IMG/VR virus record: IMGVR_UViG_3300044729_002487 | Coordinates: 1-64,000 of that record | Length of the DNA: 64,000 nt | Origin: a virus | Strand: one strand, 5' to 3' | Part shown: piece by piece, positions 1-64,000 of the stretch | How positions within the stretch are numbered: the stretch's first letter is position 1 | Layout of the letters: each line of letters starts with the position of its first letter | Notes under the pieces: model-generated | What the model saw: the letters and a program-made list of their open reading frames with translations, nothing else | What the model was told of the DNA's origin: nothing | Databases searched by the model: none | Translations under genes and position numbers: made by a program

Positions 1-1
1 A

Positions 2-262
2 CTATTCAATGTTGACCGGATGCAGATCAATGCACCTATTATAATACCTAATATCATGTCTGAATTGGATAAAGTGCGTGGTGTACAAACCGTAGCTCGT
101 TTTGAATTAGTTAATTTATATAACACGGCATTGGGATATTCTCAGTATGTATATGATTTGAATGCGGCTACAAAGAATGGTATTATTTACCCAAGCTTAG
201 ATCCAATGATATTTGAAATCAGAAATCCTGATGTAGATATTAAAGGTAGAATTATAAGCTAA
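2..262 (+). CDS. Virion structural (baseplate) protein, C-terminal fragment
   Basis: The reading frame is open from the first bases, so the gene begins outside the window; the internal ATG at 20 is probably not the start. About 86 C-terminal residues are visible. They include a FNVDRMQINAPIII segment followed by GVQTV and a DIKGR segment near the end. I associate this pattern with C-termini of large baseplate or virion structural proteins of T4-like phages, but cannot name the gene. The next gene starts 16 nt later, which suggests one structural operon. Role inferred from position and loose resemblance only. Confidence 0.55.
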   Translation, partial: LFNVDRMQINAPIIIPNIMSELDKVRGVQTVARFELVNLYNTALGYSQYVYDLNAATKNGIIYPSLDPMIFEIRNPDVDIKGRIIS

Positions 263-278
263 TTTTTGGAAGTGTACT

Positions 279-1436
279 ATGTATAAACTATTTTATATTG
301 AAAAAGATACAACGTTGTATGAACGCATACCTACCCAAAACACGGGTATAGATCCGATATTAGAAATAACAAAAATTGCGTCTGGAAGTAAATTAGAAGG
401 TGTAGTACAAGCAAAAACATATAATACACGTATATTAATAGATTTTGGAAATCAACTTACTGTATTGTCGCAATCAATAGCAACTGGTAAAATTCCTAAG
501 GTCGGTAATTCACCAAAATCTGCATCTGTATATTTGACTATGGTAGCCGCGGATGCTACTGATTTACCTTTATCTTTTCAATTAAAAGCATTTCCGGTAT
601 CACAATCCTGGACAATGGGTAATGGAAATTTAAACGATAATCCAATTTCTAAAAAAGGCGTGTCATGGTATTACCGTGATGCGGATGAACCAGGGACGAG
701 ATGGAATACTGGATCAGCTCATAGTAAAAATGATTATTCTACGACAGAATTAAAAGGCGGTGGTACATGGATTACCGGGTCAGGATTTGAAGCTAGTCAA
801 TCTTTTTCATTTCCTACCGACTTAGATGTTCGTATGAATATCACTGATATAGTATCAAAATGGTTAAAAAAGACAATTCCTAATAATGGATTGATACTTA
901 AACGTCCTAAGGCTGATGAACGGTCTGGTGATATATTAGGTAGTATTAAATATTATGGAAATGAAACGCATACTATTTTTATTCCAAGATTAGAAGTATC
1001 ATGGAATGATTCAATACTAACCGGTACTGCATCGTTAAACGAAATTTCTTCTGAGACATATGTACCATATTTTAAAAATATAAGACCGACATACCGTACC
1101 GAGGATAAAGCAAAATTCCGAATTGGTGTAAGACCAGAATATCCTACTCGTACGTATGGTACAGGTTCGGTATATTTAACTGAATATCGTTTACCTACAT
1201 CGAGTTATTATACTATAGTCGATGCATATACAAATCAAACATTGATACCGTATAATACAAAAGCAACGCAGATATCATGTGATGCAGAAGGTTCGTTTTT
1301 TAAATTAGATATGAATTCATTTATGCCAGAACGTTATTATAGAATTATGTTAAAGGTAGAGCGTGATGGTGGAGATGATGTACAAATACATGACAATGGA
1401 TATTATTTTAAAGTAGAGCGATATAATGGCAGATAG
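279..1436 (+). CDS. Virion structural protein, possible carbohydrate-binding jelly-roll
   Basis: 385 aa. A beta-rich protein without transmembrane segments. Residues about 105-190 contain SWYYRDADEPGTRW and a GGGTW motif, recalling DNRLRE/CBM96-type jelly-roll domains in which a W-x-x-GG-x-T-W pattern is typical; this is a weak similarity. It lies between a baseplate-type fragment and a 916-aa structural protein whose start overlaps its last 11 nt, so the two are probably translationally coupled. A role in the baseplate periphery or in host-surface binding is inferred from position. Confidence 0.5.
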   Translation: MYKLFYIEKDTTLYERIPTQNTGIDPILEITKIASGSKLEGVVQAKTYNTRILIDFGNQLTVLSQSIATGKIPKVGNSPKSASVYLTMVAADATDLPLSFQLKAFPVSQSWTMGNGNLNDNPISKKGVSWYYRDADEPGTRWNTGSAHSKNDYSTTELKGGGTWITGSGFEASQSFSFPTDLDVRMNITDIVSKWLKKTIPNNGLILKRPKADERSGDILGSIKYYGNETHTIFIPRLEVSWNDSILTGTASLNEISSETYVPYFKNIRPTYRTEDKAKFRIGVRPEYPTRTYGTGSVYLTEYRLPTSSYYTIVDAYTNQTLIPYNTKATQISCDAEGSFFKLDMNSFMPERYYRIMLKVERDGGDDVQIHDNGYYFKVERYNGR

Positions 1437-4176
1437 TAATCAGTTTTCCGGCCGGCCAGCAGAATTACGTGATATCAAAGTCAATGATATCATTATTCGT
1501 GCCTTACGTGATGAATTTCCTAATGATGAATTATTTCAGCAAGGAATGATATCGACGACAAATCGACCAGAACCAAAACCAGTCACATCAATTGCACAAC
1601 GAAGTAAGGTAACTAAATTATTAGAAATTGATGCGGATGTATCGGCATCATATGGTGAATATGAATTATCAAAACTATTACCCGGTATTGAAGATAACGA
1701 ATTAGATGAAATACTGGAAGACGAATTTGCATATTTCGTAGCAGATTTCACCGTACCGGGATTTCCAGTACCTCCGACATCCGGATTATTTTTAATACCA
1801 GTTGATATTGACAACATTCCATTAGACTGGCATGACCGATATGTACAATCAGGACCTGAATTAATTACAGAAATGATTGCTAGTGGTATGGATGATGATG
1901 ATGTTATTCGTAATGTGTTCTGTGTATGGTATATTGAGCGTGATCAGGGTCGTCCGATTCCTAACTACAAAACATTGGAATATATGTTAGTAGAACGCGG
2001 ATTAACATATAATGATATTGGAATTGCGACTGTAGAAGATATTGCTAGATATGATTTACGATTAGATGGAAGATATAAAGATTATGCACTTGAAGATGAA
2101 AATGGTGTATCTTTAACACCGCCTACATTATTAGATGAATTTGTAGATCGATCAATTGTCAGTAAAGCCGGAGCGTGGACATATAAAACAAGGTTCTTAT
2201 CCGGATATCGACCGGGTAAAACAACTACCGCTGAACAATTTTTACGCGATCCAGGCGATTATATGCGTCCGGAAGCTGATCGTGTTCCTGGATTTACAGA
2301 AACATATTCTATTGGTAATGAATTATTAACGCGTACAGTTACGCCTCGAGAAGCTCGAATTAGACGCGATGATCCAGAATTTGATCCGGCTGTGCAGACG
2401 GCACCATGGGTTGATGCAGATCCAAATGATTTATATTTTGATCAGGTATTTTATCAGACTGATGTTGAGCGATTGCGTGCTAAATATGAAGGCCGATTAA
2501 TTCTTCCGACATGGTCATCGGCAACTACTAGTACGTTGTTTAATCTTGAAATAGGTAATGGTTCAGAAAATATAACATTTGATGATTTATTTTTTAATTT
2601 AAGTTTTGTAATGTTCGGCCATGCTAAACAAGTAATATCATTAAGTACTCTTAAAAAAATTGCTAGAAACTTAGACATTAATTTATTAGATTATAATTCC
2701 GGATTGGAAGATATATCCGGATTAATCGAAGATGAGAATATTGATTTATTAGATAATGAACAATACGAAGCATTACGAGATTTGTTAGGTATTGTTAATA
2801 CTATGGTACGTCAAGGTGCAGTAGATGTATTAGGCGGCGAAACAGATCCGGACTGGATATTTTTTCCAAAAGTAGCGGAAGTTAATCGTTTAGATATTAC
2901 CGAATATGAACAGTATGTAAATGAATTTGCACCAAATGGTATGTTTAATGTAGAGGAATTATCACCGTATGAACCGGCCGGTAGTTTAGTATATTATAAT
3001 CGCCGTCCGCAGATGAAACAAACAGTTCAGATATTATCTGATCAGGCCGCGGCTCAGGCAATATTATCCCAATATAAAGATGCAATTATCGAAAAATCTA
3101 TACCATTAGCGGCTAAAGCAGCTGAATTTCGTCGTCGCATGAACATTATCGGTAATGGAGGATATGTCAATAAACTACAAAGATTATTTGGCCCGGATGG
3201 TGATGCTCAAAATATTTTATATGAAACTGCTAATGTCGGAAATAAATCATGGCAACTTAAAAAAGAATTAAGTAAAAAAGGTATTGATACAAAAGGCGTG
3301 CAAGATGCGTTTTTTAAATTAGTTGAGACCGAAGGACAGATAATACGAGATTCGATGCGAACAGAAACATCAGAAAATGAAATGTTCTGGTTACCATCGA
3401 ATAGAATAACATGGCATGTAAATACTCGAGGAGATGATCCGAAGGGTGCGGCATTAATACTAGGATATGGGCCGCGAGTCGAAGATGGTGTACGTTTAAT
3501 AACACAAAGTGAAGTAGAAGCAATGCAAAGAGCCGGTCTTGGCATAGATGTCGAAACCGTCGGTGCTCAAAGATATCAACGGCCGGAAAGTAAAAGATCA
3601 GGTAACCGATCAGATCAACAAATGAAAGATCCAAGATATTTTCGAGCGACGATGGCACAATATATTATGGAGTTTATTTTTGATCCAAATAAGTTTCATC
3701 CAAATTATGATAATGTACCAAAAGCGCCAGAAGATTTTTGGCCACAATTTAGTGGCAATGCACAGCCAAAAGATTTAGTAAGTATATGTAAAGAGGCAGA
3801 TAGATTTATCATAACTGTACAGTCAGCGGTTGTAGAAATTGAACAAGTAATTGCAAATTTAGATCAAACAATATTGGATTGTGATACAATAGAAGAAGCT
3901 ATAGCATTAGATGCCATCGTAAAAAATTGTGAAGCGGCTATTGATTCATTTGATGAAGACATGTTTGATTACTATGATAAACTTAATAGATATATTGAGA
4001 GACGGCATCGTGATTTGATATCTGGCGTGGTTGCATCAATACAGTTTGTACGTCAACGGGTGCAGAGTCGTAATAAAAAATATTATATTGAATGGTCAGA
4101 ATCTGCAAAATCACGTGTTAATAAATGGATAGGTGACCCCGGATTTTTCGATTTTCGTTCTGAAAATGCATATTAA
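1426..4176 (+). CDS. Large virion structural protein of unknown fold
   Basis: 916 aa. Start ATG overlaps the end of the upstream gene by 11 nt; no better start is seen nearby. The protein is acidic, with no signal peptide or transmembrane segment. The C-terminal third (about residues 780-900) is predicted by eye to be helical, with long heptad-like stretches such as the region around VVEIEQVIANLDQTI. I recognise no catalytic motif. The position between other structural genes suggests a baseplate or tail component; a more exact role cannot be read from the sequence. Confidence 0.55.
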   Translation: MADSNQFSGRPAELRDIKVNDIIIRALRDEFPNDELFQQGMISTTNRPEPKPVTSIAQRSKVTKLLEIDADVSASYGEYELSKLLPGIEDNELDEILEDEFAYFVADFTVPGFPVPPTSGLFLIPVDIDNIPLDWHDRYVQSGPELITEMIASGMDDDDVIRNVFCVWYIERDQGRPIPNYKTLEYMLVERGLTYNDIGIATVEDIARYDLRLDGRYKDYALEDENGVSLTPPTLLDEFVDRSIVSKAGAWTYKTRFLSGYRPGKTTTAEQFLRDPGDYMRPEADRVPGFTETYSIGNELLTRTVTPREARIRRDDPEFDPAVQTAPWVDADPNDLYFDQVFYQTDVERLRAKYEGRLILPTWSSATTSTLFNLEIGNGSENITFDDLFFNLSFVMFGHAKQVISLSTLKKIARNLDINLLDYNSGLEDISGLIEDENIDLLDNEQYEALRDLLGIVNTMVRQGAVDVLGGETDPDWIFFPKVAEVNRLDITEYEQYVNEFAPNGMFNVEELSPYEPAGSLVYYNRRPQMKQTVQILSDQAAAQAILSQYKDAIIEKSIPLAAKAAEFRRRMNIIGNGGYVNKLQRLFGPDGDAQNILYETANVGNKSWQLKKELSKKGIDTKGVQDAFFKLVETEGQIIRDSMRTETSENEMFWLPSNRITWHVNTRGDDPKGAALILGYGPRVEDGVRLITQSEVEAMQRAGLGIDVETVGAQRYQRPESKRSGNRSDQQMKDPRYFRATMAQYIMEFIFDPNKFHPNYDNVPKAPEDFWPQFSGNAQPKDLVSICKEADRFIITVQSAVVEIEQVIANLDQTILDCDTIEEAIALDAIVKNCEAAIDSFDEDMFDYYDKLNRYIERRHRDLISGVVASIQFVRQRVQSRNKKYYIEWSESAKSRVNKWIGDPGFFDFRSENAY

Positions 4177-4196
4177 CCCGTAAAGTCAATTAGTTG

Positions 4197-4204
4197 ATAT
4201 TTAT
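4197..4204 (+). promoter_or_regulatory. ATATTTAT late-promoter-like element
   Basis: Perfect ATATTTAT. It ends only 6 nt before the ATG of the 1628-aa gene, which has no SD, so a transcript starting here would be leaderless or nearly so. Confidence 0.5.
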
Positions 4205-4210
4205 TAATGT

Positions 4211-7200
4211 ATGCCATTAAGTAGATTTACAAATATTGAAGAAATACGATCCGAACCTGGATTAGTACGGGGTGTGTTATGGAATCAATCTGCAATCGCA
4301 GAATTAGATTTAGATGAAGTAGTAGTACGTCCAGAATTTACGCCAGATGTAGAAGTTCATATTTATACACCGACGAATGAGACATATTTAGCTGGTGGAC
4401 CTATAACAGATTTTGTACAACGTGGTGATAAGATATATATTGATTATGTATCTGTATTTGCTAAGTATGGTATTAAACGAGGATTTTTTAGAGTAGTTGT
4501 CAATGTACATTACAGTATCACCGGCGATTATGAGTATCCAACTTTAAAAGTCGTTGAAACATCATCAGATGGTTTAGAAGTTTTATTAAAACAATTTTCG
4601 CCTCGAGCAAATGATACCAGACCACGTACAATTGTACAAGATTTTTTAACGGCATATCCTAAAGCATATGAACGTGATTTTGCATTAAATTTTGGCGAAA
4701 ATCAAATATTTAAAATTCTTAATTACAAACGTTATTTAGATGATAATGTACTAGCAGTACGCGTAAGTCAGGTATTACCAAATGAATTAACTGATTTAAC
4801 TCGTGTTAACATTGTTGAACAACTTACTGATTCATGGATTGATAATATAAGTTTAGATCAGTTAGCTCCGTCCACGCCGATAAGTAAATTACGAGGTCCT
4901 AATTTTGAAATTGAAAGTGGTTATACTACTATAACTGAAACCGATTTTTTAAATTGGAATCAATTGTTAGGAACTAATATTTCAACATCTCAAAAAATTG
5001 TAGATTCATTTTTCTCCGGATCTATCGCAGGTGTTGAATTAGGAATTGATTATACAGCATTTCCTAATTATGTTTATTATTCATCCGCGGCACATCGTGT
5101 TGCAAATTTTAAACAAAAATTAGAATCGATAGAATATTACAATGAACGATTAGGAATACTAAATAATGTAAGCGGTTCATCTTCTGGTTCATTATCTGTA
5201 AACATTGCTAATGTTACTAAGAAAATTGATAATGTTGTTGGTAGTTTTGATTCATTCGAACGTTGGTTGTATAATGAACCGACTGCTAGTATTTTTACAC
5301 ATGGATTATCCGGAAGTGCTATAGCCGGTGAAGGTGAATTTTTTGCCGTAACTCCATATCCTAAACGTATTGTCAATAGCAAGCAAGTATTATATCATTC
5401 AACAGCATCTGTTAGTGATACATGGTACAATGACTTGTATGCGGCTGCTCGTTCATATGATGATAATAATCCACATGCATTAGTAAAAGCTATTCCATTA
5501 CATATTAGAGAGGATGCAAATAATAGCGAATTTGAAACATTCGTTAATATGATAGCACATCACTTTGATATTTTATATACATATGCAAATTCATTAACAC
5601 GAGTACATGTAAAAGAAGAACATCCAAAACGTGGTATTGATAAAGATGTGTTAGTTGATATAGCTCGTTCTCAGGGTTGGCATTTGGTTAATGGTAACCA
5701 GGCAAGTCAGTTATGGAAATATAAATTAGGTACAAACCAATCAGGTGAGTATGCATCAACCGGTAGTATTTTTTCATTAAGCGATGAAATGATTACTGAT
5801 GAGGTATGGAGACGTATAGTAAACAATTTACCATATATTCTTAAAACTCGAGGTACTGAACGTGCAATAAAAGCGCTATTAAATATTTACGGAATACCAC
5901 AAACCATATTAAGTATACGTGAATATGGTGGACCGTTAGTAGGAGAAGAATGGCCAGCATTAACTGAAGATAGATACTCATACGCGGTATTATTTAACTC
6001 AGGTTCGTCGATTAGGTATCCAGCGGTTCATGTAAGTTCAAGTATTGCAAATTGGGGCCGGCGATTAGGTAAAAATAATGTTGTACCGCCACAAACACGA
6101 GAATTCCGTTTTAGGCCTTCATATACCGGTAGTATGTTATTGTATTCTCAGATAAGTTCATCCGGGTCTCCTTTAATGCATATTGCGTTAGAATATACAA
6201 GATCGTTTTCTGGCAGTAATACATATGGTCGTATCAATACAGTCTTTGCAAGAGCTAATGGATCTGCGCCTGTAACATCGTCAACAAAATGGCTGCCATT
6301 GTATAATGGCCAATATTGGAATATCCGTTATGGATGGACAACACCGGGTATACATTTTAACACCGGTTCAAATACTAATACGACATATAATATTAAAGTC
6401 CAGCAATCATCTAATTTTATACGCGGTAAAATTAATTTTTCAGCTAGTATTAATATTACTCCGAATAACGCTAATCATTATTTAGTATGGTCACATCCAA
6501 AAGATATAACAAAAAATATTGTACATATAGGTGGTAACACTGGATCTGCCGATACATTGAATGTTAATAGTTATCTTTCACATCGAATGAAAGGACGTGT
6601 TGGTACGTTCTCAGGTTCAATGCAAGAATATAAAGAATGGCTTGAATTCATTGATAACGCAGCATTCGATGATCATACATTTAATCCAACATCATATGTA
6701 AGTTATTTATCTCCTAGTAGTTCATATGACACATTAGTACGTCATTATACATTAGGATCTGAACTTATTGGTGTTAATTTAAACACATTTAAAATTATAT
6801 CATCGAGCCATCCAAATCAAGCAATAAACGATTTTACAAGGGCTAATCCGTATTCTACAAATGCAACGGCTAATAACTTTAAAGTGCCATCCGATACTCA
6901 AAGGGGTAATTTCATACCAGTCGAAGAAACATATTATATTAGAGGTGCATCGTTAGGAGCTAATAATCCTAGATCTGAAAAAATACGTTTAGAAGATAAT
7001 TTCCTTGTACGTCGATTATCACCTACAAATACGGCAGAACGATCTAGTTTTGATACTGCGCCATTGGATTCTAATAAATTAGGTTTATTTTATAGTTTTG
7101 CTGACCAAGTCAATAAAGATATCTTTAATCAAATTGGTACAATAGACTTAGATGATTACGTTGGTGATCCTGATGATGAACATGAATTGGCATATGAAGA

Positions 7201-9097
7201 TTTAAAATTCTTTGCAACGCAATACTGGAAGAAATTTAATAATTCATCAGATGTAAATTCATTTAACCGTATTTTTAGTCAATTTGATTTTTCCGTATTT
7301 AATCAGATAAAACAAACTTTGCCATTACGAGTTGATGACGTTTCTGGATTATTAGTTGAACCTAACATATTAGAACGTTCTAAGGTACAACTTACTAAAC
7401 CAATTAAAGTTGAAAATCCGCAGTATGATATCGTAATCAATCAGATACCGCCTACTAGTAGTGGTGTTGTAACAGTACCGTATGAAGCGTTAATTGATAA
7501 TGGTGAAACGACAGTATACACGCCTTCTGCTACATTCCAAGAAGAATACATCGGTCAAACTAATTTGATTCAATATACTAGTAGTATGAATTATTGTACT
7601 ATACAAACATTACCGGTAGATGAATTGATGACATATACCGCATCTATAATTGATTCGAATTATTTTGTTAGTAAATCTGGCGCGTTTACTTATGGTTATG
7701 TAAAAAATTATTATGGTAATCAAGATGTATTATTTGATCCGACAAGTACTAAATCAACTGCATTATGGAGAGATATATCAGTGCCTATCTTTTCAAAATT
7801 TAATTGGAATGAAAAAATTCAAACTGTAACTAGTGGTGCTACTATTAGTACTGGGACAGTTGCTACCGGTAGTTACGCAGATCAAATACGGTTTAAATTA
7901 GATACATATAATCAGTATGATGTACATGCACGTCCGGAAATACGATTTTTAGACACTGCTAATCCATTTCCATCGGCGGCCGGTTATCCAACGCTTGAAT
8001 ATACATTATTATTAGCTGAAACTGAAACATCTGATATTAATTCTCGTATAACGCGTGTATTAGATTCGCAAATTTTTCAAGCAGCATCAAATGGTGCTGG
8101 CAAAACAGTTAAGTTTAAAAGTGTATTGATTCCGGCTCAGACACATTTAGTTGTGATACTGCAAATGAAATTACCAGCTCAAACGTATTTAGTTTATGTT
8201 GGTACTCAGGTAAGTGCGTCGATTACATTTCAACCAAATAAAGCTATAAAGGCAGATGGTAGTCAAAATATGCCATATGATACTAATTATACTGCATCGG
8301 TTGCTAATGCGGATATCGTAACAAACGCGCATAATATTAATTGGTTTATTGATAATTTAGGTAGTAGTTGTTTAATGTATCATAATGCGGCTCCTCAACC
8401 TTTTGATATAGATGGTGTCGATACTAATGAAACACTAGCTGCACAACTATTAATGACAAATGCTAGTGGTTCTGATACTTGGATATATTTAGGTCCGACA
8501 GCGGATGGCAATCCTAGTATTAATGAATCATTTAATGATGTCGCTGATGCAATTGCTCCTTTCACTGTAGATATTACTGATGTATTTGACGGATCTGGAA
8601 ATTTTTCTTGGGAATCCGGATCATTCAGTACTTCCAATGCAACAAGCGTATCACAAATCGATTTCTCATGGTTCCGTGTATATATGACAATCGATGAAGT
8701 ATGTCATACTGCGAGAGGAGCTGAAATAAATGAACCTCGTACTAGCGGTATATATCAAAAATATATTTATCATTTCTCTGGCAGTCCTTCTATTACAAAT
8801 CCAATTGCTCGTAATTTAGCCGCGGCTCAAAGTGAATCATTAGGAATATATTACAGTAGAAGTTTAGCGCCAGCAAGTTATCGTGATGATTTCTTTGAAA
8901 CATATGAACGTGCATTTTATACAGGTACTCAATTAACTGCTACAGCAGTTAATCAAAATTCAACTAATGCAGCGTTAGGAAATGCACCAATTATAGAAAT
9001 TTATGAAGTTAATCCAAACCAAATTTTCTATAATTCAACGCCTAGACAGGCTGGTCCAGGAAATACTTTAGATCCTGGAAACATAACAATTAGATAA
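4211..9097 (+). CDS. Giant baseplate/tail structural protein with gpI-like segment
   Basis: 1628 aa, the longest product in the window. Around residues 540-570 it has the sequence ILKTRGTERAIKALLNIYGI, which resembles the KGT...A...LL...G signature of P2 gpI-type tail proteins and of very large structural proteins in other myoviruses. The rest is rich in Ser/Thr/Asn and beta-prone, with no membrane segment. No SD precedes the ATG, and an ATATTTAT element lies just 6 nt upstream. The alternative ATG at 4207 runs into a stop at once, so 4211 is preferred. Probably a baseplate wedge or periphery protein; the fold of most of the chain is unknown. Confidence 0.6.
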   Translation: MPLSRFTNIEEIRSEPGLVRGVLWNQSAIAELDLDEVVVRPEFTPDVEVHIYTPTNETYLAGGPITDFVQRGDKIYIDYVSVFAKYGIKRGFFRVVVNVHYSITGDYEYPTLKVVETSSDGLEVLLKQFSPRANDTRPRTIVQDFLTAYPKAYERDFALNFGENQIFKILNYKRYLDDNVLAVRVSQVLPNELTDLTRVNIVEQLTDSWIDNISLDQLAPSTPISKLRGPNFEIESGYTTITETDFLNWNQLLGTNISTSQKIVDSFFSGSIAGVELGIDYTAFPNYVYYSSAAHRVANFKQKLESIEYYNERLGILNNVSGSSSGSLSVNIANVTKKIDNVVGSFDSFERWLYNEPTASIFTHGLSGSAIAGEGEFFAVTPYPKRIVNSKQVLYHSTASVSDTWYNDLYAAARSYDDNNPHALVKAIPLHIREDANNSEFETFVNMIAHHFDILYTYANSLTRVHVKEEHPKRGIDKDVLVDIARSQGWHLVNGNQASQLWKYKLGTNQSGEYASTGSIFSLSDEMITDEVWRRIVNNLPYILKTRGTERAIKALLNIYGIPQTILSIREYGGPLVGEEWPALTEDRYSYAVLFNSGSSIRYPAVHVSSSIANWGRRLGKNNVVPPQTREFRFRPSYTGSMLLYSQISSSGSPLMHIALEYTRSFSGSNTYGRINTVFARANGSAPVTSSTKWLPLYNGQYWNIRYGWTTPGIHFNTGSNTNTTYNIKVQQSSNFIRGKINFSASINITPNNANHYLVWSHPKDITKNIVHIGGNTGSADTLNVNSYLSHRMKGRVGTFSGSMQEYKEWLEFIDNAAFDDHTFNPTSYVSYLSPSSSYDTLVRHYTLGSELIGVNLNTFKIISSSHPNQAINDFTRANPYSTNATANNFKVPSDTQRGNFIPVEETYYIRGASLGANNPRSEKIRLEDNFLVRRLSPTNTAERSSFDTAPLDSNKLGLFYSFADQVNKDIFNQIGTIDLDDYVGDPDDEHELAYEDLKFFATQYWKKFNNSSDVNSFNRIFSQFDFSVFNQIKQTLPLRVDDVSGLLVEPNILERSKVQLTKPIKVENPQYDIVINQIPPTSSGVVTVPYEALIDNGETTVYTPSATFQEEYIGQTNLIQYTSSMNYCTIQTLPVDELMTYTASIIDSNYFVSKSGAFTYGYVKNYYGNQDVLFDPTSTKSTALWRDISVPIFSKFNWNEKIQTVTSGATISTGTVATGSYADQIRFKLDTYNQYDVHARPEIRFLDTANPFPSAAGYPTLEYTLLLAETETSDINSRITRVLDSQIFQAASNGAGKTVKFKSVLIPAQTHLVVILQMKLPAQTYLVYVGTQVSASITFQPNKAIKADGSQNMPYDTNYTASVANADIVTNAHNINWFIDNLGSSCLMYHNAAPQPFDIDGVDTNETLAAQLLMTNASGSDTWIYLGPTADGNPSINESFNDVADAIAPFTVDITDVFDGSGNFSWESGSFSTSNATSVSQIDFSWFRVYMTIDEVCHTARGAEINEPRTSGIYQKYIYHFSGSPSITNPIARNLAAAQSESLGIYYSRSLAPASYRDDFFETYERAFYTGTQLTATAVNQNSTNAALGNAPIIEIYEVNPNQIFYNSTPRQAGPGNTLDPGNITIR

Positions 9098-9110
9098 TTC
9101 AACAATGAGC

Positions 9111-9118
9111 ATATTTAT
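9111..9118 (+). promoter_or_regulatory. ATATTTAT late-promoter-like element
   Basis: Perfect copy, 19 nt before the ATG of the 221-aa gene; a GGAG SD lies between element and start. Confidence 0.55.
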
Positions 9119-9137
9119 TAAAAAATCGGAGTAAAAC

Positions 9138-9803
9138 ATGGGATATTTAGATAATAGTACAATAACAGTAGATGCTATTTTAACTAAAAAAGGAAGAGAG
9201 TTATTAGCGCGTGGACAGAATGAGTTTAAAATTACTCAGTTTGCTTTAGCCGATGACGAGATTGATTATGATTTATATAATCTTGAACATCCACTTGGTA
9301 CAGCATATTACGGTGCAGCAATTGAAAATATGCCTGTAGTAGAAGCATTAACAGATGAATCACAAATGATGAAATATAAATTGGTAACATTACCTAAAGG
9401 TACTGCGCGTATACCAGTTATTTCAATTGGTCAAACAGAAATAACATTGCGTGATAATCAATCAGTTGTTGTTCGTCCGGTAACGACTAATTTTGTCCAA
9501 GGTAATCAATCATTTGGTTATACAGCAATTTTATCAGACTCCGATGCGGCTACAATCGTAGCTACAAAAGCAGCTCCAAATTCATCTGGTGCAACTGTAC
9601 CTCAATTTATTGGTGATAACGAAGCAGCGCAGTCAGTAACTGTAACTGGTGTTGAATTTGAAATTACAGCTAAAGGACAATTAATATCTAGACGCACAGC
9701 CACTGTATTAATTATTGGTAATGAAACAGGTGGTAGAGCATTATTAACGATAACGATTGAACCTCAGCAAATTCAAGGTATATCTAATATAGCATCGTTA
9801 TAA
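9138..9803 (+). CDS. Virion structural protein
   Basis: 221 aa. The N-terminus carries VDAILTKKGRELLARG followed by FKITQFALADDEIDY. I recognise this opening from structural proteins of T4-like marine phages, where its exact role is not established. The remainder is beta-rich. GGAG SD with 7-nt spacing supports the start. Preceded by an ATATTTAT element and followed after 15 nt by another structural gene, so likely part of a late structural transcript. Confidence 0.6.
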   Translation: MGYLDNSTITVDAILTKKGRELLARGQNEFKITQFALADDEIDYDLYNLEHPLGTAYYGAAIENMPVVEALTDESQMMKYKLVTLPKGTARIPVISIGQTEITLRDNQSVVVRPVTTNFVQGNQSFGYTAILSDSDAATIVATKAAPNSSGATVPQFIGDNEAAQSVTVTGVEFEITAKGQLISRRTATVLIIGNETGGRALLTITIEPQQIQGISNIASL

Positions 9804-9818
9804 TAATTAAAGGAAAAA

Positions 9819-11063
9819 ATGGGACTTGGGAATAGAAACGTAACAGTACAAGGAAGATTAAACCCTAGGCCATCAGCCGCGGCTGGTGCTGTAGAAGCAA
9901 CTGCGAGACAAATTGCAGATCAAATTATACGCGAAAGAGACTTTGCAAGACAACGTTCTAGAAACGGTCGTGTATATACACCGTTTAATCCAACAGATGA
10001 CGTATTACCAAATAATATTGAAATTGTTACTAAAGGTTTATTTTCTGGTAACACTGGTAGCTTATTAAATTTCCATACACAATCATCTGCTACAGCGATA
10101 CAAAATACTTACTTTCGTCAAATTTACAATGAAAAATCGACGAACCGTACAGCTCAACCGCAATTTTCAATTGCATATGGTCACTATTTAGGATCTGGTT
10201 CAAAGGACCTTACCGGTAACTTAAATGATGATACACCTAGCCGTGCTATTTATAAACAATATGCTCAATTATTGTTACAGCCATTAGATAAGAAATTTAC
10301 AATTAATGGACAAGATACTGATAGTATTTATGTACTTAATTTTAATAGAGCTCGTTTCCGTGAAAAGTTAGATCCAGGAAATTTAGAAATTAATTTATCA
10401 CAATTATCCGGTGCATTTTATGCTAACCGAATTCATACCGGTTCTAATGTAAAACCAACTAAAGGCGCGGGAGTTGCTCGTAAAGTCATTTCATTAATTG
10501 ATGATTCGTCATTATCATCGGCTCGTGTTGTTGAATCTGGACGTGTTTATAATATTGTATCTGGTACTATTGATGATGGTACGGTTATTCATAAATCATC
10601 AGCTCCTCATTATTATGGATTAATTTATCCTGAGGCTGGTGTTATAATTTTAGATGCAAAAAAATTAGACATATCATGTTCGTTTAATACCGTAACCGGA
10701 TCTGGAGTACAAGGTGATAATGCTATGAAATTGTTTAGATCTATTTCTGGATCTGCAGTTGCATTAGCGCCATCAGGTAGAAATTTTGGATTACAAGCTC
10801 GATCATCAGAGCAAGTTAAATCTACTTATTTCTTTGTACGTGTAAAAAATGGTGATTATAACTATTCAAATAATCCATCATTCGTATCTGGATCTAATGG
10901 CGATTTAGCATATTCTACTTTTATTAATAATCCGCAGACATATATTACAACTGTTGGTTTATATAATGACCGTAAAGAATTGTTAGCAGTAGCAAAAATG
11001 AGCCAGCCTATATTGAAATCATTTACGCGAGAAGTATTGATTAAGGTAAAATTAGATTTTTAA
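9819..11063 (+). CDS. Virion structural protein with shared C-terminal module
   Basis: 414 aa. The first 60 residues are Arg/Ala rich and helical; the rest is beta-prone. Residues about 372-400 read YITTVGLYNDRKELLAVAKM, almost the same as residues 552-579 of the next gene, so the two proteins share a C-terminal module even though the rest of their sequences differ. Such a shared end often marks a common docking or trimerisation site (inference). AAGGA SD before the start. No enzymatic motif seen. Confidence 0.55.
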   Translation: MGLGNRNVTVQGRLNPRPSAAAGAVEATARQIADQIIRERDFARQRSRNGRVYTPFNPTDDVLPNNIEIVTKGLFSGNTGSLLNFHTQSSATAIQNTYFRQIYNEKSTNRTAQPQFSIAYGHYLGSGSKDLTGNLNDDTPSRAIYKQYAQLLLQPLDKKFTINGQDTDSIYVLNFNRARFREKLDPGNLEINLSQLSGAFYANRIHTGSNVKPTKGAGVARKVISLIDDSSLSSARVVESGRVYNIVSGTIDDGTVIHKSSAPHYYGLIYPEAGVIILDAKKLDISCSFNTVTGSGVQGDNAMKLFRSISGSAVALAPSGRNFGLQARSSEQVKSTYFFVRVKNGDYNYSNNPSFVSGSNGDLAYSTFINNPQTYITTVGLYNDRKELLAVAKMSQPILKSFTREVLIKVKLDF

Positions 11064-11074
11064 GATAATATGAT

Positions 11075-12853
11075 ATGCCTATTACACCGTCAGTATTTAG
11101 ACCGATACGTAGAAACGATATACACCAAAGACCATTTAAAGCATATAAAAACTATGTTGTAAATGACTTTGGTGCCATCGATGAAAAATTCGGTGTACAA
11201 CGTGCTTCACATAAAAAATTTACTGCCCATGTAGGTGATGATACATATCGGTATCCAAAAAATTCTACTGATAGTACAAACCAACATGTTGTATGGAAAT
11301 GGATAGATAATCGATATTATCGTTATCCATATGACCAAACAAGGTGTATGGAATTAACAGATGAAAATACTGTCGAAAAAAGATACTTTATGACAGCATC
11401 TATAATTACTGTACCATATCATCAAATGGGCGAACGAATAAAACCGGGTTCATTAACGTTCTCATCTTATATATCAGGATCGGCGACAAACTTATTAAAT
11501 AAAGTTTTTCAAGTAACCGGATCTGATGACAGTCATGGTAATTTACGTGATATACAAATATCAACTGCATCATTTGCGTTACCAAATAGATGTATGATGT
11601 ATTTTCATTTTAATGATCAGTTTAGAAAATTTGATGACAATTTTGGTCAGTTAAGGACAAACGATTCTATACCGTATAATCTTAAACGACGTATATATAA
11701 TGCAAAAGCATCAAACGTTGTAATTGAACGAGGTGTTAGTACGTTTGTTTCACATAGTTTATATGTACCGTCCGGCCTATCCGGATATTTTTCAAGTAGT
11801 TTAAACTCATATGTAAAATTAAATGACAATCAATTATTTGAACAATTTCAGCGATGTGATCAATGGTTATTATCGTTTTGGATTAAACCTAAGAATTTAA
11901 CTAGTACCGGTAGTATAATAAGTAAAATTGCAAATATCAATGAACAATATTATGATAACATTGATAAACGTAGAAAGATACGTGAAGTAAACAAAGGAAT
12001 ACCGGTACCGGGCAAAAATTTTGCAAATTATCGTACGCCATTTCATATCTCGTTAATTGGTAATAAAATACATTTTCAAGCATCTGATGGTTTACGACAA
12101 ATGCATTTATCTGCATCACTTAATTTACGAGATGGTTGGGCACATGTAGCTGTTGCTAATTCAGCATCTTTATGTAAAATGTATGTTAACGGAAATCTTA
12201 CTGGTAGTGAAGGACGTATACCAATTGATTCGACAGCTAATGATGCAAATGTACTTATTGGCACTGATACATTAGATACGACTAGACAATATACTTTTAA
12301 CGGTAATATTGCAGAAGTACGGATGTACGATTATGCATTATCTCAGCCACAAATTAAATCGTTAGCTAATATAGATTTTTATACAGGTTCTATATATCAG
12401 ACAAATGTTTTTGGTAACGTCTTTTACCGCAATGGCGCTGTTGTAATGTCATCGCCAATGCCAAAATATCATGACGTATTATTTGTCAAACCAACCGGTT
12501 CGATGAATCAATTTAAAATGACATACAAAGGACAGCATACTATTTACGAAAATGAAGTAATGGTACGTATACCAAAAAATGCATTTAATATATCTACTAA
12601 TCCATCATCTGTATACAGACCGGCTGCTGGAATTGATAATGGATGTAACACTACTGGCGGTAATGCTGAGAAATTTTTACGACCAGGCGATTACCGAAAA
12701 ACCATGTTTATATCAGGTACAGCTTTTCCATATATTACAACTGTCGGTTTATATAATGAACAAGGTCAATTATTAGCAGTTGGTAAAATGGCAGAGCCGA
12801 TTCAAAAACGAGATGATGTTGATATGAACATTGTAATACGCTGGGACTATTAA
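11075..12853 (+). CDS. Virion structural protein with LamG (concanavalin-like) domain
   Basis: 592 aa. Residues about 258-432 form a LamG/Laminin_G_3-like domain: WLLSFWIKPK at its start, then DGWAHVAVANSASLCKMYVN, and finally FNGNIAEVRMYDYALS. All three are hallmark positions of this jelly-roll family, which binds carbohydrates or proteins. The C-terminal module (about 552-579, YITTVGLYNEQGQLLAVGKM) is shared with the upstream protein. No clear SD; the start lies 11 nt after the previous stop, so coupling is likely. A surface-exposed virion protein, possibly contacting host glycans (inference). Confidence 0.7.
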   Translation: MPITPSVFRPIRRNDIHQRPFKAYKNYVVNDFGAIDEKFGVQRASHKKFTAHVGDDTYRYPKNSTDSTNQHVVWKWIDNRYYRYPYDQTRCMELTDENTVEKRYFMTASIITVPYHQMGERIKPGSLTFSSYISGSATNLLNKVFQVTGSDDSHGNLRDIQISTASFALPNRCMMYFHFNDQFRKFDDNFGQLRTNDSIPYNLKRRIYNAKASNVVIERGVSTFVSHSLYVPSGLSGYFSSSLNSYVKLNDNQLFEQFQRCDQWLLSFWIKPKNLTSTGSIISKIANINEQYYDNIDKRRKIREVNKGIPVPGKNFANYRTPFHISLIGNKIHFQASDGLRQMHLSASLNLRDGWAHVAVANSASLCKMYVNGNLTGSEGRIPIDSTANDANVLIGTDTLDTTRQYTFNGNIAEVRMYDYALSQPQIKSLANIDFYTGSIYQTNVFGNVFYRNGAVVMSSPMPKYHDVLFVKPTGSMNQFKMTYKGQHTIYENEVMVRIPKNAFNISTNPSSVYRPAAGIDNGCNTTGGNAEKFLRPGDYRKTMFISGTAFPYITTVGLYNEQGQLLAVGKMAEPIQKRDDVDMNIVIRWDY

Positions 12854-12861
12854 CCCTTAGC

Positions 12862-12869
12862 ATATTTAT
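12862..12869 (+). promoter_or_regulatory. ATATTTAT late-promoter-like element
   Basis: Perfect copy, 16 nt before the endonuclease I ATG, with AAGG in between. Confidence 0.5.
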
Positions 12870-12885
12870 ACTAAAAGGTTATATC

Positions 12886-13293
12886 ATGTCATGGAATTCA
12901 TCATCAAAGGCTAGACGCAATGCTATAAAACATGGTTACAGGTCCGGATTTGAACATATCATCTCAGATCAATTAACAGAGGCTAAAGTTGAATTTGGCT
13001 ATGAAGATACTGTAATCAATTATATTAAGCCAGAAACTAAACACAAATATACAGTTGACTTTAGATTACCAAATGGCATTCTAATCGAAACAAAAGGACG
13101 TTGGACAGCCGATGACCGTAAGAAGCATTTACTTGTCAAGAAGCAACATCCTACCGTAGATATAAGAATAATTTTTCAATCGGCCAAAACAAAAATAAGA
13201 AAAGGTTCAAAAACATCGTACGGCGATTTTTGTGACAAGTACGGAATTCAATGGGCGGAAAAAAAGATTCCGGAAAGTTGGTTAAAAGGTTGA
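12886..13293 (+). CDS. T7-type endonuclease I (Holliday junction resolvase)
   Basis: 135 aa, close to the 149 aa of T7 gp3. The core matches T7 endonuclease I closely: SGFEHIISDQL at the N-terminus, YTVDFRLPNGILIETKGRW carrying the PD-(D/E)xK-like catalytic Asp, Glu and Lys, then DDRKKHLLVKKQHP, and TSYGDFCDKYGI near the end. The family cleaves branched DNA (Holliday junctions, replication forks), acting as a dimer during recombination and before packaging. T4 itself uses the unrelated gp49 for this job. It sits directly upstream of primase and the Mre11-Rad50 fusion, a coherent recombination cassette. The AAGG SD supports the start. Confidence 0.93.
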   Translation: MSWNSSSKARRNAIKHGYRSGFEHIISDQLTEAKVEFGYEDTVINYIKPETKHKYTVDFRLPNGILIETKGRWTADDRKKHLLVKKQHPTVDIRIIFQSAKTKIRKGSKTSYGDFCDKYGIQWAEKKIPESWLKG

Positions 13294-13320
13294 TTCTTTG
13301 AGAAAATTTTAATATATTTA
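13289..13320 (+). promoter_or_regulatory. Host-type promoter (GTTG-N20-TATATTTA)
   Basis: GTTG at 13289-13292, a 20-nt spacer containing CTTTGAGAAAA, and TATATTTA at 13313-13320. It aligns without gaps to the four other 32-bp elements in this window; the -33 element is slightly degenerate (GTTG for TTTG). It starts just inside the end of the endonuclease I gene and would give a leader of about 90 nt for primase. Confidence 0.65.
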
Positions 13321-13363
13321 ATGTATTAATAAATTTGTATGAATGTATATGAATACAACATTG

Positions 13364-13378
13364 ACATATGAAATATGT
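13364..13378 (+). promoter_or_regulatory. Inverted repeat in the primase leader
   Basis: ACATAT-GAA-ATATGT, a perfect 6-bp inverted repeat with a 3-nt centre, inside the AT-rich leader between the promoter and the primase ATG. It could be an operator or a weak hairpin; AT-rich sequence makes chance occurrence possible. Confidence 0.3.
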
Positions 13379-13417
13379 AATGAAAATAATTAATATAATT
13401 AATATTAATATATAATA

Positions 13418-14344
13418 ATGAGTAACTTTCCGATAATCACGCTTCTCGAAACGGTGTTAGGTAAAGGGCGCATTTCAACGAACGATAACGTCGCATTTAA
13501 CTGTCCTTTTTGTCATCACCATAAAAAGAAACTTGAAGTTAATATCACATCTCAACATTGGCATTGTTGGGTTTGTAATGCAGCTGGACGTAAGTTACCT
13601 TTATTATTACGGCGGTTAAATGTTGATAGAACAAAGATATCTCAATTAACTGTAATGTTAGAAGACGTTGAATATAAACCAAAAACAACGACTACGAATA
13701 CTCCGGTATTATCATTACCTGAAGGATTTAAACCATTATGGATTCTTAATACTAATTCTCCAGATTTTAGAAATGCAATTCATTATCTACGTGGTAGAGG
13801 TATTACAATTTATGATATACTTAAATATCGAATTGGATATTGTGAATCCGGAGCGTACGCTGGCAAAATAATCATTCCGAGCTTCGATGCCAATGGAAGT
13901 TTGAATTATTTTGTATCACGTGCATTTTATAAAGATGATTTACAGAAACATAAGAATCCAGCATTTTCAAAAGATATCATTGGATTTGAATTACATATCA
14001 ATTGGGAAATGCCAATCATCTTAGTCGAAGGCGCATTTGATGCAATTGCCATACGACGCAATGCCATTCCATTATTTGGTAAGACAATATCAGATACATT
14101 GAAAAAGCGTGTAATTGAAAGAAAGGTTAAAACAATTTATATTTGTTTAGATAATGATGCTCGTAAACAAGCATTGGAAACGGCTGAGTATTTTATTTCA
14201 AATGGTATACATGTACATTTCGTTGACTTACCTACGGGCGATCCAAGTGAATTAGGATTTGCTCAAGTAAAAGATATCATCGAAGATACAATTGAATTAA
14301 CAGCAGATAAATTAATGCAAGAAAAAATATTATGCAGACTATAA
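13418..14344 (+). CDS. DNA primase (DnaG/gp61-like)
   Basis: 308 aa. An N-terminal zinc finger with C29-x2-C32 and C50-x2-C53 (NCPFCHHH and HCWVCNAAG) matches the CHC2 family. A Toprim-type catalytic region follows: ILVEGAFDAIAI holds the conserved Glu and TIYICLDNDARK the DxD-like acidic pair. It makes RNA primers for lagging-strand synthesis. At 308 aa it is similar in size to T4 gp61 and has no fused helicase, so a separate helicase must lie outside the window. No SD; the leader is very AT-rich. Its end overlaps the next gene by 13 nt. Confidence 0.88.
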   Translation: MSNFPIITLLETVLGKGRISTNDNVAFNCPFCHHHKKKLEVNITSQHWHCWVCNAAGRKLPLLLRRLNVDRTKISQLTVMLEDVEYKPKTTTTNTPVLSLPEGFKPLWILNTNSPDFRNAIHYLRGRGITIYDILKYRIGYCESGAYAGKIIIPSFDANGSLNYFVSRAFYKDDLQKHKNPAFSKDIIGFELHINWEMPIILVEGAFDAIAIRRNAIPLFGKTISDTLKKRVIERKVKTIYICLDNDARKQALETAEYFISNGIHVHFVDLPTGDPSELGFAQVKDIIEDTIELTADKLMQEKILCRL

Positions 14345-17300
14345 ACATTGGAATAGATAAGATTGATAAAATCTTTCATATAGCAGATGTACACGTACGT
14401 AACGTAAACCGCCATAAAGAATATTCAGAAGTCTTCAAACGGCTGTATACATACATTCGAAAAAATAAAACAGCGAATAGTATTATTTATGTGGCTGGTG
14501 ATGTAGTACATGCTAAAACAGATATGTCACCGGAATTAGTCCATATGGTATCAGATTTTTTCAAATCATTAGCCGACATTGCGCCTACTATATTAATCAC
14601 CGGAAACCATGATTGTAACTTAAATAACTCTAATCGTTTGGATGCCTTGTCTCCCATTGTTAGAGCCTTAAATCATTCATCCTTACACTATCTTAAAGAC
14701 AACGATGTATATGAGATATCGAATGTACACTTTAACGTTATGTCAGTGTTTGAAAAGCCAGCAAATTATATAAAAGCCACAGATTTTAATGGTAAAATAA
14801 AAATTGCATTACACCATGGAGCTGTAAATTCTGCGACAACTGACTTAGGAATTACCTTAAGTAACACACATGTCACTACTGATTTATTCGCCGGACATGA
14901 TTTAGTATTGTTAGGTGATATACATAAAATGCAATTTTTAGATGATAAAAAACGAATTGCATATCCTGGATCGTTGATTCAACAAAATCACGGCGAAGGA
15001 TTGGTACATGGTATATTTGAATGGTGCCTAAATGATTTTTCAGCAAAGTTTGTTGAAATTGAAAATACCTATGGATATTATACATTTGAAGTTGAAAATG
15101 GTAAAATTCTTAATCCATCTGATAAGGTACCGAAAAAACCGCGTATACGTATCAAAGTGAAAGATACCGATTCTGCAGATCTTAAACGTATCATTTCAGA
15201 AATACGTACACAATATAAAGTACAAGAAGTAGCTATTCATAAAATTCATTCATTGAATAGTGGACAAGCACAACAGAAAGTTGGGTTTGGAAATATACGC
15301 GATGTAGAATGGCAAAACAAAATTATTACAGAGTATTTAGAAAATGAACAAGGGTTAGATGACCAGATGTTAGATGTTGTAAGGCATATTAATAGAACTG
15401 TTCATTCTAAATTACCTGAATCTGAAATGACTCGTAACGTTGTATGGTCACCTAAGACATTTGAGTTTTCGAATATGTTTAGTTATGGCGAAGATAACTC
15501 AATTGATTTTTCAAATATATCTGGGGTTAATGGATTATTTGCACCTAATGCTAGTGGTAAATCAACATTATTAGATGCATTGGCATTTTGTTGTTTTGAC
15601 CGGTGTAGCCGTACAACAAAGGCAGTGCATGTATTAAATAATAAAAAGACGACGTTTACATGTAAATTAAATTTTGAATTAGATGGTCGTGATTATTATA
15701 TCGAACGCCGCGGAAAGAAACAATCTAACGGACATGTAAAAGTTGATGTAGATTTTTGGACTATTGGTGACTCTGGTGAAGAAGTGTTGCTGAATGGCGA
15801 ACAACGTGATAATACAAATAAAATTATACGTAAGTATATTGGTTCATATGATGACTTTATTTTAACAGCATTATCATTGCAAAGTAATAATACTGGGTTT
15901 ATTGACATGTCTCAACGTGAACGAAAAGAATTGTTAACTCAGTTTTTAGATATCGATGTTTTTGAATTACAGTATCAGATTGCTGCTGAAGATATTCGCG
16001 AAACATCGGCATTAATTCGTGAGTATAAACGCCATGATTATAGTACAATATTATCTGATGCTGAAAAGACACTTGACCAATTATCTGCTCCATATGAACG
16101 AATGAAACAGGAAAAGTTAGAACATGATAAAATGGTTACTGACTTAAATGATATTATCATATCACTTACAAAAGAGATAAAAACTATATCAGATGATGTT
16201 ATTGATCCAACTGTAGTTGAAAAAGAATTAGAAGATTTAGAAATAGCAGAATCCGATTTATTTGATACAATAAAGACGACAAAATCAGAATGGCGTAATT
16301 GGAATGCAACTATAGCTGATTGTGATTTACGTATAGCAAAATTTGATAAACAGGCGTTAATTGATGAAGTGCAAACAATTAACAATTATATTAAAGAACG
16401 TTCTGACTTAGATAGTAAACAACAGTTAGTTGCTGCTCGAATTGATCATGCCAAAGATATGGTATCAAAATTAAATAATCATAAATGGGATCCGAACTGC
16501 GAATTTTGTATGGCAAATCCATGGCTACAAGACACTCAATCAGTTGCCAAAGAATTACCATCATTGGAAACAGAATACGATGTAATTGATACTGCAAAAA
16601 CGCGTTTAACAGATTTAATCGATCAATCCGAAGCGGAATATGATTTGATTAAATTAGGTCAAATTGAAGATGAAAAATCGAATGCGGTTTGGCAAACTGC
16701 TACTTATGATAAACAGTTAGAAATATTAAAATCAAAATCTGAATTACACGTTTCTCGTAAGGAACAGGCTAATGAAAAATTAAATCGTTGTAGACAACAT
16801 GAAGCTGATTTAAAATTTAATGTACAAAAAACAAAAGAAATTGAAGAAGTTACATCAGAACGTGATGATTTAATTATTGAAATAAAATCTTTAGAAGATA
16901 GTATTTTATCTATATCTGGTAAAATTCAAGTCGCAGAGCAATCCAAACAAAATGCAATTCAGTCAATTGATCGATTGCAAGAACTTGAAACTCAATATAA
17001 AGGTTTTGAATATTATTTACAAGCAATAAAACGTGATGGTGTTCCGTATCAATTGATTACAAAAGCTTTACCTCAAATTGAAGCAGAGATAAATAATATT
17101 TTAACTCAGGTAGTTGATTTTTCAATGATATTAGAAACGGATGGTAAGAACATTAATGGTTATATCGTATATGATTCTGATAATTTCTGGCCATTAGAAT
17201 TGACATCTGGAATGGAAAAGTTTATTGCATCATTGGCAATACGTACATCATTGATAAATACGACATCATTACCACGTCCAAATTTCTTAGCAATTGATGA

Positions 17301-17478
17301 AGGATTTGGCGTGTTAGATTCTGAAAATTTGAATAACATGTATCTGTTATTTGATTATTTAAAATCTCAATTTGGGTTTGTGTTATGCATTTCTCATATT
17401 GATGCTATGCGAGATGTTGTAGATAAATTAATTGAAATCAAAAAAGTTAACGGATACTCTAAAATAAACTATTCTTGA
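14332..17478 (+). CDS. Fused Mre11-Rad50 (SbcD-SbcC; gp47-gp46) recombination nuclease
   Basis: 1048 aa. Residues 1-260 are a metallophosphoesterase like SbcD/gp47: D19-V-H21, G56-D57, GNHD at 91-94, H161-H162 and GDIH at 195-198. Residues about 370 onward are an SbcC/gp46-type ATPase: Walker A PNASGKST at 405-412, Q-loop around LQSNN, two coiled-coil arms, a zinc hook C723-x2-C726 at the coil tip, the signature LTSGMEKF and Walker B FLAIDEGFG. In T4 these are two separate proteins (339 and 560 aa); here they are one chain with no stop or internal restart. The complex resects DNA ends for recombination-dependent replication. Confidence 0.95.
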   Translation: MQTINIGIDKIDKIFHIADVHVRNVNRHKEYSEVFKRLYTYIRKNKTANSIIYVAGDVVHAKTDMSPELVHMVSDFFKSLADIAPTILITGNHDCNLNNSNRLDALSPIVRALNHSSLHYLKDNDVYEISNVHFNVMSVFEKPANYIKATDFNGKIKIALHHGAVNSATTDLGITLSNTHVTTDLFAGHDLVLLGDIHKMQFLDDKKRIAYPGSLIQQNHGEGLVHGIFEWCLNDFSAKFVEIENTYGYYTFEVENGKILNPSDKVPKKPRIRIKVKDTDSADLKRIISEIRTQYKVQEVAIHKIHSLNSGQAQQKVGFGNIRDVEWQNKIITEYLENEQGLDDQMLDVVRHINRTVHSKLPESEMTRNVVWSPKTFEFSNMFSYGEDNSIDFSNISGVNGLFAPNASGKSTLLDALAFCCFDRCSRTTKAVHVLNNKKTTFTCKLNFELDGRDYYIERRGKKQSNGHVKVDVDFWTIGDSGEEVLLNGEQRDNTNKIIRKYIGSYDDFILTALSLQSNNTGFIDMSQRERKELLTQFLDIDVFELQYQIAAEDIRETSALIREYKRHDYSTILSDAEKTLDQLSAPYERMKQEKLEHDKMVTDLNDIIISLTKEIKTISDDVIDPTVVEKELEDLEIAESDLFDTIKTTKSEWRNWNATIADCDLRIAKFDKQALIDEVQTINNYIKERSDLDSKQQLVAARIDHAKDMVSKLNNHKWDPNCEFCMANPWLQDTQSVAKELPSLETEYDVIDTAKTRLTDLIDQSEAEYDLIKLGQIEDEKSNAVWQTATYDKQLEILKSKSELHVSRKEQANEKLNRCRQHEADLKFNVQKTKEIEEVTSERDDLIIEIKSLEDSILSISGKIQVAEQSKQNAIQSIDRLQELETQYKGFEYYLQAIKRDGVPYQLITKALPQIEAEINNILTQVVDFSMILETDGKNINGYIVYDSDNFWPLELTSGMEKFIASLAIRTSLINTTSLPRPNFLAIDEGFGVLDSENLNNMYLLFDYLKSQFGFVLCISHIDAMRDVVDKLIEIKKVNGYSKINYS

Positions 17479-17485
17479 TATTTAT
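17478..17485 (+). promoter_or_regulatory. ATATTTAT late-promoter-like element
   Basis: Perfect copy starting on the last base of the Mre11-Rad50 stop codon, 18 nt before the 1353-aa fibre gene, with AAGGA between. Confidence 0.55.
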
Positions 17486-17503
17486 TAGAAAGGACTATAG
17501 TTT

Positions 17504-20500
17504 ATGCCATTACGGAAAAAAGCTAGTAAAATAAATCTTGCCGAAACGTTCACGTATGTTACTCGTGATACGTCCCCAACATCGGATCGTTATTTTGGTA
17601 TTGTTAAATTTCCGGATAGATTAACTGCTGGTAAAAACTTATTTAAGTTACGTATTAACAATACAAACTTTGTAGAGAATAGCCAGATTCATATTGAAAT
17701 TTTAGATTTTAACGGTGAACCGATATATTGGGAGCCATTGTATTATATTGAAAAAGATGGTACGCGAGTCATTGCTATTTATATCTATCCTGAAACCGCG
17801 CCCGGTAACGCAACTATTTATGTAGCCGGCCGTTTACGCGAAGGCGGAGGTACTGGTTTGCCATTTAGCCGTGATTTTAATTCACCACAGCATGCCGATA
17901 TTCCAAATATATTATGGAGTCGTACAGTACCAGTTGCGCCATTTGCATCAAATGATTCTGAAATAATATTTACTACTCAACCAAAATTAACGATAAGTGA
18001 AGTTGTACAGCCATATTTACAACCAACTAATTTAACAAATGTATTTACTCGAGTATCTGCATCTGCAAATGCAACATTGACAATTGTACCTCAGCCAAGT
18101 ACAACGACACAAACACCTGCAGTACCAGCATCGCCGGAAGGAGCATTATCAGCAGGTACACCTAATTTTGGAAAACAGTTTTTTGATATATCGACTATAC
18201 AAACAGCATTACAGCAATCCAATAATTCACAAATGGATTCGCCTCCATTAAATACATTGTCCGGATTTTCTAAATTAACTACTACAAACTTTCCATTATC
18301 AAAATCAATGGAAGGTGGTGTTTTAGTCATTAACAATCCGATTATATCGGTACCGCCGTTGACCGGTCGAAATTCGGCAAATAAAGTAATTCCTGGCAGT
18401 CAAACATCTACACAATGGAATAATAATACAGTAAATGCCGTTAGTAATCAAACATTGTCTGGTTCATACAAATTTGCTATTACACAAGTTATAAATTCGA
18501 CTACGGCTCGCGTTGCGCAATTTGCTGGATTTGCAAATGATGATGATAATACAAATGGACCATGGGCGGTACAGATAAGAAAAGGTCCGGTAACAACATT
18601 GAATTCTCCGACTGGTATAGTACGTGTACAACCTGCTACACAAACTATTAATCGTATAGAATCTGCGACATCATTTACTGCTAGTTTTACTAAACCAACA
18701 CAAGTTATTTATACTCAAAATTCATCGTCATTTGCTGATATAATTTTAGCTAATACTGAACCAGCGACTGGCGATGTATACCGTATAAAGACATTATATA
18801 AACCTAGTGGATTCTTTGGTGATTTCATTGATTTAGGTGATACAATACTAGAACGGCAAAACATTTTAATTGATAGTAGTTCATTAGAAACAAATATAGC
18901 CGTAGGATCTGCATATGAACAATTTGGTAACTTTGAAAGTTTACAAGAAATAAATACATATTGGTCTGCATCTTCTGTCGGTAATTTAGCTGCCAATCCA
19001 ATGGCATTGGCATATAATGAAGATATATTAATAGGAAGTGCTGATTTACGTACTAATTGGTCAGGTATTAATCAATATACTGCCTCAATTGGCGCAGCAT
19101 CGTTATTCCAGATAAAAAAATTATATCGACCGATAATTTATAAAGATACTACATATATTGTAAATTTTCAAGTCGGATTACCAAATGATATAAAATTATA
19201 TAATTCATTAGATCCAAACATATTAAATAATAGACTTGATGTATACATATCAGGATCATCAGTTACACCAGAGACAGAAACTCTTAACGTTTCTATAGGC
19301 GATGTATTTGTTGAACGTAATATACCAGCTACATTAACTGGAGTATTCGCAGATGGTAAACAGTTAGGAACTCGTATTGGTTCTGTTCGTTGCAAATCTA
19401 TACCAAAGGCAACTGCTACAGTTACATTACAATTCAAGGCCTTAAAAACCGGGCCGATGGATATTAAATTTGTTACTCGTCGCGGTACTTGGCTTGTAGG
19501 TGAAATTGAAGTATTAGCTGATAAACAAACAGGATTCTCACCTAATTATGTACGTGTATTCAAGCGTATTCCGACTGAACATTTAAAGACTCCATTAACG
19601 TTTAAGTTTCAATATTATGATTTTCGTGGTAATAAAGCCGATTTAGAGACAATTGCATATGGTGCTATTTTTAAAGGTGGTAACGTTTATATCGACGGAA
19701 ATAACAATTTAATGACAGGTTCTACATATATCGGTAACACTGTAGGATCTGGAATTGAAATGGCTGGTGTAAGTTCAGGTTATTTACGATCAGTTGGTTA
19801 TAAAGGATTTACATCTGCATCATTAGGTAAAGGTCCTGGCGGATTTTTAATGTGGTCTGGGTCAAACAATTTAACGGTAGGTGTTGATACATATTTAGGT
19901 GTTGGGTTAGAATTGATTGCAGGATCTGGTAGTTATTTCCGATATAGAACAAATCCATCAGAAATAATTGTACAGACGGATAAATTTTTCTTTGGTTCTC
20001 AAAATCAATATATAAGTGGTGCTAATGGTAACATTGAAATATCATCATCTAATTTTCATTTAGATGCCAATGGTAATGTTACAATGCAAGGTACTATAAC
20101 AGCTACTGCTGGTAACATTGGTGGATTTACTATTAAGTCATCATCATTGGCATCTTCTAACGGAAATATGTTTATTAGCGGTTCACCATTAATTGGTGGC
20201 GTTAACAATCGTCGATACATGTTTATTTCTGCATCGCGATTTAATGTTAAACAGAATGGTGATATATCTGGCTCTCAAGTATTGTTTACTGGAGGTAAGG
20301 TAGGAGGATTCCGTATCACTAATCAAGTTATTTCTGGCGCTAACATTATTATTGATTCGGCCGGTAGTATACGAACAGGTAATTATATTCCAGATTTACA
20401 AGGATGGGCAATTACATCCACCGGTAATGGATTTGCTGAATTTGAAAATGCTAAAATACGTGGTACTTTATCAACAGCTGTATTTGAAAAACAGTCTGTT

Positions 20501-21565
20501 AATGCTGTAGGCGGGCAATTATATATTGCAAATTCAACTGTATTAACCGGTAGTTCGCAATATCCAAACGGGAACCATCCTGCATCTGCCACTACAATGT
20601 CAGTTGAAAATGTGACAGGATTTGTAGCAGGTGAAATATTATCAGCTAAAAAAGTAACATCGACTGGATTTAAAACAGAATATATACGAGTAATGTCAGC
20701 CTCGCGATTTTTTCCGGCAAGCGAAACAAATTTAAGTGGTCGATTGTTTGTTCAACGTGCGTATGGTTCTGGTGTTAGTGGGCCATCTGCATCATTAGGA
20801 GGCACTCCCGGTACAGCTCAATCGTATAGCGGTTCTCAGGTATTGGTAAGTACGGGCCGAATCGGTACGGGTTATATTCGAATAAATGCAAATCCGCAAG
20901 ACGATTCAACACCGTTTATTGATATTGTTGAGCGAACCGGTTCTGGTATTTATGCAGTCGATTTAAAAGCACGTTTAGGAGATTTATCCGGACTATCGGG
21001 CACATCAAAAGTGTTAGGCCGTACTAATCCTGGATTTGGATTAGCAACTGATAATGTTTACCTTCAAGGCGGTATCAATGCTCGGTTTGGTAACATTGGT
21101 GGATTTGCTATAACGCAACATGCTATTACCGGTTCCGGATTTTTCCTGTCTGGATCTGCTCCGAATTCCGGTGTTAATTTACGACGTAACATGTTCATTT
21201 CTGCATCGCGTTTCAATGTGAAAGGTAATGGTGATATCACGGCATCAAATGCATTATTTAGTGGAAATGTGACAGCGGCTAATTTTACTGTCCGGCTAGT
21301 CACTGTCGTAAATGCTAATTCTGGATCATATTTACGTTCAGTCGCTGGCGGTAAAAAATTAGTATTTAATGGAGCATTAGGCGGTTTACGTACATATGCC
21401 ATGTCAATCGACGTTGATTCGCCATTTGTCATTAAAGGCATTGAATTACCAAATACCGGTTCGGGTATAAATAATACAGTTGATGTATATATACAAACTC
21501 AAGGAATAACCTTTGATGATACCGTCGTTGGTACCGGTATTGCAAGTGCATTTCCTGCTCGATAA
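17504..21565 (+). CDS. Large tail fibre / tail-tip-like structural protein
   Basis: 1353 aa. The N-terminal 150 residues are a beta-sandwich-like region. From about residue 690 the chain is glycine/serine rich, with repeats resembling central tail fibre (J-type) proteins. Two diverged copies of a module are visible: GNIGGFTI near residue 869 followed by RRYMFISASRFNVKQNGDI near 900, and GNIGGFAI near 1196 followed by RRNMFISASRFNVKGNGDI near 1225. AAGGA SD supports the start. The next gene starts 12 nt downstream. Probably a fibre or a host-contacting baseplate component; the receptor cannot be inferred. Confidence 0.6.
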   Translation: MPLRKKASKINLAETFTYVTRDTSPTSDRYFGIVKFPDRLTAGKNLFKLRINNTNFVENSQIHIEILDFNGEPIYWEPLYYIEKDGTRVIAIYIYPETAPGNATIYVAGRLREGGGTGLPFSRDFNSPQHADIPNILWSRTVPVAPFASNDSEIIFTTQPKLTISEVVQPYLQPTNLTNVFTRVSASANATLTIVPQPSTTTQTPAVPASPEGALSAGTPNFGKQFFDISTIQTALQQSNNSQMDSPPLNTLSGFSKLTTTNFPLSKSMEGGVLVINNPIISVPPLTGRNSANKVIPGSQTSTQWNNNTVNAVSNQTLSGSYKFAITQVINSTTARVAQFAGFANDDDNTNGPWAVQIRKGPVTTLNSPTGIVRVQPATQTINRIESATSFTASFTKPTQVIYTQNSSSFADIILANTEPATGDVYRIKTLYKPSGFFGDFIDLGDTILERQNILIDSSSLETNIAVGSAYEQFGNFESLQEINTYWSASSVGNLAANPMALAYNEDILIGSADLRTNWSGINQYTASIGAASLFQIKKLYRPIIYKDTTYIVNFQVGLPNDIKLYNSLDPNILNNRLDVYISGSSVTPETETLNVSIGDVFVERNIPATLTGVFADGKQLGTRIGSVRCKSIPKATATVTLQFKALKTGPMDIKFVTRRGTWLVGEIEVLADKQTGFSPNYVRVFKRIPTEHLKTPLTFKFQYYDFRGNKADLETIAYGAIFKGGNVYIDGNNNLMTGSTYIGNTVGSGIEMAGVSSGYLRSVGYKGFTSASLGKGPGGFLMWSGSNNLTVGVDTYLGVGLELIAGSGSYFRYRTNPSEIIVQTDKFFFGSQNQYISGANGNIEISSSNFHLDANGNVTMQGTITATAGNIGGFTIKSSSLASSNGNMFISGSPLIGGVNNRRYMFISASRFNVKQNGDISGSQVLFTGGKVGGFRITNQVISGANIIIDSAGSIRTGNYIPDLQGWAITSTGNGFAEFENAKIRGTLSTAVFEKQSVNAVGGQLYIANSTVLTGSSQYPNGNHPASATTMSVENVTGFVAGEILSAKKVTSTGFKTEYIRVMSASRFFPASETNLSGRLFVQRAYGSGVSGPSASLGGTPGTAQSYSGSQVLVSTGRIGTGYIRINANPQDDSTPFIDIVERTGSGIYAVDLKARLGDLSGLSGTSKVLGRTNPGFGLATDNVYLQGGINARFGNIGGFAITQHAITGSGFFLSGSAPNSGVNLRRNMFISASRFNVKGNGDITASNALFSGNVTAANFTVRLVTVVNANSGSYLRSVAGGKKLVFNGALGGLRTYAMSIDVDSPFVIKGIELPNTGSGINNTVDVYIQTQGITFDDTVVGTGIASAFPAR

Positions 21566-21577
21566 ATATAAAATATT

Positions 21578-22294
21578 ATGGCAAATATACGATTAACATC
21601 TGGTGAACGATATACGTTTGGGGTATTAAATAATGTAGCAGTGATAGCGAATTCAACGGATCATGCGGAAGCACAATATAATATTGCAAATATAGTAAAA
21701 ATTCAGCCAGGATATCTTTGGGTATCTGCATCATCCGGTACAAATAACCAAGTAGCGTCTCCGCAAGTACGTCTGCAAAATGGAACATATGCAACTAGTT
21801 TTTATATGGCACATAACAAAACAACTCTAACAACAGTAACTACACCAGGTTTACGTACATTAGGTAATTTTGGAGGTTGTTTTGGATTTTTACCAGGAGC
21901 ATCACCTTCGGAACCATATATGGTCATGTCAAGTTCTGCTAATTTTAATAATAGACGCGTACTCATTTCAGCTGGCTTGCATACGGCATATCGACAAAGT
22001 GGTGGTACGTTTACAGTTGATGAAACCGATCATTTTATTGAACATACAGCTGCAACTAATCAAACAGTTACATTACCATCTGCAGTTGCAAAAGAAGCTG
22101 GTAGACAATTATTGATTACAAAATTAAATTCCGGCGGAACATTAACCGTATCAGCTAGTGGTACCGATCGTATCGTACGAGCCGGTGCTGCGACACCAGG
22201 ACGCCGGACTACACAACAATATGCATTTGCTCAATATTTTTGTAATGGCGAAGGTGAATGGTATGCAGCGGAACAAGGTACTTGGGCAGGGTAA
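21578..22294 (+). CDS. Small fibre-associated virion protein
   Basis: 238 aa, beta-rich, no signal peptide. The second half (from about residue 145) reads FTVDETDHFIEHTAATNQTV followed by a TLP segment, a pattern common in short beta modules of fibre and capsid-decoration proteins that start with DxxDxxI...(T/S)xxxxVTLP. It follows the 1353-aa fibre gene by 12 nt without an SD, so it is probably coupled to it. Receptor binding or fibre decoration is inferred from position. Confidence 0.5.
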   Translation: MANIRLTSGERYTFGVLNNVAVIANSTDHAEAQYNIANIVKIQPGYLWVSASSGTNNQVASPQVRLQNGTYATSFYMAHNKTTLTTVTTPGLRTLGNFGGCFGFLPGASPSEPYMVMSSSANFNNRRVLISAGLHTAYRQSGGTFTVDETDHFIEHTAATNQTVTLPSAVAKEAGRQLLITKLNSGGTLTVSASGTDRIVRAGAATPGRRTTQQYAFAQYFCNGEGEWYAAEQGTWAG

Positions 22295-22295
22295 C

Positions 22296-22303
22296 ATATT
22301 TAT
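22296..22303 (+). promoter_or_regulatory. ATATTTAT late-promoter-like element
   Basis: Perfect copy just upstream of a host-type promoter, 57 nt before the 939-aa gene, so this gene may have two promoters of different class. Confidence 0.5.
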
Positions 22304-22310
22304 TAAAAAA

Positions 22311-22342
22311 TTTGGTAATTTGAAAAATTATTCTTACCTTTA
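22311..22342 (+). promoter_or_regulatory. Host-type promoter (TTTG-N20-TACCTTTA)
   Basis: TTTG at 22311-22314 and TACCTTTA at 22335-22342 with exactly 20 nt between them; the spacer begins GTAATTTGAAAAA, like the other copies. The variable CC in TAnnTTTA makes this copy the best independent support for a TAnnTTT-type -7 element. Confidence 0.7.
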
Positions 22343-22360
22343 TATAAAGAGATTAAAATT

Positions 22361-25180
22361 ATGAGTTTAGCTGAATGGATGGTGGAAAGTATATTAAATG
22401 AAAGCGATATCAAGCAAGTCATTGTGATATACCCCGGCCGTTTTCAACCGATGGGACGACACCATGCTGCCGTGTACAAAAAATTAGCATCGCAATTTGG
22501 TAAATCAAATACATATATTGCAACATCTGATGTAGTTAATCCACCTAAGTCTCCTTTGAATTTCCAAGAAAAAGCTCAGGTAATGAAGGCTCATGGAATA
22601 ACAAATGTCGTTCAAGTTAAGAATCCATATCAGTCATTGGAAATAGTTGAAAAATATGACCCGGCGACTACGGCAGTATTATTTGCGGTCGGTAAAAAAG
22701 ATATGGCGGAAGATCCTCGATTCCGAGTAGGCGCAAAAAAGAATGGAGAGCCATCTTACTTTCAATATTATGATGAAAACAAAGACAATTTACAACCATA
22801 TGGTAAGCATGGTTATCTAATAGTTGCACCACATGTGGATATTCAGATTCCTGGTTTTGGTGAAATGTCTGGAACAACTCTGCGTCAGGTATTAGCTTCT
22901 GCAGATGAAAAAACATTTAAAGATGTGATGGGATTCTATGATCCAAAAATACATGACATGCTTAAAAAAAAGTTTGAATCTTTAAAGTCTGAAACGGTTG
23001 TACAAACCAATACAGCAAACGAAACCGTTGTATTTAGTAAGAATTGGTGGTCAAAATTGATTGTAGAAGGACGTTACGATAGTTTAGTTACTACATTATC
23101 GCGAGACATTGTCACTCAAATGAAAAGCCGTAAAGGTACTCGTAATTATGAAGTTTCATTTGATGTTGATAGAGGTGATAATACTGCCGAAATTGATTTG
23201 GTTGTCAAATTTAAACCACGCCGCAATTGGGAATTTGCATATGAAACCAAAGGATGGACGGATGGTGAAATGATGGAAATAACATTAACGTTTAATCCAG
23301 CTGCTTTTCCAACATCATATAGTAATCTTATTCCAGAATTAAAAGAAACATTACGGCATGAAGTTGAACATGTGGCTCAAATGCATTTTCAAGATATGAA
23401 AATGATCGAACCAAAAACAAAAGCCTTTTATCAGTATTTGTTAGCTCCTCATGAGGTAGCAGCATTTACTCAAGGTTTATATAAAAGAGCAAAAACTAAA
23501 CGCGTTCCAATTGACATTGCAATGGAAGAATGGTTTGATGAAAATGTACGAAATTTCTCACCATCGCAAAAATATAATCATTGGAACATTGTGAAATCGG
23601 CTTGGTTGGAGTATGCTCATAAACATATACCAACTGCGCAATATAGCGACGAATTAACCGAAGGTATTGTTTCGGATACCGTAAAAAAATATAGTGCCAA
23701 GTTATCTGATAAATACAAAGACTTTGTTAAGCGATTGAAAATTGAAGGTAACGAAACAAAAGAAGCGTATCATAAAATCGTAGATGCAGTTGTTAACGGA
23801 AAGGAATTATCAAAAGAAGAGCGAAAAGAAGTTGGAGAACAACTCAAAGACGTTCTTAAATTGATAGGATTTACTGCGGCATCTATACTACCAGGCGGTA
23901 TCATTTACTTGTTGTTAACGCGAGTAACTAAATTGAAACGGCATTTAGTACCATCCGCATTTTTAGAAAACCAAAACCCAGATAATATGATTAAATTAAA
24001 ACCTTTGTTAGTTAAAGAAGCAAAAGCAAATACACATTTAACGCATTTAGAAGAATTGATTTTAACTCAAGGCCGCGACGGTTATGATTTAGCTCGGTCA
24101 TTCTTATTAGAACTGATTAAAAATCTTAAAGGTAATTCCAATAACAAAGTTAATACCACTATCAAATGGGACGGAGCACCTGCAATCATATCAGGCGTTG
24201 ATCCAGCTTCTGGCAGATTCTTTGTAGGTACAAAGTCTGTGTTTAATAAAGAACCTAAACTTAACTTTACAAATGAAGACATTGATCGTAATCATGGCGA
24301 AGCACCAGGATTAGTTGATAAATTGAAAAGAGCTTTAGCATACTTACCTAAATTAGGTTATAAAAATATTATGCAAGGCGATTTCATGTTTGACGATTCC
24401 ACATTGAAAACTCAGACAATTGACGGTGTTAAACATTATACATTTAAACCAAATACAATTACATATGCAGTAGAAGCTGATTCGGATTTAGGACGTCGTA
24501 TTTCTAAAGCAAAGTTTGGTATTGTATTTCATACCGGTTATAAGAACTTACAATCCGGAGCAGAATTTGGAGTTAGTGTATCAAATATAAGACAAAATCC
24601 GGATGTTTGGTTTGATGATGCATTCTTTAAAGATACTACCGGTACGGTATTGTTAACTGATAATGAAGCCAAAGAGGTTGCTCGATTAATTAAAGAAGCA
24701 GATTCATTGAAAGTCGATTATCGCTCAATTCCATCAGAACTATTGAATACATATATTAATAGCGAAATACGAATTGGTCAGTTTTTAGATTCACCTGATA
24801 AATCATATGATGCATTTTTAAAATGGTTACAACTTCGTAATGACAAAAACATTGATAAATTGAAATCATTGGCTGGTAAAGAAAAAGCATTAAATGCAGC
24901 TAAAGAACAAATGAAATCGGTCACTGATAACAAACAAAACATTGTGAATGCATTTAAGGTATCAAAATTGTTAGCAGAAGCTAAGATGATATTTGTGCAA
25001 AAATATAACAATGCTGTTTACAATACAAAACATTTTGTTGACGATGGCCAAGGAGGTTTACGAGTTTCAAATCCAGAAGGATATGTAGCAGTAGATCATA
25101 TCGGTAACGGTATTAAATTAGTAGACCGATTAGAATTCTCTAGAGCCAATTTTGCCATGGACAAAGGCTTTACTAAGTAG
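22361..25180 (+). CDS. Multidomain nucleotidyltransferase / HExxH / LETM1-like / ligase-like polyprotein
   Basis: 939 aa. (1) About 18-210: NadM-like nucleotidyltransferase with GRFQPMGRHH at 26-35 (an altered HxGH motif) and SGTTLR at 170-175. (2) About 237-430: a domain with H333-E-V-E-H337, a zinc-protease HExxH motif. (3) About 435-545: helical, with a hydrophobic LPGGIIYLLL segment and HLVPSAF, like the LETM1 core. (4) About 555-939: ligase-like adenylation fold with KWDG at 602-605 (motif I), NHGEAPG at 644 and QGDFMF at 672 (motif III-like). The short N-terminus ending in LNE at 12-14, and IVE|G, LTE|G and VKE|A sequences near the domain borders, look like prohead-protease sites, so packaging and processing are plausible. 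Domain functions are predictions; the join of all four is clear in the frame. Confidence 0.65.
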   Translation: MSLAEWMVESILNESDIKQVIVIYPGRFQPMGRHHAAVYKKLASQFGKSNTYIATSDVVNPPKSPLNFQEKAQVMKAHGITNVVQVKNPYQSLEIVEKYDPATTAVLFAVGKKDMAEDPRFRVGAKKNGEPSYFQYYDENKDNLQPYGKHGYLIVAPHVDIQIPGFGEMSGTTLRQVLASADEKTFKDVMGFYDPKIHDMLKKKFESLKSETVVQTNTANETVVFSKNWWSKLIVEGRYDSLVTTLSRDIVTQMKSRKGTRNYEVSFDVDRGDNTAEIDLVVKFKPRRNWEFAYETKGWTDGEMMEITLTFNPAAFPTSYSNLIPELKETLRHEVEHVAQMHFQDMKMIEPKTKAFYQYLLAPHEVAAFTQGLYKRAKTKRVPIDIAMEEWFDENVRNFSPSQKYNHWNIVKSAWLEYAHKHIPTAQYSDELTEGIVSDTVKKYSAKLSDKYKDFVKRLKIEGNETKEAYHKIVDAVVNGKELSKEERKEVGEQLKDVLKLIGFTAASILPGGIIYLLLTRVTKLKRHLVPSAFLENQNPDNMIKLKPLLVKEAKANTHLTHLEELILTQGRDGYDLARSFLLELIKNLKGNSNNKVNTTIKWDGAPAIISGVDPASGRFFVGTKSVFNKEPKLNFTNEDIDRNHGEAPGLVDKLKRALAYLPKLGYKNIMQGDFMFDDSTLKTQTIDGVKHYTFKPNTITYAVEADSDLGRRISKAKFGIVFHTGYKNLQSGAEFGVSVSNIRQNPDVWFDDAFFKDTTGTVLLTDNEAKEVARLIKEADSLKVDYRSIPSELLNTYINSEIRIGQFLDSPDKSYDAFLKWLQLRNDKNIDKLKSLAGKEKALNAAKEQMKSVTDNKQNIVNAFKVSKLLAEAKMIFVQKYNNAVYNTKHFVDDGQGGLRVSNPEGYVAVDHIGNGIKLVDRLEFSRANFAMDKGFTK

Positions 25181-25188
25181 GTTCGTCT

Positions 25189-25196
25189 ATATTTAT
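25189..25196 (+). promoter_or_regulatory. ATATTTAT late-promoter-like element
   Basis: Perfect copy, 19 nt before the 206-aa gene, with AAGGA between. Confidence 0.5.
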
Positions 25197-25215
25197 ATTT
25201 AAAATAAGGAATGCT

Positions 25216-25836
25216 ATGAAAGAAACTGAATTACGTCGTATAATTCGTGAACATATTAAACGTTTATTGGAAGGTCCTTCATTAGGAGCTGGTTCATCTG
25301 AATTAGAGCGAGGATTAGGTAAAATTGAAAAACGTGCATCTAATTTGACACCACGTCAAAGAGTGGCAGCTGTTTTACCGGTATTACAAAAATTCGGTAT
25401 TCAGTCAAGCGATCTTTCATTGATTAAAATTGAATTGGCAAAAGCTGCAAAACAAGCTACGGTACAAGATGCATCCGCTGATAAAGCTGCCGATGATGCC
25501 GCGGCTAAAGCAAAAGCCGATGCAGAAGCAAAAGCTGATACAGAAACACCTGAAGAAGAGCCAACTAAAAAAGAAGAGCAATATACAGCAGGCGTTGATG
25601 ATAATTATGCCGGCAAGGCGTTTAAACGTCCAAAGGCAATGCAAGAAAATTTAACATCATTATATTCAAAAGCGGAAAAGGTTGATAAAACACAAGCTTT
25701 CCAGATGTTACAAAGAGCAGTAGCTCAAAAACCTTCAACTATGCAAGCAGATTTTGTTGTGGATTTAATTAATAAATTCAATTTAGATGATTCTGCAAAA
25801 CGTAGATTAAAAATGATAATTAGAAACATGGCATAA
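25216..25836 (+). CDS. Candidate head-core/internal protein with targeting-like N-terminus
   Basis: 206 aa. The N-terminus MKETELRRIIREHIKRLLE is a basic amphipathic helix ending in LLE|G (residues 17-19), a fit to the L/I-x-E cut rule of T4-type prohead proteases. The 109-aa gene at 52731 begins almost identically (ELRRIIRE). The middle (about 85-125) is a low-complexity Ala/Lys/Asp/Glu stretch. It is followed by EEQYTAGVDDNYAG, which shares YTAGVDD with the tandem repeat of the gene at 35709. Function unknown; an internal head protein is inferred. The AAGGA SD supports the start; the next gene overlaps by 1 nt (ATAATG junction). Confidence 0.5.
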   Translation: MKETELRRIIREHIKRLLEGPSLGAGSSELERGLGKIEKRASNLTPRQRVAAVLPVLQKFGIQSSDLSLIKIELAKAAKQATVQDASADKAADDAAAKAKADAEAKADTETPEEEPTKKEEQYTAGVDDNYAGKAFKRPKAMQENLTSLYSKAEKVDKTQAFQMLQRAVAQKPSTMQADFVVDLINKFNLDDSAKRRLKMIIRNMA

Positions 25837-26468
25837 TGTCAAACAAGTTACACAATATTAAAGCGGTTGAAAAAATGCTCCATGGCGAGCATAAGTCACA
25901 GACTAAAACAACCCATGGTTTCAATCAGACATCAAAATCGGTAAAACGTAACATTGGTGATACGTGGATTGAATCAGATCCTAAGACCGGTACAGTTTGG
26001 ATGTATGAACAACGTGATGGTTTCCGTACAAAGAAACCTGCTAATAGCGCATCCGACATGATCAAAAAAATTCTTACTGCACCTGACACATGTCCTTGTT
26101 GTGAGAAATCAATGAAAGGTGTTTCCGAACAACGATTAAATCTTAAAATGTACTTTATACATAAAAAGTGTTTTGATTGTGTTGTAAAAGAAGAATCATT
26201 GATTAGAGCTAAAGGCAAAGAAGCATGGACTGAATATTCTCGACAAAGAATGATGGCAAATGCAGAGTCATGGTTTAGTGATGCAGATCAAGAGGTAATG
26301 GCATTACGAGAAGCAATTAAAATGCAATACGTACAAAATGCTGATGGTAACATAGAAGAATGGGATATGACCGCTTTTTTAGAAAAATTTGATGCGGACT
26401 ATGAACAATTAAAAAAACAAATATTTGAAAATCTAAAGGGTAAAGATGGCAAAGAATCGATCGCTTAA
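25836..26468 (+). CDS. Unknown protein with four-cysteine zinc-ribbon-like motif
   Basis: 210 aa. Residues about 87-115 hold CPCC and, about 26 residues later, CFDC; this Cys arrangement suggests a structural zinc site. The flanks are helical and charged. The start overlaps the previous stop and the end overlaps the next start by about 23 nt, so three genes in a row are tightly coupled. I do not recognise the family. Its place among candidate head-core genes upstream of terminase is the only hint to function. Confidence 0.5.
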   Translation: MSNKLHNIKAVEKMLHGEHKSQTKTTHGFNQTSKSVKRNIGDTWIESDPKTGTVWMYEQRDGFRTKKPANSASDMIKKILTAPDTCPCCEKSMKGVSEQRLNLKMYFIHKKCFDCVVKEESLIRAKGKEAWTEYSRQRMMANAESWFSDADQEVMALREAIKMQYVQNADGNIEEWDMTAFLEKFDADYEQLKKQIFENLKGKDGKESIA

Positions 26469-27849
26469 TAAAATTGGAAAAGAGTTCGACGAGTTAGTAG
26501 CAGATATGAAAAAGACTGCTGCTGATTGGGCTAAAGCTTCTGGCGCAAAGAAACAGACTCTGTTAATGAAAATGAAACAGATGACGAAAGAGAAAAAAGA
26601 GCTTCAAGCTGAAATGGAACGCGCTGTTATGGACGTCGATAAAGATGCTACATTGCAAGTAGATGAAAGATATGTTAAAATTGCTATGAAAAGTGCTATT
26701 GGTCGATTAGTCGAAGAACAATTAAAAACTATCATTCCTAATAGAACTGCGCGTCGTTCTTTAAAAAGATTAACCGAATCTGCAAATTTATTAGAATCGA
26801 GGTCTCAATCAATATCTAGGTCATTAAGAAAAGGAATGTCTGAATCTACATGGAATAATGTACAAAATACATGTAGATCAGTATTAGGTATTACTGAAGC
26901 CGGTATGTCTGATGATGCATTAGCAAAAGTAATTGCTCAAGTAGCGAAAGAAGCATCCGGCGGAAAAGTTGCTGTTGATCCGAATAAAATTAATATTGAT
27001 GCATTAGAAAATCCTGAATCAATTGATTCGAGAGAAGATTTTATTGAAGAAAATTTACTTACTGAAGGCGATCCTGTAACAACTGCTTTATTAGCTGCTC
27101 CTACTATAATTAAATTTTTAGGAGGAATTATTGATTGGGTTGGAGGTCTTGCAATGGGTAATGAAGAGTCTCGAGCTGTTAATCGTATTATCGGTCGAAT
27201 GCATGCATATGCAAAGAAAAATAATCAGATTCCTGCTAAACAAGATATGGTGAAAGAATTAGGCGGTGTTGGAAAAGGTATAATGTCAGGGGTATCATTT
27301 AAAGATGATGCAAAATATATTGATCAAGCATATGAAAGAGTTGCTGAATTCGTAGAAAAGGCAAATGCAGCCGGTGCAGGAAAACCAGGTCACCATAATT
27401 CAGAATTTTCAGCAGAAGGCGCCGGATCACAGCCGGTTGATGAACATATGTTACATATGTTACATGATGCATCGGCTAATACAAAAGTAGGTAAGTTTCT
27501 AGGTAATTTAGCTCATAAATTACATGAAATATATTTAGTACCATTGCAAGTTGTAATAACCGGTGTTATTTTTCTTGTAATGCCATCAAAAATAATGCAA
27601 GCCAAAAAAGTTTGGGCTCAAGCAAAAAAGATTGCTGAATTTATATATGCGTTTGTTATGTTATTTGTGGCAGTTAAAGGAGGTATAGGAGCATTCCAGC
27701 ATATCGCAGAATTAATGCCACAACTTCAATCAGCGTTAGATGCTACAGGTCATGCTGGTACGATATTTACAGCAGTAGCTGATTCGGCAAAAGCAGGTGA
27801 TATGTCAGTCGAAGTTCTAAAAGGTATTTTATCATTAGCTGGTAAATAA
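26446..27849 (+). CDS. Membrane-segment protein, candidate internal/injected virion protein
   Basis: 467 aa. The N-terminal 120 residues are a charged helical region. Two hydrophobic helices lie near the C-terminus, around PLQVVITGVIFLVMPSKI and IYAFVMLFVAVKGGIGAF. Several L/I-x-E|small-residue sequences occur in the first half (LTE|S, LLE|S, ITE|A, LTE|G), which could be processing sites, although such triplets are common in acidic proteins. The start overlaps the upstream gene; AAAGGG serves as SD. Predicted helical membrane segments in a gene next to head-core genes fit an ejected protein that acts at the host membrane, but this is inference. Confidence 0.45.
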   Translation: MAKNRSLNKIGKEFDELVADMKKTAADWAKASGAKKQTLLMKMKQMTKEKKELQAEMERAVMDVDKDATLQVDERYVKIAMKSAIGRLVEEQLKTIIPNRTARRSLKRLTESANLLESRSQSISRSLRKGMSESTWNNVQNTCRSVLGITEAGMSDDALAKVIAQVAKEASGGKVAVDPNKINIDALENPESIDSREDFIEENLLTEGDPVTTALLAAPTIIKFLGGIIDWVGGLAMGNEESRAVNRIIGRMHAYAKKNNQIPAKQDMVKELGGVGKGIMSGVSFKDDAKYIDQAYERVAEFVEKANAAGAGKPGHHNSEFSAEGAGSQPVDEHMLHMLHDASANTKVGKFLGNLAHKLHEIYLVPLQVVITGVIFLVMPSKIMQAKKVWAQAKKIAEFIYAFVMLFVAVKGGIGAFQHIAELMPQLQSALDATGHAGTIFTAVADSAKAGDMSVEVLKGILSLAGK

Positions 27850-27852
27850 TTT

Positions 27853-28203
27853 ATGAAAAATAAAACAACGGTTATATTATCATTAGTTATTGCTGTGTTA
27901 GTTTGTGTAATCATTATCATGTACACAACTAAACCATCTTATACAGATGCTAATGCAAAAGCTCAATATCAACATACTATTGATAGTTTGGATAATGTAA
28001 TTTTGAACTACAAACGCGATCAACTTGAATTGGATAAAAAAATTGCCGGATATGAATTAGATATCCGGCGATTGGATTTTCAAATTGATTCAGCGGAAAA
28101 CAAAATAATTGAAGTAAGAAACTATTATGCTGAACGAATTAAAAATGTTGGTCGTTTTTCTACTGCTGAGCTTGACGACTTTTTCTCAAAACGGTACAAA
28201 TAA
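27853..28203 (+). CDS. Small membrane-anchored coiled-coil protein (i-spanin-like)
   Basis: 116 aa. One N-terminal transmembrane helix (residues about 6-25, VILSLVIAVLVCVIIIMY) is followed by a long coiled coil rich in Leu/Ile, Asp and Lys (about 40-100). This is the topology of inner-membrane spanins (Rz-like), which help disrupt the outer membrane at lysis. Its 3' end overlaps the next gene, which carries a signal peptide, in a different frame; that arrangement recalls Rz/Rz1. No holin or endolysin is adjacent, so the lysis role is uncertain. Confidence 0.45.
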   Translation: MKNKTTVILSLVIAVLVCVIIIMYTTKPSYTDANAKAQYQHTIDSLDNVILNYKRDQLELDKKIAGYELDIRRLDFQIDSAENKIIEVRNYYAERIKNVGRFSTAELDDFFSKRYK

Positions 28204-28564
28204 CGAACCTCAAGTTTGTATGCCATTAACAAAGGCACGCCAAGTAGCACAAGATCTATTACGTTTAGATTCATTACAAGCTGAACATAACAAAACATTG
28301 TTTGTGTTAGAACGTACGAATTCTAAAATAGAAATCAAAGATAGTATTATAAATGCCAATACAGAAAAGATTGATAAATATCTTAAAGAAATTGGTACAC
28401 ATGAAGAGAAGTTTAAAACATCGTCAGAACGAATTACAAAGTTAGAAACAGAGGTTACTGACTTGCAGACAAAAAATACTCGATTACGTGGATGGATACA
28501 AGGCTTAGGCGGCGGTTTAATTGCAACTCTTACTACATTAATATCTGTAATTGCTATAAAGTAA
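28127..28564 (+). CDS. Exported coiled-coil protein with C-terminal membrane helix (spanin-like partner)
   Basis: 145 aa. Starts inside the upstream gene in another frame (77-nt overlap). The N-terminus KMLVVFLLLSLTTFSQ looks like a Bacteroidota signal peptide. A coiled coil follows (about 40-120), then a C-terminal hydrophobic helix (LGGGLIATLTTLISVIAIK). This is the topology of a one-protein spanin, but no lipobox is seen; the only nearby Cys (in EPQVCMP) lacks the usual context. I chose the ATG at 28127 because it supplies the positive n-region (Lys6); 28145 is the alternative. Lysis function is inferred. Confidence 0.45.
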   Translation: MLNELKMLVVFLLLSLTTFSQNGTNNEPQVCMPLTKARQVAQDLLRLDSLQAEHNKTLFVLERTNSKIEIKDSIINANTEKIDKYLKEIGTHEEKFKTSSERITKLETEVTDLQTKNTRLRGWIQGLGGGLIATLTTLISVIAIK

Positions 28565-28565
28565 A

Positions 28566-28597
28566 TTTGGTACTTTAAAAAAGTTTTATTATATTTA
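28566..28597 (+). promoter_or_regulatory. Host-type promoter (TTTG-N20-TATATTTA)
   Basis: TTTG at 28566-28569 and TATATTTA at 28590-28597, 20-nt spacer starting GTACTTTAAAAAA. Nearly identical to the copies at 36489 and 63250. The -7 element ends 6 nt before the terminase ATG, so the mRNA is probably leaderless. An ATATTTAT (28591-28598) overlaps the -7 element. Confidence 0.75.
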
Positions 28598-28603
28598 TAG
28601 TAT

Positions 28604-30175
28604 ATGACGCAGAAATCATTAAAAGAAATTATTAAAGACGAGTACAAAAAATGTGCGATGGACCCCGTGCATTTTATGAAAAAATACTGCGTTATCCAAC
28701 ATCCAACAAAAGGAAAAATGTTCTTTCATTTATATCCTTTTCAGGAAGAAGTACTTACTTCATTGCAACATAATCGTTATAGTGTAATTCTTAAATCACG
28801 GCAGTTAGGTATTTCCACTTTAACTGCAGGATTTTCATTATGGGCAATGTTATTTCGTTCAGATTATAACGTATTAGTCATTGCTACAAAACAAGAAGTA
28901 GCAAAAAACTTAGTTACCAAAGTACGTGTAATGCATGATAATTTACCTTCATGGTTAAAAGGAAAATCAGTCGAAGATAATAAATTGTCATTACGATTTA
29001 AAAATGGGTCTCAAATCAAAGCTGTATCATCAAAAGGAGATGCAGGTCGTTCTGAAGCATTATCATTACTAGTAATAGATGAGGCGGCATTTATCGATCG
29101 AATCGATGAAATATGGACTGCAGCTCAACAAACATTAGCAACTGGTGGTGGTGCAATCATGTTATCAACACCTAACGGTACTGGTAATTTATTTCATAAA
29201 ACATGGGTTGATGCAGAAGCGGGAGGCCAATTTCATCCAATTAAATTGCATTGGTCAGTACATCCTGAACGAGATCAGGCATGGCGTGATATGCAAACAG
29301 AATTGTTAGGTGAAAAAGCAGCTGCGCAAGAATGTGATTGCGACTTCATATCATCCGGACATACAGTAGTTGATGGTCCTATCATTCAATGGTATGAGCA
29401 AACATATGTCGAAGATCCTAAAGAGAAACGTGGATTTGATGGTAACTATTGGATATGGGATTATCCAAATTACAATAAAGCATATGCAGTTGTAGCTGAC
29501 GTTGCTCGAGGCGATGGTGCTGACTATTCAGCGTTCCATGTCATTGATATTGAATCTATGACTCAGGTAGCAGAATATCGAGGTAAAATAGGAACTACGG
29601 AATACGGTAACATGTTAGTATCTGTCGCAACTGATTATAATAATGCATTGCTAGTAATTGAAAATGCTAATATTGGTTGGGCTGTAATACAAGTTGCAAT
29701 TGACCGTGGATATCCAAATTTATATTATTCATACCGCGATGATGCATATGTAGATGAAAATATACATTTATCAAAAGGATATGACCTCAAAGGCAAGGCA
29801 CAAAAAGTTCCAGGATTTTCAACTACATCAAAATCACGTCCTTTGATAATTTCAAAGATAGAAACATATTTCCGAGAAAAAGCTCCAATCGTCCGTAGTA
29901 AACGGTTGACAGATGAATTATATGTATTCATTTGGAATGGTTCAAGAGCAGAAGCTCAAAGAGGTTATAATGATGACTTGATAATGTCATTCGGTATCGC
30001 TTTATGGGTACGCGATACGGCGTTACGTTTACATCAACAAGGAATAGATTTAACCAAAAAAACATTAGGCCATTTAGGTAAATCACAAGGAGTATACTCA
30101 GCAAATAAAAATAGTAACGGTTCTTGGGACTGGAAAGCTGGAGCCGACTCAGATGACTTGAAATGGTTACTTTAA
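28604..30175 (+). CDS. terL: Terminase large subunit (gp17-like)
   Basis: 523 aa. N-terminal packaging ATPase: Walker A KSRQLGIST at 64-72, Walker B LLVIDEAAF with D159-E160, and coupling motif LSTPNGTG around 188. C-terminal RNase H-like nuclease: VVADVARGDGADYS with D299, D304 and D307. The protein cuts the concatemer and drives DNA into the prohead through the portal. T4 gp17 is 610 aa, so this is a compact member. No SD, and the promoter -7 element ends 6 nt upstream. Portal follows after 26 nt. I see no recognisable small terminase (gp16) next to it. Confidence 0.97.
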   Translation: MTQKSLKEIIKDEYKKCAMDPVHFMKKYCVIQHPTKGKMFFHLYPFQEEVLTSLQHNRYSVILKSRQLGISTLTAGFSLWAMLFRSDYNVLVIATKQEVAKNLVTKVRVMHDNLPSWLKGKSVEDNKLSLRFKNGSQIKAVSSKGDAGRSEALSLLVIDEAAFIDRIDEIWTAAQQTLATGGGAIMLSTPNGTGNLFHKTWVDAEAGGQFHPIKLHWSVHPERDQAWRDMQTELLGEKAAAQECDCDFISSGHTVVDGPIIQWYEQTYVEDPKEKRGFDGNYWIWDYPNYNKAYAVVADVARGDGADYSAFHVIDIESMTQVAEYRGKIGTTEYGNMLVSVATDYNNALLVIENANIGWAVIQVAIDRGYPNLYYSYRDDAYVDENIHLSKGYDLKGKAQKVPGFSTTSKSRPLIISKIETYFREKAPIVRSKRLTDELYVFIWNGSRAEAQRGYNDDLIMSFGIALWVRDTALRLHQQGIDLTKKTLGHLGKSQGVYSANKNSNGSWDWKAGADSDDLKWLL

Positions 30176-30176
30176 C

Positions 30177-30184
30177 ATATTTAT
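30177..30184 (+). promoter_or_regulatory. ATATTTAT late-promoter-like element
   Basis: Perfect copy, 17 nt before the portal ATG. Confidence 0.55.
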
Positions 30185-30201
30185 TATAAACGGAAAAACG
30201 C

Positions 30202-32079
30202 ATGGCAGATACTTCATTACGGACACGATTACGCAGACTATTTTCTACCAGTGTAGTCGTTAGGCGTATCGCAAAAAACCGATTAAAGGTAGTCGATGCT
30301 AATAAATTACAGTCATCCGGTAACATGCAGAACCCGTCATGGGTAGATCGTTTTGCTGGATTGCATCGTGGGCAAAATGGTTATATCACTTATAATCAAA
30401 CTTACAATTTTCATCAATCAAAATTAGAATTATTTTCTGATTATGAGGCAATGGATATGGATCCTATATTATCATCGGCGTTAGATATTTACGCGGATGA
30501 GTCGACAGTAAAAAATACCGAAGGTGATACATTAACAATTTCATCTACTAATCCAGAAATTCAAAAAGTACTACGTAATTTATTTTATGATATATTAAAC
30601 ATAGACTACAATTTATGGCCATGGATTCGCAACGCATGTAAGTATGGTGATTTCTTTTTGCATTTAGATATTGAAGAAGAAGTTGGTATTGTCAATGTAA
30701 CACCATTGTCATCATATGAAATTCGGAGAGAAGAAGGATTTGATCCAAACAACCCATATGCATATCGATTTGTATTGGAAGGTACTCATATGTCTTATGC
30801 AAATGCGACAAGACCAAATCCACAGCAATTTGAAAATTATGAAGTAGCTCATTTCCGTTTAATATCAGATTCAAATTTCTTGCCATATGGTAAATCAATG
30901 ATTGAGCCAGCTCGTAAGATTTTTAAACAATTAGCGTTAATGGAAGATGCGATGTTAATCCAACGTATTATGCGTGCACCGGAACGTCGTATTTTCAAAA
31001 TAGATGTAGGAAATATTCCACCTCATGAGGTTGATAATCATATGCAACAGATTATTAACAAAATGAAAAAGATTCCATATATGGATGAAAAGACTGGGGA
31101 ATATAATCTTAAGTTCAATATGGAAAACATGATGGAAGATTATTATCTTCCTGTACGCGGTTCTGAATCTGGTACATCTATTGAATCTTTACCTGGATTA
31201 ACAAATGATGGTCAAATTGAAGATATTGAATATCTACGTAATAAAATGATGGCCGCATTAAAAATACCAAAAGCCTTTTTAGGTTATGATGAAGGTGTTG
31301 AAGGTAAAGCAACATTAGCGGCGGAAGATGTACGATTTGCAAGAACAATTGAACGTATTCAAAAAATCTTTATTTCTGAGCTTACGAAAATTGCAATAGT
31401 ACATTTATATACACAAGGATTTACGGATGAAAATTTAGTTGACTTTTCTTTGGATTTAGTTTCACCAAGTATTATCTATCAGAAACAAATGGTGGAGTTG
31501 ATGGAATCTAAAATTGGTTTAGCTAATACATTAAAAGAATCATTGATGTTTTCTGAACAATGGATTTATGAAAACATATTTAATCTTTCAGCACAGGAAT
31601 GGACAGAAGAACGTGACCGAGTAATTGAAGACCAAAAAGAAGCATTCCGTAGAGAACAAATCAAATCAGAAGGAAATGATCCTAAGAAGACAAATATGAG
31701 TTTTGGTACACCGCATGATATTGCATCAATGCACGTTGCATCTAAAGGTACATTGTTACCTGGCATGGAACAAGAGCATGTAGGTGGTAGTGGTAGACCA
31801 AAAGAGCCAGGTACATGGGGTAAACATTCAAGCCCTCATGGAAGAGATCCGTTAGGAATAAAAGCATTATCAGGTACATTTAATACAGACAAGTCCCCAT
31901 TAGATACAAAGTTTAGAAAATCATCACCATTAAGCGTTGAGAATAAACAAATTGTCGATACATTGCGCGGATCGTCTTTAAAAACAAAAAGTATAATTCA
32001 GGAATCTATATCCGAAACAACTGTATCAAATGAAGATGCAGGAACGATGTTAGATGAATCACAATTACTTGAGGATTAA
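30202..32079 (+). CDS. gp20: Portal protein (gp20-like)
   Basis: 625 aa; T4 gp20 is 524 aa. Typical portal features: an N-terminal YEAMDMDPILSSALDIYADE segment, then the WPWIRNACKYGDFF region, and EPARKIFKQLALMEDAMLI leading into the stem. A later KIPKAFLGYDEGVEGKATLA segment is also characteristic. Twelve copies form the packaging channel and nucleate prohead assembly. The C-terminal 120 residues are low-complexity and charged. It is directly downstream of terminase as in T4, and head-core genes follow. Confidence 0.95.
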   Translation: MADTSLRTRLRRLFSTSVVVRRIAKNRLKVVDANKLQSSGNMQNPSWVDRFAGLHRGQNGYITYNQTYNFHQSKLELFSDYEAMDMDPILSSALDIYADESTVKNTEGDTLTISSTNPEIQKVLRNLFYDILNIDYNLWPWIRNACKYGDFFLHLDIEEEVGIVNVTPLSSYEIRREEGFDPNNPYAYRFVLEGTHMSYANATRPNPQQFENYEVAHFRLISDSNFLPYGKSMIEPARKIFKQLALMEDAMLIQRIMRAPERRIFKIDVGNIPPHEVDNHMQQIINKMKKIPYMDEKTGEYNLKFNMENMMEDYYLPVRGSESGTSIESLPGLTNDGQIEDIEYLRNKMMAALKIPKAFLGYDEGVEGKATLAAEDVRFARTIERIQKIFISELTKIAIVHLYTQGFTDENLVDFSLDLVSPSIIYQKQMVELMESKIGLANTLKESLMFSEQWIYENIFNLSAQEWTEERDRVIEDQKEAFRREQIKSEGNDPKKTNMSFGTPHDIASMHVASKGTLLPGMEQEHVGGSGRPKEPGTWGKHSSPHGRDPLGIKALSGTFNTDKSPLDTKFRKSSPLSVENKQIVDTLRGSSLKTKSIIQESISETTVSNEDAGTMLDESQLLED

Positions 32080-32105
32080 ATGTATATGGAATTGGCAGAA
32101 ACTGG

Positions 32106-32113
32106 ATATTTAT
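32106..32113 (+). promoter_or_regulatory. ATATTTAT late-promoter-like element
   Basis: Perfect copy, 37 nt before the 282-aa gene, whose ATG has an AAGGA SD. Confidence 0.5.
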
Positions 32114-32150
32114 TAAAAACATGTGTACTATCATATAAGGATTCTTTTTC

Positions 32151-32999
32151 ATGAAAAAGATTAAACATTCAAAGATAAAAAATACGGGCTTGGTATTCGA
32201 GCTTTTAGTTCGTCAAGTCGCAGTAGACACGATGAATAATAGAAATTCTGCATCATTATCAATCCTTAATAAATTCTTTAAAGGATCAACAGAATTATCA
32301 AAAGAACTTAAATTATATCGTTCTTTACAAGAAGAAACATTTAACACTGAAAATAAAGCAATTAAATTTATTGATGCAGTTGTTTCGGCTCGTAAAACAT
32401 TAAATGAAGCACAATTGAAACGTGAGAAATATAATTTAATTAAAGAACTTAAAAATCGATTTGATATTGAAGAATTCTTTAAATCACGTGTTTCTAATTA
32501 TAAATTACATGCATCTATTTATAATATCTTTGAGCATTCTGAAGCGGATGAGCCAGGCGTATATGTACGTAATAAATTCATCGTTTGCGAACATGTGCAA
32601 GAGAAAAAGAATAAGTCTGAGGCTAAACCATCGTTAATGTCTGAAGATAAAGATGTTCGTATTTTGGCATCAAAAATTGTTATTGATAAATTTAATGAAA
32701 AATATTCCAAAACTTTAACAGGTAAACAAAAAAATATTTTACGTGAATTTATTAATAATGTAACAAATTCAGAAAAACTTAAAAAATACGTTGTTACTGA
32801 AACCAAAGGTATTCAAAAAGAATTGGCAGATCTTAAAATGTCAGTTGCTAGCAAAGTAGTACGTATTAAAATAAATGAAGTGACAAAATTACTATCTCAG
32901 TTACAAAAGAAACATACCATTGAAGATAAAGATGTATTAACAATGCTTCGATATTATGAATTGATTAATGAGATTAAAAAATGTAAGGATGTGAAATGA
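32151..32999 (+). CDS. Unknown helical protein between portal and protease genes
   Basis: 282 aa, basic and almost entirely helical by composition (Lys/Leu/Ile/Glu rich), with no transmembrane segment. No motif recognised. In T4 the small core proteins gp67 and gp68 are encoded at this place between genes 20 and 21, so a prohead-core role is possible by position only. AAGGA SD. Its stop overlaps the next start by 4 nt. Confidence 0.5.
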   Translation: MKKIKHSKIKNTGLVFELLVRQVAVDTMNNRNSASLSILNKFFKGSTELSKELKLYRSLQEETFNTENKAIKFIDAVVSARKTLNEAQLKREKYNLIKELKNRFDIEEFFKSRVSNYKLHASIYNIFEHSEADEPGVYVRNKFIVCEHVQEKKNKSEAKPSLMSEDKDVRILASKIVIDKFNEKYSKTLTGKQKNILREFINNVTNSEKLKKYVVTETKGIQKELADLKMSVASKVVRIKINEVTKLLSQLQKKHTIEDKDVLTMLRYYELINEIKKCKDVK

Positions 33000-33292
33000 G
33001 CCAAGGACCATATATAATTGCAGATTCATATAGCCAATTCGAGAGACATGGCCATCCGGGAAAATATGTTCATCCTATAAAAGTCACAAATGCAACCGTC
33101 GAATTCACGGGTTCATTATATGGATATGGTGCAATATTAGTACAAAATAATACAGGTTTGGAAGTAACCGCATCTAATGGTGTTGGTATACCCGGAGCTG
33201 CTTTTACTACCGGTATAGTACATGAAGTTGGTATTCGTCGTATAAAAGCTGGAGCTTCTGGTATAGTTTATGTATTTAGGAGACAACAATAA
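32996..33292 (+). CDS. Small beta-rich structural protein
   Basis: 98 aa. Gly/Val/Ile rich with alternating hydrophobics, so probably a single small beta domain; it ends IVYVFRRQQ. AAGGA SD, and 1-nt/4-nt overlaps with its neighbours. Possibly a minor head or decoration protein; not recognised. Confidence 0.45.
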   Translation: MSQGPYIIADSYSQFERHGHPGKYVHPIKVTNATVEFTGSLYGYGAILVQNNTGLEVTASNGVGIPGAAFTTGIVHEVGIRRIKAGASGIVYVFRRQQ

Positions 33293-34143
33293 TGGGTTTA
33301 CTGCAAGACATAGATCGTTCATTTAAGCGTTTATATGAAAGTGTCGATAAGATATCTGACAAAGAAGCTGAAATGGACTTTGATGATTTAGATGATAAAG
33401 ACGTTGACAATGACGGTGATTCTGATAAGTCAGATAAATACCTACATAACAAATTAGGCAATGTTGCTAAAAGGGTAGATGAAACGGCATATAAAGAAGT
33501 AAAAGCAAAGTATGCAGGTAGACCAGTTGTTATACATTATATTGGTAATGATATGACAAAATGGTTAGTGACATTTACTAAAACAAATAAAACAGTTCCA
33601 TATGCTGATGTGGTTGCAAACCTTACAGATATGAGTGGTAAACCAATCGGCTTTCCATCCGGGTTTCGTTCAATGTATGAAGCTGATGAAGAGGAATTGG
33701 AAGAGATGTCAACTACTGCCGGAGTACCTGGTTATCAAACTCCATTTGCATTTGGTGATGCAGATGAAGATACATATGGTCAAGGCGGTATGAAGAAAGT
33801 TAAAAAGACTAACCGTATATTCAAACCTATGGAATCAAAGTCTACTTTTAAAAAAATGATGTCTGAAATGTATGGTGTAAAATCATCTACAAATGAAGCG
33901 GTATCATATAGAGATTATAAAAAAGATCCTACATCAACTCCTCAACAAAAAGTTAACAAAGGTATTGCCGAAGTTAATGCTATGTTAAGCGAAATGGAAA
34001 AGATTGTAGCAAATAACTTAAGATTGAAAACCGAAATGGGTGTACAATCAAATCATTTTTGGAAATCGACTGGTGCTCGTTTTGCAAAGATAAATGAACG
34101 AATGACTCGTATTGCAAATAAATTAAAGGAACTATCACAATGA
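33292..34143 (+). CDS. Candidate prohead-core protein with EF-hand/dockerin-like calcium loop
   Basis: 283 aa. The N-terminus ends in LYE|S (residues 14-16), a prohead-protease-like site. Residues 37-48 read DVDNDGDSDKSD, a calcium-binding loop of EF-hand/dockerin type; similar loops occur in head-core proteins of other T4-like phages. Residues about 137-155 hold STTAGVPGYQTPFAFGD, a segment I have seen in structural proteins of tailed phages. The C-terminus is helical. AGGAG SD. Located between portal and protease genes, consistent with the core; the function itself is not proven. Confidence 0.5.
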   Translation: MGLLQDIDRSFKRLYESVDKISDKEAEMDFDDLDDKDVDNDGDSDKSDKYLHNKLGNVAKRVDETAYKEVKAKYAGRPVVIHYIGNDMTKWLVTFTKTNKTVPYADVVANLTDMSGKPIGFPSGFRSMYEADEEELEEMSTTAGVPGYQTPFAFGDADEDTYGQGGMKKVKKTNRIFKPMESKSTFKKMMSEMYGVKSSTNEAVSYRDYKKDPTSTPQQKVNKGIAEVNAMLSEMEKIVANNLRLKTEMGVQSNHFWKSTGARFAKINERMTRIANKLKELSQ

Positions 34144-34301
34144 TTCCAGATAGATCATGGCAACAATTTATTAAAGCCAAAGAAAATCAAAATTTACCAT
34201 TGCAAGAGCAAAAAAGGAAATATGCAGACGAACGAAAACGTTTTGAACAGCAAAGAGCATTCGTCAATTCTGGATTATTCATGCAAGGACTAAAAAAATG
34301 A
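34140..34301 (+). CDS. 53-aa charged protein
   Basis: Starts MIPDRSWQQFIKAKENQNLP, is very basic and helical (KRKYADERKRFEQQ), and ends LFMQGLKK. The start overlaps the upstream stop as ATGA, and its own stop overlaps the protease start in the same way, so it fits exactly between two genes in a coupled chain. No function recognised; a very small core component like T4 gp67 is possible. Confidence 0.55.
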   Translation: MIPDRSWQQFIKAKENQNLPLQEQKRKYADERKRFEQQRAFVNSGLFMQGLKK

Positions 34302-34903
34302 GTAAGCAATTATTAGTAGATTATACATTGTTTGAAGTATCGCCTCAACAAATAAATGAGTCATTAAATAATAATGGTGGCCGTTTAATTGTTAATGGTG
34401 TATTGCAACGAGCAGAAGCTAAGAATCAAAATGGACGTATCTATCCTAGAAACATATTAATGCGCGAAGCAAACAAATATGCTGATTCATTTATTAAAGA
34501 GCGTAGAGCGTTAGGAGAATTAGATCATCCAGATTCATCCGTTGTTAATTTGAACAATGTATCTCATAACGTATTAGATATGAAATGGCAAGGAAATGAC
34601 CTTGTTGGTACAGTTGAGGTATTATCTACCCCAGCTGGTAACATATTAAAAGAACTGTTCAAAGCAGGAATAAAACTAGGGATTTCGTCACGTGGAATGG
34701 GTTCGGTTAAGGAAGTTATGCGTGAAGGTGAAAATACTGTTGAGGTACAAGCTGACTTTGAACTTATTGCATTTGACTTTGTATCAAATCCATCTACTCA
34801 TGGAGCATTTTTATCACCAGTAAATGAGTCAGTTAACAGAGTGGTTGCAGATAAATATGCAAATGTTAATACGCTTATTTCTAACATAATTAGGGAGTTT
34901 TAA
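34298..34903 (+). CDS. gp21: Prohead core protease (gp21-like)
   Basis: 201 aa; T4 gp21 is 212 aa. Serine protease of the T4 gp21 / herpesvirus assemblin-like group: GELDHPD with the catalytic His77, and GISSRGMGS (128-136) with the catalytic Ser. The N-terminal GRLIVNGVLQRAEAKNQNGR and RIYPRNIL motifs are also typical. It cleaves scaffold, capsid protein and core proteins after L/I-x-E during head maturation, so it is the expected enzyme for the candidate sites noted in other genes here. AAGGA SD; overlaps the upstream small gene by 4 nt. Confidence 0.93.
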   Translation: MSKQLLVDYTLFEVSPQQINESLNNNGGRLIVNGVLQRAEAKNQNGRIYPRNILMREANKYADSFIKERRALGELDHPDSSVVNLNNVSHNVLDMKWQGNDLVGTVEVLSTPAGNILKELFKAGIKLGISSRGMGSVKEVMREGENTVEVQADFELIAFDFVSNPSTHGAFLSPVNESVNRVVADKYANVNTLISNIIREF

Positions 34904-34904
34904 A

Positions 34905-35162
34905 ATGGCACTTATTGATTTATCACATACATCGGCATATGGTCCGAATAACCGAGGCAAAAAAGGAACTGGTACTGCATTAGGACCTAACAATTCGCCA
35001 TTACCGAATGCACAATTTGGTAACCCTACTGCAAACGCTGCTACATTTAATTCATTACAAGATGCATCACATGCTAGCTTATACGGACCTTTCAATAAAG
35101 TAGGAAGTAAAGGTACAGGCATTTCACCTGACTTATTTGGTAATATTCCATCGGAGTTATAA
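34905..35162 (+). CDS. Small Gly/Asn-rich protein with internal duplication
   Basis: 85 aa. Contains two related blocks, YGPNNRGKKGTG (residues about 12-23) and YGPFNKVGSKGTG (about 63-75). No transmembrane segment. Strong GGGAG SD two bases after the protease stop. Not recognised. The sequence looks flexible and could be a minor head protein. Confidence 0.45.
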   Translation: MALIDLSHTSAYGPNNRGKKGTGTALGPNNSPLPNAQFGNPTANAATFNSLQDASHASLYGPFNKVGSKGTGISPDLFGNIPSEL

Positions 35163-35164
35163 TA

Positions 35165-35707
35165 ATGAATTTACAAAAACGATATGCGCAATTATTTGAA
35201 GGTAAACTTCGAAGTAATGATAAAGCCTTATTAGCAGAAGGTGATATGACAAGACAATATGACGGATTTATTGTATCTTCGGTAGATAATAAACTAAAAT
35301 ATAAGTTCCGTTATATGAAAGGTATACGAAATAATAAAGTAGAAGATGTAGCTATAGCAGATGTAATGAAAAAGACTGGAAAGCCTCGTTCATACTTTTG
35401 GGTTACTGGTGGTATTAAAAAAGGTCAATGGGATCAAACTAAAGCAGAAATATTAGAAACTCGTATTAAAGAAGCTAATGAAATTCCATTACCAGAAGAT
35501 ATAATAAAAGATGGCATGGATGAAGTTAATCGTGTAATCGATGAACTACGTGATTTAGAACAGACTGTTATGTCATCTATTGAAATGTATCAAGAAGAAA
35601 CAGGTGATTTACGATTTGAACAAATTTTAAATCAAGGCGCTCGTTACATTCAATCTGCAGAACGCAATTTAGAATATTTACATAAAATGTTAAAAAGGAA
35701 TCTCTAA
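35165..35707 (+). CDS. Candidate head-core protein
   Basis: 180 aa. Starts MNLQKRYAQLFE|G (L10-F11-E12), again a short basic helix ending in an L-x-E site. The first half is beta/mixed (YKFRYMKGIR, PRSYFWVTGG); the second half is helical with heptad-like repeats (about 105-175). CGGAG SD. The stop lies 1 nt before the next start. No known domain recognised. Confidence 0.45.
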   Translation: MNLQKRYAQLFEGKLRSNDKALLAEGDMTRQYDGFIVSSVDNKLKYKFRYMKGIRNNKVEDVAIADVMKKTGKPRSYFWVTGGIKKGQWDQTKAEILETRIKEANEIPLPEDIIKDGMDEVNRVIDELRDLEQTVMSSIEMYQEETGDLRFEQILNQGARYIQSAERNLEYLHKMLKRNL

Positions 35708-35708
35708 T

Positions 35709-36479
35709 ATGAAATCGTGGGAACAACAATTAATGCGACATATCCTAAACGAAAAGTTTTTAGGAGAAGACGAAAAACCAGAACTGCGAAAAGAAGATAA
35801 AAAAGCATTTTTGGAGGCAGTTGCTAATTATCATCGTTTAGGTGAAATGGTATATGCTAAACGTGGTTTGAAAGAGGTTACTAAAACTGTACAAGGCATT
35901 GTTGAAAAAGCCGAAGCACTAACACTTCAAGAATCTGAGCATTGGTTTGACAATGTTACGGTATCGCGCCATATGAAACAATTGAAAGAAGCTTATAAGG
36001 TGTTTGAAAAAACAGCTGGTGAGATGTCTGGTCTGCAACAACGGTTAGAAGCAGCGTATGATGATATGGGTTCTATTTTAGGACGTTATTATAAAGTCGG
36101 TAATTCATTAAATGAAGATGATTATCAATATACAGCTGGCGTAGATGATGAAGGGCCTGCATTAGAAGAAGATACTTATACAGCTGGTGTAGATGACGAA
36201 GGTCCTGCATTAGAAGAAACTGCTAGAAAAAAAAAGTTATCGCGCTTAAACGAAGGCACTGATTATACGTTTTCGGGTACAGATAAATTCATGGATCGAG
36301 TTGCAGTCAACGTGTTTAAAAAACACGGCATCGGTCAGTCTAAGTTGAATCGTGAATATGATGCAAATGAGGGCATTGTTGAATTTACAGTAAATCTAGA
36401 AGATGCGTTAGTTAATAAAATTAGTAAAGAGCTTGAAACGGTTGATAGAGGTAAGGGAGAATATGGCGGATATTATTAA
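35709..36479 (+). CDS. Candidate head-core protein with tandem YTAGVDDEGPALEE repeat
   Basis: 256 aa. The N-terminus MKSWEQQLMRHILNE ends in L-N-E (13-15). Residues about 30-135 are helical. At about 140-172 a 16-residue unit occurs twice in tandem with YTAGVDDEGPALEE as its core; each copy ends in LEE, so a protease could release the repeats. YTAGVDD also occurs in the gene at 25216. The C-terminal about 75 residues form a separate mixed domain. AAGGA SD. Probably processed in the prohead (inference). Confidence 0.45.
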   Translation: MKSWEQQLMRHILNEKFLGEDEKPELRKEDKKAFLEAVANYHRLGEMVYAKRGLKEVTKTVQGIVEKAEALTLQESEHWFDNVTVSRHMKQLKEAYKVFEKTAGEMSGLQQRLEAAYDDMGSILGRYYKVGNSLNEDDYQYTAGVDDEGPALEEDTYTAGVDDEGPALEETARKKKLSRLNEGTDYTFSGTDKFMDRVAVNVFKKHGIGQSKLNREYDANEGIVEFTVNLEDALVNKISKELETVDRGKGEYGGYY

Positions 36480-36488
36480 TATAAAACA

Positions 36489-36520
36489 TTTGGTACTTTG
36501 AAATAAAGTTATTATATTTA
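36489..36520 (+). promoter_or_regulatory. Host-type promoter (TTTG-N20-TATATTTA)
   Basis: TTTG at 36489-36492, TATATTTA at 36513-36520, 20-nt spacer starting GTACTTTGAAA. Drives the bS21 gene with a predicted short leader of about 20 nt that has no SD. Confidence 0.75.
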
Positions 36521-36543
36521 AAGAGTTATTAATAAAAAAGTAT

Positions 36544-36798
36544 ATGAGTAAAATAGAAAAACGAATCGATCACATTATCCCAGGACAGACTCTGGGTGTT
36601 AAAGTTACTAAAACAAAAAGATTTCCAGAAGGCGACGTTAATGGAGCAATTTTAAAATGGAAACGAATGGTAAAGGATGCGGGTGTATTGGATGAAGTTA
36701 AAGACCGTCAGGAATTTAAAAAGAAGTCAATCGCTAAGCGTGATCAATTAAGTAAAGCCAAATATATACAAAAGATTCAAAGAGAAAATAATTTCTAA
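36544..36798 (+). CDS. rpsU: Ribosomal protein bS21 homologue
   Basis: 84 aa; cellular bS21 is about 64-71 aa, and here about 18 extra residues sit at the N-terminus. The core AILKWKRMVKDAGVLDEVKD and then QEFKKKSIAKRDQ and KAKYIQKIQREN align along their length with bacterial S21, and the FKK-S-KR-Q-KA-YIQ pattern is of Bacteroidota rather than proteobacterial type. S21 sits by the 3' end of 16S rRNA in the 30S subunit. Tyr74 falls where Bacteroidota bS21 has a conserved Tyr linked to hiding the anti-SD tail. It has its own host-type promoter, no SD, and lies between head-core and scaffold genes. It probably exchanges into host ribosomes (inference). Confidence 0.88.
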   Translation: MSKIEKRIDHIIPGQTLGVKVTKTKRFPEGDVNGAILKWKRMVKDAGVLDEVKDRQEFKKKSIAKRDQLSKAKYIQKIQRENNF

Positions 36799-36966
36799 AA
36801 AAATCTTAAAAAAGTTTTCCTAATTCGGTGGTTTAAACTCCTCGTGCAATATATATTATTGTAACATGATACTACGTTCCAATACGTAGTCACTCAAATA
36901 TTTTTATACTATCTATTAAGATTTCAAATAATCTTACTTCCGAATTAAATACGAGGAGCAAATCAA
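36799..36966 (+). promoter_or_regulatory. Structured leader of the scaffold gene with sequestrable SD
   Basis: 168 nt without a gene. Three local hairpins: 36847-36861 (5 bp), 36871-36890 (ACTACGT/ACGTAGT, 7 bp, loop TCCAAT) and 36917-36936 (TAAGATT/AATCTTA, 7 bp, loop TCAAAT). Two long-range 8-nt complementarities: TAATTCGG (36821-36828) with CCGAATTA (36940-36947), and CTCCTCGT (36838-36845) with ACGAGGAG (36951-36958), which contains the scaffold SD. The two pairings cross, as in a pseudoknot, or compete. A degenerate ATATTTTTAT at 36898-36907 could be an internal late promoter that leaves out the anti-SD strand. Confidence 0.6.
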
Positions 36967-37827
36967 ATGAGAGATTTATTAAAAGAAGCTATTGCTGACG
37001 CAAAAGCCGTAAGGGAAACTGCACTAGCTAACGCAAAAATTGCATTAGAAGAAGCATTCACTCCAAGACTTCAAAGCATGCTTTCTGCACGTTTAGCAGA
37101 AGAAGAAGAAATGGAAGAGCCTGAAATGACTGAAGAAGAAGAAATGGACATGGAAGAGCCTGTTGCCGAAGGTGATGAAGAAGATTACATGGCAGAGGAA
37201 GAGGAAATGGAAATGGAAGAAGGTGAAGACATGGAAATGGAAGAGCCTGTTTCTGAAGAAGAAGAGATGGATGCTGAGTTAGAAGAAATTCTTCGCGAAC
37301 TTGAAGGTAGCGATGAAGAGGAAATGACTGAAGAAGAAGAAATGGAAGAGCCAGTCGCTGAGGGCGAAGAGGAAGAAGAAGTTTCTATCGAAGAAGTAAT
37401 TCGTGCTTTACGTGAAGAAGAAGAAATGGAAGAAGAGCCAGTAACTGAAGAAGAGGAAGCTCCGGAAGCTGAAGCTGAATTGGAAGAAGCTATTCGAGTT
37501 ATCAAATTCTTAAAGTCTAAATTGAATGAAGTTAATCTTCTTAATGCAAAATTGTTATTCTCTAACAAGTTGTTTAGAAATTATCCGTTATCTGAAGCTC
37601 AGAAAATGAAAGTTATTGAAAACTTCGACCGAGCTAAATCAGTACGAGAAGTGAAATTAGTGTACGGTACAATTGCCGAATCATTAAAATCACCAAAAAC
37701 AAAACGACCAATGGTCAAAGAAAGCTATGCTTCAAAACCAAGCCGATCTACAGCTCCTAAAAAAGCTATCCTTTCTGAAGGAACTACATTGGCAGCACGT
37801 TGGAAAAAATTAGCTAATTTAAAGTAA
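36967..37827 (+). CDS. gp22: Prohead scaffolding core protein (gp22-like)
   Basis: 286 aa; T4 gp22 is 269 aa. The middle (residues about 45-175) is an extreme Glu/Met/Asp-rich stretch with repeated EEEEMEEPV-like units. It is flanked by helical ends; the C-terminal 110 residues (LNEVNLLNAKLLFSNKLF and onward) resemble the conserved C-terminus of gp22-type scaffolds. L-x-E sites such as LKE|A at 5-7 and many in the acidic part would allow degradation by the gp21-like protease. Very strong GAGGAG SD at 36953-36958, 8 nt before the ATG. Directly precedes the capsid gene, as in T4. Confidence 0.88.
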   Translation: MRDLLKEAIADAKAVRETALANAKIALEEAFTPRLQSMLSARLAEEEEMEEPEMTEEEEMDMEEPVAEGDEEDYMAEEEEMEMEEGEDMEMEEPVSEEEEMDAELEEILRELEGSDEEEMTEEEEMEEPVAEGEEEEEVSIEEVIRALREEEEMEEEPVTEEEEAPEAEAELEEAIRVIKFLKSKLNEVNLLNAKLLFSNKLFRNYPLSEAQKMKVIENFDRAKSVREVKLVYGTIAESLKSPKTKRPMVKESYASKPSRSTAPKKAILSEGTTLAARWKKLANLK

Positions 37828-37849
37828 TCGAGAAAAAGGGAAACAAAAA

Positions 37850-39577
37850 ATGAATTTGAATTCTTTATTACCTCATGATGCTCAAAGTACTCAAAACAAA
37901 GTTGCTATCGCTTTAGAAAAGAAGTGGCAACGTACAGGTCTTTTAGAAGGACTTGATAATGAGGTTGAGCGCAGAGGAATGGCGGTTCTATTAGAGAACC
38001 AAGCAAAACAATTGGTAACAGAAGCTAACGCAACTTCTACTTCTGCAAATGCTGAAGAGTGGGCTGGTGTTGCTTTACCATTAGTACGTCGTATCTTTGC
38101 TGAAATTGCAGCTAAAGATTTCGTTTCTGTACAACCTATGAACCTTCCTTCTGGACTAGTATTCTTCTTGGATTTCAAGTATGGTACCGCTCAGCAAGTA
38201 AAAGGATCTACCGCTGGTGGTAATGATTTTTTAACTGGCCAAGGACGTAAGTCTCAAGGTGATTCAGTATTTGGTATTACTGATGCTGGTGGTCTTGGAA
38301 CTGAGGCAGCTGGTGGAACTGCTCCATCCGAAGGTCTTTATGGTGCTGGACGTTTTGGTTATACAATCAATGACGTGACATCATCTACTTTCACATTGGC
38401 TAACTCTGTAACATCTGCTCGTACAGGATCTGTTGCAGTTGGTACTGGTGTATTCTCAAACGGTGGTAACTTAACAGGTGCTAGATTTGATTATGTTACT
38501 AACTACAATTCAGAATTATCTGCATCAGTAGTTTCTACCGGAGCTGGACCATTTACTATCTTATCAATTCCTACCGCATCATTGAGCAATCCTGACTTGA
38601 ATGGTCTTCGTGCATTCAACGTACAAGGTACTAACTTAGATGCTGTATATCCTGAATTCACTCGCCTTTCTAAAGGAAAAGGTCATATTGAATTCTTAGT
38701 TGAAGCTGATAGCGACTTGAATGCAGTAACAGTAATCTACCAAAAACAACCAGGTGCTGCTAGCCGTGGTGATTTTGAAGATCCAACTGCACTTACAAAT
38801 AACGTTAAAGCTGCTTATTTAGATATCCCAGAAATTAACTTGGAACTTCGTTCTGAAGCAATCGTTGCTAAGACTCGTAAGTTAAAAGCAATCTGGTCTC
38901 CTGAATTCGCTCAAGACCTTAACGCATACCACTCAATTGATGCTGAAGCTGAATTAACTTCTATGTTATCTGAGTACATCTCCCAAGAGATTGACCTAGA
39001 GATCTTAGACATGTTGATCCAAAATGCTCAGACAGTCGATCGTTGGTCTGCTAAAATTGGTTTTGAGTGGTCTGCCGCTTCTAACTCATTCGTTCAGTCT
39101 AATGCTACTGCTCAAGCATACAACCAAGGAACTTGGTTCCAAACATTAGGAACTAAAATCCAGAAAGTAAGCAACCGTATTCACCAATTAACAGTACGTG
39201 GTGGAGCAAACTTCTTAGTATGTTCTCCATCTGTAGCTACTATCCTTGAGTCAATCCCAGGATATGCTGCTGATACTGATGGTGATAAAATGCAGTTTGC
39301 AATGGGTGTACAAAAAGTTGGTGCTATTAATAATAGATTCCAAGTTTATAAAAACCCATACATGACTGAAAATGTAATCCTTATGGGTTATAGAGGATCT
39401 CAATTCCTTGAAACAGGTGCTGTATATGCTCCATATGTTCCGTTGATCATGACTCCATTAGTGTACGATCCTAACAACTTTACACCAAGAAAAGGTGTTA
39501 TGACTCGTTACGCTAAGAAAATGGTTCGTCCAGAATTCTACGGAAAAGTATATGTTTCTGCATTGGATACCATCTAA
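37850..39577 (+). CDS. gp23: Major capsid protein (gp23-like)
   Basis: 575 aa; T4 gp23 is 521 aa. The N-terminal propeptide ends QLVTE|A at 58-59, equivalent to the FLTE|A cut of T4 gp23. Next come the gp23-like LPLVRRIFAEIAAKDFVSVQ, then PMNLPSGLVFFL and, near the C-terminus, GVMTRYAKKMVRPEFYG. Codon use is shifted toward C-ending codons (TTC, AAC, ATC) compared with neighbouring genes, as expected for the most abundant product. AAGGG SD, and a strong terminator follows. Forms the hexamers of the shell; the vertex protein may come from the same or another gene. Confidence 0.96.
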   Translation: MNLNSLLPHDAQSTQNKVAIALEKKWQRTGLLEGLDNEVERRGMAVLLENQAKQLVTEANATSTSANAEEWAGVALPLVRRIFAEIAAKDFVSVQPMNLPSGLVFFLDFKYGTAQQVKGSTAGGNDFLTGQGRKSQGDSVFGITDAGGLGTEAAGGTAPSEGLYGAGRFGYTINDVTSSTFTLANSVTSARTGSVAVGTGVFSNGGNLTGARFDYVTNYNSELSASVVSTGAGPFTILSIPTASLSNPDLNGLRAFNVQGTNLDAVYPEFTRLSKGKGHIEFLVEADSDLNAVTVIYQKQPGAASRGDFEDPTALTNNVKAAYLDIPEINLELRSEAIVAKTRKLKAIWSPEFAQDLNAYHSIDAEAELTSMLSEYISQEIDLEILDMLIQNAQTVDRWSAKIGFEWSAASNSFVQSNATAQAYNQGTWFQTLGTKIQKVSNRIHQLTVRGGANFLVCSPSVATILESIPGYAADTDGDKMQFAMGVQKVGAINNRFQVYKNPYMTENVILMGYRGSQFLETGAVYAPYVPLIMTPLVYDPNNFTPRKGVMTRYAKKMVRPEFYGKVYVSALDTI

Positions 39578-39622
39578 TAGTTATTTAGTAATTGACAAAT
39601 GACAATTGCTTAATGCGAGAAA

Positions 39623-39646
39623 GGGAGGCTTCGGTCTCCCTTTTTT
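39623..39646 (+). terminator. Rho-independent terminator after the capsid gene
   Basis: Stem GGGAGGC/GTCTCCC (7 bp with one G-T pair) around a TTCG tetraloop, followed by six T. It ends the scaffold-capsid transcript and separates it from the fibre genes. An apparent longer reading frame crossing this hairpin is not real. Confidence 0.88.
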
Positions 39647-39669
39647 ACTATCGTAACACATGTAACTAC

Positions 39670-39677
39670 ATATTTAT
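39670..39677 (+). promoter_or_regulatory. ATATTTAT late-promoter-like element
   Basis: Perfect copy between the terminator and the next gene, 16 nt before its ATG. Its position just after a terminator is strong support for promoter function. Confidence 0.65.
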
Positions 39678-39693
39678 ATTAAAAGGAAAAAGT

Positions 39694-40095
39694 ATGTCCG
39701 CAGGAAGATATTCGTTTGTCATTGAACAAGGTGCAACTTTAGATTTAGAAATCGTTTATAAAGATGCATCAGGTACGCCTGTAAATTTATCCGGATATAC
39801 CGCTGCGATGCAGATACGAAATACTCAAGGCGGTTCGACATTATATGCTACATTAACATCGAGTTTAGGTAATGTATATAATAAAAAATCAGGATCGGCA
39901 TTTTTAAGTTTATCAGGAAGTACATTAGCAAAACCATTGGCATCAGGAAGTATTGGTGTATATATAGGTCACACTGTAACTAATGGATTTACGTTTAACG
40001 AAGGTTATTATGATTTAGAGTTAACTAATGGTCAAACTCGAGTTCGATTATTAGAAGGTAAAGTTCAAGTATTAAAGCAGGTGACTACAGTATAA
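39694..40095 (+). CDS. Beta-rich virion protein (baseplate/fibre-type)
   Basis: 133 aa. Start at 39694 chosen because of the AAGGA SD and upstream element; the frame is open further upstream, but that would run through a terminator. The sequence begins SAGRYSFVIEQGATLDLEI and continues with a VNLSGYTAAMQIR segment, typical of a small immunoglobulin/BppU-like beta domain found in myovirus virion proteins. It overlaps the next ATG by 1 nt. Probably part of the fibre or baseplate periphery. Confidence 0.6.
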   Translation: MSAGRYSFVIEQGATLDLEIVYKDASGTPVNLSGYTAAMQIRNTQGGSTLYATLTSSLGNVYNKKSGSAFLSLSGSTLAKPLASGSIGVYIGHTVTNGFTFNEGYYDLELTNGQTRVRLLEGKVQVLKQVTTV

Positions 40096-40595
40096 TGAGC
40101 TTATCAGTACAAAAAAATATTAATGATGTAAAAGTTACTCGACCGGCGTCGAATCTAATTATTACAGACAATAGAAAAGGTACTACGGTAACAGTTACTA
40201 AACCAAATGATGTAATTACTGTTACAAATTTATCCGGATTACAAGGAGCAGCTGGATTGCAAGGACCTCAAGGACCAGTTGGACCTGCAGGCCCTGTACG
40301 GCCATTTATTGCCACAGGAAGTATTTCTGCAAGTGTAAACATAGGCACGAATATCTTCTTTGTAAATTCAGGTAACCAAACGTTCTTAAACCTAACCAAT
40401 CAAGGCTCTTTTACGGTAGCGAGTAGTGCACAAAATGTATTCTTAATTAAGAATGTAAATACTAATGCTGCTATATTAACTGTTAGTCAGAGTGGTATAG
40501 TAAAATTTGCAACTCAATCGAATAATCCAATTGGTTCAACAACTGCAGGATCGATATATTTCACATCATCATCATTATTCATTGGATTAGAATAA
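40095..40595 (+). CDS. Short fibre-like protein with collagen-like segment
   Basis: 166 aa. Residues about 50-66 form a collagen-like Gly-X-Y run (GLQGPQGPVGPAGP). It is preceded by a beta region with tandem TVT/IT(V/D)N motifs and followed by a C-terminal beta domain. Collagen-like runs trimerise and are common in phage fibres. Translation is probably coupled to the preceding gene (1-nt overlap). Confidence 0.6.
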   Translation: MSLSVQKNINDVKVTRPASNLIITDNRKGTTVTVTKPNDVITVTNLSGLQGAAGLQGPQGPVGPAGPVRPFIATGSISASVNIGTNIFFVNSGNQTFLNLTNQGSFTVASSAQNVFLIKNVNTNAAILTVSQSGIVKFATQSNNPIGSTTAGSIYFTSSSLFIGLE

Positions 40596-40606
40596 TTGAT
40601 AACAGT

Positions 40607-40614
40607 ATATTTAT
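40607..40614 (+). promoter_or_regulatory. ATATTTAT late-promoter-like element
   Basis: Perfect copy, 26 nt before the 317-aa fibre gene, AAAGGA SD between. Confidence 0.55.
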
Positions 40615-40640
40615 TATAAATGATTTAGTAAAGGAATAAA

Positions 40641-41594
40641 ATGGCAACTTGGAAAAAGGTAGCAGTCTCGGGTAGTAATATATCTCAGTTCGTAAACGAT
40701 AAAAATTATTTAACATCGGTATCTGCACAGCATGCATTTTCAACTGCATCGTTTTTATCAACGCAGATGTTGGCAGGCGGATCAAATGGTAATTTAACAT
40801 TTGCTTCATCTTCTGCATCTGGTTTGAAAATTTCAGCTAATGCTGGTACTGATACCGTAACATTTAGTTTGAGTAGTGTACCTAATTCAAGCTTGGCAAA
40901 TTCATCCGTAACTATAGGCGGTACGGCTATAAGTTTAGGTGGATCATCTAATGGGCCATTTAGCGGACTTACATTAACTAATCTTAAAGCTTCTGGATCA
41001 TTCTCTGGATCGTTTAGAGGTAATGGATCTGGATTGACTGGTATTGCGACTACATTAAATATTAATGCCGGTACCGGTGGTCCAAGTACTGTTGCATTGA
41101 CATCGCAAACATTGACAGTTGCTGGCACTAGTAATGAAGTAGAAACATCTGTATCTGGTCAAACTATTACAGTTGGATTACCAAATGATGTAACTGTCAG
41201 CAATAATTTAACAGTTGGTGGTAACTTAAATGTACAAGGTACAATAACTTATGTTAACACTACTGATTTATTAGTTGAAGATAAATTCATTTTATTAGCA
41301 TCAGGTTCTGCTACAGCAGGCGATGGCGGTATTATAATAGACCGCGGTTCTGATGGTAACGGAAATATTGCATACGGATATGACTCGTCAACAGATCGTT
41401 GGGGATTCCAAAATGGTATCGCTGATTCATCTAATGCATTAGACCCAACCTCAGGTAACGGTGTAAATGGAGCATTTGTTGGATATGTATTCACAGAGGC
41501 AGCTCATACTGCAACAAAACCAACTACGGGTGAATTTGTTGTCGCCGGCGCTGTTTATACATCTACGGCGGGCGATATTTGGATTTATTCATAA
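40641..41594 (+). CDS. Tail fibre protein (WKKV N-terminus)
   Basis: 317 aa. The N-terminus ATWKKVAVSGSNIS is shared with the 679-aa protein at 42097 (PSWKKVITSGSNAS); this opening recurs in fibre proteins of T4-like phages and probably docks to the same virion site. The middle is Ser/Gly/Asn-rich with fibre-like repeats (GSFSGSFRGNGSGLTGI, then NNLTVGGNLNVQGTI). The C-terminal domain, from about residue 215, contains DGGIIIDRGSDGNGN. AAAGGA SD. A trimeric fibre is inferred. Confidence 0.65.
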   Translation: MATWKKVAVSGSNISQFVNDKNYLTSVSAQHAFSTASFLSTQMLAGGSNGNLTFASSSASGLKISANAGTDTVTFSLSSVPNSSLANSSVTIGGTAISLGGSSNGPFSGLTLTNLKASGSFSGSFRGNGSGLTGIATTLNINAGTGGPSTVALTSQTLTVAGTSNEVETSVSGQTITVGLPNDVTVSNNLTVGGNLNVQGTITYVNTTDLLVEDKFILLASGSATAGDGGIIIDRGSDGNGNIAYGYDSSTDRWGFQNGIADSSNALDPTSGNGVNGAFVGYVFTEAAHTATKPTTGEFVVAGAVYTSTAGDIWIYS

Positions 41595-41597
41595 AAA

Positions 41598-41807
41598 ATG
41601 ATACAACAAGTTATGGGAATAGTAAATAAAATTATATCAAAAAATGATAAAACTCAAGTTCTAGATCCGAACATTTTAACGGCTCCGGAGCTTGAGTTTC
41701 TACTTAATACTCTTCGCGGTACAACTATTAAAGGAGAGCAAGTAGAAATGTTTTATAATTTAGTTGTAAAAATACAAAATCAATATATAAATCAAACAGT
41801 AAAATAA
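41598..41807 (+). CDS. Small helical protein
   Basis: 69 aa, helical. The segment LTAPELEFLLNTLRGTTIKG is followed by VEMFYNLVVKIQNQY. It loosely resembles the next 63-aa protein (LxxLxxxTxxGKxAxxxxxLxxKLxxE), so the two may be ancient duplicates. No SD and only 3 nt from the previous stop. Similar small genes occur among fibre genes of related phages; function unknown. Confidence 0.5.
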   Translation: MIQQVMGIVNKIISKNDKTQVLDPNILTAPELEFLLNTLRGTTIKGEQVEMFYNLVVKIQNQYINQTVK

Positions 41808-41813
41808 TAAGTT

Positions 41814-42005
41814 ATGGACATGTTCTCAATCGATTTAACACCACAGGAAATTAGTGTGTTACGGCAAGCTTTAGATACGATTACATTAACAGGTAAAGAT
41901 GCAAAGTATATTGCTAGCCTACAAATTAAACTAGAAACAGAATTATCAGAGATTCAAAAACAGCTTAATACACCTCCTGTAAAAACAGGTAAAATCTCCA
42001 AGTAA
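41814..42005 (+). CDS. Small helical protein
   Basis: 63 aa. FSIDLTPQEISVLRQALDTI followed by TGKDAKYIASLQIKLETEL; two amphipathic helices. Follows the similar 69-aa gene by 6 nt. Perhaps a chaperone or a small structural factor for fibres, inferred only from position. Confidence 0.5.
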   Translation: MDMFSIDLTPQEISVLRQALDTITLTGKDAKYIASLQIKLETELSEIQKQLNTPPVKTGKISK

Positions 42006-42006
42006 G

Positions 42007-42014
42007 ATATTTAT
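42007..42014 (+). promoter_or_regulatory. ATATTTAT late-promoter-like element
   Basis: Perfect copy directly after the 63-aa gene; it would give an unusually long (about 75-nt) leader for the 679-aa fibre gene. Confidence 0.55.
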
Positions 42015-42021
42015 ATTAAAT

Positions 42022-42080
42022 GTTGTTGGCCGAAAGGAAGTGGGCACACTCACGGCATAGTGTTTGTAACCAACCGCAAC
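42022..42080 (+). promoter_or_regulatory. Structured mRNA leader of the 679-aa fibre gene
   Basis: GTTGTTGG at 42022-42029 can pair with CCAAC and GCAAC at 42070-42080 to close a domain. Inside it lies GTGGG-CACA-CTCAC (42040-42053, 5 bp with one G-T pair) and a CC-GAAA-GG mini-loop at 42030-42037. The sequence is more GC-rich than the surrounding gaps. The SD AAAAGGA lies just after the structure. Could be a regulatory leader or a stabilising 5' structure. Confidence 0.45.
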
Positions 42081-42096
42081 GTAAAAGGAAAACGAT

Positions 42097-44136
42097 ATGC
42101 CATCTTGGAAAAAGGTCATTACATCTGGCTCTAATGCCTCATTAAATTCTTTATATGCACCAAGCATTACTGGGTCTTTATTAGGAACTGCATCATATGC
42201 ACTAACAGCATCATATTCAAATAATTTACAAATATCGGGTTCAATTAACAATGTAAATTATATTGATTTTAATACTAGCGCATCAATCCCGCCATATCAA
42301 AATGGTAGAATATTTTGGGATAATACAGAAGGTGCACTATCTGTGTATAATTCAGAAGCTGATGTTACTTTACAAGTAGGACAAGAGAATTGGACTCGAG
42401 TGTATAACGATACTGTAGCTACTATCGCAAATGGAGCTCCAGTACGAATTATAGGAACACATGGCGATCATCCAGAAGTGGTATTAGCCGCATCCATACG
42501 AGTATCAGGAAGTTCTAATTTAGTTAATCAGATTTTAGGTTTAGCAACTCATGATATTGAAGCTGGTACATTCGGATATGTAACTACGCAAGGATTAGTA
42601 AGAGGTGTAAATACTTCAGCATTTAATGATGGAGATACTCTATACCTTTCTTCATCGGCAGGACAATTAACATCAACAGTACCGTCAGCACCTTATGAAA
42701 TCGTACCAGTAGGACAAGTTGTAAAAGCAAGTCCCGGAGGAAGTGGTATTATTTATGTTGCAGTTCAACAACCATTAGACTTTACAGATTTAAGTTCTGT
42801 TGCATTAGGGTTAGGAACATATCAAGATGGAGATATTTGGACATATTATGGCCCTACGAAACAATGGAGACATCAAAAACAACTTTCAGGCTCGTATGGT
42901 ATCACAGGATCATTATCAGTACGAGGTAACACCGGTGTTAACGTATTAAATACAAAAACATATACATTACGCGGATCCGGCCCTAGTGCTAGCGTTGACT
43001 GGGAAAGCCGTACATTAAATAATACAGCCGGTACAGCAGTTCTTAACTGGAGAACTTTACAAGGAAGAGATGCTAACAGCAAATTATCATATGAATGGAA
43101 TGTACGTAAATTATATGATGCAAGTGCCACTCAATCGATTGATTGGCGCATACGCACTGCATATGATACATTAGGCACAGGATCAGTTTTATGGAACGAC
43201 CGCCAATTAAGAGATTCGTCATTTAACAGATCCGTAGTATGGAGTACTCGAGTCACATATGACGATGGTAACCGCATATCAATTGATTGGAAAAACCGAC
43301 AATTAATTAATAGTTCTGGTACTATCGCGGTATTGGATTGGCAAACGCAACGAGCATTTAGCACTACTACGTCGCAATCCATTGACTGGAATAATCGAAT
43401 TTTAACTGATGATGGAACGCCGGCTGGAGGCGGGCCACCTCAGACAGCAGTTGACTGGCAAAATCGAGCGCTGAATGATTCGGTTGCTGTGACATCAATT
43501 GACTGGGCCGGTAGAGCTTTATATGATCCAGCTGGCATCCCATCAATTGACTATCGCGGCCGAGATCTCCTTGATTCCACCGGCATAACAGCACTGAATT
43601 ATAATATCACATCTAACGTATCCGCAGTTCAGCAAACTGCCTGGACACGTGCATTGATAGATATTCCGACTGTCGCTGAACCATTAGCATATTGGTCAAA
43701 TTATGGTAAATATCTTCCTACCGGTGAAATACTTGCCAGCGTAACATTTGATGGTTCAGTTGTGGATTATGATTTAGTTGGTATGCGTGAAGATGGAATA
43801 TGGTATTCGCAAGATGCCTCATCAGCAAATGTCGCAACAAAATTATTAGGATTAGCTTTTAATGTTGCCAATGGTGACAACGTATTATTAGAAGGTACTG
43901 CAGTCGTTGCATCTAGTTCATTTGGTAGTGCGTTTCCTAAAGTTGATAAGTTACAATTTGGTGCACCTGTATATCTTAATACAACATCATCTGCCGGTAA
44001 TTACATGTCAACTACGGCACCATCATTATCCGGTCAATTTGTACGAATAATAGGACATGTATATTATCGTAGTACAAATGATCCAGATTTCTATCTAATA
44101 AAATTTAAACCTTCACATGAGTGGTATGAGATATGA
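42097..44136 (+). CDS. Tail fibre protein with twelve SIDW-type repeats
   Basis: 679 aa. N-terminal WKKV docking-like segment; then a beta domain (about 60-250) of the kind found in phage structural proteins. Residues about 297-503 are twelve tandem imperfect repeats of about 16 residues with consensus S-I-D-W-x-x-R-x-L-x-D-x-x-G (e.g. SIDWAGRALYDPAGIP). A C-terminal domain follows (about 520-679, GKYLPTGEILASVTF). The repeats probably form a regular shaft such as a beta-helix. AAAAGGA SD. The stop overlaps the next start by 4 nt. Confidence 0.65.
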   Translation: MPSWKKVITSGSNASLNSLYAPSITGSLLGTASYALTASYSNNLQISGSINNVNYIDFNTSASIPPYQNGRIFWDNTEGALSVYNSEADVTLQVGQENWTRVYNDTVATIANGAPVRIIGTHGDHPEVVLAASIRVSGSSNLVNQILGLATHDIEAGTFGYVTTQGLVRGVNTSAFNDGDTLYLSSSAGQLTSTVPSAPYEIVPVGQVVKASPGGSGIIYVAVQQPLDFTDLSSVALGLGTYQDGDIWTYYGPTKQWRHQKQLSGSYGITGSLSVRGNTGVNVLNTKTYTLRGSGPSASVDWESRTLNNTAGTAVLNWRTLQGRDANSKLSYEWNVRKLYDASATQSIDWRIRTAYDTLGTGSVLWNDRQLRDSSFNRSVVWSTRVTYDDGNRISIDWKNRQLINSSGTIAVLDWQTQRAFSTTTSQSIDWNNRILTDDGTPAGGGPPQTAVDWQNRALNDSVAVTSIDWAGRALYDPAGIPSIDYRGRDLLDSTGITALNYNITSNVSAVQQTAWTRALIDIPTVAEPLAYWSNYGKYLPTGEILASVTFDGSVVDYDLVGMREDGIWYSQDASSANVATKLLGLAFNVANGDNVLLEGTAVVASSSFGSAFPKVDKLQFGAPVYLNTTSSAGNYMSTTAPSLSGQFVRIIGHVYYRSTNDPDFYLIKFKPSHEWYEI

Positions 44137-44855
44137 GTAATATAAGTAAAATAAACGGTCGATTAATTACGGCACAGACAGCGTCTTTTGCTCATAATGC
44201 AAACAATGCTATAAGTGCTAGTTATGCTCCATATACACCCGGTAATTTATCATCGGCACAAGCTCGAAGAACGTCGGGCTATACATTAACAAATGCATTT
44301 GCATCAATAACATTTGATCGTACAGATGTAGAAAATTATCCAGCTGTTATATCACATGATAATACTAATACAGATAGAATATATGTTTATTTAAATGGGC
44401 TGTATCTAATTCATTATCATGCAGATGTAGGACCTGGTACTGTAAGTGATTTTGAATTTGCAGTTTCAAAAAACGGTATTACCAATAATTTAAGTGGTAG
44501 TTTAACGGCCGGAAAAAATTCTAGTACAGATAAAGTAGTTGCAAGCGCCGATACCATGGTATTATTGAATGCCAATGATTACGTTACATTGGTAGCGCGA
44601 TATCCAGCGTCTTCTGGCGGATTAGCAAATAACGTTGTATTAAGCGTTACTAAAATGGAAGGTGTTGCCGGACCGCAAGGGCCATCCGGATCCGCCGGCG
44701 GTGTAACTCAGATAATTGCAGGTACTAATATAACAATATCACCTACCGGTGGTACTGGGGCGGTAACGATTAATTCAACAGGTGGAAGTGGAAATGTTGA
44801 TTTAGGTAAGGTATTGTCTATAACTCAAATTATGTATCCATTTTCAGGTTTTTAA
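44133..44855 (+). CDS. Fibre-associated protein with C1q-like beta domain
   Basis: 240 aa. The N-terminus is rich in Ala/Ser/Asn. Residues about 55-180 look like a C1q/TNF-type jelly roll (YVYLNGLYLIHYHAD, then NDYVTLVARYP). They are followed by a short GVAGPQGPSGSAGG collagen-like stretch and a beta tail. Overlaps the preceding fibre gene (ATGA). A trimeric fibre tip or collar element is likely by analogy. Confidence 0.55.
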   Translation: MSNISKINGRLITAQTASFAHNANNAISASYAPYTPGNLSSAQARRTSGYTLTNAFASITFDRTDVENYPAVISHDNTNTDRIYVYLNGLYLIHYHADVGPGTVSDFEFAVSKNGITNNLSGSLTAGKNSSTDKVVASADTMVLLNANDYVTLVARYPASSGGLANNVVLSVTKMEGVAGPQGPSGSAGGVTQIIAGTNITISPTGGTGAVTINSTGGSGNVDLGKVLSITQIMYPFSGF

Positions 44856-44862
44856 TATTTAT
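44855..44862 (+). promoter_or_regulatory. ATATTTAT late-promoter-like element
   Basis: Perfect copy overlapping the last base of the previous stop codon, 17 nt before the 152-aa gene. Confidence 0.5.
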
Positions 44863-44879
44863 ATAAAAAGAAAAAGATT

Positions 44880-45338
44880 ATGCCAGCAAATACAAGTCCA
44901 ATTTTCGCATTAACACCTAACATAGGTGACGTAAAGATTACAACAACAGCTGCATTAGTTAGATCAGATGGTTCTGCAGCTAACGCAATAGGTACAGATC
45001 ATTTCCTTGCATTTACGGCAGGAGCGGATGGTTCTTTTATTCAACGTGTAAGATTTATACCAGTTGCATCCGCAGCTGCGGTTACTTCAGTAGCGACAAC
45101 ATTACGAGTATTTTTAAGTACGGTTAATACTGGTACACCTACTGCTGCTAATACTAATCTAATAGCGGAAATATCTGTACCTGCCATATCGACATCAAAC
45201 TCGACTAACGCAGTTAACTACTATGAAATACCATTGAACATTGCAATACCGACTAGTCATTACATTTTAGTTTCGCAACATGTTGCTCAAACAACTAACC
45301 AAAGCTGGCAAGCAATGGTTATTGGTGGCGACTATTAA
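44880..45338 (+). CDS. Beta-rich virion protein
   Basis: 152 aa, Thr/Ala/Ser rich and beta-prone (FLAFTAGADGSFIQRVRFIP, then TTLRVFLSTVNTG). No motif of known function. It lies between the C1q-like protein and the paired Gly-rich proteins, so probably part of the host-recognition apparatus. Confidence 0.5.
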   Translation: MPANTSPIFALTPNIGDVKITTTAALVRSDGSAANAIGTDHFLAFTAGADGSFIQRVRFIPVASAAAVTSVATTLRVFLSTVNTGTPTAANTNLIAEISVPAISTSNSTNAVNYYEIPLNIAIPTSHYILVSQHVAQTTNQSWQAMVIGGDY

Positions 45339-45349
45339 TAGTATATAAT

Positions 45350-46366
45350 ATGTATTTTGGAAATTCATCATCTGACTTTGGCTTCCTACCTCCTAATTTT
45401 AAAGGAGATGTTCAAGTATTTTATCCAACCGGAATAACAGTATCTGCTACTCAGAACTGGCAAAACTGGGCCAAGCCTAAAGGCGTTTCAATGATATATA
45501 TGATGTGTATTGGAGGCGGAGGTGGAGGTGGTGGTGGTCATACCTCCGCTAATGGTTCTACACGCGGAGGAGGTTCTGGAGGAGCATCTAGTGCTTTGAC
45601 TACATTAATACTTCCTGCTTTGTTAGTTCCTGATGCATTGAAAATTGCGGTTGGTTTTGGAGGACAGGGAGGAGCCGCATCTAGTAACGGTACCTCAGGT
45701 AATCCATCTTATATTTCATTAGGTTCTGCATTAACGAATGGGACAGCTATTCCAAACATGATATTAAGAGCAAATGGTGGCGGTAACGGTATTGCTGGTA
45801 CTGGTGCAGCTGGTGGTGGTGTATCGACAGGAGGTGCAGTTACTACAATTGCGAATTTAGGACCTATAGGTAAATTAGGTATGTTTTCGAATAATGGTAC
45901 AGCTGCAAATGCAGGTTATGCCGGCATCGGTGGTAACGCTGGTGGAGCTCAGACTGGGGCTGTAGGAGCGTCAGTAACAACTGTATTTAATACATTTCCA
46001 TTGCATGGTGGAGCAGGAGGTGCTGGTGTAGGTACCGCTGCTAACACCGGATTTGCCGGAGGTTCAATTTCATTGCAAGCGGCAGTAGATTATGAGGGAG
46101 GGACAATGACTCCTGCGTCAAATATCATACCAGCTGGAACTGCGGGTAACGACACAGTCGCTGCCGGAAACGGAAGTGCCGGTATTAAATCATTTCGTCC
46201 ATTTTTAAATACAGGAGGATCTGGAGGCGGTAGTGCTTCAGGCCAAGTTGGAGGACAAGGAGGTCCTGGTGGATATGGTTGTGGCGGCGGCGGCGGCGGT
46301 GGCGGTACTACCGGAGGTCGTGGTGGAGCTGGCGGAGAAGGATTAGTCGTAATAATCAGTTGGTAA
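45350..46366 (+). CDS. Glycine-rich adhesin-like protein (copy 1)
   Basis: 338 aa. The N-terminal about 50 residues (YFGNSSSDFGFLPP, then WQNWAKPKGVSMIYMMCIGG) lead into very Gly-rich sequence with runs of 8-9 Gly at residues about 54-63 and 311-320, and Gly-Gly-x spacings elsewhere. The protein ends VVIISW. The pattern fits a polyglycine-helix sandwich or 'glycine-rich' fibre-tip domain as in T4-like gp38 adhesins (analogy, not homology). The next gene is a diverged duplicate. Confidence 0.6.
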   Translation: MYFGNSSSDFGFLPPNFKGDVQVFYPTGITVSATQNWQNWAKPKGVSMIYMMCIGGGGGGGGGHTSANGSTRGGGSGGASSALTTLILPALLVPDALKIAVGFGGQGGAASSNGTSGNPSYISLGSALTNGTAIPNMILRANGGGNGIAGTGAAGGGVSTGGAVTTIANLGPIGKLGMFSNNGTAANAGYAGIGGNAGGAQTGAVGASVTTVFNTFPLHGGAGGAGVGTAANTGFAGGSISLQAAVDYEGGTMTPASNIIPAGTAGNDTVAAGNGSAGIKSFRPFLNTGGSGGGSASGQVGGQGGPGGYGCGGGGGGGGTTGGRGGAGGEGLVVIISW

Positions 46367-46369
46367 GTT

Positions 46370-47347
46370 ATGATATTTGAAAATTCTGATACTGCATTTA
46401 ATTTTTTACCGGCAATGCACCGATCCAATGTGCAAATGTTCCTACCTAATTCAAATGCTGCGACCCAATGGCAACGTTGGCGCAAACCTAAAGGCGTTAC
46501 AATGATTCATATGTTATGTATCGGAGGAGGCGCCGGCGGTGGAGGAGGTCAATCCGCGGCAGGTAACAAAGGCGGTGGAGGCGGAGGAGCATCTGGCACA
46601 ATTGCATCTATCATAATACCTGCAATATTTTTACCAGATTCATTATGGGTTATAGCAGGAGCAGGAGGCAAAGGCGGCGCGGCTGCGACAAATGGCACAG
46701 CTGGTTTAGGAAGTTATATATCATTATCATCCGGCGTTACAGCTGGAACATCAATTCCTAATATTATTTTATTCGCAAATGGCGGAATCCAAGGAACGTC
46801 TGCAAACCCGGGAGGAGCAGGAAGCGCACCCGCAGTTACTACAATCGCCGCATGCGGTCCATTAGCTAAATTAGGATTTATTCCAAATGTGGGAAACGTT
46901 GCTAATGCTAGTATAACAGGTTTAGCTGGAACGGCTGGTGGATCATCAACACTTCCATATACGCCCGGCATAACGACCGGTGCATGGAACGTATTGCCAA
47001 TAACAGGCGGTACAGGCGGTGGCGGAGGAACTAATGCAGCTGCAGGCCCTGGTGGTACCATAACATTACAAGCAGCTACGGATTTCGAAGGTGGCGGAAC
47101 ATATCTCGCCCTTAACACGTTAACGGCTGGTAATCCTGCAGGAGGTTTAGATGGTAACAACGGAATACGGTCATTGAAACCATTTTTAAATACCGGAGGA
47201 ACAGGCGGTGCAGGATCACCATCGGGAACGGGTGGTAAAGGCGGCGACGGTGGTTATGCCTCCGGAGGTGGAGGCGGTGGAGCTGGTGTGACTGGAGGAC
47301 GTGGTGGTAATGGCGGCGACGGTATTGTAATTATTACATGTTGGTAA
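46370..47347 (+). CDS. Glycine-rich adhesin-like protein (copy 2)
   Basis: 325 aa, a paralogue of the upstream gene with the same layout: IFENSDTAFNFLP, WRKPKGVTMIHMLCIGGG, Gly-rich body and a final IVIITCW. The two copies diverge most in the loops between glycine runs, as expected if they bind different receptors. Starts 3 nt after the previous stop without an SD, so translation is probably coupled. Confidence 0.6.
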   Translation: MIFENSDTAFNFLPAMHRSNVQMFLPNSNAATQWQRWRKPKGVTMIHMLCIGGGAGGGGGQSAAGNKGGGGGGASGTIASIIIPAIFLPDSLWVIAGAGGKGGAAATNGTAGLGSYISLSSGVTAGTSIPNIILFANGGIQGTSANPGGAGSAPAVTTIAACGPLAKLGFIPNVGNVANASITGLAGTAGGSSTLPYTPGITTGAWNVLPITGGTGGGGGTNAAAGPGGTITLQAATDFEGGGTYLALNTLTAGNPAGGLDGNNGIRSLKPFLNTGGTGGAGSPSGTGGKGGDGGYASGGGGGGAGVTGGRGGNGGDGIVIITCW

Positions 47348-47383
47348 TCAATCAAAAAATTTCTTATAAACGCGGAGTGTGTG

Positions 47384-47391
47384 ATATTTAT
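47384..47391 (+). promoter_or_regulatory. ATATTTAT late-promoter-like element
   Basis: Perfect copy, 15 nt before the neck-protein gene, AAAGGA SD between. Confidence 0.6.
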
Positions 47392-47406
47392 TAAAAAGGA
47401 TATTAC

Positions 47407-48576
47407 ATGGCAGTTAACATTCCTATATGGCCCGGCTCATCAAGCTTTTTTCCTGGCGAAACTCCGTTTGGAATATATGACCACGACTATGATTTTCAGA
47501 TCGACGTTGATAAAGTATCTGATTGGTGTGCAAAACGCCTAGGTTATCCTATATCTGAAATTGAATTACAGGATGTTAATTTCTATACATGTTTCGAAGA
47601 AGCAATTTCAGAATACGGTGCACAATTAAATACATATAATATACGAGATAATATGTTGAATCTATATGGTTCAGCAACCGGATCAGGTATCAATTTATCA
47701 GGACAAAAAGTATCTCCATCAATGGGTGGAATGATTGAGTTAGCTGAAGAATATGGAACAGAAGCAGGTTCGGGCGGTAATGTAACATATTATACTGGTA
47801 GTATTACTGTACAAGCTGGAAAGCAAATTTATGATTTAACAGATCCTAACATTGTTAAATTAGAGTCAGGTGTTGCAGGAGTAGATGCAATTGAAATAAA
47901 ACGAGTATATCATGACCCACCTCCAGCATTGGCTCGATTCTTTGATCCATTTATCGGTACCGGTATTGGTACTCAGCAAATGTTAGATGCATTTGGATTT
48001 GGTTCATATTCACCAGGCGTATCATTTATGATGATGCCAGTATTTGCTGATATGTTACGTTTACAGGCAATTGAAATAAATGATGTTGTACGTAGATCGG
48101 CTTGGTCATTTGAAATGTCTAAAAATAGAATTAAAATATTTCCAATACCTAATGCAGTACAGTTTACAAAAATCTGGTTTGAATATGTTAAAAAGGCAGA
48201 ACGTAACAATCCATTGAAATCACCTACCGGTACTGTATCCGATTTTTCAAATATACCATACCAAAACATAACTTATAGTCATGTCAATGCAGTAGGTAGA
48301 CAATGGATCCGTAGATATACATTAGCATTATCAAAAGAAATGTTAGGATGGGTACGAAGCAAGTATTCATCTTTACCGATACCAAATGCTGAAATAACAT
48401 TAAATGGTTCTGATCTAGTATCAGGAGCTCAAACGGATAAAGAAGCACTTATAACTGAACTCAAAGAAATATTGGATTCAATGTCTAGACAAGCTCAGTT
48501 AGAAAGAAAGCAAGCAGAAGCCGATGCGTTATCTATGCAGTTAAGCAAGATACCATTGAAAATTTACATTGCATAA
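47407..48576 (+). CDS. Neck / head-completion protein (gp13-like)
   Basis: 389 aa; T4 gp13 is 309 aa. Contains an N-terminal FQIDVDKVSDWCAKRLGYP followed by LQDVNFYTCFEEAISEYG, a helical block typical of head-tail connector proteins. Later come a beta region (QIYDLTDPNIVKL) and WFEYVKKAERNNP. Assignment rests mainly on synteny (gp13-gp14-gp15-gp18-gp19 order) and on resemblance to neck proteins of other T4-like phages. It closes the head after packaging and joins the tail. Confidence 0.65.
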   Translation: MAVNIPIWPGSSSFFPGETPFGIYDHDYDFQIDVDKVSDWCAKRLGYPISEIELQDVNFYTCFEEAISEYGAQLNTYNIRDNMLNLYGSATGSGINLSGQKVSPSMGGMIELAEEYGTEAGSGGNVTYYTGSITVQAGKQIYDLTDPNIVKLESGVAGVDAIEIKRVYHDPPPALARFFDPFIGTGIGTQQMLDAFGFGSYSPGVSFMMMPVFADMLRLQAIEINDVVRRSAWSFEMSKNRIKIFPIPNAVQFTKIWFEYVKKAERNNPLKSPTGTVSDFSNIPYQNITYSHVNAVGRQWIRRYTLALSKEMLGWVRSKYSSLPIPNAEITLNGSDLVSGAQTDKEALITELKEILDSMSRQAQLERKQAEADALSMQLSKIPLKIYIA

Positions 48577-48595
48577 TTTTATATAGGACACTACC

Positions 48596-49132
48596 ATGGC
48601 TTTATTCGGTTCAGCGCGAGATGCATCAATGATTCGGTCAATCAACCGAGAGCTTATCAATCGTTATATTGATATGGAAGTTGGTTTCTATAAACTAAAC
48701 CTACAAGCTACTAACACAAACATATACGATGAATCTGATAACAAAGTTTATTATGATCTAATTCGTATCAATGCTATCATATTAAAAGATACAAAAACAA
48801 CTCAATCAGATGATTATGGTATTGATTATATACGTAATGGTACATTTGCATTTTTACGTGATGATTTAATTCCTAGAAGCATAGTAATTGAAGTCGGTGA
48901 TATCATTGAATATGATGGTGAATATTTTGAAGTTGATAACACATCATCTACCCAGTATTTCCGTGGTACCAATCCAGAACAAGACTTAGGTTACGATTTA
49001 GGATTGCGTGCAGAGTTTGGTTGGCCAGTTTCGGTTGTAGTAGATACACATGTAACCAGAAAGAATCGATTGAACATTCAGTCGTTCCGAAGTGGTATTA
49101 ATAAACCAAATAATATACCAAGGAACTTATGA
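48596..49132 (+). CDS. Neck protein (gp14-like)
   Basis: 178 aa; T4 gp14 is 256 aa. The C-terminal half carries VEVGDIIEYDGEYFEVDN, corresponding to the GDLIYFPMDNSLFEIN region of gp14, and LNIQSFRSG near the end. With gp13 it forms the neck that seals the head and receives the tail. AGGA SD; the stop overlaps the next start by 4 nt. Confidence 0.68.
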   Translation: MALFGSARDASMIRSINRELINRYIDMEVGFYKLNLQATNTNIYDESDNKVYYDLIRINAIILKDTKTTQSDDYGIDYIRNGTFAFLRDDLIPRSIVIEVGDIIEYDGEYFEVDNTSSTQYFRGTNPEQDLGYDLGLRAEFGWPVSVVVDTHVTRKNRLNIQSFRSGINKPNNIPRNL

Positions 49133-49977
49133 GTGAAATAGAAAGAAATAGAGATTTTAAAAGGTCGTATAGTACGTTTACGGATAACAAAGATTTATTC
49201 GCGAATACTACCAAACGTAATGTGGACCAAATCCGAAGGGATGACGATGTCGTAAAGACACCGAAATGTACTATTATAGATATAGACTTTGCGATTATGT
49301 CTTATATTAGGGAAACTATACAACCACAGATCATTGAGAATAACGCAGTTGTTGATGTGCCTGTATTTTATGCAAATGGTGAGAAATGGGCTCAATTCCA
49401 AAAACGTGGTTACATGTTAGATGACCGCGGGAAGGCAATGACTCCTTATATTGGTATACGTAGAAATTCGATGACAGACCGTGCTACTCTTAAAACATTA
49501 GCAGTTAATCGCCAGCCGGCTGGAAATGAATATGTATTTCGTAATAAATTTACTAAACGAAATAAGTATGACAGATTTTCTTTGTTACAAGGTATACAGC
49601 CGAGTCGAGAATATTATATAGCACCTGTACCGGAATTTGTAGATGTATCATATGACTTATTAATATGGACGGAATACATTGATCAATTGAATTCTATTAT
49701 AGAACAGATAATGCCGTTAAATGGATTTGCATGGGGAACTACTTGGAAATTTCCAACCTTCATATCTGACTATACATTTGAAAATGTAAATACTATCGGC
49801 GATGATCGAGTGGTAAGAGCATCATTGCCATTAACTGTTAAAGGTACAATGTTAATGCCATATGAATTGCGAGTATCAAATCTACGTAAACAATATGCAG
49901 TTAAAAAGGTATCATTCGGAAATGAGATTATTTCATTTAATGTTAATATAACAGACCCTCCTCCCGGCGGTTATTAG
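49129..49977 (+). CDS. gp15: Tail sheath terminator/stabiliser (gp15-like)
   Basis: 282 aa; T4 gp15 is 272 aa. Matches gp15 in overall plan: IDIDFAIMSYIRETIQPQI, PVFYANGEKWAQFQKRGYM, and the diagnostic PEFVDVSYDLLIWTEYIDQL followed by NSIIEQIMPLNGFAWG, equivalent to the MIYELSIFTRYEDDMFQIVEQILP stretch of gp15. It forms a hexameric ring capping the tube and sheath at the head end. Located just upstream of sheath and tube genes. Confidence 0.8.
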   Translation: MSEIERNRDFKRSYSTFTDNKDLFANTTKRNVDQIRRDDDVVKTPKCTIIDIDFAIMSYIRETIQPQIIENNAVVDVPVFYANGEKWAQFQKRGYMLDDRGKAMTPYIGIRRNSMTDRATLKTLAVNRQPAGNEYVFRNKFTKRNKYDRFSLLQGIQPSREYYIAPVPEFVDVSYDLLIWTEYIDQLNSIIEQIMPLNGFAWGTTWKFPTFISDYTFENVNTIGDDRVVRASLPLTVKGTMLMPYELRVSNLRKQYAVKKVSFGNEIISFNVNITDPPPGGY

Positions 49978-49987
49978 TATTAAATGT

Positions 49988-49995
49988 ATATTTAT
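49988..49995 (+). promoter_or_regulatory. ATATTTAT late-promoter-like element
   Basis: Perfect copy, 21 nt before the 90-aa gene, AAAGGA SD between. Confidence 0.55.
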
Positions 49996-50016
49996 ATTAA
50001 ATAAAAAGGAAAAGTT

Positions 50017-50289
50017 ATGTCAGAAAAACATGTTATCGATCAGGAATTTCTAACGCAGATCAATCAATTACGTGAAACCAGTACTGAGTTAATTTACGAG
50101 TTAGGTCAAATTGAAATGGAATTGATTGCCACGGAACAGCGACTCGAAGATTTGCATAAAGCAAAAGCTGCTGCTGTTAGCGAGTATAAACAACTGCAAG
50201 TTAATGAAACAGAACTAGTAAAACAATTATCGGACAAATATGGTACCGGTACACTAAATATCGAGTCGGGCGAATTTGTTGAATCTTAA
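50017..50289 (+). CDS. Small coiled-coil protein
   Basis: 90 aa. Residues about 10-70 form one long coiled coil with a clear Leu/Ile heptad pattern (LIYELGQIEMELIATEQRLE). No other motif. Lies between the sheath terminator and sheath genes and has its own ATATTTAT element and SD. Perhaps an assembly factor; function unknown. Confidence 0.55.
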   Translation: MSEKHVIDQEFLTQINQLRETSTELIYELGQIEMELIATEQRLEDLHKAKAAAVSEYKQLQVNETELVKQLSDKYGTGTLNIESGEFVES

Positions 50290-50312
50290 TGCATGTTTGG
50301 CTCCGTTAACTG

Positions 50313-50320
50313 ATATTTAT
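50313..50320 (+). promoter_or_regulatory. ATATTTAT late-promoter-like element
   Basis: Perfect copy, 32 nt before the sheath gene, which has an AAGGAG SD. Confidence 0.6.
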
Positions 50321-50352
50321 ATGTAGATAAACAATTAATAAGGAGCAAACTA

Positions 50353-52098
50353 ATGGCTGAAAGAATAGTATCACCCGGGGTGTTTACAAACGAAGTCGAT
50401 CAATCGTTTTTACCTGCTGGTGTCGCTGCAATTGGAGCTGCCGTTATCGGACCAACTGCAAAAGGACCTGCCGGGATTCCTACTATAGTAACAAGCTACT
50501 CTGATTTTGTACAAAAATTTGGTGGTGTAATTACTAGTGGTTCCGGAGCAGCGCAAAAAAATTACAAATACTTGACTAATTATATGGCTCAAGAATATCT
50601 GAAGTATGCAGATACATTGACCGTTGTTAGGATTTTGGCTGGTAATTATGAACCAGCATCTGCGAATGTTAGGACATTTGCAACAGCATCACAGCAGTCA
50701 TTTAGATTGTATACATTATCAGATGGAGCTGACCAAAACAGTAACGGTGCAGAAGGTACAAATAATACATTGGTTAACGGTACTGTAAACAATTTACGAT
50801 GGGAAGTATCAAATGTTAATACTACAAGAGGTACATTTACATTGTTAGTTCGTCGCGGTGATGATACAAGTAAAAGAAAAATTGTTCTTGAACAGTATAA
50901 TAACTTAACATTAGATCCAAACTCAAGTAATTACATTGCAAAAGTAATTGGTGACCAAGTTTATACATTGAGAGATTCTGCTACGACAGATCCATTCTTG
51001 CAATTATCAGGTTCATTTGCAAATCGTTCAAATTTAGTTCGTGTTGAAGTATTAAAGACTACATATAACTATTTAGATGCAAATGGTAACATTCGTGATA
51101 ATGCATTATCTGCATCATTACCAGCAGCCGTATCCGGAACATTTGCAGGCGGTTCAGATGGTACTGTAGCTCATCCTAAAAGATTTTATGATGAAATTAC
51201 TAATACAAATACACAAGGATTTAACTTAGGTGTATCTGGTGCTAAAAATGCTTATGAAGATGCTATCTATTTATTAAGAAACCAAGATGAGTATGATATT
51301 AACTTATTGGCATTACCAGGATTAGTTGATAATTATGCAAACCATGCGGCTGTACTTACTACTGCATTAAATGCTTTAGAATCTAGAGCTGATGCATTCT
51401 TATTAATAGATCCAGTTGAATATGGAGCATCTATTGGGCAAGCAACTGCAAAGGCAGAAGCTCGTGATACTAATTATGCTGCTGTATATTGGCCATGGGT
51501 TAAAATTCCAGATGCAGATTTAGGACGTAATGTTTGGGTTCCGGCATCTACTTTGATTCCAAGTGTGTATGCATTTAATGACCGAGTAGCTGCTCCATGG
51601 TATGCTCCTGCTGGTTTAAATCGTGGTGCATTGGATATCGCTGTTCAAACAGAAAGAAAATTGACTCAATCAAACCGTGATACATTGTATGAAAAGGCTG
51701 TGAATCCTATTGCAACTTTCCCTAATGCAGGTGTTGTTGTATACGGGCAAAAAACATTGCAGAAAAAAGCTTCTGCATTGGATCGTGTTAACGTAAGACG
51801 TTTATTGATTGCTGCTAAGAAATTTGTTGCATCTGCTACTAAGTTCCTTGTATTTGAAAACAATACTGCGGCTACGAGAAACAGATTCTTATCAATCGTT
51901 AATCCATATTTTGAATCAGTACAGCAACGTCAAGGTTTGTATGCGTTCAAAGTAGTTATGGATGAGACTAATAATACACCGGATGTAATTGACCGAAATG
52001 AGATGAGGGGAGCTATTTATTTGCAACCTGCTAAGACAGCTGAATTCATTATCATTGATTTCAATATCTTACCTACCGGAGCATCGTTCCCAGAATAG
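50353..52098 (+). CDS. gp18: Contractile tail sheath protein (gp18-like)
   Basis: 581 aa; T4 gp18 is 659 aa. The N-terminus has VSPGVFTNEVD followed by GPTAKGPAGIPTIVTSYSDF and FGG, the standard opening of sheath proteins. The C-terminal sheath domain includes SIVNPYFESVQQRQGLYAF followed by VVMDETNNTPDVIDRNEM and IYLQPAKTAEFIIIDFNI, strongly conserved in the family. Surrounds the tube and contracts on host binding. Strong AAGGAG SD. Followed by the tube gene, as in T4. Confidence 0.97.
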   Translation: MAERIVSPGVFTNEVDQSFLPAGVAAIGAAVIGPTAKGPAGIPTIVTSYSDFVQKFGGVITSGSGAAQKNYKYLTNYMAQEYLKYADTLTVVRILAGNYEPASANVRTFATASQQSFRLYTLSDGADQNSNGAEGTNNTLVNGTVNNLRWEVSNVNTTRGTFTLLVRRGDDTSKRKIVLEQYNNLTLDPNSSNYIAKVIGDQVYTLRDSATTDPFLQLSGSFANRSNLVRVEVLKTTYNYLDANGNIRDNALSASLPAAVSGTFAGGSDGTVAHPKRFYDEITNTNTQGFNLGVSGAKNAYEDAIYLLRNQDEYDINLLALPGLVDNYANHAAVLTTALNALESRADAFLLIDPVEYGASIGQATAKAEARDTNYAAVYWPWVKIPDADLGRNVWVPASTLIPSVYAFNDRVAAPWYAPAGLNRGALDIAVQTERKLTQSNRDTLYEKAVNPIATFPNAGVVVYGQKTLQKKASALDRVNVRRLLIAAKKFVASATKFLVFENNTAATRNRFLSIVNPYFESVQQRQGLYAFKVVMDETNNTPDVIDRNEMRGAIYLQPAKTAEFIIIDFNILPTGASFPE

Positions 52099-52108
52099 TA
52101 GCGAGGAC

Positions 52109-52116
52109 ATATTTAT
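52109..52116 (+). promoter_or_regulatory. ATATTTAT late-promoter-like element
   Basis: Perfect copy, 26 nt before the tube gene, AAAGGAG SD between. Confidence 0.6.
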
Positions 52117-52142
52117 AATAAATTATTAAAGGAGTAGAAAAG

Positions 52143-52631
52143 ATGGCAGAATTACTTGACCCAACCGAGATATTTTATACGGCATATGAACCTAAAATGT
52201 CAAACCGGTTCATTATGTATATCGAGGGTATTCCGTCTTACCTCGTGAAAGCTGCTTCGAGACCGTCGATCGATCAAGGTGAGGTTGTATTAGACCACAT
52301 CAACGTTGAAAGAAAGTTGAAAGGTAAATCTAGATGGCAAGACGTAACCGTATCATTATACGACCCAGTCGTACCATCAGGAGCGCAAGCGGTAATGGAA
52401 TGGGTTCGTTTACATCACGAATCAGTAACAGGTCGAGATGGATATTCAGATTTCTATAAAAAGGATATTACATTTAACACTTTAGGTCCTGTAGGTGATA
52501 AAGTTGAAGAGTGGACATTGAAAGGTGCATTTATTTCATCAGCGACGTTTGGTGATTTAGATTGGTCTTCAGAAGATCCATTGATGATTGAACTTACATT
52601 GAAATACGATTACGCAATTCTTCAATTCTAA
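52143..52631 (+). CDS. gp19: Tail tube protein (gp19-like)
   Basis: 162 aa; T4 gp19 is 163 aa. Typical tube fold: RFIMYIEGIPSYLVKAASRP at the N-terminal side, then WQDVTVSLYDPVVPSGAQAV followed by MEWVRLHHESVTGRDGYSDF, and a final LKYDYAIL segment. Hexameric rings stack into the inner tube. Very good SD (AAAGGAG), and a strong terminator follows, in keeping with high expression. Confidence 0.95.
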   Translation: MAELLDPTEIFYTAYEPKMSNRFIMYIEGIPSYLVKAASRPSIDQGEVVLDHINVERKLKGKSRWQDVTVSLYDPVVPSGAQAVMEWVRLHHESVTGRDGYSDFYKKDITFNTLGPVGDKVEEWTLKGAFISSATFGDLDWSSEDPLMIELTLKYDYAILQF

Positions 52632-52667
52632 TTGTATTTGGATTGGGGTGACCCTGGTCGAAAAATT

Positions 52668-52695
52668 AAAGCCTTTCTTCGGAAGGGCTTTTTTT
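52668..52695 (+). terminator. Rho-independent terminator after the tail tube gene
   Basis: Stem AAAGCCTTTC/GAAGGGCTTT (10 bp, one G-T pair) with a TTCG tetraloop, followed by a T-run to 52695. It separates the sheath-tube transcript from the downstream genes. An open frame crossing it in the downstream gene's phase is not a real gene start. Confidence 0.9.
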
Positions 52696-52703
52696 ATGTT
52701 CAA

Positions 52704-52711
52704 ATATTTAT
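52704..52711 (+). promoter_or_regulatory. ATATTTAT late-promoter-like element
   Basis: Perfect copy 8 nt after the terminator T-run and 19 nt before the next ATG. Second case of this element directly following a terminator. Confidence 0.68.
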
Positions 52712-52730
52712 ATTAAATAAAGGATTTAAA

Positions 52731-53060
52731 ATGACTGAAAAAGAATTAAGACGCATTATTCGAGAAGAAGTTAAAAGAAAATTATTATCAGAAGCCGATG
52801 TAATTCCTGTTGGACCAGATGGTCAAGAAATTAGCGATCCTAAGGTTATTAAAAATCTTAACATGGCATTAAAAGCAATTGGCGGAAACATTCGTGGAAA
52901 AATCATTGATATGATTGAAGATCCGACAGCCGTGAAAGATCTTTCGAATACATCTCAAAAAGCAGCGGTAATGGCGGCTATGGCAATTGCCTTTGGTATT
53001 ACCGGAAAAGAATTTGCGCAGATAGTATCAAAAATAAAAGCAATACTACCAGCTGAATAA
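52731..53060 (+). CDS. Candidate packaged/core protein with targeting-like N-terminus
   Basis: 109 aa. Start at 52731 set by the AAAGGA SD and promoter element; the frame is open upstream but would cross the terminator. The N-terminus MTEKELRRIIREEVKRKLLSE|A (L-S-E at 19-21) is nearly the same as that of the 206-aa gene at 25216 and ends in an L-x-E site. The rest is helical with an Ala/Gly-rich hydrophobic segment (AAVMAAMAIAFGITG, about 80-95). Function unknown. Overlaps the next start by 1 nt. Confidence 0.5.
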   Translation: MTEKELRRIIREEVKRKLLSEADVIPVGPDGQEISDPKVIKNLNMALKAIGGNIRGKIIDMIEDPTAVKDLSNTSQKAAVMAAMAIAFGITGKEFAQIVSKIKAILPAE

Positions 53061-53506
53061 TGATTAAGTTGAAATCTATATTGTCTGAAATTTTGCTCGA
53101 ATCAGAGTTAACGACATATGGCGATTTAAAACAGCTTATTAAAATGATTAAATTAAAACAAAAAGGTGGTACGATTGTATCAAAAGGCGTAGAAGTAGGC
53201 GTTGATACACTACTAGGATTTTTACCAGGTGCAAATTCAGCAAAAACGTTTTATGATTTTTTTAAAGCAGCTACAAAGAAACCGGATACTAAAAAAACTA
53301 AAACATGGTTAGATAATTTAGATATTGATGATCAGGTTTCTGCTATTGTAGATGACACTGTAGAAAATGGATTTCTTCAAGATTTAGCAGCATCTATAGA
53401 AAGTGAATCAGATACTAAAGAGTTAGAACCTGATTTTAATATGAACAAAAAGCTTCAGGATTACCTAGCAGACAAATATGATAAACGTACAGTTACGATG
53501 AAATAG
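53060..53506 (+). CDS. Candidate packaged/core protein
   Basis: 148 aa. The N-terminus MIKLKSILSEILLE|S (L-L-E at 12-14) again is a short amphipathic helix ending in L-x-E. The middle has GVDTLLGFLPGANSAKTFYD, and the C-terminal half is acidic with LDNLDIDDQVSAIVDDTVE. I have seen the DD-x-V-S-x-IVDD pattern in small proteins of T4-like phages but know no function. Coupled to the preceding gene. Confidence 0.5.
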   Translation: MIKLKSILSEILLESELTTYGDLKQLIKMIKLKQKGGTIVSKGVEVGVDTLLGFLPGANSAKTFYDFFKAATKKPDTKKTKTWLDNLDIDDQVSAIVDDTVENGFLQDLAASIESESDTKELEPDFNMNKKLQDYLADKYDKRTVTMK

Positions 53507-53553
53507 ATTAGTAAATAAAATTTATCTTATTATATGAATATCTGGTCTGCGTT

Positions 53554-53561
53554 ATATTTAT
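53554..53561 (+). promoter_or_regulatory. ATATTTAT late-promoter-like element
   Basis: Perfect copy, 27 nt before the gp26-like gene, AAAGGAG SD between. Confidence 0.58.
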
Positions 53562-53588
53562 ATTAAATAAAAGTTATAAAGGAGAAAT

Positions 53589-54461
53589 ATGTCTACGACA
53601 CTTAATGATGATTACCCTAAAAAGAATGTTGAATTGTCCGATGCTGCTTTAAAGGCAAAGGCAATTGCACAATTCGAAGCACAACAGGTAATCGATAAAG
53701 TACAACCACAAACAAGTAAATTTCCAACGGAAATTATTCAATTGCCATCTAAAGGAAAATTTTATCCTGAAGGACATCCTTTAAGATCTGGTACTATTGA
53801 AATGAAATATATGACCGCAAAAGAAGAAGATATTCTTACTAACCAATCATATATTAAACAAGGTGTTGTATTAGATAAATTGTTTAAATCATTAATTGTA
53901 ACTCCATTTGATTATAACGACCTGCTTGTAGGTGATAAAAATGCTGTAATGATTGCAGCACGAGTATTAGGTTATGGTAAGGATTATGACGTTGAAGTAG
54001 TTGCTCCGTCAGGTGTTAAACAAAAAGTACACGTCGATCTAACTCAATTAGAGGATAAAGAAATTGATTGGGAAGCAGCAGATAATGGTGATTCATATTA
54101 TGAACTAGAATTACCAGCGTCAAAACGTACAGTAACAGTTCAATTAGTTACTCAAGGAATGCAGCGTAAGATTGATGAGGAAATGAAAGCCTTAACAAAA
54201 ATCAAAAAAGATGCAACTGTTACTACTATGTTAAAACATCTTATTTCTTCAATTGATAGTGATACTGATCCTAAAGCTATACGTCATTTTGTTGATAATG
54301 AATTGTTTGCAATTGATTCTCGATATATTCGAAATGAGCTAAAAAAAATTACTCCTGATATTAATTTAGAGATCGATTGTATCGACGAGGAGACAGGAGA
54401 ACCCTTTCGTTGTCCCGTTACCATCGGATTGGACTTTTTTTGGCCTGACTCAAAAGTATAG
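53589..54461 (+). CDS. gp26-like baseplate hub / tail assembly chaperone, frame 0 product
   Basis: 290 aa. Belongs to the T4 gp26-type baseplate family: IIQLPSKGKFYPEGHPL, then IEMKYMTAKEEDILTNQSYI and KQGVVLDKLFKSLIV; the C-terminus ends FRCPVTIGLDFFWPDSKV. T4 gp26 is 208 aa. A T7 run (54435-54441, codons TTT TTT TGG) lies 20 nt before the stop; a +1 or -2 shift there continues in the frame of a conserved-looking 75-codon extension. Such a two-product arrangement just upstream of the tape measure is what tail assembly chaperones (lambda G/GT type) show. Strong AAAGGAG SD. Confidence 0.8.
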   Translation: MSTTLNDDYPKKNVELSDAALKAKAIAQFEAQQVIDKVQPQTSKFPTEIIQLPSKGKFYPEGHPLRSGTIEMKYMTAKEEDILTNQSYIKQGVVLDKLFKSLIVTPFDYNDLLVGDKNAVMIAARVLGYGKDYDVEVVAPSGVKQKVHVDLTQLEDKEIDWEAADNGDSYYELELPASKRTVTVQLVTQGMQRKIDEEMKALTKIKKDATVTTMLKHLISSIDSDTDPKAIRHFVDNELFAIDSRYIRNELKKITPDINLEIDCIDEETGEPFRCPVTIGLDFFWPDSKV

Positions 54462-54669
54462 GTTAAATGTATATGACCAGATATTTGATCTGGTTTATTA
54501 TGGAAAAGGTTTTTCATATTCGGACGTAACGGAAATGCCTGTATATCTTCGTGTATACTATATTAACAAGATAAACAAAATTTTCAAAGATCGTAATAAA
54601 GCCCAGGAAAAGGCTAATAGACAAGCACAAGTATCTAAGAAGGCATCACCACCTAAATTTCGTAGATAG
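54442..54669 (+). CDS. Frameshift extension of the gp26-like protein (gp51/GT-like)
   Basis: 75 codons open in the +1 frame, overlapping the end of the gp26-like gene and stopping at 54667-54669. The sequence YDQIFDLVYYGKGFSYSDV followed by TEMPVYLRVYYINKI looks like the second half of T4-like tail assembly proteins. There is no ATG, GTG or TTG before this region; the first in-frame ATG (54535) lies inside the conserved part. Reading from the T7 run would give a fused protein of about 359 aa. The alternative is a separate gene with a non-standard start. The basic C-terminus may contact the tape measure. Confidence 0.7.
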   Translation, partial: GLTQKYRLNVYDQIFDLVYYGKGFSYSDVTEMPVYLRVYYINKINKIFKDRNKAQEKANRQAQVSKKASPPKFRR

Positions 54670-54671
54670 TC

Positions 54672-54679
54672 ATATTTAT
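54672..54679 (+). promoter_or_regulatory. ATATTTAT late-promoter-like element
   Basis: Perfect copy, 19 nt before the 89-aa gene. Confidence 0.5.
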
Positions 54680-54698
54680 TAAAAAGAAAAGGTAAAGT

Positions 54699-54968
54699 AT
54701 GACTCATGATAAATTTGAATCAAAGCTTCTTAAACAGATTAATTCAATTGACCAAATCGATGAAGGATTAGGTTCTACTATTCTCAATTTATTATTTGGT
54801 GGTAAATTTAAAAAAACTTTACAAACAATTTCACGCGAAGAAGATGATTTTCCGGAATATCAAGCAGCTTTAGCAGACTTTCATACAAATCTACAAAATT
54901 TAGAGAAATTACAAGCTCGTATGAATAAACAGGTGAAGGCATTAAATAAAGCTAATAAACGTAAATAA
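54699..54968 (+). CDS. Small protein upstream of tape measure, targeting-like N-terminus
   Basis: 89 aa. Begins with a charged helix and IDE|G at 20-22, then LGSTILNLLFGGKFKKTL and a C-terminal coiled-coil-like helix ending in KALNKANKRK. The stop is 1 nt from the tape-measure start. It could be a core protein by its N-terminus or a tail assembly factor by its position; I cannot decide. Confidence 0.45.
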   Translation: MTHDKFESKLLKQINSIDQIDEGLGSTILNLLFGGKFKKTLQTISREEDDFPEYQAALADFHTNLQNLEKLQARMNKQVKALNKANKRK

Positions 54969-54969
54969 A

Positions 54970-57666
54970 ATGGCTAAAAGTAATAAAACTCCTGGCATCA
55001 GCAAAGCACAACAAGAAGCTGCTCAAGCAGTTGCAGAATCATATGAACAAGGGCTTATTACTTTATCGCAATATGATAAGATATTAGATAAGATATTAGA
55101 TAAAACATTAGCTACTAAAGATGCGATAATAGAACAGTTGGTTAAACAAGAAGAACTACGTTCAGTTGTACAAGGTCGTGAAAAATTAGAAGAACGCAGT
55201 AAAACTTTAGCAGAAAAACGAAAAACTCTTGACGAAGATATTACAGACCATGCTCGCGACTTAAATGAAATGCAAGCAGATTTATTCAAATCTAGTACTG
55301 GTTTATTTCGATTAACCGGTGATCAACTCGATGCTCAAAAAAAATTAGTTGCGGATAAAATCACAGAATTACAATTATTAAAACAAAGCGTCGACGGTCG
55401 TACATCGCAAGGTAAACTAATTCGAACTGAATTAGATATGGCTAATGAGTTGATGACTGCTTTAGAAAATCAGGAACGTATACTAGGAACTGATCAGCAT
55501 GCAAAAATGGTTGGTGCATTTAATGATGCATCTGAAAAAGCAAAAGAATTGGGTGGCGCTGTAGATACGATGTTTGATTCATTGCCTGCTGGCGGATTCA
55601 TCGCTGCGTCATTAGGATTAGATGATGCATCAGATAAATTGCAAAATGGAGTAAATGTCGGATTCCAAGCAATGAATGCTCATCTTGTTCAAGGCGGTAC
55701 ATTAGCCGGAGGTTTAACTGCGGCAATGCGTGCATTTAATTCAGTTGTAATGATGAATCCGTTATTATTAGTAGTAGCGGCTGGTACGGCATTATTTGGT
55801 GTATTGTCAGAAATAGAAGGAGCTGCTCAAGACTTCAATAAATCAACCGGTTTAGATATTGCACAATCAAAGCAGTTAGTTAAAGAAACAAGAACTCGTG
55901 CAATGGACAGTAAAAATCTATTAGCAAATACAGAAGATGTATTAGCTATACAGCAAGAGTTAATTAAAGAAATGGGTACCGCCGGTAAATTATCGACTGA
56001 GACTGCAACCCAAGTAGCAGAAACTGCTAAAGCATATGGTATCACATCGGATGTAGCTGCAAAAGGTATTGAAGCATTTGAAAGGCAAGGAGCTTCGGCT
56101 GAAGAAGCTGCGAAGATACAAGAATCATTAGCGGCAAAAACATTTAAGTCAGGAATATCAACTGGTCAGGTAATGGAAGACATCGCCGCTAATTCAGAAG
56201 ACGCCATGAAGTATATCGGCGGCGGAGCAGAAGAATTAGCCGATGCAGCGTTTGAAGCAGCAAAGATGGGAATGAACTTGAAGCAAATGACAAACATTGC
56301 CGATGGTCTATTAGATATTGAAAAGTCATTAAATGCTCAGTTTGAATTCCAAGCTTTGAGCGGAAAACAAATAAATTTAGATAAAGCACGTGAATTAGCA
56401 CTTGAAGGTGATTTAGTAGGTGCAAGTAAAGAGGTAATGAAGAACGTTGGTTCGTTAGCTGAATTTAATGAAATGAACCGATTTGAAAAAGAAAAATTAG
56501 CCGAAGCCACTGGTATGGAATTAGGCGAGTTACAGAAGACGTTAACGTTACAAGAAAAACTCGGAGACTTATCTGAAGAACAAGCTGCGGCTGCTCAGTC
56601 ATTAGGATTGTCGGCGGAGCAACTAGCTGATATGAGTCCAGAACAAATAAAAGCAAAAATGCAAGAAGCTCAGGCAGCTGAACAAATGAAAAAGTCGATG
56701 GATGATTTGATGATGAAATTAAAATCGGCATTTTTACCAGTCGCAGAAGCAATTGGTAGTGTGTTTACTGCACTTGCACCTGTAATTAGTTTCATCGGCG
56801 AAGGATTTTCTGCAATAGGTAAGATATTAGGTTATGTACTAGCACCTGTAAAAGCAATATTCGAAGGAATATCAGGCGTATTTAATATGTTAGGTCCAAT
56901 TGGTACACTTGTTAAAGTTATTGGAGCTGGATTGTTATTATGGTGGTTATATAAAAAATGGATGGCTAGACAAGACGCATCCGCCAAAGCTGACATGATG
57001 CAAAAAACCATTATGCAAGCACAATATAATGCTGCGTTGAAACAAGAAGAACGCGTTACCGATGAAATAAAAGATGACATTGATTCCACATTGCGAGATG
57101 AAAGAAAGCGTGAAAGACAAATAAAAGACCAGACGAGAGCATTAAAATCACAAGGCGACCAAATACAGAAAAATGCAAAAGCCGCAGCAGATACTGGACC
57201 AAAGCGTAGAGGTTTAGGTGGTATGTTCGGTGGCGGAGGCGGCGGTATGATGGGCGGTATGGGCGGTATGGCAATGGGCGGCGGAATATTAGCATTGGCT
57301 GGAGCTGGTATGGCAATGAGTGGTGGAATGAATATGGACCAATTCAAATCATCCGGACCAGTCGTAGGCGTTGGTGATTTAGCAATTGATCCGAATGGAG
57401 GTCCAGTAGTCGCATCTCCAAAAGAGGGTGGTATATATCAAGGTACTAAAAATGATGGCGTATCAATGTCACCATCGCATGGCAAGACTGGTAAAGGCGG
57501 TGAATCCGGAGGCGGAGGTAACAGCGGCGGCGGTATTGATTATGAAAAGCTAGGTGCAGCAGTTGCGGCGGCAATTGCATCTAATCCACCTCAAGTGAAT
57601 ATGGATGGTCACCAATTAAGTAAACAAGTATCAGCAACTCAATCAAGAGATAAAGGAATACGATAA
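54970..57666 (+). CDS. Tail tape measure protein (gp29-like role)
   Basis: 898 aa. Typical plan: N-terminal coiled coils (residues about 1-180), hydrophobic helices around MMNPLLLVVAAGTALFGVL (about 258-280), a long helical middle with SAEQLADMSPEQIKAKMQ, and a second hydrophobic cluster (about 590-675, APVISFIGEGFSAIGKIL to AGLLLWWLYKKW). Gly/Met-rich stretches lie near 750-777 and Gly-rich ones near 842-856. The protein sets tail length and fills the tube. T4 gp29 is 590 aa, so a longer tail would be expected if length scales. Located after the chaperone and before hub genes. Confidence 0.85.
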   Translation: MAKSNKTPGISKAQQEAAQAVAESYEQGLITLSQYDKILDKILDKTLATKDAIIEQLVKQEELRSVVQGREKLEERSKTLAEKRKTLDEDITDHARDLNEMQADLFKSSTGLFRLTGDQLDAQKKLVADKITELQLLKQSVDGRTSQGKLIRTELDMANELMTALENQERILGTDQHAKMVGAFNDASEKAKELGGAVDTMFDSLPAGGFIAASLGLDDASDKLQNGVNVGFQAMNAHLVQGGTLAGGLTAAMRAFNSVVMMNPLLLVVAAGTALFGVLSEIEGAAQDFNKSTGLDIAQSKQLVKETRTRAMDSKNLLANTEDVLAIQQELIKEMGTAGKLSTETATQVAETAKAYGITSDVAAKGIEAFERQGASAEEAAKIQESLAAKTFKSGISTGQVMEDIAANSEDAMKYIGGGAEELADAAFEAAKMGMNLKQMTNIADGLLDIEKSLNAQFEFQALSGKQINLDKARELALEGDLVGASKEVMKNVGSLAEFNEMNRFEKEKLAEATGMELGELQKTLTLQEKLGDLSEEQAAAAQSLGLSAEQLADMSPEQIKAKMQEAQAAEQMKKSMDDLMMKLKSAFLPVAEAIGSVFTALAPVISFIGEGFSAIGKILGYVLAPVKAIFEGISGVFNMLGPIGTLVKVIGAGLLLWWLYKKWMARQDASAKADMMQKTIMQAQYNAALKQEERVTDEIKDDIDSTLRDERKRERQIKDQTRALKSQGDQIQKNAKAAADTGPKRRGLGGMFGGGGGGMMGGMGGMAMGGGILALAGAGMAMSGGMNMDQFKSSGPVVGVGDLAIDPNGGPVVASPKEGGIYQGTKNDGVSMSPSHGKTGKGGESGGGGNSGGGIDYEKLGAAVAAAIASNPPQVNMDGHQLSKQVSATQSRDKGIR

Positions 57667-60401
57667 TGGCATTGATAGATCTTAAATCAAATTTGTCTTG
57701 GTATAGTTCAAACGGTAAGCCTCCTGGATACCGTCCAAATCCGGACAGGAGTACAACGAACTATGTTAATAACGATGATTTAACTGTTAGTGCAACACCT
57801 CGAGGATTTGATAATAATGGTTCTGCCATTACATTTACTCCTCGTACTTCAGCAAACGAATTTTTAATAGATAATAATAGTACTAGCTTCCGTGGCAATG
57901 CTTCGCGTTTAGCTCAGTTAGGTAATGGTTCAAAATTTCCATTAGGTCCTCAAGGCCAAGTATTTGAATTTGATAGACCGCGTACAGGGTTTAATGTAAA
58001 AACAAAGTATAGCGAGACATTTAGTGCATTGTCAAATGCTGGATTGGCAGATACGTATGTATTACGAAAGCCAATTGATGCAATGTATAATAAATTTAAA
58101 GTGCGAGATCAAGTATATAATCCATACGGCGATCCAGCGCCACCATTTATTTTACGAGGTATACAGAAAGATGATAGCATAGATCCGGAACGATATGGAC
58201 CAGCCGGATTTTCGCCTGATACACCTCGAGGTGGACCAATCACTGCTGCATTGCGAGCTGAATTAGATGTTGAACGTATTCGTAAGTTTATGGCTCGGCC
58301 GGCCGGACAATGGTTTATAGCTAAACAAAATCAGTTGCATTTAATGTATCCTAATAGGGAAGGTGTTGATGGTAGACCTCAATCGCCTGCATATAATGCT
58401 AACTCACCAAAGGTATTCGATGTACAGAACTTAATTAATCAAGTTGGTAAAGTATGGAAAGGCGAACATGATCGTAAACATGGTCAGTTTCCATATGATA
58501 CTCCTGGGTTCTTGCCATTTCCTCCTTCACCGCCATCTAATTACGAGGATATTCATAAAGAACGTAATATAGGTCTAACACAGTCAGGTAGACGTGTATC
58601 GCCTACATTAAATAACCGTTTGGTAATTTTGCGTCGCGAATCAATGTGGGATTCAAAAACCGGTTGGATTGAAGGTACTGGATTAGGACAAGGATTTGGA
58701 AACTTATCGGATAAATTAGGACCAAATTCAATAACATTTGATGGACAGGTTAAAGATACGATTGTTCGTCGATGGGTATCTACAATACCAAATGCAACAG
58801 CTGAAATTCCTATAGGTGGTCAGTACGGTGTTGGAATAACAGCGAAATTTTCTAGCTATCGTGCAAATTTATATTCATATCTATTTCCATATTATTCTCG
58901 TACTATAACATTAAATACATTCGGTATTCGATTTAGGGCAGAAGGTAAAAATACAGATTTAGAAGGACCATACAAAGGAAGAGATTCGTTAGAGCGTCGA
59001 TATACAAAATTATTATCTGATAGCAATCGTAAATGGAATGCTCATGAAAATGATCGTGACTTTATCGCTCAACCATATGATGGCGATAGAAGAGTTCGTC
59101 CGGATGATATTATCGATCCTCAATCATATTCATTGATACAAAAAGGTAATGATTTAAGATTAAATGCTGGCCCTGGTCGTGACAAAATTGTTGATTTCAG
59201 AGCCGGTCGTTTAAGTAAATCAAATGAAATAAAAGAAGATCCGTATACAGCATTTAGATTTGAATCGGATACTGCTCATAACCCTGGTACTGTTGAACGT
59301 AATGAAAGTATGCTTCGATTATTACGTGAGGATATTAAAACAGGTGATACAGCACCAGATGGTGTACGTGGTAAATTTAATGGTAGAGGAATTACTCATA
59401 GAGCTATAAACGATGGCCCAAATGATGCATCAAAAGTGCAAGAACGAGATCCGATTACCGGTAAATGGAAAACACCAACAGAAGCTCAGTCAAGTCGTAC
59501 GTCAGAAGATGAATACATTGCACTAGGACAGGCAGCCAGAGATCGAAGAGAGAATGCTAATACTGTTTTAGATTTCCGCGAAGATCCTACAAATAAGGGT
59601 GAACGATATAATGCATATATAGGAATCAATACTGGAGATGAAGGTACTACAGATACATCATATCAACGTATTAAAGGTAAAGATTTTGACGGATTTAGAG
59701 ATCCTCAAAAAACAGTACCAGATAGAAATCCAGCAACAGCTGAACCGCCATCCGAAGGAAATATCTCATTGCAAAAATATAAAACAATGAGATATGATCA
59801 AATTCGTAGCACAGCTGGATCTAGACAATTAAATTATAAAAATCCACAGATAGTGGATTTCCGTAAGGCCGGAGCGAAATTAGAAGCGAAATTAGCAAGA
59901 TATAATGAACAAGTAAATACATCAGAACTAGTTCCATTTAAAATTGGTAGTTTATCTTTTAAAGCATATATAACATCTATCTCGGATAATTTCTCTGCCG
60001 GATTAAATGGAGAGTCAGATCAGAACAGAGCAGATCCTAGATATTTATATACAAGCTTTGAAAGGTCTGTTAGTATTTCATTTATAATTGCATATGAAAA
60101 ATCTAATGAATCGCCATGGGAAAAGATACGACAGTTAGCGCAATATTCATTACCTGGGTATGGTGGAGGACCATGGGCACAAGCTGTTAATGTTACAATT
60201 GGTAAATTATATCGAAATATACCAATGACGATGGAATCTATCAGCTATGATTGGGATAATGAAACACCGTGGTCATTAAAAGATGATCAGGCAAATATTG
60301 AAGATGGATTACCGATGTATACAAATGTTGATATACAGTTTAAATATCTTGGTAATGTTAAACCTGCAAAAGGTAAAGGTTATGTATTGTATGGTAAATA
60401 A
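57666..60401 (+). CDS. Baseplate/tail tube-associated protein (gp48/gp54-like C-terminus)
   Basis: 911 aa; the start overlaps the tape-measure stop by 1 nt. The first about 700 residues are hydrophilic, rich in Asn/Asp/Arg/Gly and without known motifs. The C-terminal about 170 residues hold LVPFKIGSLSFKAYITSISD, then RADPRYLYTSFERSVSISFI, IGKLYRNIPMTMESISYDW and NETPWSL. I associate this pattern with tube-initiation/baseplate cap proteins of T4-like phages. Probably the platform from which the tube grows; the long N-terminal part is unexplained. Confidence 0.6.
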   Translation: MALIDLKSNLSWYSSNGKPPGYRPNPDRSTTNYVNNDDLTVSATPRGFDNNGSAITFTPRTSANEFLIDNNSTSFRGNASRLAQLGNGSKFPLGPQGQVFEFDRPRTGFNVKTKYSETFSALSNAGLADTYVLRKPIDAMYNKFKVRDQVYNPYGDPAPPFILRGIQKDDSIDPERYGPAGFSPDTPRGGPITAALRAELDVERIRKFMARPAGQWFIAKQNQLHLMYPNREGVDGRPQSPAYNANSPKVFDVQNLINQVGKVWKGEHDRKHGQFPYDTPGFLPFPPSPPSNYEDIHKERNIGLTQSGRRVSPTLNNRLVILRRESMWDSKTGWIEGTGLGQGFGNLSDKLGPNSITFDGQVKDTIVRRWVSTIPNATAEIPIGGQYGVGITAKFSSYRANLYSYLFPYYSRTITLNTFGIRFRAEGKNTDLEGPYKGRDSLERRYTKLLSDSNRKWNAHENDRDFIAQPYDGDRRVRPDDIIDPQSYSLIQKGNDLRLNAGPGRDKIVDFRAGRLSKSNEIKEDPYTAFRFESDTAHNPGTVERNESMLRLLREDIKTGDTAPDGVRGKFNGRGITHRAINDGPNDASKVQERDPITGKWKTPTEAQSSRTSEDEYIALGQAARDRRENANTVLDFREDPTNKGERYNAYIGINTGDEGTTDTSYQRIKGKDFDGFRDPQKTVPDRNPATAEPPSEGNISLQKYKTMRYDQIRSTAGSRQLNYKNPQIVDFRKAGAKLEAKLARYNEQVNTSELVPFKIGSLSFKAYITSISDNFSAGLNGESDQNRADPRYLYTSFERSVSISFIIAYEKSNESPWEKIRQLAQYSLPGYGGGPWAQAVNVTIGKLYRNIPMTMESISYDWDNETPWSLKDDQANIEDGLPMYTNVDIQFKYLGNVKPAKGKGYVLYGK

Positions 60402-60409
60402 GGAGTGAT

Positions 60410-60709
60410 ATGGCAGTAATGAATAGATATTTATTTTCGACAAAAACGGCAAATGGTCGGTTTGAAACTGTACGTATGCCTAAACCATCTGTTGAACCAG
60501 AGGACAAATATATAATTACTCGCGAAGGTGACCGTTTTGATTTATTAGCACAGGAGTTTTATCAAGATGTTGCGTTATGGTGGTTCATTGCAGTTGCAAA
60601 TGATATTAGACCTGCATCGATGATAGTTCCGGTAGGTATACAATTACGTATACCAGCTAACTTAGATTATTTAGGAAGACAGTTAGAAAAAGCAGAAAAG
60701 GATAAATAA
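60410..60709 (+). CDS. LysM-like baseplate wedge protein (gp53-like)
   Basis: 99 aa. A single LysM-type fold: YIITREGDRFDLLAQEFYQD, then ALWWFIAVANDIRP and VPVGIQLRIPANL, matching the gp53/tail protein X group, where the domain binds baseplate partners or peptidoglycan. T4 gp53 is 196 aa, so this is the domain alone. AAGGAG SD. Lies between the platform and hub genes. Confidence 0.75.
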   Translation: MAVMNRYLFSTKTANGRFETVRMPKPSVEPEDKYIITREGDRFDLLAQEFYQDVALWWFIAVANDIRPASMIVPVGIQLRIPANLDYLGRQLEKAEKDK

Positions 60710-60710
60710 A

Positions 60711-62507
60711 ATGCCAAGTAACATTTTCAATAGAGGCCCGGCTCCGCAGCCACCTGGAGGAAGTGGTGGTGTTGGATATTCATTGCGTTCAAATGGTTAT
60801 GCATCGGTTGGATTTGCTGGAGGCGGTCCTGATAGTCCATTAGTTGCAATGGGAGGCGGAAAAGGTCGACCGGTAGCGACATTGAAATCGGTTAAAGTGA
60901 CATTGGAAGGTGAGGCTGGTTCATTACGCCGCGGTGAATTTGTCGTGGTTGTATATAACGCATCTGAATTAGAAACAGTATTAACCGGTATTGGAAAGAT
61001 CGGATGTTCTGTTACATATACAATAGGACGTTCAGGCCCAGGAGCAGGCGCTGGTAATTCTTGGACATTAGTTAACTATAAAAACTCATTTCAAAGTGAT
61101 AAAGATGGCCGATATACAATAACTGTACAATCAGTTGGTAAAGGTAATGAAATACTTAAGAAAGATGGTATTGCATTACCAAATGGCGGTAAAGGTCGTA
61201 AATTTAAAAAGTTTGCATCATTCTTTGGTTTTCCGTTTATTGAAGAAGTTGGAATAACTAGTTTGATAGATTGGATGTTATGGGAGGCATTAGATGGAAC
61301 GATAGCCGGATTTCCATTATTACTATCACCGGATTCTGGAACAGGAGATGGGTCAAATTATGTACAATTCATAGCACCTACAGGAGTTGCTGCTTCAATG
61401 GCTCCCGAATCTAAGGTCGGTGTCGGTGCTAATCGATTAGTATACTTTTCATTAAAATTTATTATTGATAATATTAATAAAGGATTGCCAGCTGGTGCTA
61501 AACCAATTAAATTAGATGCACAAACTGAAACACAGATTGGAGGTGTACATTTAATATCAGGCGACCCATTGAACGTATTAATAAAAAATGATCCGCATAC
61601 AGATTATCCAGCTGGTACTCCTCCTACAGCAACTCAGGTAATTAGTGATTTAATTGCTTCGTTGTTAGGAGTGCCAAGTGGTATTTTTACATCTGCTGCG
61701 CAAATGGCACCAGTACAAGGCGGCGGCGCGGATTGTGGTAACATATACATATCATATGCAGCATTAAAATCTATTGAAACGTCATTAGGTGGTGGACAAA
61801 AATCGGCGGCCCAAAAACGTCAAGAAGCATTAGAAGATAACGTTGCAACTAAAATGACATTGGAAGGATTTTTATCGTCTATTTTTGGAATAATTTCAGA
61901 AGCTACCGGCGGTTGGATTGAATTAGATTTTGTACAAGATCCGGCAGCCTGGGTTGCTGGTGAGCGAGATGCTCAAATTGTCATTATCAATAAAAAGGAT
62001 AAACTCAATCCTGCTAGCGAAGCTGTATATGATGATGTATCAGGTGAGGGTGGTGTACGTGAAGCAACTATTAATGGAGACGTTCCGGAAGGATGGCAGG
62101 CAGAGGCATTTGGTCAGGCCGGCGTATCATCCGGATGTGATGTTAAAGTAGAAAAAACTAAAACAGAAAAACCAGACTTTTTAGCATTGAAATCTGATTT
62201 AGCTAATATGGGATATGATGCTTCTCAAGCCGGCGGTTTAAAAGCGGCATTAAGAAAAACGTTGTCAGATATTGATAATGCAGAAGCAGCGAATAAAACA
62301 AATAGACCATATCCAATTGGAGTGGCTGTGACATTGAATGGTGTACATGGAATTGAGTTTGGTCATAACTTCACCATTTCATCATTATCACCTACTAGAT
62401 GGGGAGCCTCACCAAAAACGACGTTTATGGTTACACGAGTCGAACATACCGTCGAAGGACAAGATTGGGTAACAGTATTAACATCAACAGCTAAACTAAC
62501 AACATAA
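60711..62507 (+). CDS. Baseplate hub protein (gp27 / gpD-like)
   Basis: 598 aa. The C-terminal region has NGVHGIEFGHNFTISSLSPT, then RWGASPKTTFMVTRVEHTV and GQDWVTVLTSTAKL, the typical end of hub proteins that sit under the tube. The first 90 residues are Gly-rich and flexible. No lysozyme domain is seen, so cell-wall cleavage must come from another protein. Starts 1 nt after the LysM gene stop. Assignment relies on the C-terminal pattern and on synteny. Confidence 0.65.
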   Translation: MPSNIFNRGPAPQPPGGSGGVGYSLRSNGYASVGFAGGGPDSPLVAMGGGKGRPVATLKSVKVTLEGEAGSLRRGEFVVVVYNASELETVLTGIGKIGCSVTYTIGRSGPGAGAGNSWTLVNYKNSFQSDKDGRYTITVQSVGKGNEILKKDGIALPNGGKGRKFKKFASFFGFPFIEEVGITSLIDWMLWEALDGTIAGFPLLLSPDSGTGDGSNYVQFIAPTGVAASMAPESKVGVGANRLVYFSLKFIIDNINKGLPAGAKPIKLDAQTETQIGGVHLISGDPLNVLIKNDPHTDYPAGTPPTATQVISDLIASLLGVPSGIFTSAAQMAPVQGGGADCGNIYISYAALKSIETSLGGGQKSAAQKRQEALEDNVATKMTLEGFLSSIFGIISEATGGWIELDFVQDPAAWVAGERDAQIVIINKKDKLNPASEAVYDDVSGEGGVREATINGDVPEGWQAEAFGQAGVSSGCDVKVEKTKTEKPDFLALKSDLANMGYDASQAGGLKAALRKTLSDIDNAEAANKTNRPYPIGVAVTLNGVHGIEFGHNFTISSLSPTRWGASPKTTFMVTRVEHTVEGQDWVTVLTSTAKLTT

Positions 62508-62508
62508 T

Positions 62509-63249
62509 ATGAAATCATTTAAAAAGCCAATATACGTTGATCAGGATGAAATACAAATTGGAATTACCTTAGGCGGTGAATTCATGTATGGTGATACATT
62601 ACAAGAATACTTCGGTGAGATTCATGTGTACCCAAACGGTGCGGTTTATTCTGATGCAGAATATAATGTGAAAACAAGTAGACAATTATTGCCATTGATA
62701 AAGCCGTTACAGAATCCTATATGCCAGACGTACCTGCAATTGAAAAAAATATTAATGAATCGTCATACACCACCGACTCAATATTTTGTTACATTATCAG
62801 CTGAGAATTATAAAATTGGTAAATTTTTAAGATTCTTTATTCAGAAAATAAATGAACGTGAAAAAATATATGAAGTAGATGAAGAAACTTTTAAAGCGTA
62901 TAATCGATCTAATCAACCTGGTCCTAATGCATTTTTATACAGACGTGACATTATTCAATGGCAATTAACTGGTGATATTGATCTTATCTATAAATTGAAT
63001 TCTCAAGCAATTCAAACCGCTGAAAAAACATTACCGGGTATCGGAACATACTTGTTAACTGATGCTACTGAATTTGCTAAAATACCATATACCGGTCCGC
63101 GTAATAATTTGTTTACTGCTGGCGGTTTATTAAAAAATGCCGATGGAATGACATTTGTAGGTGCATATCATGTCCGTGACGATGGCAATACATATGAAGG
63201 TGCGGTTCAAATTAGTGGAGTAAATCGTCAATTATTTCCTGTAGAATAA
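62509..63249 (+). CDS. Baseplate-associated virion protein
   Basis: 246 aa, mixed alpha/beta, no membrane segment. Opens KKPIYVDQDEIQIGITLGGE and contains TPPTQYFVTLSAENYKIGKF and YRRDIIQWQLTGDIDLIYKL. The last part is a small beta domain that probably packs on the hub. It follows the hub gene by 1 nt and is the last gene of the tail module before the next host-type promoter. Not recognised further. Confidence 0.5.
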   Translation: MKSFKKPIYVDQDEIQIGITLGGEFMYGDTLQEYFGEIHVYPNGAVYSDAEYNVKTSRQLLPLIKPLQNPICQTYLQLKKILMNRHTPPTQYFVTLSAENYKIGKFLRFFIQKINEREKIYEVDEETFKAYNRSNQPGPNAFLYRRDIIQWQLTGDIDLIYKLNSQAIQTAEKTLPGIGTYLLTDATEFAKIPYTGPRNNLFTAGGLLKNADGMTFVGAYHVRDDGNTYEGAVQISGVNRQLFPVE

Positions 63250-63281
63250 TTTGGTACTCTGAAAAAAAGTTATTATATTTA
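63250..63281 (+). promoter_or_regulatory. Host-type promoter (TTTG-N20-TATATTTA)
   Basis: TTTG at 63250-63253 and TATATTTA at 63274-63281, spacer GTACTCTGAAAAA and onward, 20 nt. The -7 element ends 4 nt before the polymerase ATG, so the transcript is probably leaderless. An ATATTTAT (63275-63282) overlaps the -7 element. Confidence 0.75.
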
Positions 63282-63285
63282 TGTA

Positions 63286-64000
63286 ATGGTTATAGTAGAG
63301 AATAGTACGGATCTTAAATATCTGCAAAATTGTATAAAAGAGCATGATAGTTTCTGGATTCCTGTCTATTCAGATGTATATAAACATTATACGGCTAATC
63401 AATTAAGTTTCATTTATATCTATTGTATACATCATGATGAGGATTACATTTTACCTCTCCGTCATTACGATTGTTTGAGCCTCAATACCGAACATGTACA
63501 ACAGCTTACAAGTCAGGCTGATATCTTTGTATTAGCCAAGAAACGGTTTAAAAAGTTCTATTCCGGAAAATGTTATGATGCTGATATGGTTGCATGGTGG
63601 CAAACCCATTCAATGCTACCTTTAAATGATACAAATACCATGGCTCATGATGTATGGAATCGGTGGTGGCATAATGAAACTAATATAAATGATTGGTTAC
63701 CAATTACAAGACATATTGAACGATGTCGTGCAATGCGAGATGAGTTTATGCGGTCGTATCATACATTTGAAATCAGCGAGGCCTTTAAATCATATGAGGC
63801 AATGACGATTGATAATTTTTTTGCAATTGAACAGAATGGATTGCGAGTTGATAAAACAATGTTTACAGAAAAATTTCAAACCAATGGTATCAATGATAAT
63901 AAAGTTTTTACAGAGTATAATTTGTATACTACAACGGGACGACCTTCTAACAAGTTTGGCGGTGTTAATTACGCGGCTTTAAACAAAGAGGATGAATCGC
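63286..64000 (+). CDS. polA: Family A DNA polymerase, N-terminal part (truncated by window end)
   Basis: 238 codons visible, open to the window end. The last visible residues, YNLYTTTGRPSNKFGGVNYA followed by ALNKED, match the TGR...S..N segment just before motif A of Pol I-type polymerases. Upstream, FWIPVYSDVYKHYTANQLSF and YILPLRHYD may be a degenerate 3'-5' exonuclease-like region. Motif A would fall near residue 240, much earlier than in E. coli Pol I (about 700) or T7 polymerase (about 475), so the N-terminal part is short. No SD; the ATG is 4 nt after the promoter. T4 itself uses a family B enzyme. Confidence 0.82.
   Translation, partial: MVIVENSTDLKYLQNCIKEHDSFWIPVYSDVYKHYTANQLSFIYIYCIHHDEDYILPLRHYDCLSLNTEHVQQLTSQADIFVLAKKRFKKFYSGKCYDADMVAWWQTHSMLPLNDTNTMAHDVWNRWWHNETNINDWLPITRHIERCRAMRDEFMRSYHTFEISEAFKSYEAMTIDNFFAIEQNGLRVDKTMFTEKFQTNGINDNKVFTEYNLYTTTGRPSNKFGGVNYAALNKEDES

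Follow-up and report, generated by a model that had tools for sequence, protein, structure and literature searches.

The window, a 64,000-nucleotide stretch of viral DNA (positions 1 to 64,000 of IMGVR_UViG_3300044729_002487), encodes a T7-type endonuclease I, a DnaG-type primase and, overlapping the latter, a protein in which the Mre11 (SbcD) nuclease and the Rad50 (SbcC) ATPase are fused in one chain (Table 1). The fusion gene is present in a single copy in the source record of 85,514 b. Pfam Metallophos matches residues 13-198 with 35.1 bits (cut-off 21.5) and AAA_23 residues 380-616 with 55.9 bits (cut-off 27), whereas SbcC_Walker_B stays under its cut-off (16.3 versus 27). The nuclease motifs DVH (19), GD (56), GNHD (91), HH (161) and GDIH (195) are followed by the ATPase motifs APNASGKST (Walker A, 404-412), LTSGMEKF (signature, 957) and IDEGFGVLD (Walker B, 988). 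The open frame, the motifs and the Pfam matches bear out the initial annotation, which had placed nuclease and ATPase motifs in one frame of 1048 residues. Judged by sequence and predicted models, the catalytic and ATP motifs are intact. No intron or other RNA element was detected in the window or the related contig L003, all Rfam families scoring below their gathering thresholds. The gene very probably specifies the entire Mre11-Rad50 complex in a single chain that processes DNA ends in phage recombination and replication.

Table 1. Fusion gene, its domains and the genes upstream of it
Feature	Position	Strand	Details and evidence
T7-type endonuclease I	12886..13293	+	PF05367, 181.7 bits
DnaG-type primase	13418..14344	+	Toprim; weak zinc-ribbon match; 13-base overlap with fusion gene
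Mre11-Rad50 (SbcD-SbcC) fusion gene	14332..17478	+	1048 aa, single frame, ATG to stop uninterrupted
Mre11/SbcD calcineurin-like nuclease, residues 13-198	14368..14925	+	Pfam Metallophos; fold match to solved SbcD/Mre11
Capping domain, residues 247-304	15070..15243	+	Predicted models; structural alignment to 7dog_A
Helix-loop-helix, likely Rad50-binding domain, residues 325-359	15304..15408	+	Predicted models, structural alignments
Short linker, about residues 364-371	15421..15444	+	Gap between Mre11 and Rad50/SbcC structural alignments
Rad50/SbcC ATPase N-lobe, about residues 372-560, Walker A 404-412	15445..16011	+	Pfam, motifs, structural alignment
Coiled-coil arms, about residues 542-899, hook between	15955..17028	+	Predicted model
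Zinc hook CEFC, residues 723-726	16498..16509	+	Motif; cysteines kept in 132/132
Rad50/SbcC ATPase C-lobe, about residues 900-1048	17029..17475	+	Signature 957, Walker B 988, H1022, structural alignment

Conservation was determined in 132 distinct intact proteins, which were left from 144 intact frames, that of the window included, after 12 identical rows had been dropped; the counts exclude L003, L004, L043 and contigs cut by an end. The start codons of the relatives were set by script to the nearest ATG, which affects the first residues only. The nuclease residues D19, D57, N92, H93, D94, H162, D196 and H198, the ATPase residues K410, S411, S959, G960, E962, D989, E990 and H1022, and the zinc-hook cysteines C723 and C726 are found in all 132 proteins. 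H21 is kept in 128 of the 132 and H161 in 78, with Y or F in the remainder. At the sequence level, conservation of the motif residues exceeds chance. A coiled coil with a CXXC hook is present in sequence and model and is predicted to bind zinc. The nuclease contains GDIH instead of the common GHxH. D196 is located where most of the compared split nucleases carry His, and because of this replacement the nuclease activity of the fusion may differ.

According to the initial annotation, a linker around residues 260-370 replaced the subunit interface. This proposal is not supported, since the models show an Mre11 cap (residues 247-304) and helices (residues 325-359) in this region, and the alignment with solved SbcC sets its residue 1 against residue 372 of the model, which leaves a linker of about 8 residues. 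The models were built with 39 of 40 representatives (L002 was left out), and residues 1-370 were folded separately because the ATPase dominated the PDB comparison of the whole model. Residues 11-304 align with the nuclease and capping domain of Staphylococcus aureus SbcD (7dog_A; Z 25.0, 273 residues) and residues 12-364 with Thermotoga maritima Mre11 in the Rad50 complex (3tho_B; Z 24.3, 320 residues); beyond residues 8-309 the N-terminal model is barely tested. Against five Mre11/SbcD chains from MR complexes of known structure (3tho_B, 7yzo_B, 6s85_B, 3qg5_D and 7yzp_B), the last aligned residue is 361-364, and the alignments that reach the helix-loop-helix have rmsd values of 6.0-20.3. Residues 372-1048 align with Escherichia coli SbcC (7yzo_D) from its residue 1 (Z 31.7, 348 residues, rmsd 3.1). 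Helices 325-340 and 344-359 are predicted both in the full-length model (pTM 0.45, which leaves the relative placement of its domains tentative) and in that of the N-terminal part, and Q328, N329, I353 and N354 are invariant in 39 sequences. Residues 325-359 probably form a helix-loop-helix Rad50-binding domain as in cellular Mre11, and the models place the true linker of about 8 residues at 364-371. Residues 306-318, predicted with low confidence, may be flexible. The stretch from residue 245 to 378 has a length of 133-137 in 130 of the 132 distinct proteins. The dN/dS ratio of the linker stretch is low, 0.040-0.048, as calculated from L005 and L091 (the latter being identical to L092) at a dS of about 1. 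The fixed 1:1 ratio of nuclease to ATPase that had been proposed follows from their fusion in one chain.

Related loci were taken from the best 80 of 177 and the best 80 of at least 591 relatives in scans that favour full-length matches; these numbers count relatives, not confirmed fusions, and split or distant relatives fall outside the sets. Many contigs are near copies, the first scan yielding 40 representatives under 90% identity. The whole fusion is encoded in a single frame in 141 of the 154 related viral contigs fetched (full-length matches favoured). In a further 11 the frame is truncated by a contig end but covers the junction. L043 also reads across it and is interrupted by a single in-frame stop further on, in the coiled coil, and L071 begins at residue 292 and continues through the linker. 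A split, two-gene arrangement was found in none of the 154, again with the preference of the scans for full-length matches. That an assembly or sequencing error erased a stop and start between two genes, the first objection raised in the initial annotation, is therefore practically out of the question: the same junction is read through in other contigs, on which ground an assembly artefact was rejected, nearby pairs are under purifying selection across the linker, and the isolate Microcystis phage Mel-JY01 likewise carries the fusion. A second objection is that the fused frame also, or only, gives separate subunits, either through internal initiation, as raised initially, or through cleavage of the linker. 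In its favour, ATG 346 is accompanied by a Shine-Dalgarno-like stretch (-4.3 kcal/mol versus -0.7 at the real start), ATG 382 is present in 132 of 132 proteins with a Shine-Dalgarno-like score of -2.2, and residues 306-318 are those that may be flexible. However, M346 occurs in only 18 and M366 in only 3 of the 132 proteins, the latter having been rejected as an internal start for this reason, a start at 382 loses the first ATPase strand (371-380), and the nuclease would be made only within the whole chain, barring cleavage. Separate subunits are thus very unlikely; as an argument against the fused chain internal initiation is weak with regard to M366, while M346 and M382 are still candidates, if improbable ones. 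In the 190-kb record of Mel-JY01, deposited as complete, the sole AAA_23 match and the sole Metallophos match both lie in the fusion. Extra Metallophos matches in separate short frames were obtained in 2 of the 15 records searched, G001 and G005, with frames of 247 and 261 residues above the cut-off and one of 219 below it. The AAA_23 search missed record G003, whose 1056-residue frame carries a Metallophos match.

The preferred reading of a single functional chain is also consistent with the neighbouring genes. Among the 112 loci with enough flank, a primase homologue is located upstream of the fusion in 111 and a homologue of T7-type endonuclease I in 90. The source record also encodes a UvsX-like recombinase, SSB, a DnaB-like helicase and a DNA polymerase. 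The fusion probably processes DNA ends to serve the UvsX-dependent recombination and replication of a myophage. This role has to be weighed against breakdown of host DNA as the main function, for which the endonuclease I gene nearby and the annotation of the T4 record, in which gp46/gp47 are required for recombination and host-DNA degradation, could be cited. The almost invariable primase and the replication and recombination genes of the same record argue against it, and host breakdown as the main role is unlikely, but the two roles are compatible and not mutually exclusive. The helix-loop-helix would dock onto the base of the coiled coil within the same chain, and two chains would pair to form the usual M2R2 head, with their hooks joined via zinc. 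ATP-gated closing would then allow the nuclease to cut and resect DNA ends, yielding 3' single strands for the UvsX-like recombinase and thereby serving recombination-dependent replication and repair.

Fusions of this kind have been known since 2011, and the protein of the window belongs to a type common in viral contigs. Yoshida, Claverie and Ogata reported Mre11/Rad50 fusions in Mimivirus (R555) and others, including plasmid-borne ones (PMC3175470). As described there, R555-like fusions retain the cap and the helix-loop-helix and have a short linker, and R555 consists of 1351 residues with a coil equal in length to that of cellular homologues. The many R555-like fusion genes of aquatic metagenomes were suspected to be partly of phage origin, with the fusion confirmed in only a few long scaffolds; some ocean scaffolds with R555 homologues bear phage primases and T7-gp3-type endonucleases, matching the window (PMC3175470). 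Compared by description, R555 shares with the proteins studied here the substitution of H for the last D of GDxxD and that of D for Pyrococcus furiosus His206, both found in 132 of 132, but differs in size from the 1048-residue protein of a tailed phage (PMC3175470). Among the matches listed in a literature search, only PMC3175470 has Mre11/Rad50 fusions in its title, and no paper naming Mel-JY01 was found in the collection searched; a jumbo-phage review mentions SbcC and its partner SbcD in passages that contain no fusion (PMC7824862). A search for plasmid relatives matched 30 records, none with at least 80% query coverage, a sensitivity at which the published plasmid fusions are not seen. 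Full-length fusions are now seen in viral contigs, mostly adjoining the same primase and endonuclease genes, and one such single-chain complex comes from a phage of Microcystis. At about 1050 residues, such a naturally fused complex could suit structural and single-molecule work on the movement of Mre11 relative to Rad50.

In the comparison of predicted structures, the top five matches are proteins of giant viruses with lengths of 969-1389 residues. Identities in the fold search are 28% for Klosneuvirus and 25% each for Tupanvirus and Terrestrivirus, 17-22% for the other giant-virus rows and mostly 13-19% for phage rows, which is no more than suggestive of direct kinship with Mimivirus R555. 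Some further rows of about 1000 residues or more, such as those of Listeria phage LMTA-57 and Tenacibaculum phages pT24 and PTm1, may also be fusions. It is tentatively conceivable, though doubtful, that the fusion arose once, long ago, became the only version of Mre11-Rad50 throughout a large group of related environmental phages and was passed by these to giant viruses of protists, Mimivirus among them. If so, the single chain would be obligate, nuclease and ATPase acting in cis at all times.

Mel-JY01 WWT39521.1, designated 'AAA domain containing protein' in a record without a fusion label, is a full-length relative (44.3% identity over 99%). As in the window, a primase-like gene lies upstream, but the protein has 1066 residues and a 57-residue hypothetical gene separates the two. 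Xanthomonas phage XacN1 ORF305 (1099 residues) also combines Metallophos and AAA_23 in one frame but contains GHFH instead of GDIH. It looks like the product of a separate fusion event, since both trees group it with split pairs, those from phages 121Q and Muenster (99/96 and 96/90). The trees combine 15 proteins from the group to which the window belongs with 12 hand-picked split pairs; several rows have long branches, and the placement of L004, E. coli, Monoglobus, Salinibaculum and the Moorella phage is unsure. T4 gp47/gp46 and E. coli SbcD/SbcC function as nuclease and ATPase of the Mre11/Rad50 type. Their sequences contain the same domains and motifs as the fusion but are encoded by two genes, with GHFH and GHIH for GDIH; the two subunits of the T4 gp46/gp47 type are replaced here by one frame in one copy. 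The initial statement that T4 and cells have two subunits holds for T4 and E. coli but leaves out the fusions of 2011, whose order, Mre11 followed by Rad50 in one chain, is shared by the protein of the window (PMC3175470).

The fusion frame begins at an ATG inside the end of the upstream primase gene, with an overlap of 13 bases. Pfam places Metallophos at residues 13-198 and AAA_23 at residues 380-616, both above cut-off, together with a weak match to SbcC_Walker_B, and residues 323-1047 are covered by PHROG 77, the phage SbcC family. A check of the frame reproduced the motif positions of the initial annotation, give or take a residue.

Coordinates of the fusion gene, its surroundings and features of related loci
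Feature	Sequence	Position	Strand	Remark
Mre11-Rad50 fusion gene	window	14332-17478	+	1048 codons, open from ATG
Endonuclease I, primase and fusion	window	12886-17478
Structural-like gene	window	11075-12853
Large frame	window	17504-21565
Five consecutive open frames	window	279-11063		up to 1628 aa
Interrupted fusion gene	L003 (LR756508.1, 484-kb phage)	2980-7202
In-frame stop in coiled coil	L043	8515-8517
XacN1 fusion gene	L170	2263-5562		carries just the annotation 'recombination endonuclease subunit'

Relatives were encoded by 177 stretches in one scan of viral contigs and by at least 591 in a second, and the best 80 of each gave 154 distinct loci. The whole fusion lies in one frame in 141 of them and the two-gene arrangement in none, in a ranking that favours full-length matches; the single fused frame read initially is thus not an artefact of one contig. 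Eleven further loci are truncated at a contig end yet include the junction, which is also spanned in L043, where one stop occurs later and the frame continues beyond it; in L071 the frame starts only at residue 292 and is open across the linker. Among 635 matching records of the GenBank phage collection, four reach a query coverage of 80% or more. They are Microcystis phage Mel-JY01, at 44.3% identity, the uncultured 484-kb phage, at 37.9% and with a break in the nuclease region of its gene, and an uncultured 735-kb phage represented by two records, at 24.8%. The fusion of Xanthomonas phage XacN1 matches over only 75%. In the 484-kb phage another open frame, cysteine-rich and by eye nuclease-like, interrupts the gene just past the GDIHK motif; an extra tail ends the first piece and the second begins with its own ATG. 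An Rfam search at this locus found no intron, and the gene may have been left in pieces by a homing endonuclease. Fusion genes also occur in L086 to L089 (the last three cut by contig ends), whose bins are assigned to Nitrosopelagicus, an unnamed bacterium, Dehalococcoidia and Pelagibacteraceae. These are probably phage contigs in metagenome bins; infection of the binned hosts is a possible alternative.

It is unlikely that separate subunits are made from the fused frame. An internal start at M366 is not conserved, as only 3 of the 132 distinct intact proteins have it; M346 occurs in 18, although in this phage a Shine-Dalgarno-like stretch accompanies it. M382 is present in all 132 but sits just past the first ATPase strand. 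In the Mel-JY01 genome AAA_23 and Metallophos each match once, within the fusion. In 14 of 15 records searched, most of them fragments, all AAA_23 matches fall within frames of 1049-1077 residues; the remaining record (G003) has a Metallophos match in a 1056-residue frame. Besides the fusion's own, two records (G001 and G005) contain additional Metallophos matches in short frames lacking AAA_23.

The fused chain has a junction of nearly constant length: residues 245-378 correspond to 133-137 residues in 130 of the 132 proteins and to 141 or 142 in the other two. The mean top-residue frequency at residues 246-375 is 0.54 in the 132 proteins, compared with 0.34-0.35 in the coils, 0.66 in the nuclease and 0.71-0.74 in the ATPase lobes. 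Comparison of the window with L005 or L091, two related loci, gave a dN/dS of 0.040-0.048 for these residues versus 0.14-0.28 for the coils, rough figures given a dS near 1. Two AlphaFold2 models, built from 39 sequences, agree on residues 247-359 and predict strands at 247-255, 269-277 and 299-304, a helix at 281-294 and, after a low-confidence stretch at about 306-319, helices at 325-340 and 344-359. Residues 11-304 of the model match the solved S. aureus SbcD nuclease and cap (Z 25.0), residues 12-364 match T. maritima Mre11 solved in a complex with Rad50 (Z 24.3, rmsd 10.8), and residues 372-1048 match solved E. coli SbcC in an alignment starting at SbcC residue 1 (Z 31.7). Because of these matches, the parts that form the interface in the cellular complex seem to be present in the fusion chain and the true linker would comprise about 8 residues, which argues against the earlier proposal that residues 260-370 replace the subunit interface. 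The helix-loop-helix assignment is the weakest step, as beyond residue 309 few rows were compared and the rmsd is high.

The source record is part of a myophage that encodes a terminase, portal, major head protein, tail sheath and baseplate hub, and also a UvsX-like recombinase, a single-strand-binding protein, a DnaB-like helicase, ribonucleotide reductase, a second exonuclease and DNA polymerase parts. Directly upstream of the fusion are genes for a T7-type endonuclease I and a primase. Among the 112 loci with at least 2.5 kb upstream, many of them near copies, a primase precedes the fusion in 111 (within 500 bases in 110) and the endonuclease in 90; the sole locus without the primase is L004. 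Given this setting and the example of T4, the fusion would act in recombination and replication. The block of three genes lies between the structural-like gene and the large frame, which has no PHROG match, and is separated from the remaining replication genes, which were located past 63 kb. For the five frames nearer the start of the window, PHROG gave no match at E 0.001; they may encode large structural proteins typical of this group of phages.

In two trees of 29 rows each, one of the nuclease and one of the ATPase heads, the 15 proteins taken from the window's group cluster together (83/73 and 99/100, respectively), which the fusion of the 735-kb phage joins (100/98 and 99/96). The XacN1 fusion is nested within jumbo phages that have two separate genes (99/96 and 96/90), and fusion of Mre11 and Rad50 therefore probably occurred more than once. 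A longer, distinct type of fusion occurs in L004, L180, L181 and L183, with 1202 residues in the 735-kb phage and 1239 without a stop in the latter three; almost the whole of it is matched by L182, L184 and L187, and only residues 4-678 by L185, L186, L188 and L189.

The finding is sound and of a kind already known. Yoshida, Claverie and Ogata (2011; PMC3175470) reported such fusions from Mimivirus, eukaryotes, bacteria, plasmids and a Bacillus phage. Homologues of the Mimivirus fusion R555 are described there as numerous in the viral fractions of samples from aquatic and other sources, phage primases and T7-gp3-type endonucleases were noted on scaffolds with such homologues, and the window gene closely fits this description. 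Our analysis adds full-length fusion sequences from many viral contigs, a near-constant linker, a predicted structure-based assignment for residues 247-371, a conserved gene neighbourhood and signs of a separate fusion in XacN1. The two motif departures reported in the same source for R555, GDxxH and GDxH, are those of the window's group, in which H60 and D196 are found in 132 of 132 proteins; they are no proof of kinship, since Proteus phage RP7, with two genes, has both as well.
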